DNA from: Centroberyx gerrardi
Taxonomy: Eukaryota > Chordata > Actinopteri > Beryciformes > Berycidae
Reading direction: 5' to 3'
Length of the DNA: 64,000 nt
Assembly (NCBI RefSeq): GCF_048128805.1
Contig: NC_136020.1
Coordinates: 5,116,501 to 5,180,500, forward strand
The position numbers and the translations under genes are program-made. This document shows positions 1 to 64,000 of this stretch, piece after piece (position 1 is the first letter of the stretch; every line of letters begins with the position of its first letter). Under the pieces are notes generated by a model. That model searched no databases. It had not been told where the DNA came from and was given only the letters and a program-made list of their open reading frames with translations.

Positions 1-1006
1 CTGCCTGTAGTCTACGTCTCATCTCCTCTCGTTCCTCCGTCACCTCCTTCAGCCGCGCCTCGTGCTCCATCCCCCGGTCTACTGCCTGCAAGGTTTCCAG
101 CAGAGCCGCCCTTGAATCTTCTAACCTGAGCTCGGCGTCCTGCCTTAGATCTCTCTCCTCCTGGAGGAGCTTCTGGAGCTCACGTAGCATGATGGCGTGG
201 TCGCCCTGCTCTTGCTCTCTCTCGTGCTGCTGGGTGATGACCCGGGCCTTGCTCTCTGCCAGCTGGTCCTGCAGGAACTGCAGCTCCGCCTCATGCTGCC
301 TTCTGCCTTCCTCCAGCCTCCCCTGCAGCTCCTCCAGCTCCTGCTTCATGATCCTTTTGTCAGCCTGGAAGCTGGCCTCCATCCTGGACTTTTCCTGAGT
401 GACCGTGGCCAGGGAGCTGGTGAGGGTGGTCAGCTGGGTCTTCAGCTGGATGACTCTCCTGTCCACCTCTGCAGTGTTTGTGCCGGACGGAGGAGTTGGC
501 TGCTGCTGGTCTGGTCCTCCACTACTGCTGGAGCTGATGCCGCTCTCTGATCCACTAGCCTCTGGATCAGACCTGTGGGCCAGTGAGGGCGCCCCAGGAC
601 CAGACGCTTCTCCAGGCGTCCCACCATGCTCCTCCTCAGCCTGCTCACCTCTGTTGGTCTCGCTGGTTATGCTGGTGGCCGTGTCTGCAGAGGCGGCCGT
701 GTCGAGACTGTCCTCGCTGTGCAGGGAGCAGTGGTCGTCTGGGAGGTCAGAGGTAACGGAGGCGGCACCGGCCTCGCAGAGGGAGCCGTCATCGCTGCGC
801 TGGCTGAGATCGACCTCCTGAGACACAGTTAGCACCTTCAGACTGGCCTCCAGAGCCTCCTTCTCCTTCAGCAGGCTCTTATATGCCCTGACCACATCCT
901 TGAAACGGGTTTGGTACTGGATCAGTTGCTTCTTCTGAGATTCAATAGTGTCCACAAGCTCTTTCTTGCTGGGGCCGCCCCCAAAGCTCATCCCAAACTT
1001 CTCCAT
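1..1006 (-). CDS. gcc1: GRIP and coiled-coil domain-containing protein 1, N-terminal part
   Basis: Golgin of the trans-Golgi network; in the family a C-terminal GRIP domain, outside this window, binds ARL1. The ATG is at 1006 on the minus strand and the frame is open for 335 codons to the window edge. The protein begins MEKFGMSFGGGPSKKELVDT, close to human GCC1, followed by VVRAYKSLLKEKEALEAS, a serine-rich linker, then coiled coil containing LKTQLTTLTSSLATVTQEKS and ITQQHEREQEQGDHAIMLRE, both recognisable GCC1 blocks. The whole seen coding part is one exon, as in human, where a single exon carries the CDS. It is head-to-head with ARF5, its neighbour in human too. Only the 5' part is present, so the GRIP domain cannot be checked. 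Confidence 0.93.
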   Translation of the reverse strand, partial: MEKFGMSFGGGPSKKELVDTIESQKKQLIQYQTRFKDVVRAYKSLLKEKEALEASLKVLTVSQEVDLSQRSDDGSLCEAGAASVTSDLPDDHCSLHSEDSLDTAASADTATSITSETNRGEQAEEEHGGTPGEASGPGAPSLAHRSDPEASGSESGISSSSSGGPDQQQPTPPSGTNTAEVDRRVIQLKTQLTTLTSSLATVTQEKSRMEASFQADKRIMKQELEELQGRLEEGRRQHEAELQFLQDQLAESKARVITQQHEREQEQGDHAIMLRELQKLLQEERDLRQDAELRLEDSRAALLETLQAVDRGMEHEARLKEVTEEREEMRRRLQA

Positions 1007-1723
1007 GACTTGGCTGGAGTTATAGCCAAAAGAAAGTTTTGCTCAGCTTGGATGCATACTTATTGGCTCAATTGCAAATCCACCAAAGAAGGAAATATGA
1101 CGTGCGTACTTAACTGAAACAGCTCATGATGTAAACCTGAAGGTGAAAATAGCTGCCATTCTGGATTGGTGAAACTGGATGGATGAGTTCCTGTAACAAC
1201 ACATTCTTAGTCAGATAATTGGATAAGATGACACAAAGCAATTAGTGTAGTGTCCCACAGTATCCCATATGTTAAATGCCATATGGGATACTGAAAGACC
1301 AGACATACCCATTAAGTAATCCATTTCATGTGAGATGTTTCTCTGTTTTTGCCTCGCAGACTTACATTATTTGTGCAAATGCTCTATGAGCTCCCAAAAC
1401 AAGGGATAAGCACATTACTCCCAATGCCACCAGAGGTGTAGCATTAGTGTGTATAGTTTGGCTCATGCAGACAAGAAGCAACTAGGTATTAAGTTCGTTT
1501 GAAGATTATCATTGGCCTTAACGTTATCTACATTTTCGATGTGCTCCAAGATTATTTGGCACGTCTTGGCTGTATATAAAATATCCTATAGGCCCATTTA
1601 TATCACAGATTAAAGAGACTAGTTCTTGACAAAATGCACAAGTGGGCATGCTGTACAGTACATTAGCTAATGTTGAGGTTAGCTAGTACTTATCATGTAC
1701 GCAAATGGAGTTTAAATTCTTAC

Positions 1724-2050
1724 CTTTGAAACATATGTCAGCCGTACCGGTGTAAGCGGTGTGTTGAATTCAGTCAAGCAAGAAGTTCTTCCAAGTTGAT
1801 GCCGACAAGCAATATCTTTGTGTAGGTTAATAAAGTTAAAGAGAAAGCTAAAGCTGAGAATCAAATTATAGAGTTTCAAGTGGTATTTGGATGTCAGCAA
1901 ACGGCAGCCATGTTGGTCTGAAGCGGAACTGGAGGCGGGGCGACAGAGACTGTAGTCCGGTACAAGTCTCATGATGCATTCAGGTGCTGCCGAAAATATC
2001 GTAGTTACGAGGGTTTTCTTTGTGGCCTGACAGTATGTTTGGAGTGTTGA
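1724..2050 (-). other. gcc1: Probable gcc1 5' untranslated first exon
   Basis: A strong minus-strand donor (CAAAG|GTAAGAAT) lies at 1724/1723. A plausible acceptor (CTGTTTCAG) lies near 1112, so an untranslated first exon spliced to the coding exon fits the two-exon human layout. The upstream end is a guess. An open frame across this stretch resembles no known protein and is not called coding. Confidence 0.4.
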
Positions 2051-2585
2051 CACCTCCTTGGTTGACACAAGCATGGAAGCAACGTTTACCCTACTTGTGT
2101 GTGATAGTGCCTAAATAACCAAAACACCAAAGTAACAAAATAAAGAAAGAAACTAAAATAAAGAAATAAACTGACAAGACTGCACAATGCAGTCAGTTTT
2201 CTGTAGAATTTGGTTGCTCCTGAGTTCATGTTATATGGCAAACCAAACATTACAACGTCAGCCACAAGCGAGACATGTAGCCTAGTTGTGTCCTGCCATG
2301 GTATTTTAAGTGAGTTGTGGTCACAGATGAAAGACGTTAATTTTGTTTGTTTAGTTGAAATAAATATATAATTCCCTACACTTGACTACATGTATTTCCT
2401 TGTTAGTGACTTAAGAATTCGGCATGTCCAAGAAAACGGGGTTAATCGCAAAAAAAGCCCTATTTACCGCCTGGAAGCTGTTATGTACTGCATTTTCAAG
2501 TCGGACCCTCGTATATACCGTCTTTCATCTAGGACCTAAATGCAGCATTGGTGTTTCTGCTTTTAATAAAGTTGAGTGAAAGCAG

Positions 2586-2593
2586 TGACGTCA
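2586..2593. promoter_or_regulatory. Perfect CRE palindrome in the gcc1/arf5 shared promoter
   Basis: TGACGTCA, the full cAMP-response element (CREB/ATF site), lies 166 bp before the ARF5 ATG. It is in the roughly 550-bp interval between the two divergent transcription units. The site is seen directly; use by CREB/ATF is inferred. Confidence 0.5.
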
Positions 2594-2758
2594 ATTATTC
2601 CGCGTTGGCCTGGACGTGGCACCGAGGAGGAGCTGCGCCCACTCTGTCCGGCTTGGATTAGAAGATCAACTCAGCGTTGCATTCAGCCCTATCGATTGCT
2701 AACATTTACTGTCATTTTTTAAAACCTTCATCGCCGCCCAACTGGGATCTGTCACAAC

Positions 2759-5821
<3,063 letters not shown>

Positions 5822-6545
5822 AGGAGGGGAGAAGATGAGAGGAGCAGGACCGGAGCGAACGAGTGATTTGAACATGCGCAGGAGGAGGAAGATGGAAGGA
5901 GCAACCAAGCAAGTAGAGGAGGAGGAGGAGGTGCAGAATGGAGCATTTCATCAGAGGAAAATGCAGACTTTGTTTTTTTGTTGTTATTTTTATTTTTTTT
6001 TAAATTATAAGTGTGTCTGTCCAGTAGAACTTGCAGTCATGGACTTTGCGCTCAGTTCCTGTTCTGAAGCCTTTTTTGTTTTTTCTCCACCATTCTCCCC
6101 CTTTTATTCCCTGTGTTGTCACTGCAGATGTTTCTTAGACTGTTTATATCTTTATTATGTTTCTTTCTTCATGCCTCCCAACTCCCTTGACAGTAAAATG
6201 TTTTAATTTGCATGTTTTAACAAAGAGAAAAATCATAAAAGCGGAAATCACTTGACGGTTGTGCTGATGTTGATTGTTATGGAATGGGCGGTAGGGCTTT
6301 TAGGGGTTGGGGGGGCGGGGGTGGATTGGGGTAGAGAGGGGTATGGAGAACAGGTTGTTGGTGTAACAGTCTTCGGGGAGGGGGGAGTGGTTGGCTTGGG
6401 GTTCGGGTCCCTCTGTCCTCTCCCTGGAAGGCTGACTGACTCATTCCAGAGAGCCGAATCTGAAGGCCAGTTCCATTCCTTAACAATGTGAAGAATGCAG
6501 GACATTAAGTATTTTCAAGGGCCATTGATGCAATAAAAGTGTCTT
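5822..6545 (+). other. arf5: arf5 3' untranslated region
   Basis: Non-coding, with A/T-rich and G-rich tracts. It ends at an AATAAA signal at 6532-6537 followed by a T-rich stretch. Open frames in both directions here match no protein family and look like chance. Confidence 0.75.
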
Positions 6546-7170
6546 TTTTTTTTTCTTCTCAACTGTTGAATTGTTGTCTGCTGACATTTTTCTGGTATGG
6601 GCTCGTGGCATGGATTACATGTAACACAACATTGTTAAAGAACTTTTTTAAGGTTGTCTGCTTGTAACCTCACTGTAGCATATGATATAGTTCAAGCTTA
6701 CATTTGCAGATGGGTTGTCCCAAATGAATATTTAATTTTCTAAAGGAAGATGTGGCAGAAAACTACAGAGCGGTCACTTACTTCCACACTAGTTTAATAG
6801 CTACATGACTAATTTGAGTATAAGGCTGTTGAACTGTGGAAATACTATTGCGTAAAATTACGTTTAAAGGATCAGTCTAGCAGTAAACTAGCACCACCTG
6901 TGATGAGAACACTGGCCTACCTCTGGCTTTGTGTATTTCATTGGTTTGCGGCTTCATTATCTGTACTGACAGGCAGTATGTGACAGCTCAATAAGTTATG
7001 TTAATTTAATGAGCTATGGAGCTATAAGTGGTTTGTCTATATCTGTATTGTTTAACTATTGGAGCAAAATGAGCTTCAGTTGAGTCGTCAGCAAACCCTT
7101 CCCATCAAGAACGTTTGAGTAGCAATCCCAAATTGACTTACTGATAAAGAGATCAGGGCTTTAAACCAAA
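6546..7170. other. Intergenic, nothing recognised
   Basis: This is the space between the converging 3' ends of arf5 and lamtor4. I see no gene, RNA or clear repeat in it. Confidence 0.5.
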
Positions 7171-7649
7171 TTTTATTCAATCACACAAGAGGTTTAAATA
7201 GCCAGAATCAACTTTTGAAGATACACTGTATACACAAAGCATTTAAAATATAGGGGGGGGGGGGAGAAAAATGCAATATGCTTCTCAATTATTTAGTACT
7301 TACACAAGTTTAACAGATATTCACTAAGCAAACTGTTGGCATTGGGTTAGAAAAGCCGTCAAGAGTTATCCCAAGCAAGCTGAAGTGAATCTGCTGGACT
7401 GTAGGAGAGCAGGGCGGCAGCATCTGCTCATCACAGCCTCCGCTATAAACAGAGGGTGGATGGGGAGTGATCTTGTCTGCCTTCCATACACAGGCAGTGA
7501 CGATGCCGTATGCCGGATCATGCCATTCATCATCATAATCGCTGCTGTAAACCATCTTTTGCGAGCGAGACGTCGTCTTTCGCCGTACACGAGTCCTGTG
7601 TGTGTGTTTGTGAGCGGCAGTTCCCTTCGCGTTCTTCCTGCGTTCACGG

Positions 7650-8860
7650 TTAAACGTTCACGGGCTCTCGCTGGTTGTTCTGACGCTTCACCACAAACAC
7701 TTTCTGACCGGATACCGTCACCGTGTACACAAAATCTTCCAACATGACTGTGGAGGTAAAACATTAGGTTAGGTCAGAGCAGCACATGCACGCCAGCACC
7801 CTGAACTTAAGGACAGTATGACTGTATGATACTCACTTTAAATATGGGGCATGTGAATGCCTTCATCTAATTCAGGGTCCAATTCCAGCAAGTTAAACTT
7901 TTACTGGCTGAATAAAATGTCAAACCAATTTCACAACACACATAAAGCTGAAAAGCTGTTGGAATACAGGTCTGCATAATTGGGTTGATTTATTGGTGGA
8001 AAAATAGAACATCGGGCAAAAATTTTTAGGACCTCTGCAATTGCAATTAAGACTTGAAAGGGTGCAATTAACTGCTTAAGACCTTTCAAGGCCTTGAAGA
8101 CATTTCAGACTTGCAGAACCTGCAGACACTCTTTCATTATTTTCTCCCATTAATGCCATATTCAGAGTATTCACACAGTTCACACACTGTTCATATTTTA
8201 TGAAACAGTGAAGCATGAAAATATGGCTCCTTCCGCATAGAAAATAGCCTCTGGATAGTAACATCATATCCTGTGTATGGATAAATGTGTACTTTTTGGA
8301 CAATATATCAATACATACCTCATAAATGTTCACATTGCCACATTTTCTCTCTAAAGAAATTGTCCACGGAGGTAAGTAAATGGTATAAGACATTTAGGCC
8401 AGAGCTCTTTCTGTCTGTGACATGGAGATCTGTGTAGGAGAGTGGCTGCATTGCATTCTGGTCTACTGAGGCTGCTGTCAGTGGAGAAATTGGTCTCTCT
8501 GCCTCTTCTACGATGGATTTCTCCCTGTATGATTGTTGAACGTTTCCTGGTGCAAAATGGCACCTCTAGAAAGAAGCCCTCGCTCTTTGATTCTGAGGGA
8601 CTGACACCAAAACCTGACGTTTACCGCTGATGTTTTAGATACCTGAAACATTTCTGTTGTCAAAATACATTGTAGCTGCATTGGAAATATCTCACTGTGA
8701 CGTCATATTGTCTATGTTTGGCCAGTTATCCATGGGAATAAGAAAAATACACCACAAACAACAGATTGGACCCAGAAATGCAAGGTACATTGCCAATACC
8801 TTTTAAAAACAGTGTTATTGTTTTAGGGTGGATTTTCCCTTTAATGACCTTTTGACCCTG

Positions 8861-8902
<42 letters not shown>

Positions 8903-10044
8903 GGTGCAATAACTACGCTATTTATAATGTACATGAAAGCTTAGTCTCTGTGTGTGTGTTTTACCTGACATCCGTTTGAAGGGTGGCTCAGCAGAGCCAT
9001 GTAACCGAAAGCGGCACGCTGTCCGGACCATTTGCATGATCACTCCTGCTGTGTGTTCATCATTCTCCAGTTCCCCTGCAGACTGAGTGAGTGAGAGAGA
9101 GAGAAGAGAGAGGAGAGGACTGACACATCGCCATCAACTGTCACACTGCGGAGGGCTGCAGATGAAACTGCTAACGGAGAGCAAGTCACACCAAACCCCA
9201 TTTAAAAGTAATGCGATTTGACGTTGCCTTACTTTTCCGCAACCATACATACTTTATAACATACAACTTAAGACCTTTTGCGAATCGTTAAAGTCCACCG
9301 GTAAATTCGGTTTATATATGAGCCACCAAGCATCGCTTTATCTGAAAATGTTTTTCAACTTTTAGAATTGGCTCACGGCCCGCTACCGCCCTCCACAGTG
9401 TATTTTGGTGGAAGCGGATTGCGGGACTAACAGACAAACAAATACTATAAGTTAGAACTTTATTGAAATAAGAGCTACTTCGTGCACTGGATGTATGCCA
9501 CATTAAAGAGTAGCTCCTAATGATTCGTAAAATGTCTTAAGTCATGTTGCGCCCGGTATGTACGTCTGCCAATAAGCAAGGACACATTCAATTGCAAGGC
9601 TTTTTAATGAGGTTCGGCGTGATGTTCTCCATACGAGAGAGAGCGCGGCACGTATCAGGGCTAGGGAGCAACTAACATTAGCCAACTGTAAATATACAAT
9701 CACTGCAAAGAAGAACAGGCAGGTTGAGCAGGAGGACCAGGATACTGACTCACCGCCAACACACCGTCTTCACTGATGACCAGGTAGCCCAGCTGGTCAG
9801 GTATCCTCTCCAGACCCTGCGTCAGAGCCGCTGTCGTCTGAAAACAAACAACCAACATACTGAAAGCTGTTAGGGCGCTAACTAGCAAGCTAGCTAAGTG
9901 TCAGCTTCTTCTTACCATGATAGGCACAACAACACTATACACGACATAACTACTACGGATGGCGCTGACTTCTAAAACGAGTTATTATCTTTATAACGAT
10001 AATACATGTCAAACATAAGGAATGGAACTGGCAAAACTCACCAT
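7650..10044 (-). CDS. lamtor4: Ragulator complex protein LAMTOR4
   Basis: Subunit of the lysosomal Ragulator scaffold, which anchors Rag GTPases and mTORC1. Four minus-strand exons: 10044-10042 (ATG only), 9837-9754, 9082-8965 and 7747-7650. They join in frame to 100 residues; human has 99. Sequence starts [20 protein letters not shown], then [40 protein letters not shown], and ends [21 protein letters not shown], matching human LAMTOR4 block by block. The initiator exon codes for methionine alone and is followed directly by GTGAG. The 3' UTR ends at a minus-strand AATAAA at 7177-7172, after a G11 tract near 7252. Divergent from atp6v1f with 619 bp between start codons. Confidence 0.95.
8860..8902. 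repeat. (ATA)n microsatellite
   Basis: About 14 uninterrupted AAT/ATA triplets in intron 3 of lamtor4. Confidence 0.9.
9215..9590. mobile_element. MITE in lamtor4 intron 2
   Basis: Ends carry inverted copies of a motif like CTTAAGACNTTTTNCGAATC (near 9265 and 9525-9545), with weaker similarity outward. The core includes GTGAGCCAATTCTAAAA on the opposite strand. A second copy in opposite orientation lies in atp6v1f intron 1. Ends are approximate. Confidence 0.55.
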
Positions 10045-10100
10045 TCTCGGTTATTTTTCTTTGCGAAGTTGGACACTACTGCATTTCCTTCTCTCTTTTT

Positions 10101-10109
10101 TCACGTGAC
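10101..10109. promoter_or_regulatory. CLEAR-type E-box in the lamtor4/atp6v1f divergent promoter
   Basis: TCACGTGAC matches nine of ten positions of the TFEB/TFE3 CLEAR consensus GTCACGTGAC. It lies 57 bp upstream of the lamtor4 ATG on its own strand. Both flanking genes encode lysosomal proteins of the kind TFEB controls. The motif is seen; regulation is inferred. Confidence 0.55.
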
Positions 10110-10582
10110 TGTTGCGGCCTTCAGGTGCTGTTAGAAATATCCGCGAAATGTGAGCGCGCATGAACGTCCCAAATAAGCCGCAAATACAACCGGGCAAGTT
10201 GACTGCCTACTAAAAAATAGTTTTGTCACGTTATCCATTTTGTTATTTGATCGCAAGCATTTGAATACGCGACAAGTCATGTTTACGACTTTCGAAACTC
10301 TGAATTAGAGGTTTACGAGGAGCACTTGAAGGCGGCATGCCTGCTGCCTAAACATATGAGGTTTTAATTCAGCTAGGATGGATGTTGGAGGTAGAAATCT
10401 ACTGTCAAATTACCGAAGTAAACGAATACATGTTTAGTTTATGAAGGGATCAAGCCGCTCATCTGGTATTTAATGTATCGCCAGTAACTATATTATCATG
10501 TTAGATTGTCTACAGACCAGTAGTTGGCGCACTTCGAATTCTGAACACTTTATCAAAGCGGAAGTTCCAGTCAGCTGACTCT

Positions 10583-10591
10583 TCACATGAC
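10583..10591. promoter_or_regulatory. Second CLEAR-like E-box variant near the atp6v1f start
   Basis: TCACATGAC is a one-base variant of the site at 10101 and lies 73 bp before the atp6v1f ATG. CACATG cores bind MiT/TFE factors less strongly than CACGTG, so this is weaker evidence. Confidence 0.35.
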
Positions 10592-10663
10592 CTAGAGGAT
10601 CTGTAAGCAGATTTTTCTCCTTTTCTCTCTTCCGAGCTAAATCTAAAAGATTGACAAGTCATA

Positions 10664-11772
10664 ATGGCAGGTCGAGGGAAATTAATCGCCGTTATTGGCG
10701 ATGAAGACACGTGTACAGGATTCCTGCTCGGTGGAGTTGGTGAGCTGAACAAAAATCGCAAGCCGAATTTCTTGGTGGTGGAAAAGGACACGAGCATCAC
10801 AGAAATCGAGGAGACCTTCAAGTAGGTGGCTTTAACAGATCACTGTGCATTAGTTTGCATGGTTGAAACGATCCCAAACAGAATACTTAACCGATAGAAA
10901 GCTCGTGCAGGTCGATTTTAACGTTATCCAGTGTACAAAAGTAGCCTAACGTAAGTAATGTTGTGTAACAGACCCTTTGTTTTCCATACGCCTTTCGGGT
11001 GATAGCTACGTCACGTTCTCTCTTGTATGGTGGGAACATGACGCCAAACTAGATTCAATAATCTGGCAGTTTAATGTGTTATTGTTTATCCGTAAAGATT
11101 CATACCTTGTCGAACGTGACTTAAGACATTTTACGAATCCTTACGATCCACTCGTCAACTCGGCATAGCTGTAATCCCACAAACGGCACTTTATGTTAGT
11201 AGATTTTACATTTTTTATAATTGGCTTGCTTGTTACGTCCACAATCTTCCTTCACTAAAATGCACCGTGGAGGGCGCTAGCGAGCAGTGTGAGCCAATTC
11301 TAAAAATTGAAATTATATGAAATAATGCACTGCTTAGTGGATTATCACCATGCCGAATATGCCAGTAGCTCATATTGATTCGTAAAAGGTCTTAAGTTGT
11401 ATTCTACAAAGTGTACATTTGCTGATAAGCAAGAAAACATAAAATTGACAGACTTCTGAATGGAGTTTGGTCCAGGGAACGTATTGGGATAGTAATATGT
11501 GTCTAGCCTATCTTAACACATGTTTTCTAGTGTGACTAAACTTTTTGCCACCCCCCTCTCTCTTTCTCAGGAGCTTCCTGGCTCGTAATGACATCGGCAT
11601 CATCCTCATCAACCAGTTCATCGCTGAGATGATCCGCCATGCCATCGATGCCCACATGCAGTCTATCCCCGCTGTGCTGGAGATCCCGTCCAAGGAGCAC
11701 CCCTATGACGCCTCCAAGGACTCCATTTTACGCCGGGCCAAGGGCATGTTTTCTGCCGAGGACTTCCGATAA
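10664..11772 (+). CDS. atp6v1f: V-type proton ATPase subunit F
   Basis: Subunit of the central rotor stalk of the V1 sector, which drives acidification of lysosomes and endosomes. Two coding exons, 10664-10821 and 11571-11772, join through a split lysine codon to 119 residues, the human length. Begins [20 protein letters not shown], contains [20 protein letters not shown] and [20 protein letters not shown], and ends [20 protein letters not shown] then [10 protein letters not shown]. The match to human is near-complete. A poly(A) signal lies at 12514-12519. It is divergent from lamtor4 and followed two genes later by spmip1, matching the human ATP6V1F-ATP6V1FNB linkage. Confidence 0.97.
11050..11440. 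mobile_element. MITE in atp6v1f intron 1
   Basis: Same family as 9215-9590 in opposite orientation: ACTTAAGACATTTTACGAATC near 11120, its inverted form ending near 11398, and the shared core GTGAGCCAATTCTAAAA at about 11290. Ends are approximate. Confidence 0.55.
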
Positions 11773-12797
11773 ACTCCCCACCCAGCAAACGTACACACAC
11801 CTGCCGTGTGACAATATATATGTCCATGACTTGACCTTGTGTTTTGCTTTTGCCATGCTGTACAGTACTGTTAGGTGACTAGGCTTCTTCTAAGTTACTG
11901 ATATGCAGTCTGTTGTGCGTCTACCATTCCACATTAACTGTTTTATGTAATAAGCCGTTTTTCATTTCTGCCTTTGAGTAAAATCTATGTAAAAAAAACA
12001 CTCATTCACTATAAATTGGTGGTTTGATAGGTTTTCTGTTTCTAGGTTAGATGTTGTTGTCTTATACAGGTATGCCACAGCAGTCTCATTCATATGTTAA
12101 GACTGGTAATTTTCCTATTTTTTTTCCAGAGAAGACTGAATATCTAGGCCTCATTTTCAGCAAAGAGATTTTTCTTTTCAGGAAGTGCAAAATGTTTCAT
12201 TATGCATGTGACTATGCCTCACTCTTCTGTCATTTTTAGATGCACACGTGTGTAACCTGTAAAAGCCCGTCTTCTCTGTCATCATGTGTTTACAAAGCTG
12301 TAAGATTCCTCTCATAAGAATATGTCTTATTGCATATGGCACAAAGGGGAAAATGAATTTCATCGTGCATCATGGAAATCTTATTGCTTATTGCTTAAAC
12401 TGTCATATTGCAAAATGAATGACTGACTGTGAATCAGTTGTGTGATCGTTGCAGTTGTATTAACTTATCTAGATATCTATGAAAAAACCCAGTGGGTTGA
12501 TGTTGAAGAAACAAATAAATTATATCTTGTTGGTTGTGAGATTCTCGTGATTTCATATTTGATTCATCGCCATATCTGTGCAACATCAGATTCAAAACTC
12601 ACATATTAGATATATATTTGAGAGGCGCTCTATCCAGAAAGGTGCCTCTGATTGCATAATGTGATCAGCTTATCTCTCTGCCATGACGTTTTGTTACATG
12701 AGCACACTGAGCTGAAGGGGAAGTATTTCCTAACATCTTTCTGGTCACTGACAAGGACAGATGACTCATCCCAACCAGCACATGAATAAAAACAATT

Positions 12798-12828
<31 letters not shown>

Positions 12829-12831
12829 CCC
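12798..12831. repeat. Poly-C/(TC)n tract
   Basis: A C-run followed by about ten TC dinucleotides, between atp6v1f and the secreted-peptide gene. The remaining 700 bp between these genes shows nothing I recognise, though a 5' untranslated exon of the next gene should lie here. Confidence 0.85.
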
Positions 12832-13230
12832 TGGCCATGGGTCAGAGGGGGACAAGCAGTTCTCATGTCTCTGCTGACCCTGGCCTGTGCTGTCCAATGC
12901 TAGGAAGCGGTAAATATTTGGACAACATTGGGAAGGCCTCATTAGTCGTCCCCGGTGGACAGGAGCGACCTTCCGCTCTCCTTCGGTCGGCTGAGAACAA
13001 ACACGTGTGGGCGCCGATCTGGGAATACTGGCCAGCTCCACATGACCTTAGCGGAAAAGCTGAATCTAGATCTGCTGACAAATTCGGAGATGGTTAGTCG
13101 ATACCAGCCTTAGTGGCCTTGGTAAGGCTTGTGGGGTATGCAGAGCAGATTATAAATGGGCTCCAAACAGAGTGAGTGTTTCCTTGGTTAGATGATAGTC
13201 CTCTCTCTCTCTGTGTTTCCAGAAACCAGC

Positions 13231-15270
13231 ATGAAACCTGTGTGGTCTCTCGGTGTGCTCCTGCTGGGCTGCGCCTTTGGGATCCCCGTTCCTTCACAGA
13301 ATGACACCAGGTAAGGCGTTTATCAGCTCTGAATACACATCTGAAGACTGTTTCGTTAAGTGATAAGCACAGCAAGAGATAATCACACCTTGATGAGGCC
13401 GTGCGTGAGGGCAAACGTGCCTCCGGTGTCTTATCGCTGCTCGCTCTCAGTCAATACATCGAGCTTGGGATTTCAATACTGACCATGGAGATATGGTGAG
13501 GCATGCTATCTCTTCTCTGTTCTGCCCGTAGACAACATGATCAATACATGGTCAATCTTCCATCGGACAACAAAGGGGACAACTCCACAAGGTGAGTCTT
13601 GAGGAAAATGAAGTATCTAATGATGGTAAAGGCAGTATAATCTAATTAAAGATCCTGTTTTCTCTGTCCTCTCTCTCTCTCTAGGAATGACAGCTCTCTC
13701 CAGATCAATGGCACAATGGACAATTTCACACAGTGAGTGTTGAGTATCATAACACCTATACAGTAATTGTGAATGCCCTGGACTTCCAGATGGTGACAAG
13801 AATATGACAAATAACACATGTCGACATTGTAATTTACCTCTAAGTACTATAAATGTTCAGAGGAATTGTGCTACTTGATTGCATTCCCAAATACTTGATG
13901 TATATAGAAATGCCTGCACTATAAGTTTAAGTTTTTGTTGGGAATGGTGGAATGGAGTTCATGTCATGGGTTAAAACCTGTATTATTTTCAAGAACAAAA
14001 AAACCCAAAAACAATCCCTAACATTCCGGTTATGAACAGTTGAAATGTGTCTTTTTGTTGTCCTGTGTCTATTCAGTTTCAAGCATGCTTTTATTCATTT
14101 CAACAGGCTCGTCCAATCCAATGACACTTGGAATGACACTGGCATAACTCCTTTCATGTAAGTAGATTCATAAACCAGCAAGCAAATTCATTTCTCACTC
14201 ATCAGTAGAGTAGATGCTGATGAAATCAGGTTGAAACTCATGGCTGTTTATCATTACAGGACTATCCTACCAATGCCAAACTTGTAAGTGGTCTTTACAT
14301 CTAAATGATAATGTTCAAATGTACACATACAGTAGACAGATTAATGTTGCCTTAATTTGTTTTTAGTAAAACTGTTTCTTTTTTTGTCTGTTGCAGCGAA
14401 GGCGTTTCCTCAGAGTATGTATCACTGCATCACTTTCATACCTCGTGTTTCATGCAGATTTATAGTTATGCAAACATCTCTTGGAGGCAGAGCTGCTGTG
14501 GAGGCAGAGATAATCTCATTGGTTGAGTGAAACCTCAGTGGGTGGAGCTAAAGAAGCACAGTATTTCTGGCTAAGTCAGAGATGGCGGATAATTAAAAAA
14601 AATTTAAAGTCTGGTAATGTAGACTGAAGCCCAGTGAAAAAGGCGAGGGGTTAGAGAGGAGGTAGCTAATATTATGAAGCCTAGCGCTCTGCTACTAACT
14701 GTAAAAATGCAGTCTAGCCAGTTATCTCTGTTAGCTAGTTAGCCTAACTGACCTTCCAAGTTCAAACTAGCCATACTAGCCTACAGCTATCTAGGTAAGC
14801 TAGTTAGCTAGCTGCTGACCTTCCAACATCATGAATGCCATGGTCATGAATGAATGAAAAAATGTCATGGCCACTTTATATTTTTATTTATATTTTCACC
14901 AGAGTTCCTTCTTTGCCATTCAAGTCTGCCAGTTAGCTAACATGTGCTTTTAAAAATGGTGCTTCTTTGGCTCCACCCACTGAGGTTTAACTCAACCAAT
15001 GAGATTATTTCTGCCTCCGGAGCAGCTCTGCCTTCGGGAAATGTTTGTAGAACTAAAACTCCAATTTGCATGTTTAATAGTGAAGTCCCAGCCTTCTTTC
15101 TCTCCACCCCCCTGCCTAATCTATTGCTTCCCTCCCTCAGTGTGCCAGCTCTAGTTGTTCGGAGATGTGTTCTCTCCACCTGTGTGACTGATCACCTAGC
15201 TTCCTCCTTGCAGCGGGGGGATGAGGTGGCAGGTGGCGCCACCAAAGATCCCTTCGGCATGGGCAAATAA
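13231..15270 (+). CDS. Candidate calcitonin/CGRP-like prohormone, isoform ending in last exon 1
   Basis: Not a gene I recognise. Exons 13231-13310 (after a CAG acceptor at 13222), 13532-13591, 13685-13732, 14107-14157, 14260-14283, 14397-14414 and 15141-15270 join in frame, every intron in phase 2, to 136 residues. Residues 1-18 form a signal peptide (MKPVWSLGVLLLGCAFG). The pro-region carries seven N-x-S/T sequons (NDT, NST, NDS, NGT, NFT, NDT, NDT). The last exon gives VVRR, then CVLSTCVTDHLASSL, and ends DPFGMGK. Cleavage after Arg101-Arg102 and C-terminal Gly-Lys processing would release a 32-residue amidated peptide (103-134). It has a C-x4-C ring and leucines at +5 and +9 after the second Cys, as in CGRP (CVTHRLAGLL). 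The gene structure is seen; the hormone role is inferred. Confidence 0.65.
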
Positions 15271-16836
15271 AGAAATGGAGTAGTCTCAGGCCATGCAGCT
15301 GTTTGTTCTTAATCACAGCCAACATCACATCACAATAACTGCAGCAGTATCACTTGCTCACATAGTTTTGCTGCAACAGAAAACATTTCTTTTAATAGGG
15401 CTGCAGCATGAATTCTTATTAACTGCACCGAGGTCTGTTAAAACTGCAAACCTGTCAATGTGTCAAAGATTGACAATATTCCTTGTAACACTGTTAGTTA
15501 CTTGCCGCTTGAATCTAAAATGTGTGCTAATAAACATCATGTATAACACTGACTTGTGGAATTAATGTATTCAAGAAAAAGTGAACAATGTGACATTACT
15601 TTAGACTATTGATTTCAATTCACTCAACACAAATAGCCAATAGTTTCATGAAAAAAACGAAGGAAAAAGAGATGTTTGTCGGTATTAACATTCCTAAACT
15701 AATCTATATATACTGTGACTATGAAGTCCAAAAGTAGACGTGTTATCAGCTGTAAATAGAACAGAGATCTTTCCATTCTTGGGTGAAAAATAAGACAAAA
15801 ACAAGGGTCTGCTCTATCTGGAGATCCTCTTCACTCAATTTGTGTTGTACCCACACAGGCAAAAAGGGATCCAGGGCCCTGCTGAGGACTGTGGCTCCAT
15901 ATGAGTAGAAAGAGCTCAGTATTTGGTGGAGAAGCAGGAATACTGTTAACATTTATCACCTGCGCTGTTGCTCTTGTACAAACAGGATAGAAGAGCCGGT
16001 GCAGGGGTGGAACGGTACGGACGGCAACTCGACACACACCAGGTGAGTCCTTCTGGCTTTGGGAAGTGAAAGGCCTAATGAGAAAATATACAGACATCAT
16101 ATTACAGTCAGGCATCAAATCAGTTTCTGCTGTTTTTGTTATATCACTTGCTGCTGCAGGAACGGACTCCAGCAGTCCACTTTTGCTGACACTGGGTTTT
16201 CAGGGTAAGTAGGGTCGGGAATCACCTAGGGTTATTTAGTGCCAGTAGTCACTATTTTGAAATTTGACCATTTTCAAGTCAAAAAAATGACAAGTATTCA
16301 GTGTTTCCCCCTGAAGTTTATTCTTGTCAGGGTGGAAAAGCCTCTGAAACAGCATTTAGACCATCATGGGACACTAAAACTCTCCACTGAAACCCAGACT
16401 AATGAAATTCTTTTAAGGTTGGCAGCTCTTCAAGGCAAGGTGACCCACCTCACCTATGGTAGGGAAACTCTGGGATACATTAGGCCTTTAAATGAAGAAT
16501 TAATTTACAATTCAATGAATAAATAAAATATGCAAAGAAAAATACATTTCATTGCAGGTTTTATGTGGTCAGGGAGGAACCGCCATCATATCGGCAGTGA
16601 ACAACATGACTGGACGATATCTGATATTTAAAAAAGGCACATGTGTCAGTTTGAACGCTTTGTCTCTATGCTTCAGATTTCTTTTGGATCCTCCTCCCAG
16701 GATCGTTGGATACGCTGCACCCCCGGGTTGCCAACTTAGTATCTGTGCCTTGATGAACCTCGGCCATGACATGCAGTTAGGGGGGGATGAGAAAGCAGGC
16801 CGGGCGACCTCCGACCCCTTTGGACACGGCAAGTGA
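13231..16836 (+). CDS. Candidate adrenomedullin-like prohormone, isoform ending in last exon 2
   Basis: Shares the first six coding exons with the shorter isoform, then uses 15986-16042, 16160-16204 and 16701-16836, again all phase 2, to give 172 residues. Two further sequons (NGT, NST) lie in the first of these. The last exon encodes YAAPPGCQLSICALMNLGHD and ends AGRATSDPFGHGK. Cys138 and Cys143 form the same C-x4-C ring, Leu148 and Met152 keep the +5/+9 spacing, and Gly171-Lys172 is an amidation end. CALMNLGHDMQL resembles adrenomedullin-2 (CQVQNLSHRL), and DPFGHGK resembles the DPQGYGR end of fish adrenomedullin-5. No dibasic site directly precedes the ring, so the mature N-terminus is unclear. 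It could instead be two tandem genes, but the continuous phase argues for one. Confidence 0.6.
14480..15062. mobile_element. MITE with about 100-bp inverted repeats, beside a hormone last exon
   Basis: The left arm (GGAGGCAGAGCTGCTGTGGA, then TAATCTCATTGGTTGAGT and ACCTCAGTGGGTGGAGC) recurs inverted at 14955-15045. Internal sequence matches the arf5 intron-4 copy. It ends about 80 bp before the acceptor of the first alternative last exon at 15141. Confidence 0.75.
15529..15534 (+). terminator. Poly(A) signal for last exon 1
   Basis: AATAAA, 259 bp after the TAA at 15268-15270 and before the next hormone exon at 15986. It allows transcripts to end after the first alternative last exon. Confidence 0.6.
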
Positions 16837-16893
16837 TGGAGCTCAACCGGACACCAACAGGAACAACTTTTCACTGTCCAATGCGTTCAAACC

Positions 16894-16899
16894 AATAAA
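16894..16899 (+). terminator. Poly(A) signal for last exon 2
   Basis: AATAAA, 58 bp after the TGA at 16834-16836. Confidence 0.65.
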
Positions 16900-17428
16900 C
16901 GATACTTTTTGGAATGATTGTAGACTTGTGTTGAATCATCCAGATCCAGCAATCAGGAATCCTGCACTGCACAAAGTGTCTATCTTCACAACCTATTCAG
17001 TCTTACAATCTTATTTTTTCTTAAAGAGTGACAGATTCTGTCATCGGGGTGAGATCATTCCACTTGTTTCCAATGCAGTTTCAAATGCCAATATCTTGAA
17101 ACAAGGCAGAATCGGGCAGATCACTCCACTGGTATCAATTAAATGACACTTGATTCAAGAAATGTCTTGAAGCAAGATGATCATGATATGAAAATATTTA
17201 ATCCTTGATTCAATGGCTAGTTAAAATGGATATTTTTTGCGGTGCAGAATAGAATGTGATGTGATGAATAGAATGTGGTTGATGCACATTCTAAGTCGTC
17301 GTTGTTATGCATTCATACATGTTTGTTGACATTCATCTGCCACATCCCTCCACATTGTCACATACAGTATATCACTCATCTAGTAAACGCATCACTCTTT
17401 CCGCACTTCGGAAAAGGAGCTTCAGACA

Positions 17429-19667
17429 ATGGATCCTCAGATGGAAAACTTTTGGAAGGAGGCGATACTGAAGGAAAACATGACCAGGCTGAAATGGTTT
17501 CAGCATAACTGGAGCAAGAAAACTGGAAACAACGCGGTCCAAAAAGTTGGCGAGAGGGGAATGGGAGTGAAACTGCCCAAAATTAATGCACATCAACCGG
17601 AACGTGACACCAAACCGTCCACGACGGCTGCCTCCACAGTTCCTCAGAGGAAGAAGATGGAGGAGGCAGCTGGGTGGGAAGTGATGCGCCCCCCGTCAGG
17701 AAACACCCGCCAGGTCCTTTATGAAGGCCTTTCCAAAGAGGAGACTGGCCCCCACAAATACCTGCTGCTGAGGAAAGACAAGAGTCCAGAGGAGAAGTAT
17801 CTCTATCCCATAACCACCAACTGGCTGTATGGATGGGGTCTTGGTAAGATGATCGATTCTCACTCTAATGATTATACTTTGGGCTACCTATGGACTTTTA
17901 AATACTATCCATCTAGTACATTGTATGTTACGGCATGCCTTTTTATCATGGCTCTTGTACTGTTGTCCTTTAGGATATCAAATGATGCAGTCATTGAATT
18001 TTAAGTATACACTGCTTTAATTTAAGGATCTTGTCTATAGGAAGAACAGTCATAATCAGTGATGCAGTGGTAAATAAAAAGTCAGAGGTCATCATGAGGC
18101 AGCAATCACCAATATAAACACAAATCAATTATGTTTTCAGAAAAGCCTAAAAAGGTGGGTAAATTCAACTCACGTCACCGCTTTTATTTCCTATTTACAC
18201 AGATAGAGATTAAGTAAAGCAGCTGTTCTTTGTAGGTTCTGTCATTCAAATGTTGGACTTTCTGAAGTTTGGGGAACATGAAATTGAGCCACACCATAAA
18301 AAGTCTCATTGCAAACATTTTGGAAGGTCATGATATTCACAAGATAATGAATAGGAATGTGACGATGAATTTAATGTCAATTTTTTTAAAGATCCATCCA
18401 AGCTTAAAATGAGATCACATTGCTTTTAGAATAGAATAGAATAGAATAGATTTATTTCGAACATGTTAAAAAAAACAAAAAACAAAAAACAAAAAACAAA
18501 AAATATATATATACACATACGTAAGAAAACAAAACAAGAATAACCAATAAAATTAACAGTAAACTTATACAACAAATTCTCAATAAACAACATAAATAAA
18601 TATTACATGTCCGAAATGGAGTAGGAAGAAGTAAAATACTTATTTGGTCCTACGCCTTTGCTAAGCTTAATCAATGAACTTACTGTTTATAGTCCAACTA
18701 TCCACCCCAGTGTCCATCATACACAACTTAAATAATTACTTCTATGTTCATCGTCTTTATACATAATCAACTTGTAGGTGCCCATCCGGCATGTCCCAAC
18801 ACTCACAGAGAGAAAACAAAAAAAGAAAAAAACCCCAAAACAAAATCATCATCATCATCAGCGAGCGTCACATTCTTGAGACAAACAAGGCCCCTTCCTC
18901 ATCCCTGTACCTCGCGAAAATCATTTTTTTGTACATCTTCTTAAACTGTTTGATATTCTTACTCTGCTTGAGTTCTACATCAAGACCATTCCACAAAGTC
19001 ACCCCACAAATTGTAATACACATACTCTTAAGATTGGTACGAACACAACGTTTTTTCAGATTCAGTTTTCCTCTTAAGTTATACCCCCCCTCTCTGTCTA
19101 AGAACATTTTTTGTATGTTGCCAGGAAGTAAATTATTTCTTGCTTTGTACATTATTTGTGCAGTCTTAAATTCCACCAGATCCATGAATTTCACAGCATG
19201 TGTCTTTAAAAACAGCATGTTAGTGTGTTCACGATATCCTACATTGTTTACTATCCTTATGGCTCTTTTTTGTAGTATACATAATGAGTGTAAGGTGCTT
19301 TTGTAGGTGTTACCCCACACCTCCACACAGTAATTCAGATACGGTAATACAAGTGAACAATACAGAGTGTGCAACGCTTTATGATCCAAAATATATTATC
19401 TTTCATATCTTTAAATGAGTGAAGAAAATGTATGTATAAGAAAATAAGTAAGCAAATAGATAAACAAGGAAACAAATGCCTGATAAAATAAAACAAAATT
19501 GAATAAAACTTCAGATGTGATGTTAGCTTTGTGTTCCACTCCACACAGGGGACGTGAGCAAACCATGCGTGCCCAAACATGGCCGCCACATCATCGTGAG
19601 GGAAAGCTTTTACCGCAAGAACGGCATCTTCCCTTCCATCACCTCCAACTCAGACACTGTGGGATAA
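17429..19667 (+). CDS. spmip1: Sperm microtubule inner protein 1 (ATP6V1F neighbour protein)
   Basis: Known in mammals as ATP6V1FNB/SPMIP1, a protein bound inside sperm axonemal doublet microtubules. Two coding exons, 17429-17843 and 19549-19667, join through a split glycine codon to 177 residues. Begins MDPQMENFWKEAILKENMTR; the middle has LYEGLSKEETGPHKYLLLRK, then YPITTNWLYGWGLG. The second exon ends RESFYRKNGIFPSITS and NSDTVG. It is basic and lacks signal peptide or membrane segment. Identification rests on the FWKE start, the WLYGWGLG and FYRKNGIF blocks, and position next to atp6v1f. The intron holds a LINE fragment. Poly(A) signal at 19689-19694. Confidence 0.82.
18430..19390 (-). mobile_element. 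3' fragment of a non-LTR retrotransposon (LINE)
   Basis: A 173-codon minus-strand frame (19389-18868) reads LYCSLVLPYLNYCVEVWGNT, then ILQKRAIRIV, LVEFKTAQIMYKARNNLLPG and GVTLWNGL, typical of the region after the RT domain in jockey/L2/Rex-type LINEs. The element 3' end at low coordinates runs into a short AATAG pentamer array (18430-18450), a usual microsatellite tail of such LINEs. RT palm and endonuclease are missing, so it is 5'-truncated. Clade uncertain. Confidence 0.75.
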
Positions 19668-19699
19668 CTGACAGATTATCACCATCAAAATAAACTGTG

Positions 19700-21750
19700 A
19701 ACAATGAAGGTCAAATGTCAGAATTCTCTGTTCTCTTGGTTGGACCGTCTCTTTAACTCCAGGTCACATATGCTTCAAAATATACACACCATTGGCCAGG
19801 AAATGTATTTGTACAAGTAGATGACATTCACTTGAAATATATTTTGAAAACACTATATACAGTATGTTGTCTGTAAAAGCACAGAGGAAGCATGTACTGA
19901 CAGAGACAAGAGAGCGAGTTCCATTACAATTCCCTGAATTTTCAAAATGATTTCAAATGCAAACAGATGTTGTTTAGTAATTATCTCCTCAAAGAGTGTA
20001 TAGAGTATTTGAACCATAAGAGGGAGCCAACAGGCCATAGTTGTGTCTAGATATACAGTAAATTAAATGGTAGATTAAAGGGTGAGGTTTCCATGAAATG
20101 CTGGTTACGTTTTCCTTGGAATGTAAATTAGATTTTCATATTTATTGATTTCATATTTACTTGCCCTCACATTGCCAGCCTGATTATTCACATTAACTTT
20201 TGCTGCCTCTGTTAAGAAAGTGTTACTCAGTCCTTCAGTGTTTATCTCATATGCCGTGATATAAACCATCCCACACACATCCTGTTGGCAGCCAAAGCGA
20301 GAATAAAACTGTTGACCATAGTAATGTTTACATAATTTATACCATGACACATTTTCCTGGTTCCCACCTCTGCATTGCTTCCATCTGTAGACCCAGAAAT
20401 CAGTTGTGACTTTGTCTAGAAACCCAGTATGTGCTTTAGTTGCAGCCAATTCCAGCTGCAGGCTGAACAGATGTTAAACTGTACGATCAAATCGTCCTCT
20501 GGAACAGAAGAGAGAAACATTCTCGTCATCAGAGGCCAGTGATGCTGCAGCGTTGGAGTCGTTTACCCGCCGTTAATGAACGACATGACATCATGACATA
20601 ATGGGATTTGCCATGGGAAGGGACTGCTTGGATCACTCAAGCTATCACACTAAATGGAAATTACACATTTTCCTGGTTCTCACTTGTACAGTGCTTCCAT
20701 CTACAGAGCCAGAAATCAGTCCCAGCCTGTGATAGATGACTATTATTACACATATAGACACATAAATACCACCATCTGATGAAGGATTGGGATGTCAGCA
20801 CAGTGAGCCATTAGCAGTGTGACAATTTTAGCTTCATATTGACCTAGCTCTGACCTCCGGCAGGGGGAGTTTCACACTGACACACTGTAAATTCTGACGT
20901 GTTCAGATTACTTGAAAAAAGTTTGGAAACTGATTGCGTCACTTTTACCCAGCAAACTTGAAAGCCAAATTAAAGTTAACTTAATAATCAACTAAAAGTT
21001 AGGTGAACAGATTACTTAAGAGTAAAGTATGAGATAGATCTCAAGTAAGATTCTTGAATGATTATAAGTAAATTTACTTTTGGACTAAGGACTTGTAAGT
21101 TTTATTACAGCATTACTTCAATTTAAATAACTTTGTTACACCAAGTAATGTGAATTTCCTAAATGCTATTTATCTCAACGTGTTTAATCTGCAAATTCAG
21201 GATATGGTTAATTGGATAAAGTGAACATTCAAGTATGTTGCCACAGATTATTCACGTTAGGTAATGCTTGTTGTGACTTAATCACTTTAGTTAATGTCAG
21301 GATATAAGTAATAGATTGAATAGTTGGGGTTTCAATTTAGACAATATACTGGAAAACATTATAACAACATTACTTAATGCAGTTTATTGTGCATTTAATA
21401 TGAACTGTCTTTGTTGATGATGATGTCTTTGTCACTGTTCATGCTTAGCTCATGTTAGTAAACTTTAGGGACTGGACATTATATCCAAATTCAATACATC
21501 TCAATACAAAACATGACAGTCCATATGGTGGGTCAGAAAAATGAATGGTGATATTAGCTCCATGTTATTCTGCTGTAGTAATCACAAATGAGACGGCTTG
21601 ACCATCACAATTTCACAAGCTCTCCATCCAGATTATATTACTTACACTTTGTAATGACATTTTTAAATCGTTGTTTACATTCTAGCAAGACAATGCCAAG
21701 ATTTATGGCTGAGAAATAAACATAATTCTGCACAGTCAGACTTTGTTGTT
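19700..21750. other. Intergenic, with a short duplicated block
   Basis: A stretch of about 55 bp (ACACATTTTCCTGGTTC...CCAGAAATCAG) at about 20348-20402 recurs at about 20665-20720. A 114-codon minus-strand frame (20449-20105) covers the first copy. It is cysteine-containing but unlike any family I know and has no clear splice context. The A/T-rich part, 20930-21700, shows nothing I can name. Confidence 0.4.
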
Positions 21751-21829
21751 GTTGAACTTTTATTTATTACATGCATTACAGAGAGGAACTTGTTCCACCC
21801 TGCAGACAGTGGAGGTACTCTTCAGCAGT

Positions 21830-22766
21830 TTAGATGCACTGGTGTCTCTTCAGTTGAGTTGAGAGGCTGAAACTGTTCCCACATTGGTCGCAGTGGTAGG
21901 TTTCTCTCCAGTGTGAATGCGTAGATGTCTTGTTAGGTTACTTAAGTCTGTGAAAGTCTTCCCACATTGGTCACAGAGGTAGGGTTTCTGTCCAGTGTGA
22001 ATGCGTAGATGTCTTGTTAGGTTACTTAAGTCTGTGAAAGTCTTCCCACATTGGTCACAGAGGTAGGGTTTCTGTCCAGTGTGAATGCGTAGATGTATTC
22101 TTAGGCTACCTGACCAAGTGAAAGTCTTCCCACATTGGTCACAGTGGTAGGGTTTCTCTCCAGTGTGAATGCGTAGATGTTTTGTTAGGTTACCTAACTC
22201 TGTGAAAGTCTTACCACATTGGTCGCAGTGGTAGGGTTTCTCTCCAGCGTGAATGCGTTGATGTATTATTAGGAAACGTGACCGTCTGAAACTCTTCCCA
22301 CATTGGTCACAGAGGTAGGATTTCCCTCTCGCGTGAGCGAGTTGATGCTTTGCTAGGTTACCTGAATTACTGAAAGTCTTTTTACATTGGTCACAGTGGT
22401 AGGGCTTCTCTCCAGTGTAGATACGCTGGTGTTGACTGTATGAATCTGACAGACTGAAACTCTTCTCCCATTGGTCACAGTGGTTGGGCTGTTGACAGCA
22501 GTCAGGTTTGGGTCCGTTGGTGTCTCTCTGTTTCCATAGAGAAAGATATAAAAACAGAGATCAGGACAGAGAGATAGATAGAGAATATGCGTGTGTGTGT
22601 TGTCTCAAATTACCATTACTTGATGAATAGCTTTGTTTATACAACTGTTATATATATATAAATATCCCACATAATATATGGCATCATATGTTAACTGTGA
22701 TGTCATAGCTGTATTATTTCATACAGACCTGGACAACAGCAGCGGCTGATGTACTGGGCTGAGGGC

Positions 22767-22799
<33 letters not shown>

Positions 22800-22996
22800 G
22801 AGAGAGACAGAGAGAGAGAGACAATAATTAGAAATCATATATATTGTCATATATCAAATAAATATACAAGTTAATAGGCTAATGTTATCTACACAGTAAC
22901 ATTAAGTTATAGACGGGCTAATAGACTAATGTTACTAACAGATTAACATCAATGTTACAACAGTGATATTTTTCTCACCTCTTGTGCAGAATTCAT
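21830..22996 (-). CDS. C2H2 zinc-finger protein, frameshifted in the last finger
   Basis: Probable DNA-binding nuclear protein. Minus-strand exons 22996-22979 (MNSAQE), 22758-22729 (PSTSAAAVVQ) and 22527 downward join in phase 0. The last exon holds a degenerate finger (HCDQWEKSF..., second Cys replaced by Trp and last His by Tyr), then six complete C-x2-C-x12-H-x3-H fingers with TGEKP/TGQKP linkers. Fingers 6 and 7 are identical in protein (CDQCGKTFTDLSNLTRHLRI). In finger 8 one C is missing near 21899 compared with the other linkers (AAACCTACC for AAACCCTACC), giving an early stop at 21852-21850. The unshifted frame would stop at 21832-21830. AATAAA signals on the minus strand at 21768-21759. 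It could be a polymorphic allele, a pseudogene or an assembly error. A KRAB or other partner domain is not seen. Confidence 0.75.
22767..22822. repeat. (GA)n microsatellite with GACA interruptions
   Basis: It lies just upstream of the second zinc-finger exon acceptor and supplies its pyrimidine tract on the minus strand. Confidence 0.85.
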
Positions 22997-23373
22997 TATG
23001 ACAACATTCTTCTCCTCTGCCAGATGTCTCTCTTCAGCTCTGACATCATCAAACAGAGACAGTCGGTAAGACAGGGAAATACACATAAATATAATTTATA
23101 AAACACTGCTTCATGTTGAAACTGTGCACCTGTTGATTGATTACACATGAGTAGGTCTAATTTATGATCCGACATTTGCAATATTCGTATGTCCACATTA
23201 CTGTAGGCTACATTTGGTGACATCATGTAAACCTGTTTATTCATGCTAGAGTAAAAAGTAGGAAGAAAATGTTGTATCTGCCATTTCTGACCAGGAGAAT
23301 GAAAAATGCCTGTGAACTGACCCCCTGCACACAGTTAGAACTGGCTGAGGTTAAGCTACAGGCAGGCCTGGGG

Positions 23374-23744
23374 CCAGTTGCATAAAGATAGACCTAGTCT
23401 TAGACTTAAATGTGACCTTAAGTCAAACTTGCTATAGACACTTATATTTACCTGTTCCTACTACTTCTTGATTGTTGTAGATCTCTAATGGCTTGTTTCT
23501 CTCTCTAAAGAGTCTCTCTTTTCTTCAGGCTCTTTCCAAAAACTAAAGATTTGCCATCTTGTATGAAACAGCTTCAGTATTTAAACTTCCCACTGTGACA
23601 GTTAGGCCGACTCGTTGCCATAACAACAAAGTTCTTAACTCAAGATTAGCCAGAGGGAAGGTGACCTCAAAATAAGTCAGTCGTAATATTTAAGTAACAG
23701 ACAGTCTTAATTAGACTAGTCCTGAACTAGCTTTATGCAACTGG
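23374..23744. mobile_element. MITE with CCAGTTGCATAAAG terminal inverted repeats
   Basis: Exact 14-bp inverted termini, CCAGTTGCATAAAG and CTTTATGCAACTGG, enclose about 370 bp with further partial symmetry (GACCTAGTCTTAGACTTAA against TTAATTAGACTAGTCC). No coding capacity. Superfamily not assigned. Confidence 0.75.
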
Positions 23745-24283
23745 AACTATCCGAGGCTTCTCTGAGCTTCTCTAGAGGATTAAACATTTGAATAATATCT
23801 AACGTTAGCCTACTCTTTCCCAAATCAAATCAAAACAAAACAAAACAGTGCAAACTGATGCAGAAGCATTTTAATGCAGCATCGTTTCATAAAGTAGAGT
23901 CGGTTAACCATTAACTAAGAGTTTATTGCTATAGAAAACATCCATAACAAGCTTATGTGTCCCGTTGATGTGTTTATATTATTGTTCCCTACCTGAAACC
24001 GTCCAAGGGCCGTGAGTCTGACACGTTTTCGTCTCAGTTTGAATGGTTTGAACCAGGTAGATCACCATGGTAACCGGGGCATCGGCGCAGATACAAGGCC
24101 TCCTGACCAATCAGCTCTCTGGAAACATGGAGTCATCATTCCTACAGGGTCCCATTCAAAGCAAAGTGACAAGTAATAAAGCCGCATTGAGCGAATTCAG
24201 ACCCTATAACTAGGGGTGGGCGATACCGCAAAATTTGGTTTCGATCCAATACCAAGTAATACAGGACCAGAATCGCCGATATC

Positions 24284-24318
24284 GATACCGATACCGATAC
24301 CGATACCGATACCGATAC
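24284..24318. repeat. (GATACC)n hexamer array
   Basis: Nearly six tandem hexamers inside the hAT-like element, near its left end. Confidence 0.9.
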
Positions 24319-24457
24319 TTTTTATTATTAAAAGCGGCTTATGTACTTTCATGTAGGGGTGAGCAGTGTGTCATGATTTATGAGGTGAATGCATCATCAA
24401 TAGGCTAAATCTGAATACATTTTCATGACCACTAAATTATTTGCCAAAGGTTAGCAA

Positions 24458-24530
24458 TCATTGTAAGGTGAGTGGTAGAATTTCTACCTGCCACCTGTGA
24501 GACCCGGGTTTGATTCCCAACTGAAGCATG
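24458..24530 (+). pseudogene. tRNA-Gly-like sequence
   Basis: GTGAGTGGTAGAA resembles tRNA box A/D-arm, GCC sits where the glycine anticodon would be (CTACCTGCCACCTGTGAG), and CCCGGGTTTGATTCCC is a T-arm with box B. The acceptor stem does not pair well. Probably a degraded tRNA or tRNA-derived insertion carried in the hAT-like element. Confidence 0.5.
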
Positions 24531-25039
24531 TATGTAGCAAGCAAAGCAAAAAAAAATTGGATGTGCAAACATGAAAAAAAGTTTTTTGAATAAACAAAGT
24601 GCACACAATTATTTGTGGAGAACAATGAATGTTTTAAAACTTTCACAACTTTTATAAATAAGCAAAGTGCAAATAACTAAACAAAAGCACAAACTACCCT
24701 CAACCATTCTTCTGTCCTTCAGTTGGAGCAATGGTTCTGAGGGTGCGCGCCGTGGCGCGCTGCGCGTGCGCGATGCGTATGTTCGTTGTTTGAGTGCACA
24801 CGACACGACAACAGCAGTGGAGAAGCAAAGAGTGCATGCATGCACTAAGATGTGTTCATGACAACGGAACGTTGTTTGCACAGACAGTTCTGCTCTTTGA
24901 TGAAATGGGTACAACGTAGAAGAGAGAAACTGAAACTGGTATCGATCCTATTGACGCTAGAATCGATCTTCAAAAACGAGATGTAGTATCTGTAGTATCG
25001 ATATTTTGGGATCGATCCGCCCACCCCTACTTATAACTA

Positions 25040-25651
25040 CGGTGGCCGAGAGAGCTCAACGCACTGCAACTTAAGAAAACACATGCAAATAGACAAAATA
25101 CAAGCAAATTAAGAAAACATCTTCATCAATTTGACAACACATGCGCTGCAAATACACACAACACAACCAAATAGACAAATGCGCTGCAAGTAGCACAGAC
25201 AACAACGGATGTGTTTCCAGGGGACACAAAAGTGATGAACCCGGCTGGGACAAACTTGTTGTTCAATGCTTTGTGACTTTTGAAGTTATTGAAGTCGGCT
25301 ACTCGTCAGTGGTGTTGGAAAATGAGCTAAAAAAAAAAGAAGCTTTTTTTTGGTTTATTTTAACATTGTGATCGCATGATTCATTGAAAAATAAGCGTGT
25401 CCCAGCCGGGTTCATCACTTTTTTGTGTCCCCTGGAAACAGATCCGTTGTCGTCTGTGCTACTTGCAGCGCGTTTCTGTATTTGGTTGTGTTGTGTGTAT
25501 TTGCAGCGCGTTTGTCTATTTGGTTGTGTTGTGTGTATTTGCAGCGCATGTGTTGTCAAATTGATGAAGATGTTTTCTTAATTTGCTTGTGTTTTGTTTA
25601 TTTGTATGTGTTTTCTTAAGTTGCAGTGCGCTGAGCTCTCTCGGCCACCGT
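25040..25651. mobile_element. Foldback element with about 210-bp inverted repeats
   Basis: ACGGTGGCCGAGAGAGCTCA at the left matches TGAGCTCTCTCGGCCACCGT at the right, and the symmetry continues inward past GGACACAAAAGTGATGAACC. The central unique part is only about 120 bp. The right arm carries an extra copy of a TTTGGTTGTGTTGTGTGTAT unit. It starts 9 bp after the hAT-like element. Confidence 0.85.
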
Positions 25652-25935
25652 ATATAACCGATCCTGAAGCTAACGTGTGCTGTGTGGACTTGTTGAGCAG
25701 AACTGTTAGCTTGTATTTCGAAAGGTAAGTAAAAATACTGTAAATGGTTTCATTACGAGCATAGTTGTTTGATATTGACCATTTTTGGCCATTCATCCAC
25801 CCGAGGGTGCTGCTACCGGGTCCAGGAGATTGGTGCTATACATTACTGTTGACAAAGTCAAAAAAAAAAAAAAAAATGGAGTGGTGGCTATTATATCTAC
25901 GGAAGAGGATTAGGGCCACATGTGAAAAATGTATT

Positions 25936-26070
25936 TGAATTCTGAGTTTAAAGTCAGAATTCTGAGAATAAAGTCAGAATTCTGAGTTTAAAGTCAGAAT
26001 TCTAAGAATAAAGTCAGAATTCTGAGATTAAAGTTAGAATTCTCAGAATTCTGAGCTTAAACTCAGAATT
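25936..26070. repeat. 20-bp minisatellite with AGTCAGAATTCTGAG core
   Basis: About six or seven diverged copies of AGTCAGAATTCTGAGAATAA, alternating GAATAA and GTTTAA ends. GAATTC palindromes recur in each unit. Confidence 0.8.
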
Positions 26071-27670
26071 ATGGGTAAGGAACCAATTTCAGTGAGAGAG
26101 TCACTTTGCGTCATGCAGGAGGGGAACCACACGCTGCCCGAAAATGTCAGATTTAAGCGCGTTTTTGCGTGTTCGAGGGGTCCCAGAGGGTGAGTGAAAA
26201 AGAAATATGTGTTGGTTTGGTGCCTGGCGTTTGTAAAAACAAAGAAAAGGCTACGGATATGAAGGATGTGAAATGCAGACACGGGTTAGCTAGTAGCACG
26301 TTTGTTAGCTAACATTACTGCAAACTAACGTTGTGCATGTAACAGTAGTGTAGAGGTTAGTGGTTAGAGTACAATGCCTGGAGAATCTTGGCTAAGTAGC
26401 CAGCTACCGATAATCGGGTGACCAGACGCCCTATGGTTCTTTTTCTCCGGCTGACACTGTCCACGGTATTCCCCCTCTCGGGACTGTATTAGTGTTACCG
26501 CAGGGGGTCATTTTTACCTCATCACCACAGGAATATTATCCTGCTCGGCTGTCTGAAGGGGATTAGAACAGCAGGACAATGTTGGTAATGTAATCTAGTA
26601 TATTATGATTTTAATAGCTGGATGGCATGTATACTTTATTTCCCTTATAAATGTGAGGTGCGAGTCTAGAATAGAGCTACTGTGCAAAGTATTTATAATA
26701 TCAGAATCGCAAACATTGTGCTGTACCTCACTGAAAAGCAGTAGGTTATTGACGTTGATCAGCACGGGATTGAAATCATAGATACACTCCGAGTTACCAG
26801 ACTTCCTCTGGTAGCCTAATTGTCAGGCATTCTCTCCGATTTCCCTGGTAAAAGTTAGTTTGAGTGAACTCCATGTAACCGGTGGCTGGTAGAGAAGCAT
26901 CACTTCAGATTGATTAGGCTAGATCAAACTATATTCATCCCCATGGGTAAATTAGGATGTTGCAGCAGAAAAATTGTAGGATTCAGCAAAAGGAAAAGTA
27001 TATAAACACAAATAGAACTTAAATTAAGCAATAAAAGGAGTGTGACAAGGAGTGTTGAAATTAACAGGAGACATTACATGATTTCATGTTTATCTAAATA
27101 CATGCACAGGCATTTCACTCCTTAGAATCAATTAGCCTGTCAATTTGTTGTTTGAACCATAAACAGAACAATGTTTGGGTGGGTTAAAGTTGCATTTAAA
27201 ATTATTTAGCCATTTAGCTCCATTCACCCCCATTCTCTCAGGTCTGGCAGGTCTGGTCTAGTAGCCACGGGTTTCAGTTGGATTAACACAGAGGCTTTTC
27301 CTACTTTGAAAGGGTCTAGAATGGAGTAAAATAAATAATATCAGTTTCGATTGCAGGCAACATCCAGATACTCATAAACCTGTGAGTGAGTGTGAAGTCT
27401 CACAGTGAGAGGGTTTAACGCTCCCTGGCTTTTTTTTTTAACCAGGAGAGGGTGATCCAGTTATTGAAAAGCTATGCAGAATCATGTAAATAAAAAGCAT
27501 GATTTTTGTTTTTTGTTCCTTTATTGTACTGACCCCTGCATACAAAGCTTTCCTGCAAATTTAGATCAGTATTTCCCTACTGACACTAGTACTGACTTAA
27601 GGGGCTTAACCTTAACATTATTTATGCAATGTGCACTTCGAAGAAAATTATTGTCTTTTCTTTCTTCTTC
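26071..27670. other. Intergenic, nothing recognised
   Basis: No gene, RNA or clear repeat boundaries seen. Short frames in this stretch look like chance. Confidence 0.4.
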
Positions 27671-27677
27671 TGTGCAG

Positions 27678-27791
27678 ATTGACAGCGACGTCATCGTGCT
27701 GATGGATGATGCAACTCTGGCAAATTACATCCCCTCCTATGGATACCGAATTGCCCTCTTCAATTTCTGCAAAAGTCTCCTCTCAAAATGA
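27678..27791 (+). pseudogene. Isolated SAM-like exon of a repeated fish protein
   Basis: After a TTCTTCTGTGCAG acceptor the frame reads IDSDVIVLMDDATLANYIPS, then YGYRIALFNFCKSLLSK and a stop. The MDDATLxxYIPSYGxRIALFNFC block is a recurrent SAM-like segment I associate with multi-copy fish proteins. Similar protein parts lie at 47624-49164 and 52129-53447. No partner exons are visible next to it. Confidence 0.45.
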
Positions 27792-27811
27792 TTAGATAGA
27801 TTACATCAGTT

Positions 27812-30539
27812 TTGCTGCTCACAACAATGCCTGCAATGCCGGATTTGGATGACTTAATCAAACTCTACTTTAGACTTTCTTTCAGTAACAAAGAAATACT
27901 TGCAATTTTAGCACATAACAATCAGATAGTAATAAGTGTCCGAACTTTAAAGAGAATTTGTAGAAGACTTGGTCTGTTCAGAAGGAGGAACCAGTCTGAC
28001 TTGGACGAAGTGCTGGCTTTTGTCCAACAAGAGATCATGACCAATGGACAGATGCAGGGTTACCGTTGGCTACATCTTCGTGCAGTTCAACGGGGATTTG
28101 TTGTCACAAGACACCATAAGACGCATCATCAAATTGGTTGATCCACAAGGTGTGGAATTAAGACGAGCATGACGCTTGAGAAGACGCCAGTACAGCTGCA
28201 GAGGGCCAAATGCGCTTTGGCACATGGACGGCTACGATAAGTTAAAGTCAAGATGAAATGAAAAATGCATTTTTAACCCTTTTAGATCACATCCCCGGTC
28301 ATATTGTGCACCAATTTAACAATGTATGCCAAAAAAAATACAAAAAATCAATTTCTTTGTATTCTTATATCAAAATCCAATCATGTTTTCTTCCTGTAAA
28401 ACAAAATATGCAGTGTGCTTACGTAAGCATGAACCAACCAATTTCAACCAATAATATCATGACATCCACCCATCAATCATTCTTCAACCTCTAGCTAGCC
28501 ACACCGGTCATATAAAACCGCACTTCACCGTTTCTGGGTCGTAGCTGACAGAGCAATATGGAGAGAGATAGGAAGAGATGTGTGTTTGGATATCAGTGGG
28601 CAAAAACTTTGTTTTCATTTCCAAAACAATGTCGCTGAGGTCTAATTCATTCATCTCTACCTTGTCCTCCTTCTGATCTAACAACAGGTGAGGGAGGTGT
28701 GTGTGGAGCCAACAGTCCTCTGTAGCTCCGTTTCGCGCTAAACTCTAAGCCCCGCCCACTGTTTAGTGGTCTAATCAAATGCGAAGGATTTGATTTAAAT
28801 CCCTCTTGTAACTGGAAATACGTCACAGTACAGAAGCTAAAGACGCTCTAACTTCTGTTTCAGTGGGACTTTAAAGCCCTATGGCATTGCCATCAATGGC
28901 TGTATAGATGGTTTTAGCCGCTATGTGTTATGGATGGAGGCCTATACCATGAACAGCGATTCTAAAGTAGTTACAAGTTACTTTATCAAAACAGTTTCAT
29001 GCATAGGTGGATGTCCAGAGAGGATTCCTGCAGACAGGGAAAATGGTTGTGTAGAAGAAATGCAGATGTTTTTGCGGAGAAACCACACAGACAGTTTTGC
29101 AGGGGAGAGAAGTTTCCTTTATGGAAGAAGCACAGCAAACCAGCGCATCGAGGGATGGTGGGGTACCCTCCGCAAACAGAGTGCGCAGTTCTGGATGAAC
29201 TTATTTCAAACTTTCCAGGATGATGGGCACTTCACAGGAGACTTTTTGGACAAAATCTTATCCAATTCTGTTTCCTTAATCTTGTTCAGGTAAAAAATCT
29301 TTCCTCGCCTTCTGAAATGAGTCAGTAATAAAAGTAGTATAAGTAATAATAATACAATAGTGTTAATAATAATATCATAAATTATAATAATAATAATAAT
29401 TAAGTATTATAAAAATATTCTTTGTACATTTTTCTATAGTGCTTTTTGTTTTTCATAGAAAATCTCAAGGTGCTCTACAAGCCAAAGTCACGTGAACATT
29501 ATTTCCTTTTTAATACTTTGATGGCATTCAGTTTTATTCATTATACCAATGGGACCAACTCCACCTTTCTCAGGACAGGTGCATGGGGAACATTTGTTTT
29601 TATTGTCACATAGCAGGCCTGGTGGTGCAGGGCAACATGCATCTTATACATGGTTTGAAATACTGGGGAGCCAGCTCCCCTGAAAGCAATACAAGTATAC
29701 ATTTGGGTGGTTCTCTAAAATTGCCATCATCTTAAATATTTCCTAATGTAATTTGTATTCTTTCATTACTGAAACTAGATTAAATATATTATTGTTGTCC
29801 AACTGATGGCGAGACAAGGTGATCCCCTCGTGAAACCAGTCCGATGCAGGTTGGTGCTCCTACTAGAGGCAGCACTTCTTCGCCAAGCCACAGAAGTTGC
29901 TGTAGGTTGTATTGGAAATGCGGAATCACAGCGCACTGACTGTAAAGTATTAGGCTATCAGTGCAGCACCGTTCTGTGTGCACGTGCTGTTTGGTGGAAG
30001 TGCTATTGTCTTATTGCTGCTTAGTTTTACATTGATTATTGTTGACGTTAACGAAAATGCGTGCTGTGTCTGTTCACTATTGACTTAGCTGATGGGGGCA
30101 TACAATGACAACGCAGCAACCTAGGCCTTAATTTAGACAAGCAGCAGTTACGTAGTACAAGACCTATTTCCCATGTTTGTAGTCTGTATTTACTGTGCTT
30201 CTTTTTATGCAGGATGAACTTGATGAAGTCGTCAACACATGGAATTCACACAAAATCAGACCAAGATCAAGTGATGACGCGGTGTCGGGTCGGCCAGTTG
30301 TGATGTACTCATTCCCAGAGTTGCACAGTGCTGAGGATAGAGTCAAACCTATTACCATGGAGGAGGTCACTTTGTGTAAGGAAGAGTGTACTCCCAAAGG
30401 CCAGTTTCTGTGCGATGAAACTGTTTTTGAACTGTGTTGTCTACTGATGGAGGAGAATGGATGGGATGCTCCAGCAGATCCACTTGCTGCAGCTGATCTG
30501 TACATCATGTTAAGAGAGGAAATACAGCAAAATATTTGA
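27812..30539 (+). mobile_element. Decayed integrase-core (DDE-type) element
   Basis: Recognisable pieces in order are an N-terminal region (LDDLIKLYFRLSFSNKEILA, then RTLKRICRRLGLFRRR), a GYRWLHLRAVQRGFVVT block, an integrase core (INGCIDGFSRYVLWMEAY and HTDSFAGERSFLYGRSTANQ, then RIEGWWGTLRKQSAQFW), and a C-terminal exon at about 30213-30539 (DELDEVVNTWNSHKIRP; GRPVVMYSFPEL). They belong to a widespread fish and invertebrate integrase-domain protein family. A GT donor after the core and an AG acceptor before the C-terminal block fit an intron of about 920 bp, which also contains a short TAA-rich tract. The copy is broken at a few points and carries a separate 625-bp insertion. Whether the parent was a free element or a domesticated gene is not clear. 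Confidence 0.7.
28246..28870. mobile_element. TTAA-flanked MITE inserted in the integrase-type element
   Basis: TTAA occurs directly at both borders (28242-28245 and 28871-28874), and the termini AGTC/GACT are inverted. The TTAA duplication is the hallmark of piggyBac-like and Kolobok-like elements. It splits the conserved DKL-KPYG stretch of the host element. No transposase inside. Confidence 0.75.
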
Positions 30540-30764
30540 TCAATGGTACAAATCCAATTTTTACTAAATACAAAGGAAAACATGCAGTTTACCCCAGTCA
30601 CATAATTCGATAGTAGTTGTCTTATCTTGTAAGTACTCTATGGACAAGTGTTGCTGTGCTGCAGCTAATGTAAGAATGTAAAGTAAGACAACTGTTCCAG
30701 ATTAATGCATTTTGGGTGCAAGCAAACAAAATGCCAACTCTTTTTATTTTGTCATGTTTCACAG

Positions 30765-30907
30765 TTCTGTGTGATTGAGTATGCCGCCTGTGATGCCATC
30801 TACACTGAAACCTTCAAACGCCTCCAGCCAGTCAGCCTGGACGAAGCCATGATGAAGAGCACCTTCTTCCAATGCATTGTCCATGTTACCAACGATCTGA
30901 CAGCAGC
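30765..30907 (+). other. Orphan open exon with good splice sites
   Basis: Between a TTTCACAG acceptor and a GTATGT donor lies an open frame reading FCVIEYAACDAIYTETFKRL, QPVSLDEAMMKSTFFQCIVH, then VTNDLTAA. I do not recognise it and no partner exon is apparent. It lies just after the integrase-type element on the same strand and may belong to it or to a displaced gene. Confidence 0.35.
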
Positions 30908-30966
30908 GTATGTTCAGTCATCCATTCATTTTCACAGTTGAAGTTGATACTGATGCATATTCATTA

Positions 30967-32183
30967 CAGTTTTTTACGATTGCTAGCAACCTTTTATCAG
31001 TTCTGTAGTCACATTTTCATAACTTCATAACAGTTAGCACAACATCGGTCTGTTGCGGGCCATACCATTAACACATTTCTTGTTCCTTTGACACAAAATG
31101 CATTCACTGAACACATTTTAAAAACTCTTGAATTTCTTTTACACACAAGCTCAACCAAGACCAAAACTATGGATTTTTACTGCCAAATTTACAAATGCTT
31201 TCACACTGTATGTCAGAACAGATAACCTCATGTTCTAAACCTAACTTATAGGCTAAAGTTGAAGTGAACAGCAGTTCACATTGTACATTGAAACATGTAC
31301 ATTTTTATTGCTAGTGAGAAACAGCTGATTGAAGTTATGCAAATAGACCAATCACAGCTGAACACTGCCAGGGGTGGATAAGGCACGCCAAAAGATACTT
31401 CCCAAGGTGCATAGCCAGAGAAAATATAAGGAGTGATGTGGACGAGAACATGTGGCCAAATGCAGAAGACCGGGTAGATTAGAAAAGGACTGTGTATTTT
31501 TCTTTTTTTTTCTTCTGTGCCTTTTTCTGTTTATATATTTTATTTTTACACCACTGTAACCAGCAGCTATACTGCAGATTTTTGTTGATCTCTTGCAGTA
31601 ATTTCCTATAGCAAATAAAGCCTTTACTGCAGCAATTCTGTAACTTACTGTATTCCTTTTTCATATACTGTACATTCTATAAAGTAAAGATGAGTCATTC
31701 ACTTCTGATATAGAATGTTTGCAAAACATTTACTACACTCAACAAAAGAAAAATGTAGAGTGACTTCAAAAGAAACTGCAGTGCCAAAAACAATTGATTA
31801 TCAATATACTGTCTATTGTATAAGGGTAGAACTGACATATGTAAAGTAATGCATTTTCTGTAATACCATCTGCTGTTAGTATTTTGTATGTCATTGTGCT
31901 GTGATTGACTAAATGTTCCTGTTGGAAGAAAACATGTGCTAGAGTTTTGAAAGAATTATTTGATTTTGAGACATGTTTGCAGTGTTTTGGTAGAGTTAGT
32001 GTATTTTGACAAAGTATTCTTGCATTTTGAAAATTAGTGTTGGTGTTTAGTTTACAATATGTGATTTTGAGCATAAAATTAACTGTTTTGCCAACTGTGT
32101 GTTGTAGGTGAGTTGGTGTGTGAAGAGTTTAGAAAAAGTATTATAAGTATTGAAAAACGCTTGCTAGCGATCGTAAAAAACTG
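30967..32183. mobile_element. Tc1/mariner-like non-autonomous element
   Basis: Termini CAGTTTTTTACGATTGCTAG and its inverted counterpart at the right end match over 23 bp with one mismatch. Both are flanked by TA. The 1.2-kb interior is A/T-rich and has no transposase. Confidence 0.8.
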
Positions 32184-32420
32184 TAATACACAACCGTTTG
32201 ACACAATTTTACTCTGCTCTGCTCCAGTGTGTACCATATGCAAATCCACTCTCATTCATAAATTCGGTTGCCACTAACGAATTCTGCAGTGTGTACGTAG
32301 CCCATGTAGTCGTTAGCTGTCGAAAGCTGTTATTACCTCCGCCAAGGAGGTTATGTTTTCGGTGCCGTTTGTTTGTGTGTTTGTTTGTTTGTCTGTTTGT
32401 CAGCAGGATTACGGAAAAAC

Positions 32421-32421
<1 letters not shown>

Positions 32422-32458
<37 letters not shown>

Positions 32459-32569
32459 TTGTTTGTGTGTGTGTGTTGTCTGGAAGCTCTGGTCCCCATG
32501 TAGGGAAAGGTTGTGATGAAATCAGGTTTACACACCTGTAGCTTTGAAGTTGTGTGTGTGTGTGTGTGT

Positions 32570-32614
<45 letters not shown>

Positions 32615-32616
32615 TT
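32422..32616. repeat. Two (TG)n microsatellite tracts
   Basis: Tracts at about 32423-32457 and 32550-32616 flank 90 bp of unique sequence. The upstream TTACCTCCGCCAAGGAGGTT is a hairpin-forming motif common in dispersed repeats of aquatic animals. Confidence 0.85.
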
Positions 32617-32676
32617 CATCTGCTGGAAAGCACAATAGTGTGACCCATTGCCCCATTGCACCACCTAGTGGTGGCC

Positions 32677-32871
32677 GGGTCATATTTGACCCAGGAAGAC
32701 CACAGATGCTGAAATTTGAATAAAACACTCATAATTCAATGAAAGTAGTGATCATTAATTTTATTTGCGAAGAGCGTAGTATGGAACCATCCATGTTATT
32801 TTCTGGCAATTCGATGAAAGAAAACCATATTTCTGATATAAAAACATTTGAAAACGGGTCAAATTTGACCC
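32677..32871. mobile_element. Possible short element bounded by GGGTCAWATTTGACCC palindromes
   Basis: GGGTCATATTTGACCC at 32677 and GGGTCAAATTTGACCC at 32856 are near-identical palindromes. Such motifs border some piggyBac-like fish repeats. No clear target duplication, so this is tentative. Confidence 0.3.
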
Positions 32872-33009
32872 GAGGACAAGAGTTTTAGAACTGCTCGATT
32901 ACTGTGAGAAGCGTCTAGTGGCAAGAAAGAAATACAGGTAACTGTGCTGGCTAGAATGAATCTATTCTAGCTATTTTTCCCTGTCACTTTATTTCTTTCA
33001 GTCTATTAT

Positions 33010-36000
33010 TCAAATGTTTTTATTGAATTTTTCCAGACAGAAAAAACACATAACATAAACCACTTTTCCCACATGAAGACACATCACTAAATACACTAAA
33101 CAAACCAGAAAATAAACAAAACCAGACAATAACAATAACAGACGATGCCTACTTCCTAAGGTTCACATCATAACCCCATTGTGGGAACAGAAAATACAGG
33201 CAGATCATTTTACTCTTTTGCAGAATATTTGGAATCAAAGTAGTCCAAGAATGGTTGCCAGACTTTAAAAAATTTATGGACAGATCCCCGAGTTGAATAT
33301 TTAAGCTTTTCAAGTTTTAAATGAGCCATCACCTCTCCAACCCATTGTTTATGTGATGGGGGTGTAACAGACTTCCACTTGAGCAGGATGAGGCGTCTAG
33401 CTAAAAGTGATATAAAGGCTACAGCGTCAGACTGAGCCACGGAGAGCTTCAGTCCACTTGGAACCACTCCAAAAATTGCAATTGTGGGGTCAGGGTGTAT
33501 TTCTTTGTCACAAATATAGGAAAAAGTCTCAAAAATGTCAGACCAAAAAGAGCTCAAGGTTGAACAAAACCAAAACATATGAATAAGTGTGGCTGGGTCC
33601 CGGTTGCACCGAGAGCAAGTCGGATCCAATTGCGGGTACATTCTGGAAAGTTTTTCTTTGGAGAGATGGAGTCTGTGAAAAACCTTGAACTGTAGTAACC
33701 CATGCCTAATACAAATAGAGGTTGAATGTATTCTCTCAATTGAGTATCGCCAAACATCATCAGGGATCTCCCCACCAAAGTCTCTTTCCCATAAATCTTT
33801 CAGATGATCAAGAGAAGGTGAGGTTGCTGTTAAGAGTGTATCATATATTCTAGAGATACATGCTTTTTCTGATGGATCTAAATTTACACATTCCTCCAAC
33901 CAACTACCCGGTGGCTGGGATGGAAAAGAAGTGACATTTTCTTTTACAAAATGGTGGACTTGCAAGTACCTGAAAAAATGTGATTGTGGAATATCATACT
34001 CCCTTACCAGTTTATCAAAAGAAATGAAAACGTGATCTTTGAACAGATCATTCACACATTTCAACCCCCGTCTAAACCACAATTGGAACGCTGTATCCAT
34101 GAGTGATGGTGTAAATAATGGGTTAGCCATGATTGGCATGGAGGGCAGAGCCTGTTTGAATCCAAAATGATTCCTAAATTGGGCCCATATCTTCAATGAG
34201 CCCTTTATAATGACGTTACCCTGTAATCCCGGCTGCTTTAATGGAAGTGGAGCGCATACCAAAGAGGCAAGGACACCGGATTACTAAAATATTGCTCCAT
34301 GTGAGTCCAAACTGGTCCATCTCCCTCACGGTACACAGAAACCCAATAGGCCATTTTGTGAATGTTGGCTGCCCAGTAATAATAGATCAAATTTGGCAAC
34401 GCCAAGCCTCCGTCCTCTTTATAACGTTGTAGAAAAGCTTTCCTTATCCTGGGAATACTCTTATTCCAAATGAAAGTACTTATACATTTGTCTAACTCCT
34501 TGAAATACAATTTAGAAAGAAAGACAGGAATTGTCTGAAACAAAAACAAGAATCTGGGCAAAATTGCCATCTTAACAGAATTTATTCTCCCAGCCATGGG
34601 CGGAAATTACGGGGGGGACAGGGGGGTCCGGACCCCACCTTCCTGGGAAAAACAGAGAGTTGTCCCCCTCAATATATCATTGTAAACATAACTATATCAT
34701 TCTAAATAATATAATAATATGCATTGAAAGCACTTGTGCTAATTATAGACACAAAACAATGCGTTTTTAAGTTTCGAAAGATTGCACGCCCCCCCTCCCC
34801 CCTCCCCCCATGCCATCCCACACACTTTAGCCCTCGGTACGAGTGTCTGTGGAGGATCTCTGGAAGTGTGTCAGTGGTAAGAAGCTACTTCGCAAATGTT
34901 AACTTAAAACAAAGGATGTGTCAGACATTTTTCTTTACTTCTACCACTCAATAGAATAAAACACATTCACAATTGTAACCAGACTACATTTTGTTCGCTC
35001 CGTTACCTCGCGGTTGAATCTTGTGCGTCAGCGTGTTGGTACGGAGCAGCCGCGTCTCCTAATGCATGTATGTGTATGGAGGCAGGAGGTCTGTCCACAA
35101 TTAAAATCCTCATAACTCACTGAATTTTCGACCGATTTTCAAGCGGTTTGGTTTGTTACAAATGCCAGACATGTATTTATGATACAGGATACTTGGTTAA
35201 ATTAAAATGCGGGTTTTCATACCAAAATTATCTTTTGTAGATGGTAACAGTAATATTTCTATAATATAATATTTAAGATTAACTTACCCTACGTAATTAG
35301 GTTCTAAGTATATTCTTTTTTTCTTACTGCGTGTAAAATGGCTGCCACTATGTAATTTTGTTTATAATTTTGGAAATAAATGAAGACTTAATTCATAAAA
35401 AAGACATAATTACAACAAACAGAGATCTGCTTTTTCGGGAAAACTAAATCTAATTAGGTATATACTGTATTAGCTTTAGTTAAGTTAATGGGTGTTGCTT
35501 CTCTCCTACTACTGTAAATAACCTGCATGCTGTGTGTGTGTGTCTGTCTATTTGTCAGCCAGCCAGGTCAGTTAAAATGGCAGAGAAAAGAAAAACAGAC
35601 ATCCGATCATTTTTCAGTGCACCGAAACGCCAAGTAGAAAGACCCCAGTAATATCAAATGCAATTTGATAAAATCTTCATAAGAAAGGAATGAAGTGCTT
35701 ATGGAAATGTTTCATAATGGACCTCTATATACATTTAATACAACAGTACTTTTGGCGGCACCTTTGGTGTCCCCTTCAGGAATTGCTCTTGAGAAATTTT
35801 TCTGTTTATTGTCCCCCCCAAAAGTGAAAGGAAATATCCGCCCTTGCTCCCAGCCAATGATATGGGGAGTGCAGACCAGCGAGTAAGATCTAATTTAGCT
35901 TTCTCCAGTGCAGGCTTAAAGTTATGTCTAAATAAATCCCCATACTTGCGTGTGACTGAGACCCCGAGATAAGTAAAACTGTCTTGAGTCACTTTAAATG

Positions 36001-38294
36001 GATAAGTTTCATATGAAAGTAGTCGAGCCCTTTCATTAATTGGGAATAACAGACTTTTGGCTAAATTTATCTTATAACCAGATATTTTCCCAAATTCTGA
36101 AATAACACTTAATGTCACAGGAATAGAAATATCAGGATCTGACAAGTACAGAATGAGGTCATCTGCATATAGTGAGAGCTTATGGATCTGCCCGCCCCTA
36201 CCAATGCCAGCCAGCTGTGTGGTGTCTCTGAGCATGATTGCCAGTGGTTCAAGGGCGATATCAAATAGGAGTGGAGAGAGCGGGCAGCCCTGTCTCGTTC
36301 CTCGATGTAAGGAGAAAAACTGGGATAACAACTTATTTGTGCGGACAGCGGCCCTCGGTGAGGAGTACAACACCCTTATCCATGAACAAAAGGAGGCTCC
36401 AAATCCAAATTTCTCTAGAGTCGTAAATAAATAATCATATTCTATGCGATCAAATGCCTTATGGGCATCTAAAGAGATCAGAACCTCTGCTGATGTTGGT
36501 GAGTGAGGAGAGTAAAGTACATTAAACAGGCGCCGCAAATTTCCAGACATCTGTCTCCCTGAAATTAAGCCGGATTGATCAGCGTGTATAATCTTATGCA
36601 TGACTGAGTCCAATCTAGTGGCCAGTACCTTTGTTAAAATCTTGTAGCAATTGCATAACAGACTAACTGGCCTGAAGGATTCACATTTTAATGGGTTCTT
36701 ATCTTTTTTTAAGAAGTACTGAGATCACAGCTTCAGTCATCGTAGGGGGTAGTGATTTCTGTTCAAATGCTTCATTATATACCTCACATAGGAGTGGTAC
36801 CAGCTTAGTAGAGAATTTCTTAAAGAATTCGATGGGGAACCCATCAGGCCCCGGGGATTTGCCACTTTTCATCTTTTTAATTGCCTGATCTATTTCGGCT
36901 GTTGATATAGCCTTATCTAACTCTCGTTTATCATCAACATTAAGAGTGGGCATTTTAAGTTTTTCCAAAAATTGGTCTGTTTTAATTTTGTCACCAGATT
37001 CAGATGAATAAAGAGCCCTATAAAATGTCTTAAACTGATTATTGATTGCTCTCTGATCAATAGTTGTCACTCCCTCGGCAGTTTCAATTTCTGATATAAA
37101 TCCAGCAGCTTCAGATTGTCTAAGTTGATGAGAAAGTAGCTTGTTAGCTCGTTCCCCATGTTCGTAGTGTTTTTGACGAGATCTTAAGTGTAACTCTTCA
37201 GCCATCTCTGTAGTTAGTAAATCGAATTCAGTTTGTAATTTAACTCTCTCCCTATAGAGGTCGGTAGAGGGCGTGGTCGCATGTTTTTTATCGAGCTCAC
37301 TTATCAAAGAAATTAACTCATTAGTACGCTTTGTCCTCCTTTTGTTCATGCCAGCACTGTATGATATCACCTGCCCCCTCAAGTAAGCCTTCATAGTTTC
37401 CCATAGATTGCACTTGGTTGTACTAGGTGTCTGATTCGTTTCCAAAAAAAAGTCTATTTGGTTAGATATGAAGGAGACAAAATCTTCATTATTTAGCAAT
37501 CGCGGGTTAAGTCTCCATGAACGATACGCAGGTTCAGTTTCAGGGAATCGTAATGACATTTCCACTGGACTATGGTCTGATATGATGATATCCCCACATC
37601 CGCTAGATGTCAACAAAGTAAGCAGTTTTTTGTCCAGGAGAAAGAAGTCTATCCTGGAGTAGGATTGGTGGGCAGGTGAAAAAAATGTATACTGTCTAGT
37701 TGCGGGATTTTTAAATCTCCAAGGATCAGTTATTCCATACATCTCAAGAAAAGAGTTGATACACTGTGCTGACTTGCTTAAGATTCCAGTTGTGCCTTTG
37801 GAACGGTCGAGAGTGGGGTGTAGGACACAATTAAAGTCCCCCCCAAGTATTAAATGGTGGGTATTTAAGTCTGGCAATAATGAAAAAAAGTCTTTGAAAA
37901 ATTGAGCATTATCCCAGTTGGGAGTATATAGGTTCGCCAACACAACAGGTAAATTGAATAGTTTTCCTTGTACGATTATGTATCTGCCATTATTATCTGA
38001 GATAACTCTTGAAACTAAAAACTGAACATCCCTATGAATGAGTATTGCTGTCCCACGACATTTTGCATTGAAATTTGAATGAAATATCTGTGAAAACCCT
38101 GATCTCTTGAGTCTAGCATGATCTTTAACCAGCAAGTGCGTTTCCTGCAAGTATGCAATATCAGTTTTCATCTTAACTAAGTGTGAAAACACTTTATTTC
38201 GCTTCACTGGATGGTTAAGTCCGCGAGTATTCCAGCAAGTAAGTTTAGTCTGAGGCTGTCCCTTCCCACCAGTACTAGAATATGCCATGATCAA
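33010..38294 (-). mobile_element. L1-type LINE, nearly complete ORF2, interrupted by a hAT element
   Basis: Minus strand, 5' to 3'. Endonuclease first (YLQETHLL, GGDFNCVL, SRIDFFLL, ISDHSPVEM) from the ATG at 38294, then RT starting KSGKSPGPDGFPIEFFKK. The frame breaks in the A-run at 36705-36713 (one extra A), then continues with HADQSGLISGRQ, FDRIEYDYLF, RGTRQGCPLSPLLF and the catalytic LYADDLILYL. A hAT element splits the conserved SLAG/INSVKMA stretch. The C-terminal part has a second frame change near 34260 and ends with a CSRCNRDPATLIHMFWFC cysteine-histidine motif and a stop at 33210. An AATAAA-containing 3' tail ends near 33010. No ORF1 is seen upstream. With two frameshifts and an insertion it is inactive as found. 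Confidence 0.9.
34595..35846 (+). mobile_element. hAT element remnant inserted in the LINE
   Basis: Exact 8-bp target duplication CTCCCAGC at 34587-34594 and 35847-35854, termini CATGGGCGGA and TCCGCCCTTG (one mismatch as inverted repeat). On the plus strand an ATG at 35577 opens MAEKRKTDIRSFFSAPKRQ, the usual start of zinc-finger-MYM-type (ZMYM-like) hAT transposases in fish. It stops after 24 codons, so the transposase body is deleted. Confidence 0.85.
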
Positions 38295-39153
38295 AAAATC
38301 TAATACTTAAGTTTCAAGTTAATTTGGATTGTTTGGAAAAAATGTTGGTGATCTCCTGTAAGGACTTTGAAGTAGCAATCAAATGAAAACAACAAAAAAA
38401 AAAAAGAGAAAACCAAGTACAAAACAGAGCCATAACATAACACACATATACATGTCTACACAAACCTGAATAAACAACGCCCCCTGCAGGACACTCCCCA
38501 AATGAGTGGCTGCCCTGGCTCCTAACTGCTCACTACTGTACTGCATAACACCACTAATGAGTCTGAGCCTCTCCTAGAACTATATAAAGTTTGGAAATCA
38601 ATAGCTTACTTCCTTCAAAAGAGAAAAATGTAAAGAGCATAGCTTACTATAATACCTCACCTAGGCCTACAACTGAAAAAATAAAACATAGGGGTTAACT
38701 GCTGCATGGCTTGTATTTAGGTTAAATCTTGGTATCCGTGCCCCTTCACGTCACATACCTACCAAATCAAGTAAACAGAATATAATCTACATATTGTGTC
38801 TGGTTCTTTCAGTCTAAAGTGATGTTGTGTACTTGGGTTAATGCTGCAACTCTGCATTAGGTAATGAATTTCTTGCTGTACATGGCAATATCCTCCTTGT
38901 GTAACATACAGTATATGCAGTTATGCCTATTTGATCTCTCAAGACAGATGCCCTTAGTACTACTGGACATGAGGGCGGCAGCTTCTACTGCCCTTATCAC
39001 AGTATGGGGGAGGGAGAAGAGTCATCATGCCTAACTCATTTCCCTGGCAAATGTGGCCACACTCTGCTGGAGCCACACTTACTTGTAGTATTATGTATGG
39101 ATGTTTGAGGACTCCTCAAGAAAGACTCTGCTCCCCCACTGTGTGTTGTCCAG
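38295..39153. other. Intergenic, probable LINE 5' flank
   Basis: Immediately upstream of the LINE ORF2 there is an A-rich stretch and no recognisable ORF1. Nearer to zdhhc11 nothing is recognised; its promoter or an untranslated exon may lie here. Confidence 0.4.
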
Positions 39154-42100
39154 ATGAACTGCTTTGGTCAGGGGCGCACAGCGCCCGTGCATGGCAGCAG
39201 CAGGAATGTGCTGGTTCCATCCAAGCCTCCTAGGATCAACGGATGGTCGTGGCCCCCTCATGCCTTCCAGGTGGTCAGCTGGTTGGTGTACAGCTACCTC
39301 GCCATAGTCAGCTTTGGCATCTACATCCCCCTTCTGCCTCCACCGTGGAGCCACGCTGCCTATGCTGTATCCTTTAACTTACACAGCTGAAACCTCACTG
39401 TCATCTGGATCACATCTTTTAAGTAGAAAGGTGTATTGCTTCATTTGTCATGTAATATGCATTAATGCAGCCGCAAGTCTTTAAGATTTGAATATGGAGC
39501 TTCATGGCTCCTCAAACATTAGTCTTTGCTGTGGTCTTGTGTGTACCACTGAACAAGACAAGGATTTTGTTGTGTGGGCTTTCTGTATGCTCCAGTCACA
39601 CCAGACATGACTCCCTTTCTCTCTGTTAGGCCTACTATCCTCTCCATTAAGCCCAAAAGACATTATCACTGGCGTTTTTGTCGCAAGTTGAATGCTACTT
39701 GACGTCAGCAGTAGTTCATATTGCTGAAAGAGGCTGCTGTGTGTCCTTCAGCTATAAGAACAGTTGATTTTCTTCAGACTTGACTCTATTACTCACATAA
39801 CTGATACTTTTGTGTACAGCAGTGGTAAGTTTTTTGTTAATGCGAGCTTGTTTGCACTCAACGTTTGTCTGTTTCTTTTTTTTTACACATATATAGCAAT
39901 ATTTCCCTGATTTTAGCACTTCCCAATTCCTTAACCCTTGCTGTATGCAGGTGATGGGCATATCCTTTATTGCACACTTTATAACCCATATTGCTGTAGT
40001 GACTATAGAGCCAGCAGATGCCAGTGTCAAGGCCAAACAGAACTATTCCAATCCAATGCCATTCTTTGACCGGACTAAGCAACCCCATGTCATCCAGGAC
40101 CTACACTGTCACCTGTGTGATGTCAAGGTGTATGTATCCAAGCAGTAGTCCCTAATGTGATTTTTAATTCATTAATTGAAATAATATAATTTGGTAATTA
40201 ATAATGAAAACGTTTCGTTTAATGGTGTTAATGTAATCCATCTTCATGTAGTGGCCCCAAAGTGAAACACTGTAGAGTTTGCAACAAGTGCGTGGCAGAC
40301 TTTGATCACCACTGCAAATGGCTGAACACCTGCGTGGGTGGCAGGAACTATTGGTAAGAGGAAGTTTTGGATGATCGATTTTGACCCAGTGTTCTGCATC
40401 TGACTCCATAGGTTTTGTTCCACATGGGCATTACATTTGAATTAATAACCATTTTTGTATCTTGCCTTCAGGTGCTTCTTTATGGCGCTAATCTCTGCTA
40501 CACTAGGCGTCTTCCTGCTGGTTGTAGTCATCTTGTTCATATTCATTCAGCACTACCTGGATCCAAGCAGCCTGCGGATGGCCCCGCAGTTTGACAGTGA
40601 GGATCAACACTGAATTGGACTTGCTTGATCTGACTGGATAGAACACCCAATACACAAGTTAATTTCATCATTAAAAATCAAGGGTGAAACCTTATATTCT
40701 GTCGGCGCTGATGATATTGTGTTTGTCATCTTTGCTCCTTGTTTCGGCAGGTGTGCTGGGCAATGGGACTTGGCTGGTGTTCTTACCATTAGCGCCCATA
40801 CAGACCAGTTCAGCTGGTCTCCTTGTGTTAGCCTTCATAACAGTCATATTGAGCATCACCTGCCTGCTGCAGCTCAGTTCTGTGCTGGGCTTCTACTTTT
40901 ACCACTGTGAGTCAGGCAGTCCACACAGAATCTCTCACTTAAGGCATTATAACTAGATTTGATATGGCTTTTTTTTTTAACCCCTGCCTTCATTAATCCT
41001 CATCATTTCCCTTTGGTGTTTGTTCTCTTCTGTGCTATGCTGTTTACAAAGGCATGAGCACGTTTGACTATTTACAGATGCAGGGTCAGAAAGAAGCTAG
41101 AAGCCGAGACATTGAGCCAGGAATCCCTCATGCTGCTGTGGCAGGTGGCACCGAGTAAAAAAGGGGAGGTGCACCAATTAGAGAGGCTTGCTGATATAGG
41201 GCGACCTGCAGGAGGAACGCCAGGTTGCGGCTGTTGGTTCAGGCCGGTGGAGTGAGGCAGGTGCATACCTCATTCCATGCTGGCGTGCAGGGAAGACGAG
41301 AGGGCAGGAACAATTGGTAGGCCTAAGGCTGTTTTCTTTGTATAGCGTTTTGTGCTGTCAGGTTTGAATGTGTGTGACATTTATTGTTTTCATTTATTTC
41401 AGACCTGCTTCCCTGTTGGGTTGAAGGCGGCTGGTAGTCGGTAGCGAAGTAGACCGACGTACCAGGTATTTTGAAGTTTAGGCATGTAGTTTTTAACATT
41501 TAATCGGTATGTATTTTAATATTGATGTAATAAAGTGTTTTTAAGATTGTTAATATTTGTTTCCCTGCAGAGCATCAGTGGTCCATTAGCTGCTCTTGCC
41601 GTGGGACTATTTTCGTTGTTTGCCAGTTTGTTTTTGGTATTGCTTTTTCTGTCTAGTCCGCCCTGGCAAGTGTGCTGGTAGCGGGCAAAAATATCTGGGT
41701 ATTGCCCTTGGGGCGGACTAGTTTTCTTTTTTTTTTTTTTTTTTCCGTTTGTTTGTTCTGTTTTATTATCCATCTGTTTGCTTCCCCCATCAATACCTTT
41801 ACTCAGGTCGAATCCCAGTCAGACAGTCAGGGCAGGCTTAAGGTGTGACGGAGTTACTAATTGTTTGCAGTGACATTAATCACGTGTATTAAACTTTGGA
41901 ATGTGTTAACCAACCTAGCGTGCGAGACTTATTAATTATAGTGTGCACTGGTGTGATTTAGTGTAACTCAGCCCCTGTCCTGTCAGTGATAGCTGGGAAG
42001 TAAACTGTAAGGAGGTTAAGGTGGGCGGATGTAAATTGTCAAGCTTAACTTTTGTAATAAACATGTGACTCTTTACCTCCTTGATTGTCATTCCTTATGC

Positions 42101-42900
42101 TAGTGATTTGTAGCGGGTGTAACACTGCTAAAATCAATAACAAGGCAACACAAGAGAGCTCGATTGACTGTGAGCCAATGTTACCACAGAGCCCAAGGTA
42201 CTTTTGATTCCTCATGGCTATATATGGTACTATTTCAAGTTAACTTTCGTACAATACGATAACTAATGCCAGTTTGCTTTTTCTGCAGTACCTGCAAATT
42301 TGATGTTAAAGGACCACTCGCCAGTCAACCTTCAGAGTCCATCTGCACTGAGGTAAACGTGTCTTCTTACGCCTCCGTCAAATCTGTTACATTTTTCACC
42401 AGATGGGTAATGTTGTATCGAAATAATTGTTTTTGGTCTAGTTGGAAAACTTTACAAAGTCAGCAGAAAAGGAGAATAGTTTTCGTTACGGCACAGAAAA
42501 TCCCACAGAGAACACAACAGGTATTGGTATACCTTGCTTGGTGTTTTTTTCTAGTCATTTAAGTGAGCTGCTTTCAATTTTTTATGTATAAAATATATAC
42601 AAGTAATGGGACCACAATGAAGGTTATTAGTAAGGCTTACCACAGTAAAAATGTTAATCCATGCAGTAATTGAGCAGTATCCTCATTTGTATGTAAATAC
42701 CAAACGCATTGTTATGCTTCATAATGTTTTCATGTCTGAAAGGGGAAATGCCTATGAGCAACTCCAAAAGCTGGAAGCCTGAAGCAGATGAGGAGGCTCA
42801 CAGTACAGAGCGATCCAGTGTGAAGTCTGCCGACGGGGTTCCTGGGGTGCCGAACCCCCTCGGGAGCTCGGTTATGACCCCGGACGATACGCAGCAGTAG
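39154..42900 (+). CDS. zdhhc11: DHHC palmitoyltransferase, ZDHHC11/ZDHHC1 type, split by a solo LTR
   Basis: Membrane S-acyltransferase. Coding pieces: 39154-39366, 39951-40129, 40252-40353, 40472-40596, 40751-40906, 41052-41136 plus 42125-42197, 42289-42352, 42442-42520 and 42743-42900. Order: [15 protein letters not shown] and TM1, TM2 ([16 protein letters not shown]), the cysteine-rich domain HCHLCDVKV...KHCRVCNKC with active site [16 protein letters not shown]3, [12 protein letters not shown]4, then a hydrophilic tail ending MTPDDTQQ. An LTR of 988 bp interrupts the exon after ...IPHAA; read straight through it gives a stop 5 codons later (GGTE, TAA). Downstream exons remain open in phase. 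The exon beginning near 41052 has only a weak acceptor (ACAAAG), while the frame [10 protein letters not shown] extends upstream of it. The allele may be non-functional. ZDHHC11 is preferred over ZDHHC1, but the two are close. Confidence 0.82.
41137..42124 (+). mobile_element. Solo LTR inside a zdhhc11 coding exon
   Basis: Starts TGTGGCAGGTGG and ends GGGTGTAACA (TG...CA, with TGT/ACA termini). Flanked by the direct repeat CTGC at 41133-41136 and 42125-42128. A poly(A) signal lies about 70 bp before the right end, as expected near the R region on the plus strand. No internal retroelement sequence is present, consistent with LTR-LTR recombination. Family not determined; a 4-bp duplication fits Ty3-like or Bel elements. 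Both ends look complete. Confidence 0.75.
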
Positions 42901-44312
42901 CTGATGCACAGCAGGGCACCAGGATATTAAACTCTCAGGAACTATTTATGAAAACTGAGTGTAAAAATATGATGTTATTATAAATAGTTAAAAAAATATT
43001 AAAATGTGAAATTCATAATGCCTTACTAGTGTAGTTCATGGGATTTTACGTTAATGTTAAAAAAAAAAAGGTTTACCTAGAAACGCTCTATACCTTTTAT
43101 TTCATTGGTTATTGTCTGTGAGCACGTGGAGAGTGCGTGTTTCAGCCCGGAAGAGAGAGGTGGGAGAAAGACCAGAGAGTGAGGCGGTATGGAGAAGTTC
43201 CGTGTTGTATTTTGATTTTTCGAATGCACACAAATGTGTAATTTGGTTTCTTCGATTGTCTGCCCGATAGTCTGTAAGAAGATTTTACAAGTTGCATGTT
43301 TTAGTGAGCGACGGGAGGAATTTCTACACGAAGTTTATATACCGTCGTTTTCACGTGTGTGCTAAGCTAGCTTAAAAGCCAGTCAAGTGTCTTTTCATTA
43401 TCACAGTGAACGGACTTTTTAGCCGCTTTTAGCTTGCCCAGCTGGATGTTCCTGTGGCAGTATCCGACTTGGAAACACAGAAGATTAACCAGATAGCGCT
43501 TTGAGCTACCAGGTCTACACTCAAAGTTCCTCTGGCATCGCTGGATAAAGAGACCGTGGCGGGAGACGCCATGCTGTACTGCTCATGGACAGACGCCGAT
43601 GATCGCGGGTGTGTGTGAGAGACATCCATGGAACATTGAATAAGGTACCACACGTTTGTTTGTTTGCTCGTCAGAGAGCGAAGCGGCCATTTAGTTTTGG
43701 GCCACACCGTACACAAGCAGCGAACCAGGCCTGCAACTTTTTTTTTTTTGCCGGCTGTAGGACTGTGCATTGCGCATTTAGGTTTGTGTGTGGGCCCACA
43801 AATAATATGGTTATTGAGTCCTGAAGTGACATTGGTTGGTAAATCTGAATTTGGGGTGAAAATGCATTTTTTTTAAATCTATGTATTGAGAAATTGTGAA
43901 ACCCTAGCAGTGTTATTTTGAAGAAAAGAGAGAAAGAAACTTTAAGGGAAAGTGAACTGAATCATTTTATTTTTACAATTCATTTAAGTAAATAATTGCT
44001 GATTATTTTTCTAAAACTGAGTTGTGTGATTTATGTTTACCACTTACATGCTAAAAGGAACACTAATTCTATTACAGAAAATAAGCATATTTTGGTGTAT
44101 TTATCCTTTTGCGAAAGGTAAAATGGATTCCTTGGTGTTACAATATTTTGGTTTATATATAACTGCTTATGTGTTTTAGTTAAAACATATCAGATGGATC
44201 CAAGATAATTAAAACTGAGGTTATCAGGGTTAATAAAAATAGATAAATGTATTAAAGAACTCAGGGCCCTGCCCATACCAATATCCATAGATGGTAGGAG
44301 CGCTACATAAAA
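42901..44312. other. Intergenic; may include the 5' LTR of the following fossil
   Basis: After zdhhc11 there is no coding sequence I can support. Because a primer-binding-site-like motif follows at 44313, part of this stretch may be a 5' LTR. I found no second copy in the window with which to delimit it. Confidence 0.35.
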
Positions 44313-44553
44313 TGGAGGCACCGCTGGGATAGTCTTGGGTTTCTAGCTAGAATAAAGTGAAGTAAAAAGCTAACATACAAGCAGTGTAAAATATACAAGT
44401 TAAAATGCAAAACCGAGCTGAGCTAGTGTTAGAGCTTAAGAGCTGGTGCCGTGGTGAGGGTTTGGATGAGACTCATGTGCTGATGGTCATCGTCCCAGAA
44501 GAAGTGGAGATCACCCAAATTGAAGAAACCCTTCAAACTGTCAAATGCTTGGG

Positions 44554-44593
<40 letters not shown>

Positions 44594-46853
44594 GGGGAAG
44601 GATCTTCAGTGCAAGACTAAACAGTCTGATGGTCTTGTGTGAATGTAAAGAGACCATTAAGGAAGAGTGTTCCTCCTGAGGTCTTGCCTACTGATGGTGG
44701 AGAGGCGTGGCATCATAGAAGAAGCACAGGCAGCTGCTGAAGATTTCAATAATAAATTAAAAGGGTTGCTGCAGGCTGAGGGTAAGACAATGGAGGACCT
44801 TCAATCTTTATTCCCCAGTGCACACCTGCCCACTAGCTCCACTGGGTCCATCCTGGTGATTTGTTGGACAAGACAACAAAACCTTCAGATGGTGGGAGTT
44901 ACTGTCGACTACGCATATTCTCAGGAGCTCTGCCGACTCCAGCAGGTGAGGAACCATTTGACCATTGGCTAGAGCAAGCATGGCTTATGGTGGAGGAGAG
45001 CGATTGCTCTGACAGGGAGAAAAGACGAAGACTGATGGGAAGCCTAAAAGGGCCAGCCCTAGAGATAGTTAAAGTAGTGCGTGCCGTCAACTCTGATGCC
45101 AGCCCTGATGAGTGCTTGAAAGCCCTTGAAAGTGTTTTTGGGACTGCAGAGTCAGGGGATGATCTGATCTGTATTTCGCTTTCCGCTTGATGCAACAGCA
45201 AGCAGGAGAGAAGCTATCTGATTTCCTCAGACGTCTAGTACGGTCTCTAACTAAGGTGGTTCAGAGAGGTGGCCTTCCTGCTTGCTGCATGGATAAAGCC
45301 CGCGTGGAGCAACTGCTGAGGGGCGCTATTGCCTCTGACTTGATGCTGATCTAGCTACGTTTGCGAGAAAGGAAGACAGCGCCACCAACCTTTCTACAGC
45401 TCTTGAGTGAGATTCGTGCTGAGGAGGAATATGAAGCATCTAGGATGAAGCTCAACACCTCAGTGCACCAAGTACATGCAAAACAGGAAGTGGATGTGAA
45501 GCAAGCTGAGATTCAGAACTTGAAAGCTGAAATAAAAGAGCTCAAGTCAATGGTTGCAGCTGTGGTGACCAAGCCAGCCCAATTTAGGAGGAGTATACTG
45601 AGGCTGTACTTGGGAGTACACCACCCGGCCCTGAGAACCGCCAAGACTCTGAGCTGTCTGCCTTGAAGAAACAAGTGAAAAAACTGAAACATAACAGAAA
45701 ACGGACATTTTCCTGGAAAGTGCCACAACCCAGAGAATCAAGGCAAGGTTATCAGGAAGCTAATCCAGGCCTTGAAGGTGTTAAAAGACAAACAGCAGTC
45801 TGGTGATGTTACGACCGGTGAGGTTAACTGTGGTGTCAAGAAAAGTGCTGTTACCACACAAGAGGCTGCTGGCATCCCTGAAGGTTTAATTGGCCCACCC
45901 AGCATTGTACCGTTGAAAGTGAGTGGACACTCATGTGATGCATTGTTCAATAGTGGCTTTCAGGTGACCATTATCTTTGAGTCCTGGTATCAGACTCATC
46001 TGCCTGATGTCCCAATTCGTCCTTTGTCTGGTCTAGCCCTCTGGGGATTAAGTGAATCTGACCTCAGCTACCCCTACCGTGGTTATGTTGTGGTAGATCT
46101 TGAGTATCCGGCGAAGTTGCGGGTACCAACAAGATTATGACAGTCCTCGCTCTTATCTGCCCCAGCCCTCGGACTGCAGACCAGACTCCTGTCATTGTGG
46201 GGACTAATGCCAGTCATGTCAGACGTCTTGTAAAGCAATGTAGAGAGAGTGGTATTGACATTACTCAGACACTGGGAATACAAGCTTGCTACAGCGATGC
46301 AGAGCTAGCACCGAGTGGCACTGCAGCAGTCATTGAAGGTGAAGATGATGATACTGGCTGTGTGACGTGGCAAGGCCCAGGCCCCCTGACTCTACCTCCT
46401 GGTGGTGGCTGTCGTGCGGTCTGCAAAGTTGCGTTCAAGCACCAGGTTGACAAAGAAATCATAATGGTCGACTCATCTCCTGCAGCTCCACTCCCAGCTG
46501 GTGTGCTACTTCAGCCTATGGTGGTGCCCAGCGATGAAGTGAACGTCAACAATTTCAGAATCTTGGTCCAGAATGAGTCCCTGAAAGAGACAATCATACC
46601 AGTGGGAACAGTCATCGGACATATGTATCTGACCGAATCAGTCACTGCTATCGCTCCTTCTGAGACATCTGCACCAGAGTTTGATGCTGACCTGATCAAC
46701 TTTGGAGACTCACCTGTCTCAGAGGAGTGGAAAGAACGACTCTGTCAAAAGCTGTCAAAAAGGTCCCATGTGTTCTCTCTGCATGAATGGGATGTCGGAT
46801 TAGCCAGAGGAGTGGAGCACACGATCTGGTTGTCAGATTCTGGTGAGTGGTGA
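44313..46853 (+). mobile_element. Ty3-type LTR retroelement fossil with PNMA-like gag
   Basis: A tRNA-primer-site-like TGGAGGCACCGCTGGGAT at 44313-44330 is followed by gag-like sequence from 44405. A PNMA-type block (RIFSGALPTPAGEEPFDHWL and DECLKALESVFGTAESGDD) lies at about 44920-45165. Further on come a coiled-coil-rich stretch, a retropepsin-like region at about 45900-46130 and the segment leading into reverse transcriptase, ending near 46853. RT, RNase H, integrase and a 3' LTR are absent. The copy is old and broken at several points, and a TG microsatellite lies in its gag region. Confidence 0.7.
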
Positions 46854-46859
46854 ATCTTA

Positions 46860-47623
46860 ATATTTTTATGCAAACAATAATTGCACTAACATAACGTTAA
46901 CGTTAGTCTAGAAGAACTGCCCGTGACTTTGATGTTCTGTAATGTAACCAATAAATAAGCCACAGCTAACATTACCTAGCTAACTTAGCTAGGTAACGTT
47001 AGCGTAGCATAACTCAGCTGTCCTGTTAGCTTGTCAGTAAGTTAGAAGCTGATTAAATTAACGTTAATAGCTTAAACAAAAATACTTGATTTGCACATTT
47101 GATTTTATAACGTTAGATAGTATATTTAGGCTGAAGGCCAAAGTTAACTAAACTTTCTATGTTATTTAATGGAGCTTTGAGTTTGGCTTTGGATGTTTGC
47201 ATGTAACATTAATGTTAGCAGGCAGTCTTTTTGATTTTATTTTAACTGGCTTGTCTGTTCTCTTTCGTCCACAAGGCGGGAGCTGCGCCATTTTGTGGGA
47301 CCAAGACCATCTTCAGGATTCCAACCGGTGGCACCGTATGTCCATTATTGCTAACTACCATACCTTGGCCCATTATTGTAGTATGCCCCACTAAAATTAC
47401 TGGCTTTATTTACATTTAGTTAGTGATTTATTGGATTTAAGATACTTTTCACTCTGAACTTGGTTTTAGCCTTTGCTATAACAGACATCATGTTATGTGT
47501 AACAATCCTAATTGAATGTGCAAAACCCTCTTTATTCTTATTCTTAGTATTTGCCTTTCCACTATGTGTGATCTCAGATCTAAGCACTGTTTTTTGTTCC
47601 TTTGTGTTGACTTTTTCATACAG
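46860..47623. other. Mostly unrecognised; one possible extra exon
   Basis: A/T-rich with several AACGTTA motifs. Near 47276-47335 an open stretch (RELRHFVGPRPSSGFQP) resembles the part that precedes the fragments at 47624 in related fish proteins, but its splice phase does not fit the next exon, so an exon would be missing between. Confidence 0.3.
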
Positions 47624-49164
47624 GTCACCACCACCCAGGCAGATGCGGAGACCCAGCTTTCCCTGCCCAGCATGCCAAGGATAATCCTGCTGGGTAAGAT
47701 TGCTATACTTGACTTGCACAATCACTAGGCTAACACAAGACGTCTTGCACTTGCACTAGACTAACGCATGACATCTTGCACTACTAACACAAGACGTTGT
47801 ATTTAATCCCAAACTAGGACACACACAGACTCAAACTCAGACTCACAGAAGACTTAAAGCGACAATGTGTATTTTTCTGTTCTGGAGTGTGTACAGAGCA
47901 AATTGAGACCACCCGTGCTTCAACACGGCACTCACCTTCGCTGCTCTAGCCTCAGCTTAGTCAGCCTTCTTGCGATACCAGAAGTATGCCTAGAACAAAC
48001 GAGATGCGATAGTTTCTTCGCGCACAGAACGCGGGGTATTTTTTGCAACAATGGAAAACAAATATGCAGCCACCTTGACCACCAAGAAACCCAAGAATTC
48101 GCTCTGCATAAAGTCTGCATGTAAAAAAAGAAAGCACACAGAGGCAACAGAGCAAAAAGGCTCATGGGAAATGTATTGAAAACACAGAGACAGTACCGCT
48201 TGGCGGCCAGCAGGTGCCAGAAATCGACATTGTCGCTTTAAGACTTTAAACATTACACTTGGACTTACATACAGTAAAATTCATATTAGACAACACACTT
48301 TGTTTACTCTTGATGACTGCAGACAAATATGCAACTTCCTCACACAGTTTATTTCTTTTGATTTGTTTTACCTTTGTCTGAAATGTAATTACTTTTTGTG
48401 AACAATTAAGTGTGATACAGAAATATGTCTTTTAGGAGATTCCATTCTGGCACCAAAGAAATGGATGCTGGCCTTGGAGGGGAAGGTGGTCATAGAACCC
48501 AGTCACCTCCAGATGAACTTAACCTCTGCCCTGGCTGTCCTCTTTGGATCATTTTATGTGTTTAACATCGAGTACCAAGAGGAGGCAGCTTCAACCCTGG
48601 AGTTCATCCAGAGGTAAATACTGTTCATCCATTGTACGTGGCTCACCAGATGTTTCTTTACATGGCCTTCAGAGCGTGCCTTTATTAAAGGGGGAAGCCA
48701 CCCATTTTAAGAATTCACATATGTTATTCCTGTGCCTCAGGACAGCTCAGTCAATATTTGCGAACATGCACCACTCTCTCGTAAAGCTAGAAATCGGAAA
48801 GAGAACCCTTCAATTTTCTATCTTTTATCTTTGTGTGTATGTCAAAAATTGGTTTCTATTAGTAACAGCAATGAGCTTTGCATAAGTGATGGGTTAGAGC
48901 CTATCCCCTATTGTGACCACTATTACAGATGATGCTACATATTGTGATCACTCGTGGTTCAGTAGGAAAATCTTCCTATTGAGACTATTTTTTGTATTTA
49001 CAGGTTTCTTGTCAGGATAAATCCTGAAAATTCCAAGTGCACATCCCTGTTCCAGGTGAGCAGGAAGAGTGGGAAGACGGTTCAGAGGAAGACAATGGCC
49101 CTGAATCTGCATGTCGCCTCATTCATCAGGGACTTCGCTGAATATGATTGGCAGAATCATTTAG
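47624..49164 (+). pseudogene. Spliced fragment of a multi-copy fish protein (LLGDSIL...LEFIQR type)
   Basis: Three exons with good GT-AG borders join in phase: 47624-47693, 48436-48613 and 49004-49164. They read SLPSMPRIILLGDSIL, LALEGKVVIEPSHLQMNLTS, ALAVLFGSFYVFNIEYQEEA, STLEFIQRFLVRINPE and MALNLHVASFIRDFAEYDW. The arrangement recurs in many uncharacterised, transposon-associated fish proteins. Function is unknown to me. No initiator or terminator exon is evident here. Related pieces at 27678 and 52129-53447 are on the same strand. Confidence 0.5.
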
Positions 49165-49292
49165 GTAAGAGTATTAATTGTAAGAGTATTAACTGGGTAA
49201 ATAAGAATGTGCACTTAGTCAACTAGACTGGTTAAATAACGGTAAAAAACGTACAAAAATAAAACCTGTATTTCACAGTGCTACTGCACATA

Positions 49293-50198
49293 CAGTGCAG
49301 TCTGTAAGTCTGAGTCCAGCGAAACATTTTTTGTTGTTTTGGCTCTGTACTCCATCACATTGGATTTGAATGGGAACAATGACTATGAGGTGACAAGTGC
49401 AGACTTTGAGCTTTAATTTGAGTGTGTTCACATCCATATCAGGTGAACCGTGAAAGAAAAGGAAAGGAAAACTCTTTATTTGTCAAGTACATTTACATAT
49501 ACCATGGAATGTGTCCTCTGCATTTAACCCATCCTAACTATTTAGGAGCAGTGGGCAGCCACAGCGCCCGGAGAACTGTACTTCAGTTCTAATACCAGTG
49601 CCTTGGTCCTCCTGTCACTAGAAGTGAGAGTACAGATAGGTGCAATTTCAGTGACTTTTTCATGTCCGATTTCTCCATTGACTCCCATAGTAAAATTGGA
49701 CAGGAAAAAGTCACTGAAATTGCACCTATCTGTACTCTCACTTATAGAGATAGGAGGGTGATGATTTTTATTTTTTCTTTGAATACTGTGTTTGAGTATT
49801 CTGATGGAGAGTCCACTGTACACCTAAAATCCCATTAAGTCCCATTCAAATGTATTGAGGATCATTGGTCTCTGCTTTGTAAGCAGGAAAGAAAATAATT
49901 TCACGAATGACCACTTAACGATTTGCAACCAAATATTAAATATGATGACGTTATTTAAGTTTATGTTAATTTGAACAATTACTTTTGGTCCCCTAAAATG
50001 GGGGGACTATGTCTAAAAATGGCTACAATTCGTACACGATTCACCTAATATGGATGTAAACACCTTGAAATTTAAGCTGAAAGTCTGCACTTTAATGTCA
50101 TTGTCCTCATTCCATTTAAAATCCAATGTTTTGTAGTGGAGTCAAAACAACAACAACATATGTTTCACTGACTGGACTCTGACTTATGGACTGCACTG
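49293..50198. mobile_element. Mariner-like MITE with long inverted repeats and nested insertions
   Basis: Termini CAGTGCAGTC/GACTGCACTG are flanked by TA on both sides (49291-49292, 50199-50200). Inverted similarity extends about 150 bp inward (AAGTGCAGACTTTGAGCTTT against AAGCTGAAAGTCTGCACTTT). The middle holds a foldback hairpin and a CTCTGCATTTAACCCATCCT motif common in fish interspersed repeats. Confidence 0.8.
49609..49757. mobile_element. Foldback hairpin with perfect 39-bp arms
   Basis: 49623-49661 and 49704-49742 are exact reverse complements (AGTGAGAGTACAGATAGGTG... against ...CACCTATCTGTACTCTCACT). Pairing continues imperfectly outward and into the 42-base spacer, giving a stem of about 65-70 bp. 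Most likely a young foldback MITE nested in the mariner-like element. A hairpin-RNA source is possible but unsupported. Confidence 0.8.
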
Positions 50199-50511
50199 TA
50201 TGTGTATAGTCATTATGAATCCCCTTTTCGCCTGCTGTTACTGACCATATACAGACCCAGTGACCAACTGAGTAGCAGCAGTTGTCTTCTGTTTTGGTTG
50301 GTTGCGTTGTGATATTTTCATACACTTAAAAATGCCTTTGTCTAGTGTGATCAGAGTGCAGAGCAGCCCTCCTGTCCCTTCACAGATTCACTCAAAGGTG
50401 TTTTGATAATGTGAGTTAGGCATTTTAGATGAATTTTTGCCTCAGTGATTGATTTGTTTTTCATTTTTTTGCAGGACTATCACAAGTGCTGTCACCCCTG
50501 CTCCATATGAT

Positions 50512-50690
50512 GCCACCGCCCACCACCACCCTCCTCACCTGGCCAACCCCACCACCACCTCCACCCTCACCCGGCCCCCACCTCCACTCTCACCTGGCCC
50601 CCACCACCGCCTCCACCCTCCTCATCTGGCCTCCACCCTCACCTGGCCAACCCCACCACCACCACCCTCACCTCTCTAATGCTGCCATCA
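50512..50690. repeat. CCACC/CTCACCTGGCC-rich low-complexity repeat
   Basis: Imperfect repeats of CCTCACCTGGCC and CCACCACC give chance proline/histidine-rich frames. No gene called. Confidence 0.75.
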
Positions 50691-51262
50691 CCACCCACAA
50701 CACCTACAGTGAGAAACTGTTTTGTGAAGATTGTTTTGTGTATTCCAATGTGTTTTACAGGATAACTGTAGCGTGGGTGAATGTTGAGCCCATTTTCTGG
50801 ATTTTTTTTTTTTATTAATTGTTATTTGTTCTGATGATCTTTACGGAAAAAAGCCATGTTTAGGATGTGGGCAAGATGGTTGATGACCCAGATTGTTTAC
50901 TAGTTGGATGGAAACACATCCATTTCAGTATTTTACCTCTTATCCAACCTGGCTTCTACCAGTCTCTGTGGCCAGTTACAACAGCTCCTCCAAGAGGGAA
51001 GCATTTTCAGAGGAACCCATTTGATACATTGATTGCCGACTGCCTACGCCATTGTTAGACTATCGGTCTTGTTTTAAAACAGATCTGTTTATATTGTTGT
51101 ATTATTGTTCTGTATTAATATGACTGTATTGTTCAAATTGCACAATACATTTTCTACTTTTTGTGCAGTGAAGTCTTCCTTTTTCTTATTTTACATCAAC
51201 AGCTAAATAACAGTATTTTATTGTAATAAATACAGTCGTATATACTGTAGGTTATACAGTAG

Positions 51263-51487
51263 CACTGTAAAATAAATTACAGTAACATTTCCATAACAGT
51301 ATAATACTGTACTTCATTATACAGTATGCCAAAAAATAACAGTATAATACTGTACTTCATTTTACAGTATGCTAAAAACTACTGTAGTTGGTTTTACAGT
51401 AATTTTACCATGGTATGAAATACAGCAACTACTGGATAATTGTTGCCAGTAAGTTACTGTTAATTTGACAATAAACATTTTACAGTG
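51263..51487. mobile_element. Miniature En/Spm (CACTA)-type element
   Basis: Starts CACTGTAAAAT and ends ATTTTACAGTG (exact 11-bp inverted repeat of the CACTG class). The interior is packed with TACAGTAT/ATACTGTA motifs, like CACTA subterminal repeats. Flanking triplets TAG and TAA match at two of three positions. Confidence 0.65.
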
Positions 51488-52128
51488 TAACGCTAACGCC
51501 GGCTAGCTTCCAACAGCAGCGCTATGTCAACAATATGGCCGCAGCGACCGTGATGAACAGACTACGTTTCAACAGATGACGCCGTGCTGCAGAGTTTTTT
51601 TTTTAACAGTATTTTAAGTGCATCTTTTGTTTTTTATTTTCAAGTTTGTGGTCTGGATCGTGTCGGAGACGTTGAGGTGTATTGGAGCCTTTTCTGGCTG
51701 TTGGCCGGGTGGTCGGTGGTTGCCGTGGTGTAACATCAACTGGTGAGTAAGTTAACGTCAACTAAATTAGCCGAAGTAAACGTTAGTTAAACAGACAAAC
51801 ATAAGATAAAGAAACTGGTGATGTAACCAACGTTATTTGACTCTACTTTAATATTAAAACGTTAACATTAAATCAGCAGCCTCTCATAGTAGATAACGTT
51901 ATACCGTTAACAGACTAACGTTACGTTTCAACAGATGACGCCAGTTGATGGTTAATATTTCTCGAGCAACTAGTTATGCTCATCACAGATAAGATATGGT
52001 CACTCTGATTATGTGAATTCACCGAATTTCCTCCGTTTCCCTGCAGGAATTCCTAGAAGCCACACAAGTTCTACCATGCAGACCTGAAGGTTGTTGATTT
52101 CATCAAGGTTCCAGCGGTAACTGTCAAG

Positions 52129-53447
52129 ATGGTCACGCCATTTGTGTGCAAACAGTGTAATTTATCTGTGCGAACGCTTTCCAAATTTTACCACCATATT
52201 AAAATGCATAGGAACCTGGCTAATTCTCGGTTCGGCTGTGGTTTGCCGACTTGTCCTTGCAGTTTTCAGACACTGCCTGCACTTAAGTCACACATGCGTC
52301 GGAAGCACACACAGCCAAATAAACCTAACGTTAGCTGTAGACCTGCTCAAATGGATGCAGTGATTTGTCAGGTTGAGGGATGCGAGCATACACCTCCCAA
52401 TTTGCTCAGCTTGTGTGACCATTTAAAATGGCATATAAGAGATGGGAAAAAGTGGTGTTTGCTCCGGTTACTCCCACTGCTTATAGGTGATCGCATTAAA
52501 AATCCACTGGAGGATGAGATTTGGCAGTTGTGCCTGCAGCTACGAGAGATAGTTAATATGGTGACAGCCCCAAAAATACATGCCAACCAGGTAGCATATT
52601 TGAGAGTTCTCATTGAGCAGTATATTTAGTCTAGAGCCTCACTGTTTCCAGCTACACCACTGAAACCAAAGCACCATTTCTTACTGCACTATCCAGAACT
52701 CATGCTTCATTTTGGTCCACTAATTCGGTTGTGGACTTTGCGTTTTGAAAGCAAGCACACAGTACTCTGGCAGAGAGACACCAGCTTCTGCAAGGTTCTA
52801 TCTTCAGGCTGGCAGTCTCTTCACACCAAGTCTTCAAATGCAGCAAGCTGATGAATTTGATAGCCACTTATACAACCTTGGCATCCAGGAAGCTGTTAGG
52901 TTGAGAGGCATCCACGAGGGCACATTAGTGACACCAGCTGTTACTTACAAGGGCACCCAATACCAGAAATCTATGGTTGTAGTTATGGAGGACAGTGACA
53001 TGGGATACACCTTTGGAAAAATTGCACTGATGTTGACAAACTCATCAAATGTTTATTTTGTCATTGAAAAATACCAATCAGTGCCCTTAGTTGACCTAGG
53101 TGTGCACTGCCTCCTTGACTCAGGTATTTCTTATGTGTGTGTCAGTGTGGAGGCCCTGGCTGACTACTACCCACTGTCTTTGTACAAAAGATTTGATGTT
53201 AATCATGTGTCTTTGCATCATTCTGTCTGTCTAAGGTAAATGAAAAGATATGGACTCAATGGAGGACGTCATCAGGAAGGCGCTACCCACGCTTCAGGAG
53301 AGGGGTTATAACAATCTCATAACACATTTGGCTGGTATTGGTGTGAAGACAGACTGCGATCTCCAGTTTGTTACCTTAGAAGACAAAATATATTATTCCA
53401 CTTATTGCTGGCTGAAGACTCATACACTGTCTCAAGAACAGAGGTAA
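52129..53447 (+). mobile_element. En/Spm-like transposase remnant with N-terminal zinc fingers
   Basis: A frame from 52129 has C2H2-like pairs (CKQCNLSVRTLSKFYHHIKM; CGLPTCPCSFQTLPALKSHM; CQVEGCEHTPPNLLSLCDHL) and then passes directly to LLRLLPLLIGDRIKNPLEDE and IWQLCLQLREIVNMV. It stops at 52627, and the same frame beyond it reads KHHFLLHYPELMLHFGPLIR, LWTLRFESKHT, a segment typical of animal CACTA transposases (tnp2/DUF4218 region). Further frames at 52745-53239 (GIQEAVRLRG, TYKGTQYQKSMVV, YYPLSLY) and 53250-53447 (MEDVIRKALPTLQERGYNNL) continue the family C-terminus. The catalytic centre between finger and LLRLLP parts is missing, so this looks like an internally deleted copy. Confidence 0.6.
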
Positions 53448-54241
53448 GAAATACTAGTGGTGTCCCTTGTTAACAGTGCAAAATTCCTGCATTTATAATA
53501 TTGGACACTGAACAATGCTGTCATAATTTTTTAAGACTAGAAACGCTCTGTTGTTAACTGGAAAAGGCCAATAACCACACAATTTTGTACCTGACAGGTC
53601 ATAATCATTAATGTTACCAATAGTATTGTATTGCATACAATCTGTCAGGAAGGTTAATTTGCAAATCTATGTGTTTGAGCACTCAACTCTTTATCTGCTT
53701 AAAACACTTATTGTGCCTCTGTCAACACAAGAGATGTTGTCCTCTCTGTCTTTGCTTCTGAGGACTAGAAGGCCCATTCAGGTGCCACTCTCTTTTACAG
53801 TTAATTTAGCATGTGGTGTGTTGACTTTAGTGCTGTGGTGGCCTTTACACTGTCTCACATCTGGTCTTTGTGTCTTGTGGAACTTGTAAGGTTTGCATCT
53901 GACACCTTGGTGTGGAAAAACAGAGGTCCGCACCTGGCGGTTCTGTTTGTGCCTATATAGTGTATATTTGTATATAGTTTGTTTGCAATGGGTTGGACCC
54001 TGGCATATACATATTTCAATATTCAGTCTGAAAAGGACATTTTAGGAGTTTGAGGAATTTTGAATTTGAATTTTTGAGGAATTTTGAGAATACTCTCCTT
54101 TCAGTTTCCCCTCTGGGGATTAATGAAATTATCTGTTTTGGTCCAATTTCAGAGAAAAATTTCTGCTGCTGTGGGAAGTGATGCTGATGAGAGCACTGAG
54201 AGTGAACCAAAACAGTAAATGAACTTAAAGAGGCTATAAAG
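53448..54241. other. Unrecognised, A/T-rich
   Basis: Downstream of the En/Spm-like remnant. No gene or clear repeat end is seen. Confidence 0.4.
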
Positions 54242-54753
54242 CAGTGAATCTCAACCAGGAGTACTTGTACCCCTGGGTGTACTTCTGCATTGTGAGGGGG
54301 TACCTGAAAAGATTGTGGAGTAGCTCAACTAATTTGAAAAAAAATTGATTTAGTAAAAAATATATCCACATATTTGAGTTTGGTAAGAAAATAAACACAC
54401 AAATGCGATTAAAAAGTAGTGTAATGGTGATCTTTAGTATTTTTATTGTCACAGTAATCAATTACCTACCAGCTACAATAGGCCAACTGCACATGAAACA
54501 CTTAACACCAACCTGAGTCAGCTGTAATATCATAAAACCACTTGCTGCTCATAAAACTAGTTAGCCAGCGAGCAGTGAAGATGAAAGACCACGCCTAAAT
54601 CGCAACATTTCCAGGATCACTATGCCTTATTTGTAAAAATAATGGCAACAACATCCACTAAACATGATGGAATGTGATGTGTTGGTGTTGATGAGGGGGT
54701 ACTGGAGCAAATCTGATAGGGCTGTATCAGAAATAAAAGGTTGGAAACCAGTG
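54242..54753. mobile_element. hAT-type MITE (CAGTGNNTCTCAACC ends)
   Basis: The left end CAGTGAATCTCAACC and right end GGTTGGAAACCAGTG are imperfect inverted repeats of the widespread hAT end type. It contains two GGGGGTAC motifs. No target duplication is evident. Confidence 0.55.
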
Positions 54754-54995
54754 AACCTTAGAGCTGAGGGGGACTGCATAATTGGGGATAATTCACTGTG
54801 GGTTTATCACATACAAGTAGTCATGTAATCCCAGTGTTTCCTCTAGGATTTTTTTTAGCAGCGGGGGAAAGGGTTTTGTTGTACCTGGGTGGTGCGCGCG
54901 CGTAGTACGCCAGCGGTCGGAGTGAATATCAATAGGTAATTAAAAAATATGAAATAAAGTGACACTTGACTGCAAAACAAACTTTAGAACATGCT

Positions 54996-57900
54996 ATTCA
55001 CTCTGCTCTCCTGCTTCACTCTGCTTCACTCTGCTCTCCTGCTTCACTCTGCTTCACTCTGCTCTCCTGCTTCACTCTGCTCTCCTGCTTCACTCTGCTC
55101 TCCTGCTTCACTCTGCTCTCCTGCTTCACTCTGCTCTCCTGCTTCACTCTGCTCTCCTGCTTCACTCTGCTCTCCTGCTTCACTCTGCTCTCCTGCTTCA
55201 CTCTGCTCTCCTGCTTCACTCTGCTCCACTCTGCTCTCCTGCTCCACTCTGCTCTCCTGCTCCACTCTGCTCTCCTGCTCCACTCTGCTCTCCTGCTCCA
55301 CTCTGCTCTCCTGCTCCACTCTGCTCTCCTGCTCCACTCTGCTCTCCTGCTCCACTCTGCTCTCCTGCTCCACTCTGCTCTCCTGCTCCACTCTGCTCTC
55401 CTGCTCCACTCTGCTCTCCTGCTCCACTCTGCTCTCCTGCTCCACTCTGCTCTCCTGCTCCACTCTGCTCTCCTGCTCCACTCTGCTCTCCTGCTCCACT
55501 CTGCTCTCCTGCTCCACTCTGCTCTCCTGCTCCACTCTGCTCTCCTGCTCCACTCTGCTCTCCTGCTCCACTCTGCTCTCCTGCTCCACTCTGCTCTCCT
55601 GCTCCACTCTGCTCTCCTGCTCCACTCTGCTCTCCTGCTCCACTCTGCTCTCCTGCTCCACTCTGCTCTCCTGCTCCACTCTGCTCTCCTGCTCCACTCT
55701 GCTCTCCTGCTCCACTCTGCTCTCCTGCTCCACTCTGCTCTCCTGCTCCACTCTGCTCTCCTGCTCCACTCTGCTCTCCTGCTCCACTCTGCTCTCCTGC
55801 TCCACTCTGCTCTCCTGCTCCACTCTGCTCTCCTGCTCCACTCTGCTCTCCTGCTCCACTCTGCTCTCCTGCTCCACTCTGCTCTCCTGCTCCACTCTGC
55901 TCTCCTGCTCCACTCTGCTCTCCTGCTCCACTCTGCTCTCCTGCTCCACTCTGCTCTCCTGCTCCACTCTGCTCTCCTGCTCCACTCTGCTCTCCTGCTC
56001 CACTCTGCTCTCCTGCTCCACTCTGCTCTCCTGCTCCACTCTGCTCTCCTGCTCCACTCTGCTCTCCTGCTCCACTCTGCTCTCCTGCTCCACTCTGCTC
56101 TCCTGCTCCACTCTGCTCTCCTGCTCCACTCTGCTCTCCTGCTCCACTCTGCTCTCCTGCTCCACTCTGCTCTCCTGCTCCACTCTGCTCTCCTGCTCCA
56201 CTCTGCTCTCCTGCTCCACTCTGCTCTCCTGCTCCACTCTGCTCTCCTGCTCCACTCTGCTCTCCTGCTCCACTCTGCTCTCCTGCTCCACTCTGCTCTC
56301 CTGCTCCACTCTGCTCTCCTGCTCCACTCTGCTCTCCTGCTCCACTCTGCTCTCCTGCTCCACTCTGCTCTCCTGCTCCACTCTGCTCTCCTGCTCCACT
56401 CTGCTCTCCTGCTCCACTCTGCTCTCCTGCTCCACTCTGCTCTCCTGCTCCACTCTGCTCTCCTGCTCCACTCTGCTCTCCTGCTCCACTCTGCTCTCCT
56501 GCTCCACTCTGCTCTCCTGCTCCACTCTGCTCTCCTGCTCCACTCTGCTCTCCTGCTCCACTCTGCTCTCCTGCTCCACTCTGCTCTCCTGCTCCACTCT
56601 GCTTCACTCTGCTTCACTCTGCTCTCCTGCTTCACTCTGCTTCACTCTGCTCTCCTGCTTCACTCTGCTCTCCTGCTTCACTCTGCTCCACTCTGCTCTC
56701 CTGTTTCACTCTGCTCTCCTGTTTTACTCTGCTTCACTCTGCTCTCCTGCTTCACTGTTTCACTCTGCTCTCCTGCTTCACTCTGCTCTCCTGCTTCACT
56801 CTGCTCTCCTGCTTCACTCTGCTCTCCTGCTTCACTCTGCTCTCCTGTTTTACTCTGCTTCACTCTGCTCTCCTGCTTCACTCTGCTCTCCTGCTTCACT
56901 CTGCTCTCCTGCTTCACTGTTTCACTCTGCTCTCCTGTTCCACTCTGCTCTCCTGCTTCACTGCTTCATTCTGCTCTCCTGCTTCACTCTGCTCTCCTGT
57001 TCCACTCTGCTCTCCTTCTTCACTGCTTCACTCTGCTCTCCTGCTTCACTCTGCTCTCCTGTTCCACTCTGCTCTCCTGCTCCACTCTGCTCTCCTTCTT
57101 CACTCTGCTCTCCTGCTTCACTGTTTCACTCTGCTCCCCTGCTTCACTCTGCTGTCCTGCTCCACTCTGCTCCACTCTGCTCTCCTGTTTCACTCTGCTC
57201 TCCTTCTTCACTCTGCTCTCCTGTTTTACTCTGCTTCACTCTGCTCTCCTGCTTCACTCTGCTCTCCTGCTTCACTGTTTCACTCTGCTCTCCTGCTTCA
57301 CTCTGCTCTCCTGCTTCACTCTGCTCTCCTGCTCCACTCTGCTCTCCTGCTCCACTCTGCTCTCCTGCTCCACTCTGCTCTCCTGCTTCACTGTTTCACT
57401 CTGCTCTCCTGCTTCACTCTGCTTCACTCTGCTCTCCTGCTTCACTCTGCTCTCCTGCTTCACTGTTTCACTCTGCTCTCCTGCTTCACTCTGCTTCACT
57501 CTGCTCTCCTGCTTCACTCTGCTCTCCTGCTTCACTCTGCTCTCCTGCTTCACTCTGCTCTCCTGCTCCACTCTGCTCTCCTGCTCCACTCTGCTCTCCT
57601 GCTCCACTCTGCTCTCCTGCTCCACTCTGCTCTCCTGCTCCACTCTGCTCTCCTGCTCCACTCTGCTCTCCTGCTCCACTCTGCTCTCCTGCTTCACTCT
57701 GCTCTCCTGCTTCACTCTGCTCTCCTGCTTCACTCTGCTCTCCTGCTTCACTCTGCTCTCCTGCTTCACTCTGCTCTCCTGCTTCACTCTGCTCTCCTGC
57801 TTCACTCTGCTCTCCTGCTTCACTCTGCTCTCCTGCTTCACTCTGCTCTCCTGCTTCACTCTGCTCTCCTGCTTCACTCTGCTCTCCTGCTTCACTCTGC

Positions 57901-60900
57901 TCTCCTGCTCCACTCCGCTTCACTCTTCTCTCCTGCTTCACTCTGCTCTCCTGCTCCACTCCGCTTCACTCTTCTCTCCTGCTTCACTCTGCTCTCCTTC
58001 TCCACTCTGCTCTCCTGCTTCACTCTGCTCTCCTGCTTCACTCTGCTCTCCTGCTCCACTCTGCTCTCCTGCTTCACTCTGCTTCACTCTGCTCTCCTGC
58101 TCCACTCCCCTTCACTCTGCTCTCCTGCTTCACTCTGCTTCACTCTGCTCTCCTGCTTCACTCTGCTCTCCTGCTTCACTCTGCTCTCCTGCTTCACTCT
58201 GCTTCACTCTGCTCTCCTGCTCCACTCTGCTCTCCTGCTTCACTCTGCTTCACTCTGCTCTCCTGCTTAACTCTGCTTCACTCTGCTCTCCTGCTTCACT
58301 CTGCTCTCCTGCTTCACTCTGCTCTCCTGCTTCACTCTGCTCTCCTTCTCCACTCTGCTTCACTCTGCTCTCCTGCTCCACTCTGCTCTCCTGCTCCACT
58401 CTGCTCTCCTGCTCCACTCTGCTCTCCTGCTCCACTCTGCTCTCCTGCTCCACTCTGCTCTCCTGCTCCACTCTGCTCTCCTGCTCCACTCTGCTCTCCT
58501 GCTCCACTCTGCTCTCCTGCTCCACTCTGCTCTCCTGCTCCACTCTGCTCTCCTGCTCCACTCTGCTCTCCTGCTCCACTCTGCTCTCCTGCTCCACTCT
58601 GCTTCACTCTGCTCTCCTGCTTCACTCTGCTCTCCTGCTTCACTCTGCTCTACTGCTCCACTCTGCTCTCCTGCTTCACTCCGCTCCACTCTGCTCTCCT
58701 GCTCCACTCTGCTCTCCTGCTCCACTCTTCTCTCCTGCTCCACTCTGCTCTCCTGCTTCACTCTGCTCTCCTGCTCCACTCTGCTTCACTCTGCTCTCCT
58801 GCTCTCCTGCTTCACTCTGCTGTCCTGCTTCACTCTGCTCTCCTGCTTCACTCTGCTCTCCTGTTCCACTCTGCTCTCCTGCTCCACTCTGCTCTCCTTC
58901 TTCACTCTGCTCTCCTGCTTCACTGTTTCACTCTGCTCCCCTGCTTCACTCTGCTGTCCTGCTCCACTCTGCTCATCTCTGCTCTCCTGTTTCACTCTGC
59001 TCTCCTTCTTCACTCTGCTCTCCTGTTTTACTCTGCTTCACTCTGCTCTCCTGCTTCACTCTGCTCTCCTGCTTCACTGTTTCACTCTGCTCTCCTGCTT
59101 CACTCTGCTCCACTCTGCTCTCCTGCTTCACTCTGCTCTCCTGCTTCACTCTGCTCTCCTGCTTCACTCTGCTCTCCTGCTCCACTCTGCTCTCCTGCTC
59201 CACTCTGCTCTCCTGCTTCACTCTGCTCTCCTGCTCCACTCCCCTTCACTCTGCTCTCCTGCTTCACTCTGCTTCACTCTGCTCTCCTGCTTCACTCTGC
59301 TCTCCTGCTTCACTCTGCTCTCCTGCTTCACTCTGCTTCACTCTGCTCTCCTGCTTCACTCTGCTTCACTCTGCTCTCCTGCTCCACTCTGCTCTCCTGC
59401 TTCACTCTGCTTCACTCTGCTCTCCTGCTTAACTCTGCTTCACTCTGCTCTCCTGCTTCACTCTGCTCTCCTGCTTCACTCTGCTCTCCTTCTCCACTCT
59501 GCTTCACTCTGCTCTCCTGCTCCACTCTGCTCTCCTGCTCCACTCTGCTCTCCTGCTCCACTCTGCTCTCCTGCTCCACTCTGCTCTCCTGCTCCACTCT
59601 GCTCTCCTGCTCCACTCTGCTCTCCTGCTCCACTCTGCTCTCCTGCTCCACTCTGCTCTCCTGCTCCACTCTGCTCTCCTGCTCCACTCTGCTCTCCTGC
59701 TCCACTCTGCTCTCCTGCTCCACTCTGCTCTCCTGCTCCACTCTGCTCTCCTGCTCCACTCTGCTCTCCTGCTCCACTCTGCTCTCCTGCTCCACTCTGC
59801 TCTCCTGCTCCACTCTGCTCTCCTGCTCCACTCTGCTCTCCTGCTCCACTCTGCTCTCCTGCTCCACTCTGCTCTCCTGCTCCACTCTGCTCTCCTGCTC
59901 CACTCTGCTCTCCTGCTCCACTCTGCTCTCCTGCTCCACTCTGCTCTCCTGCTCCACTCTGCTCTCCTGCTCCACTCTGCTCTCCTGCTCCACTCTGCTC
60001 TCCTGCTCCACTCTGCTCTCCTGCTCCACTCTGCTCTCCTGCTCCACTCTGCTCTCCTGCTCCACTCTGCTCTCCTGCTCCACTCTGCTCTCCTGCTCCA
60101 CTCTTCTCTCCTGCTTCACTCTGCTCTCCTGCTCCACTCTGCTTCACTCTGCTCTCCTGCTTCACTCTGCTTCACTCTGCTCTCCTGCTTCACTCTGCTC
60201 TCCTGCTTCACTCTGCTCCACTCTGCTCTCTTGCTCCACTCTGTTTCACTCTGCTCTCCTGCTCCACTCTTCTCTCCTGCTTCACTCTGCTCTCCTGCTT
60301 CACTCTGCTCTCCTGCTCCACTCTGCTTCACTCTGCTCTCCTGCTCCACTCTGCTTCACTCTGCTCTCCTGCTCCACTCTGCTCTCCTGCTTCACTCTGC
60401 TCTCCTGCTTCACTCTGCTCTCCTGCTTCACTCTGCTCTCCTGCTTCACTCTGCTCTCCTGCTTCACTCTGCTCTCCTGCTTCACTCTGCTTCACTCTGC
60501 TCTCCTGCTTCACTCTGCTCTCCTGCTTCACTCTGCTCTCCTGCTTCACTCTGCTCTCCTGCTTCACTCTGCTCTCCTGCTTCACTCTGCTCTCCTGCTT
60601 CACTCTGCTCTCCTGCTTCACTCTGCTCTCCTGCTTCACTCTGCTCCACTCTGCTCTCCTGCTCCACTCTGCTTCACTCTGCTCTCCTGCTTCACTCTGC
60701 TTCACTCTGCTCTCCTGCTTCACTCTGCTTCACTCTGCTCTCCTGCTCCACTCTGCTCTCCTGCTTCACTCTGCTTCACTCTGCTCTCCTGCTTCACTCT
60801 GCTCTCCTGCTTCACTCTGCTTCACTCTGCTCTCCTGCTTCACTCTGCTCTCCTGCTTCACTCTGCTCTCCTGCTCCACTCTGCTCTCCTTATCCACTCT

Positions 60901-63900
60901 GCTTCACTCTGCTCTCCTGTTTCACTCTGCTCTCCTGCTCCACTCTGCTCCACTCTGCTCTCCTGCTCCACTCTGCTCTCCTGCTCCACTCTTCTCTCCT
61001 GCTTCACTCTGCTCTCCTGCTTCACTCTGCTCTCCTGCTTCACTCTGCTCTCCTGCTCCACTCCGCTTCACTCTGCTCTCCTGCTTCACTCTGCTCTCCT
61101 GCTTCACTCTGCTCTCCTGCTTCACTCTGCTCTCCTGCTTCACTCTGCTCTCCTGCTTCACTCTGCTCTCCTGCTTCACTCTGCTCTCCTGCTTCACTCT
61201 GCTCTCCTGCTTCACTCTGCTCTCCTGCTTCACTCTGCTCTCCTGCTTCACTCTGCTCTCCTGCTTCACTCTGCTCTCCTGCTTCACTCTGCTCTCCTGC
61301 TTCACTCTCCTTCACTCTGCTCTCCTGCTCCACTCTGCTCTCCTGCTCCACTCTGCTCTCCTGCTTCATTCTGCTCTCCTGCTCCACTCTGCTCTCCTGC
61401 TCCACTCTGCTCTCCTGCTCCACTCTGCTCTCCTGCTCCACTCTGCTCTCCTGCTCCACTCTGCTCTCCTGCTCCACTCTGCTCTCCTGCTCCACTCTGC
61501 TCTCCTGCTCCACTCTGCTCTCCTGCTCCACTCTGCTCTCCTGCTCCACTCTGCTCTCCTGCTCCACTCTGCTCTCCTGCTCCACTCTGCTCTCCTGCTC
61601 CACTCTGCTCTCCTGCTCCACTCTGCTCTCCTGCTCCACTCTGCTCTCCTGCTCCACTCTGCTCTCCTGCTCCACTCTGCTCTCCTGCTCCACTCTGCTC
61701 TCCTGCTCCACTCTGCTCTCCTGCTCCACTCTGCTCTCCTGCTCCACTCTGCTCTCCTGCTCCACTCTGCTCTCCTGCTCCACTCTGCTCTCCTGCTCCA
61801 CTCTGCTCTCCTGCTCCACTCTGCTCTCCTGCTCCACTCTGCTCTCCTGCTCCACTCTGCTCTCCTGCTCCACTCTGCTCTCCTGCTCCACTCTGCTCTC
61901 CTGCTCCACTCTGCTCTCCTGCTCCACTCTGCTCTCCTGCTCCACTCTGCTCTCCTGCTCCACTCTGCTCTCCTGCTCCACTCTGCTCTCCTGCTCCACT
62001 CTGCTCTCCTGCTCCACTCTGCTCTCCTGCTCCACTCTGCTCTCCTGCTCCACTCTGCTCTCCTGCTCCACTCTGCTCTCCTGCTCCACTCTGCTCTCCT
62101 GCTCCACTCTGCTCTCCTGCTCCACTCTGCTCTCCTGCTCCACTCTGCTCTCCTGCTCCACTCTGCTCTCCTGCTCCACTCTGCTCTCCTGCTCCACTCT
62201 GCTCTCCTGCTCCACTCTGCTCTCCTGCTCCACTCTGCTCTCCTGCTCCACTCTGCTCTCCTGCTCCACTCTGCTCTCCTGCTCCACTCTGCTCTCCTGC
62301 TCCACTCTGCTCTCCTGCTCCACTCTGCTCTCCTGCTCCACTCTGCTCTCCTGCTCCACTCTGCTCTCCTGCTTCACTCTGCTCTCCTGCTTCACTCTGC
62401 TCTCCTGCTTCACTCTGCTCCACTCTGCTCTCCTGCTCCACTCTCCTGCTTCACTCTGCTCTCCTGCTTTACTCTGCTCTCCTGCTCCACTCTGCTCTCC
62501 TGCTCCACTCTGCTCTCCTGCTTTACTCTGGTCCCCTGCTTCACTCTGCTCTCCTGCTTCACTGTTTCACTCTGCTCTCCTGCTTCACTGTTTGACTCTG
62601 CTCTCCTGCTTCACTGTTTGACTCTGCTCTCCTGCTCTCCTGCTCCATTCTGCTCTCCTGCTCCACTCTGCTTCACTCTGCTCTCCTGCTTCACTCTGCT
62701 CTCCTGCTTCACTCTGCTCTCCTGCTTCACTCCACTCCACTCTGCTCTCCTGCTCCACTCACTCCACTCTGCTCTCCTGCTTCACTCTGCTCCACTCTGC
62801 TCTCCTGCTTCACTCCACTCCACTCTGCTCTCCTGCTCCACTCCACTCCACTCTGCTCTCCTGCTCCACTCTGCTCTCCTGCTTCACTCTGCTCTCCTGC
62901 TTCACTCTGCTCTCCTGCTTCACTCTGCTCTCCTGCTCCACTCTGCTCTCCTGCTTCACTCTGTTCCACTCTGCTCTCCTGCTTCACTCTGCTTCACTCT
63001 GCTCTCCTGCTTCACTCTGCTCTCCTGCTTCACTGTTTCACTCTGCTCTCCTGCTTCACTCTGCTCTCCTGCTTCACTGTTTCACTCTGCTCTCCTGCTT
63101 CACTCTCCTGCTTCACTCTGCTCTCCTGCTTTACTCTGCTCTCCTGCTTTACTCTGCTCTCCTGCTTTACTCTGCTCTCCTGCTCCACTCTGCTCTCCTG
63201 CTTCACTCTGCTTAACTCTGCTCCCCTGCTTCACTCTGCCCTCCTGCTTCACTGTTTCACTCTGCTCTCCTGCTTTACTGTTTCACTCTGCTCTCCTGCT
63301 TCACTGTTTCACTCTGCTCTCCTGCTTCACTGCTCCACTCTGCTCTCCTGCTCCACTCTGCTCTCCTGCTCCACTCTGCTCTCCTGCTTTACTCTGGTCC
63401 CCTGCTTCACTCTGCTCTCCTGCTTCACTGTTTCACTCTGCTCTCCTGCTTCACTGCTCCACTCTGCTCTCCTGCTCCACTCTGCTCTCCTGCTCCATTC
63501 TGCTCTCCTGCTCCACTCTGCTCTCCTGCTCCACTCTGCTCTCCTGCTCCACTCTGCTCTCCTGCTTCACTCTGCTCTCCTGCTCCACTCTGCTCCACTC
63601 TGCTCTCCTGCTTCACTCCACTCTGCTCTCCTGCTCTCCTGCTCCATTCTGCTCTCCTGCTCCACTCTGCTCTCCTGCTTCACTCTGCTTCACTCTGCTC
63701 TCCTGCTTCACTCTGCTCTCCTGCTTCACTCTGCTCCACTCTGCTCTCCTGCTTCACTCCACTCCACTCTGCTCTCCTGCTCCACTCCACTCCACTCTGC
63801 TCTCCTGCTTCACTCTGCTCCACTCTGCTCTCCTGCTTCACTCCACTCCACTCTGCTCTCCTGCTCCACTCCACTCCACTCTGCTCTCCTGCTCCACTCT

Positions 63901-64000
63901 GCTCTCCTGCTTCACTCTGCTCTCCTGCTCCACTCTGCTCTCCTGCTTCACTCTGTTCCACTCTGCTCTCCTGCTTCACTCTGCTTTCCTGCTTTACTCT
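54996..64000. repeat. 18-bp minisatellite, over 9 kb, reaching the window end
   Basis: Unit TCTCCTGCTCCACTCTGC and its TCTCCTGCTTCACTCTGC variant, about 500 copies. Occasional 10-bp partial units (TTCACTCTGC or TCCACTCTGC) and rarer variants (TTTACTCTGC, CTGTTTCACT, CCTTCTTCAC). Pure C-type blocks at about 55212-56600, 58370-58600, 59510-60100 and 61370-62370 alternate with T-type or mixed blocks. 15 of 18 bases are pyrimidine on the plus strand. The unit is a multiple of three and has no stop in any frame, so very long frames open on both strands (one spans about 2500 codons, SPAPLC/SCSTLL repeats). These are not treated as genes. Confidence 0.97.

Follow-up and report, generated by a model that had tools for sequence, protein, structure and literature searches.

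The calcitonin (CT)/CGRP/amylin/adrenomedullin family is a drug-target family, one member of which, the CALCA gene, chooses between CT and CGRP. The teleost complement is described in section 4 of one review as two CT/CGRP genes, amylin, and five adrenomedullins (AMs) (PMC6283891). An echinoderm parallel is provided by the sea cucumber AjCTP1/2, for which the passages cited here report alternative splicing that leads to transcripts for different CT-type peptides, with other sequences and a predicted amidated Pro (PMC12638048). In the 779-Mb genome of Centroberyx gerrardi, we identified eight such loci by reading, i.e., two CT/CGRP genes, amylin, and ADM1 to ADM5, in addition to the locus described below, which we take, with a probability of roughly 0.83, to be a functional prohormone gene of the family and its ninth locus in this fish, probably an acanthopterygian. 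As ADM5 resides on a separate chromosome (C20:16718651), the candidate adds a ninth locus to these eight, and its identification as the ADM5 orthologue was rejected. When the exon-7 peptide of the candidate was searched against all 779 Mb, only its own exons 7 and 10 were found (two candidates past a first look), and the candidate was missing from the 14 rows of a genome-wide PF00214 search. The genome shows an extra locus rather than a mislocated known member.

The candidate extends from 13231 to 16836 on the plus strand of the window (the entire 64,000-nucleotide stretch analysed), between atp6v1f and spmip1, neighbours that were named in a first-pass annotation of the same DNA and confirmed by Pfam. 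As that annotation had also proposed, its exons join in one phase: ten exons with GT/AG ends can be connected with every junction in phase 2 and zero stops, and they encode two prohormones with a common leader and alternative peptide exons, isoform A (136 aa, exons 1-7) and isoform B (172 aa, exons 1-6 and 8-10). All of the following features are on the plus strand. A candidate TATA box (TATAAA, 13151-13156), which may serve as the promoter, lies about 80 nt 5' of the start codon. Exon 1 (13231-13310) is open, contains the start codon and the leader MKPVWSLGVLLLGCAFGIPVPSQNDT..., and ends in a donor (CAG/GTAAGG) within the top 0.2% of GTs in the window. The leader is hydrophobic, with a hydropathy maximum of 2.54, the only property by which a signal peptide was judged. 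By itself it is not specific, because the same loose rule accepts 34 leader-like ATG exons on the plus strand of the first 54 kb, overlapping variants counted.

The spacer begins with exon 2 (13532-13591), which has an N-glycosylation sequon, and continues with exon 3 (13685-13732) and exon 4 (14107-14157), both with sequons; seven are read from the translation of the spacer as a whole, which has no relative in Pfam or PDB. Two micro-exons, exon 5 (14260-14283, 24 nt, donor in the top 4%) and exon 6 (14397-14414, 18 nt, donor in the top 12%), are less certain. Terminal exon A, exon 7 (15141-15270, phase 2), reads VPALVVRR and then CVLSTCVTDHLASSLQRGDEVAGGATKDPFGM-GK-stop, with a poly-A signal motif (AATAAA) downstream at 15529-15534. 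Isoform B includes exon 8 (15986-16042, donor in the top 0.03%, acceptor in the top 7.8%), exon 9 (16160-16204), and terminal exon B, exon 10 (16701-16836, phase 2), which reads ...APPG CQLSICALMNLGHDMQLGGDEKAGRATSDPFGH-GK-stop and is also followed by an AATAAA motif at 16894-16899. Exons 2-6, 8, and 9 are all phase 2-2. Scored with splice-site matrices, 15 of the 17 splice sites fall within the top 4% of GT or AG sites in the window, the exon 6 donor and the exon 8 acceptor being the weak ones.

Both terminal exons encode C-x4-C, with Leu at +5 and Leu or Met at +9, and end in GMGK-stop (exon 7) or GHGK-stop (exon 10), a Gly-plus-basic signal from which C-terminal amidation is predicted. These features are present where the first-pass annotation had placed them, and the tail that it called conserved agrees in 13 of 17 residues. 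Within the window, C-x4-C...G[K/R]-stop matches exons 7 and 10 once each and nothing else; 100 simulated 54.9-kb sequences gave four matches in all, and two of the 100 contained at least two. The differences between the two exons are mostly synonymous (pS 0.77 and pN 0.37 over 35 codons, the order being reversed in 1 of 2000 bootstraps), a sign of selection on the protein. Peptide 1 is a predicted 32-mer with a Met-amide and Arg-Arg directly before it, a pair absent from the first-pass annotation; the ring of peptide 2 is not preceded by any dibasic site. On a hydrophobicity scale, the post-ring helix moment of peptide 1 is 0.47 (0.44-0.55 in six known peptides; 62 of 2000 shuffles as high), whereas the corresponding region of peptide 2 is not amphipathic (0.21; 752 of 2000 as high). 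The predicted terminal residues, Met and His, depart from the Pro, Phe, or Tyr that the passages cited give as usual in known members (PMC6002491, PMC4504005), and also from the ends of this genome's own peptides. Phe and Tyr end residues are described as anchoring CGRP and AM (PMC4504005, in the part cited). A Pro, Phe, or Tyr end lies outside the family definition given in section 4 of PMC6283891.

With isoform A as query and E up to 10, PF00214 was the sole Pfam match (E 0.0057, 17.6 bits), and peptide 1 alone scored 18.4 bits; both miss the gathering score of 22.3, the curation threshold of that family, against which the ADM2 and ADM3 exons of the same genome score 25.3 and 25.1. Isoform B had no Pfam match. 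The family profile that the first-pass annotation had suggested, built from six peptides and without the two candidates, matches both of them. Among 1936 window ORFs, its top score went to the exon-7 ORF (16.4 bits); the exon-10 ORF (7.5 bits) came fourth, two unrelated ORFs scoring above it (10.3 and 8.8). None of 5000 shuffles reached the score of peptide 1 with Cys fixed or free, and 0 and 2, respectively, reached that of peptide 2. In the PDB, peptide 1 found no match, peptide 2 found ADM2 at E 1.2, behind an unrelated chain at E 0.66, and isoform B found nothing at E up to 1. Rfam gave nothing at its gathering threshold within the window, and none of 100 pattern matches in the viral contigs searched for relatives was confirmed.

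Pairwise comparison, for which accepted cross-branch family pairs (z 1.2-5.6) served as the yardstick, shifted the assignments of the first-pass annotation somewhat. Peptide 1 had been placed close to CGRP; it does resemble CGRP2 (z 3.8), but amylin (4.9) and ADM5 (4.0) score higher, and it is weakly CT-like (2.1 and 1.9) and ADM4-like (2.6). Peptide 2 had been placed close to adrenomedullin-2. The adrenomedullin likeness holds, but ADM5 comes first (6.4, 16 identities), followed by ADM1 (5.7), ADM2/3 (5.2), and ADM4 (4.1), each score being reached by 0 of 1000 shuffles. Judged by sequence, peptide 1 is intermediate between amylin/CGRP and ADM5, and peptide 2 is adrenomedullin-like and closest to ADM5.

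The structure of the gene agrees with that of its presumed relatives. The best-scoring acceptor is in phase 2 for exons 7 and 10 and for all ten known peptide exons of this genome, the exon ends being predicted rather than annotated. The CALCA-type genes (C1:14.42 Mb and C4:6.44 Mb) contain two peptide exons per locus, for CT and CGRP, as the candidate contains two, and have phase-2 acceptors 22-25 nt from the ring Cys. In exon 7 this distance is 25 nt, the same as in CT1, CT2, and CGRP1, and in exon 10 it is a CT-like 28 nt, at odds with the 40-298 nt of the ADM exons; an alternative phase-2 acceptor lies 24 nt upstream of exon 10. CALCA-type genes encode Lys-Arg directly before the ring in CT and one residue before it in CGRP. 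They differ from the candidate, whose peptides have a common tail and are both C-x4-C, whose spacer is rich in sequons, and which has neither a Pro-amide nor a CT-type C-x5-C ring. Amylin (IAPP, C24:17.43 Mb), on the same chromosome as the candidate and 12.3 Mb from it, shares TCVT..LA..L with peptide 1 and has a phase-2 acceptor, but ends in a Tyr-amide after a longer tail, and the family search gives no second peptide exon at its locus. ADM5 has the D-P-x-G-x-Gly-basic end of the candidate but a predicted Tyr-amide in place of Met or His, and one peptide exon in the family search.

Profile match, helix moment, phase-2 exon with CT spacing, and similarity to peptides of the same genome favour family membership of peptide 1, and to that extent the family assignment of the first-pass annotation is supported, although the Pfam cut-off was missed. 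It rests on peptide 1, and peptide 2 is described only as adrenomedullin-like, because its helix test failed.

We propose that a single promoter and a single leader exon would feed the putatively N-glycosylated spacer into either of two transcripts. One would end with exon 7 and use the poly-A signal at 15529; in the other, exon 7 would be skipped, exons 8-10 joined, and polyadenylation directed to 16894, a choice comparable to that between CT and CGRP in CALCA. Isoform A would be cleaved after Arg-Arg to release a CGRP/amylin/ADM5-like peptide of 32 residues that lacks an N-terminal extension, and isoform B would give an adrenomedullin-like peptide with such an extension. In both, a carboxypeptidase would remove Lys, and Gly would be converted to the amide. 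Their most probable targets would be CLR or CTR paired with RAMPs; a genome search for RAMPs gave seven rows, six above the cut-off.

Alternatively, exons 8-10 may be part of a separate second gene that has a promoter and leader exon of its own and is derived from tandem duplication of an exon block, although we consider this rather unlikely. Of 15 exon pairs compared, exons 3 and 8 are alike (26 of 1000 shuffles), as are exons 4 and 9 (10 of 1000); exons 1 and 8 gave 17 of 1000 and the whole spacer block 67 of 2000, and exon 7 has its own poly-A signal. However, a scan of 15271-15985 for one-exon leaders gave eight ATG exons with a phase-2 donor, and wherever the leader was hydrophobic the donor was poor; no usable one-exon leader precedes exon 8. 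Quite unlikely, too, is a decaying member of the family, formerly functional and now losing function, peptide 2 first, and yielding few or no hormones. The lack of a dibasic site in peptide 2, the weak amphipathicity of that peptide, the two weak splice sites, and the sub-threshold Pfam score would suit it. Against it stand ten exons free of stops or frameshifts, with Cys, Gly-Lys, and stop intact in both terminal exons, and the large excess of pS over pN, although the latter records past constraint and is compatible with a recent loss. A secreted glycopeptide of another kind (e.g., antimicrobial or structural), its likeness to CGRP being convergent, is highly improbable: its seven sequons and unusual C-terminal residues are set against the phase-2 peptide exon with CT spacing, the ring and Leu spacing, the profile and shuffle tests, the ADM-type P-x-G-x-Gly-basic end, and the fact that Pfam offers no other family for either isoform and that isoform B found none in the PDB at E up to 1.

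If the prohormone gene that we favour is used, the two alternative peptides from this ninth locus would enlarge the set of ligands of the CLR/CTR-RAMP system, and their Met- and His-amide ends would be a natural test of the role of the C-terminal amide residue. Such a gene would also help to establish the sequence of early duplications by which CGRP and adrenomedullin became separate. No paper on it appeared in searches of the open-licence PMC literature; databases or other journals may still include the gene. Conceivably, although on balance we doubt it, it is an overlooked vertebrate hormone gene, an ancient sister of ADM5 retained next to irf5, which encodes both a CGRP-like and an adrenomedullin-like peptide and thereby links the two halves of the family; the Met/His-amide ends would then point to a receptor pocket or RAMP pairing that known ligands do not use.

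By analogy with ADM5, a Pax4/6-type homeobox gene would be expected near the candidate, but a homeodomain query (150 of 263 candidates scored; a divergent Pax4 could be missed) found none near 5.13 Mb on C24, and found split Pax6-type exons on C1, C4, C7, and C20. A motif scan of 200 kb around ADM5 found no EF-hand or Ras exons. The candidate was also considered as the teleost AM5 copy that one review terms undetected, an identification dropped as it is not at the expected sister locus. An IRF gene lies near both loci, 208 kb from the candidate (chance about 0.006) and 18.8 kb from ADM5 (about 0.0005), as estimated from 11 IRF loci with exons merged and contig C94 dropped as a copy. Block duplication is a lead that rests on this proximity, and IRF was chosen post hoc, after irf5 had appeared in the sole list. 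ADM5 itself lies near MAPK7-like, Pax6-type, and IRF exons, surroundings that fit the acanthopterygian ADM5 locus (Pax6.2/Mapk7/Irf3) in the published passages cited (PMC3554528).

The candidate prohormone gene (13231..16836, + strand) lies between atp6v1f and spmip1, where the first-pass annotation had placed it, and both neighbors are supported by Pfam matches (ATP-synt_F, E 2e-29, and SPMIP1, E 8e-34). Its ten + strand exons are stop-free when joined and all junctions are in phase 2, which bears out the earlier claim of a single phase. Exon 1 encodes a hydrophobic leader and exons 2–6 a spacer, while exon 7 (15141..15270, peptide 1) or exons 8–10 (peptide 2, in exon 10, 16701..16836) provide two alternative ends of the protein, giving isoforms A and B, respectively. 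A TATA motif is found at 13151, and poly-A signals follow terminal exons 7 and 10 at 15529 and 16894. When ranked with splice-site matrices, 15 of the 17 splice sites fall within the top 4% of the 3588 GT or 3594 AG sites in the window, the weak ones being the exon 6 donor (12%) and the exon 8 acceptor (7.8%). As all internal exons are phase 2-2, micro-exon skipping would keep the frame. Seven N-glycosylation sequons were counted by eye in the part of the precursor common to both isoforms. Intron 6 holds a MITE-like element of about 600 bp (14457-15061), whose 110-nt inverted ends are 85% complementary.

The ring pattern of exons 7 and 10 (C-x4-C, 22–40 residues, Gly, a basic residue, stop) occurs only in these two places in the window. 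In simulated sequences of 54.9 kb, a length that excludes the terminal satellite, it was matched 4 times per 100 sequences, with two or more matches in 2 of 100; the pattern is thus more than chance. Aligned over 35 codons, the two exons have 19 amino acids in common, with pS of 0.77 and pN of 0.37 (order reversed in 1 of 2000 bootstraps; with only the 17-codon tail considered, in 9 of 2000). Therefore, the protein was retained while silent sites neared saturation.

Family membership was examined with profiles. The sole Pfam match of isoform A is PF00214 (E 0.0057), at 17.6 bits below the cut-off of 22.3, and isoform B gave no match in the Pfam search. A family profile, as proposed by the first-pass annotation, was built on six known members (CGRP, amylin, ADM, ADM2, and two CTs). 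Among 1936 window ORFs of at least 20 aa, it scores the exon-7 ORF highest, at 16.4 bits, and places the exon-10 ORF in fourth position (7.5 bits), with two unrelated ORFs (10.3 and 8.8 bits) between them. The score of peptide 1 was reached by none of 5000 shuffles, with Cys fixed or not, and that of peptide 2 by 0 and 2 of 5000 in these two schemes; roughly 10–20% of the shuffles fell below the reporting score.

The genome containing the window (G000:C24:5116501-5180500) comprises 778.9 Mb in 278 contigs, and a genome-wide PF00214 search (E <=10) gave 14 rows, from which the candidate is missing. By reading, 12 of them are known family exons: CT1, CGRP1, and the exon common to both, together with ADM1, on C1; CT2, CGRP2, and their common exon, with ADM3 and ADM4, on C4; ADM5 on C20; and amylin (17.43 Mb) and ADM2 (19.67 Mb) on C24. 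The other two cover profile positions 1–30 within the two CT/CGRP loci. Mature ADM2 and ADM3 are identical peptides from different precursors. A whole-genome search with the exon-7 peptide gave just two matches, exon 7 itself (E 6.5e-22) and exon 10 (E 0.02); therefore, the candidate is single copy at that sensitivity. Among stop-free acceptors upstream of the ring Cys, the one that scores best is in phase 2 in all ten known peptide exons, though weak in the two CGRP exons. The acceptor lies 22–25 nt from the Cys in CT1, CT2, CGRP1, CGRP2, and amylin, 40–298 nt in ADM1–5, and 25 and 28 nt in exons 7 and 10.

Exon 10 is thus CT/CGRP-like in this distance, although its peptide is adrenomedullin-like in sequence. 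Compared with nine peptides of the same genome (ADM2/3, identical over the stretch, counted once), peptide 2 gave z-scores of 6.4 with ADM5, 5.7 with ADM1, 5.2 with ADM2/3, and 4.1 with ADM4, each reached by 0 of 1000 shuffles, and at most 1.9 with CT, CGRP, and amylin. The earlier likening to adrenomedullin-2 therefore holds for the branch, but ADM5 and ADM1 score higher. Peptide 1 is intermediate between branches, with z-scores of 4.9 (amylin), 4.0 (ADM5), 3.8 (CGRP2), 3.5 (CGRP1), 3.4 (ADM1), 3.3 (ADM2/3), 2.6 (ADM4), 2.1 (CT1), and 1.9 (CT2); amylin and ADM5 exceed both CGRPs, the group to which the first-pass annotation likened it. When accepted members of different branches (CT, CGRP/amylin, and ADM) are paired, the z-scores span 1.2–5.6. 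The D-P-F-G-x-Gly-Lys tail of both peptides resembles D-P-Q-G-Y-Gly-Arg of ADM5 and S-P-Q-G-Y-Gly-Arg of ADM1. For AM, the positions on which binding depends most are described as including Gly51, Tyr52, and the amide, and the C-terminal residue packs on a Trp shelf of CLR (PMC4504005). The candidate retains the P-x-G-x-amide frame with a predicted last residue of Met or His, which may reflect either a different pocket preference or weak binding.

Most likely, one transcription start serves two alternative transcript ends; a one-exon leader serving exons 8–10 was sought and none was found. As precedents, alternative peptide exons are described for CALCA (PMC6283891) and, in a sea cucumber, for a CT gene (PMC12638048). 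Isoform A would be cleaved at Arg-Arg immediately before the ring, comparable to the Lys-Arg cut of CT. Isoform B has no dibasic site; exon 8 offers a single Arg at which it may be cut, and a longer exon-10 variant (alternative acceptor) offers another Arg after which cleavage may occur. With either cut, the peptide would carry an N-terminal extension, as adrenomedullins do. Exons 3 and 8, and 4 and 9, are weakly alike (two of 15 pairs tested), a hint of exon-block duplication.

As to the age of the locus, the genes given for a Senegalese sole BAC (gcc1, dennd6, atp6v1f, irf5, tnpo3, opn1sw1, and calu; PMC6579814) include no family gene, which is weak evidence because spmip1 is absent too and the list is incomplete. 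The candidate has an IRF gene at a distance of 208 kb, and ADM5 has a different one at 18.8 kb. By reading, the surroundings of ADM5 further contain exons of MAPK7-like, serine protease-like, hemopexin-like, and Pax6 type, in agreement with the acanthopterygian Pax6.2 locus as published with Mapk7, Prss22, Mmp25, and Irf3 (PMC3554528); on this ground the fish was tentatively placed among the acanthopterygians. On C1, CT/CGRP and ADM1 (14.4–15.1 Mb) are followed by an IRF gene (18.0 Mb) and Pax6-type exons (19.2 Mb). However, a common origin of the candidate and ADM5 is only a lead, because no Pax4/6-type exon stands near the candidate among the matches listed in the genome search. One review mentions a teleost duplicate of AM5 as undetected (PMC6283891). 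The candidate lies elsewhere than the nosip/rcn3 sister locus given in PMC3554528; therefore, should it be a sister gene to ADM5, an older one is more likely. No description of such a gene was found in the open-licence papers searched.

Left of atp6v1f (1-9900), GCC1 (-), an ARF4/5 gene (+), and LAMTOR4 (-) were suggested by eye, the GCC1-like and LAMTOR4-like pieces giving no Pfam match. Pfam identified six C2H2 zinc fingers in an ORF at 21853-22560 (-), an integrase-core (rva_4) domain at 28841-29290 (+), and an endonuclease domain in a LINE-like ORF at 36702-38306 (-); LINE-like ORFs at 35738-36724 (-) and 18871-19395 (-) show reverse-transcriptase likeness by reading only. An ORF adjoining the integrase-core ORF (27800-28138) has a sub-threshold RWP-RK match as its sole Pfam match (18.3 bits vs 29.3). 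The window ends in a 9-kb tandem array (54999-63993) of about 504 copies of an 18-bp unit with 86% matches, in which several frames are open.
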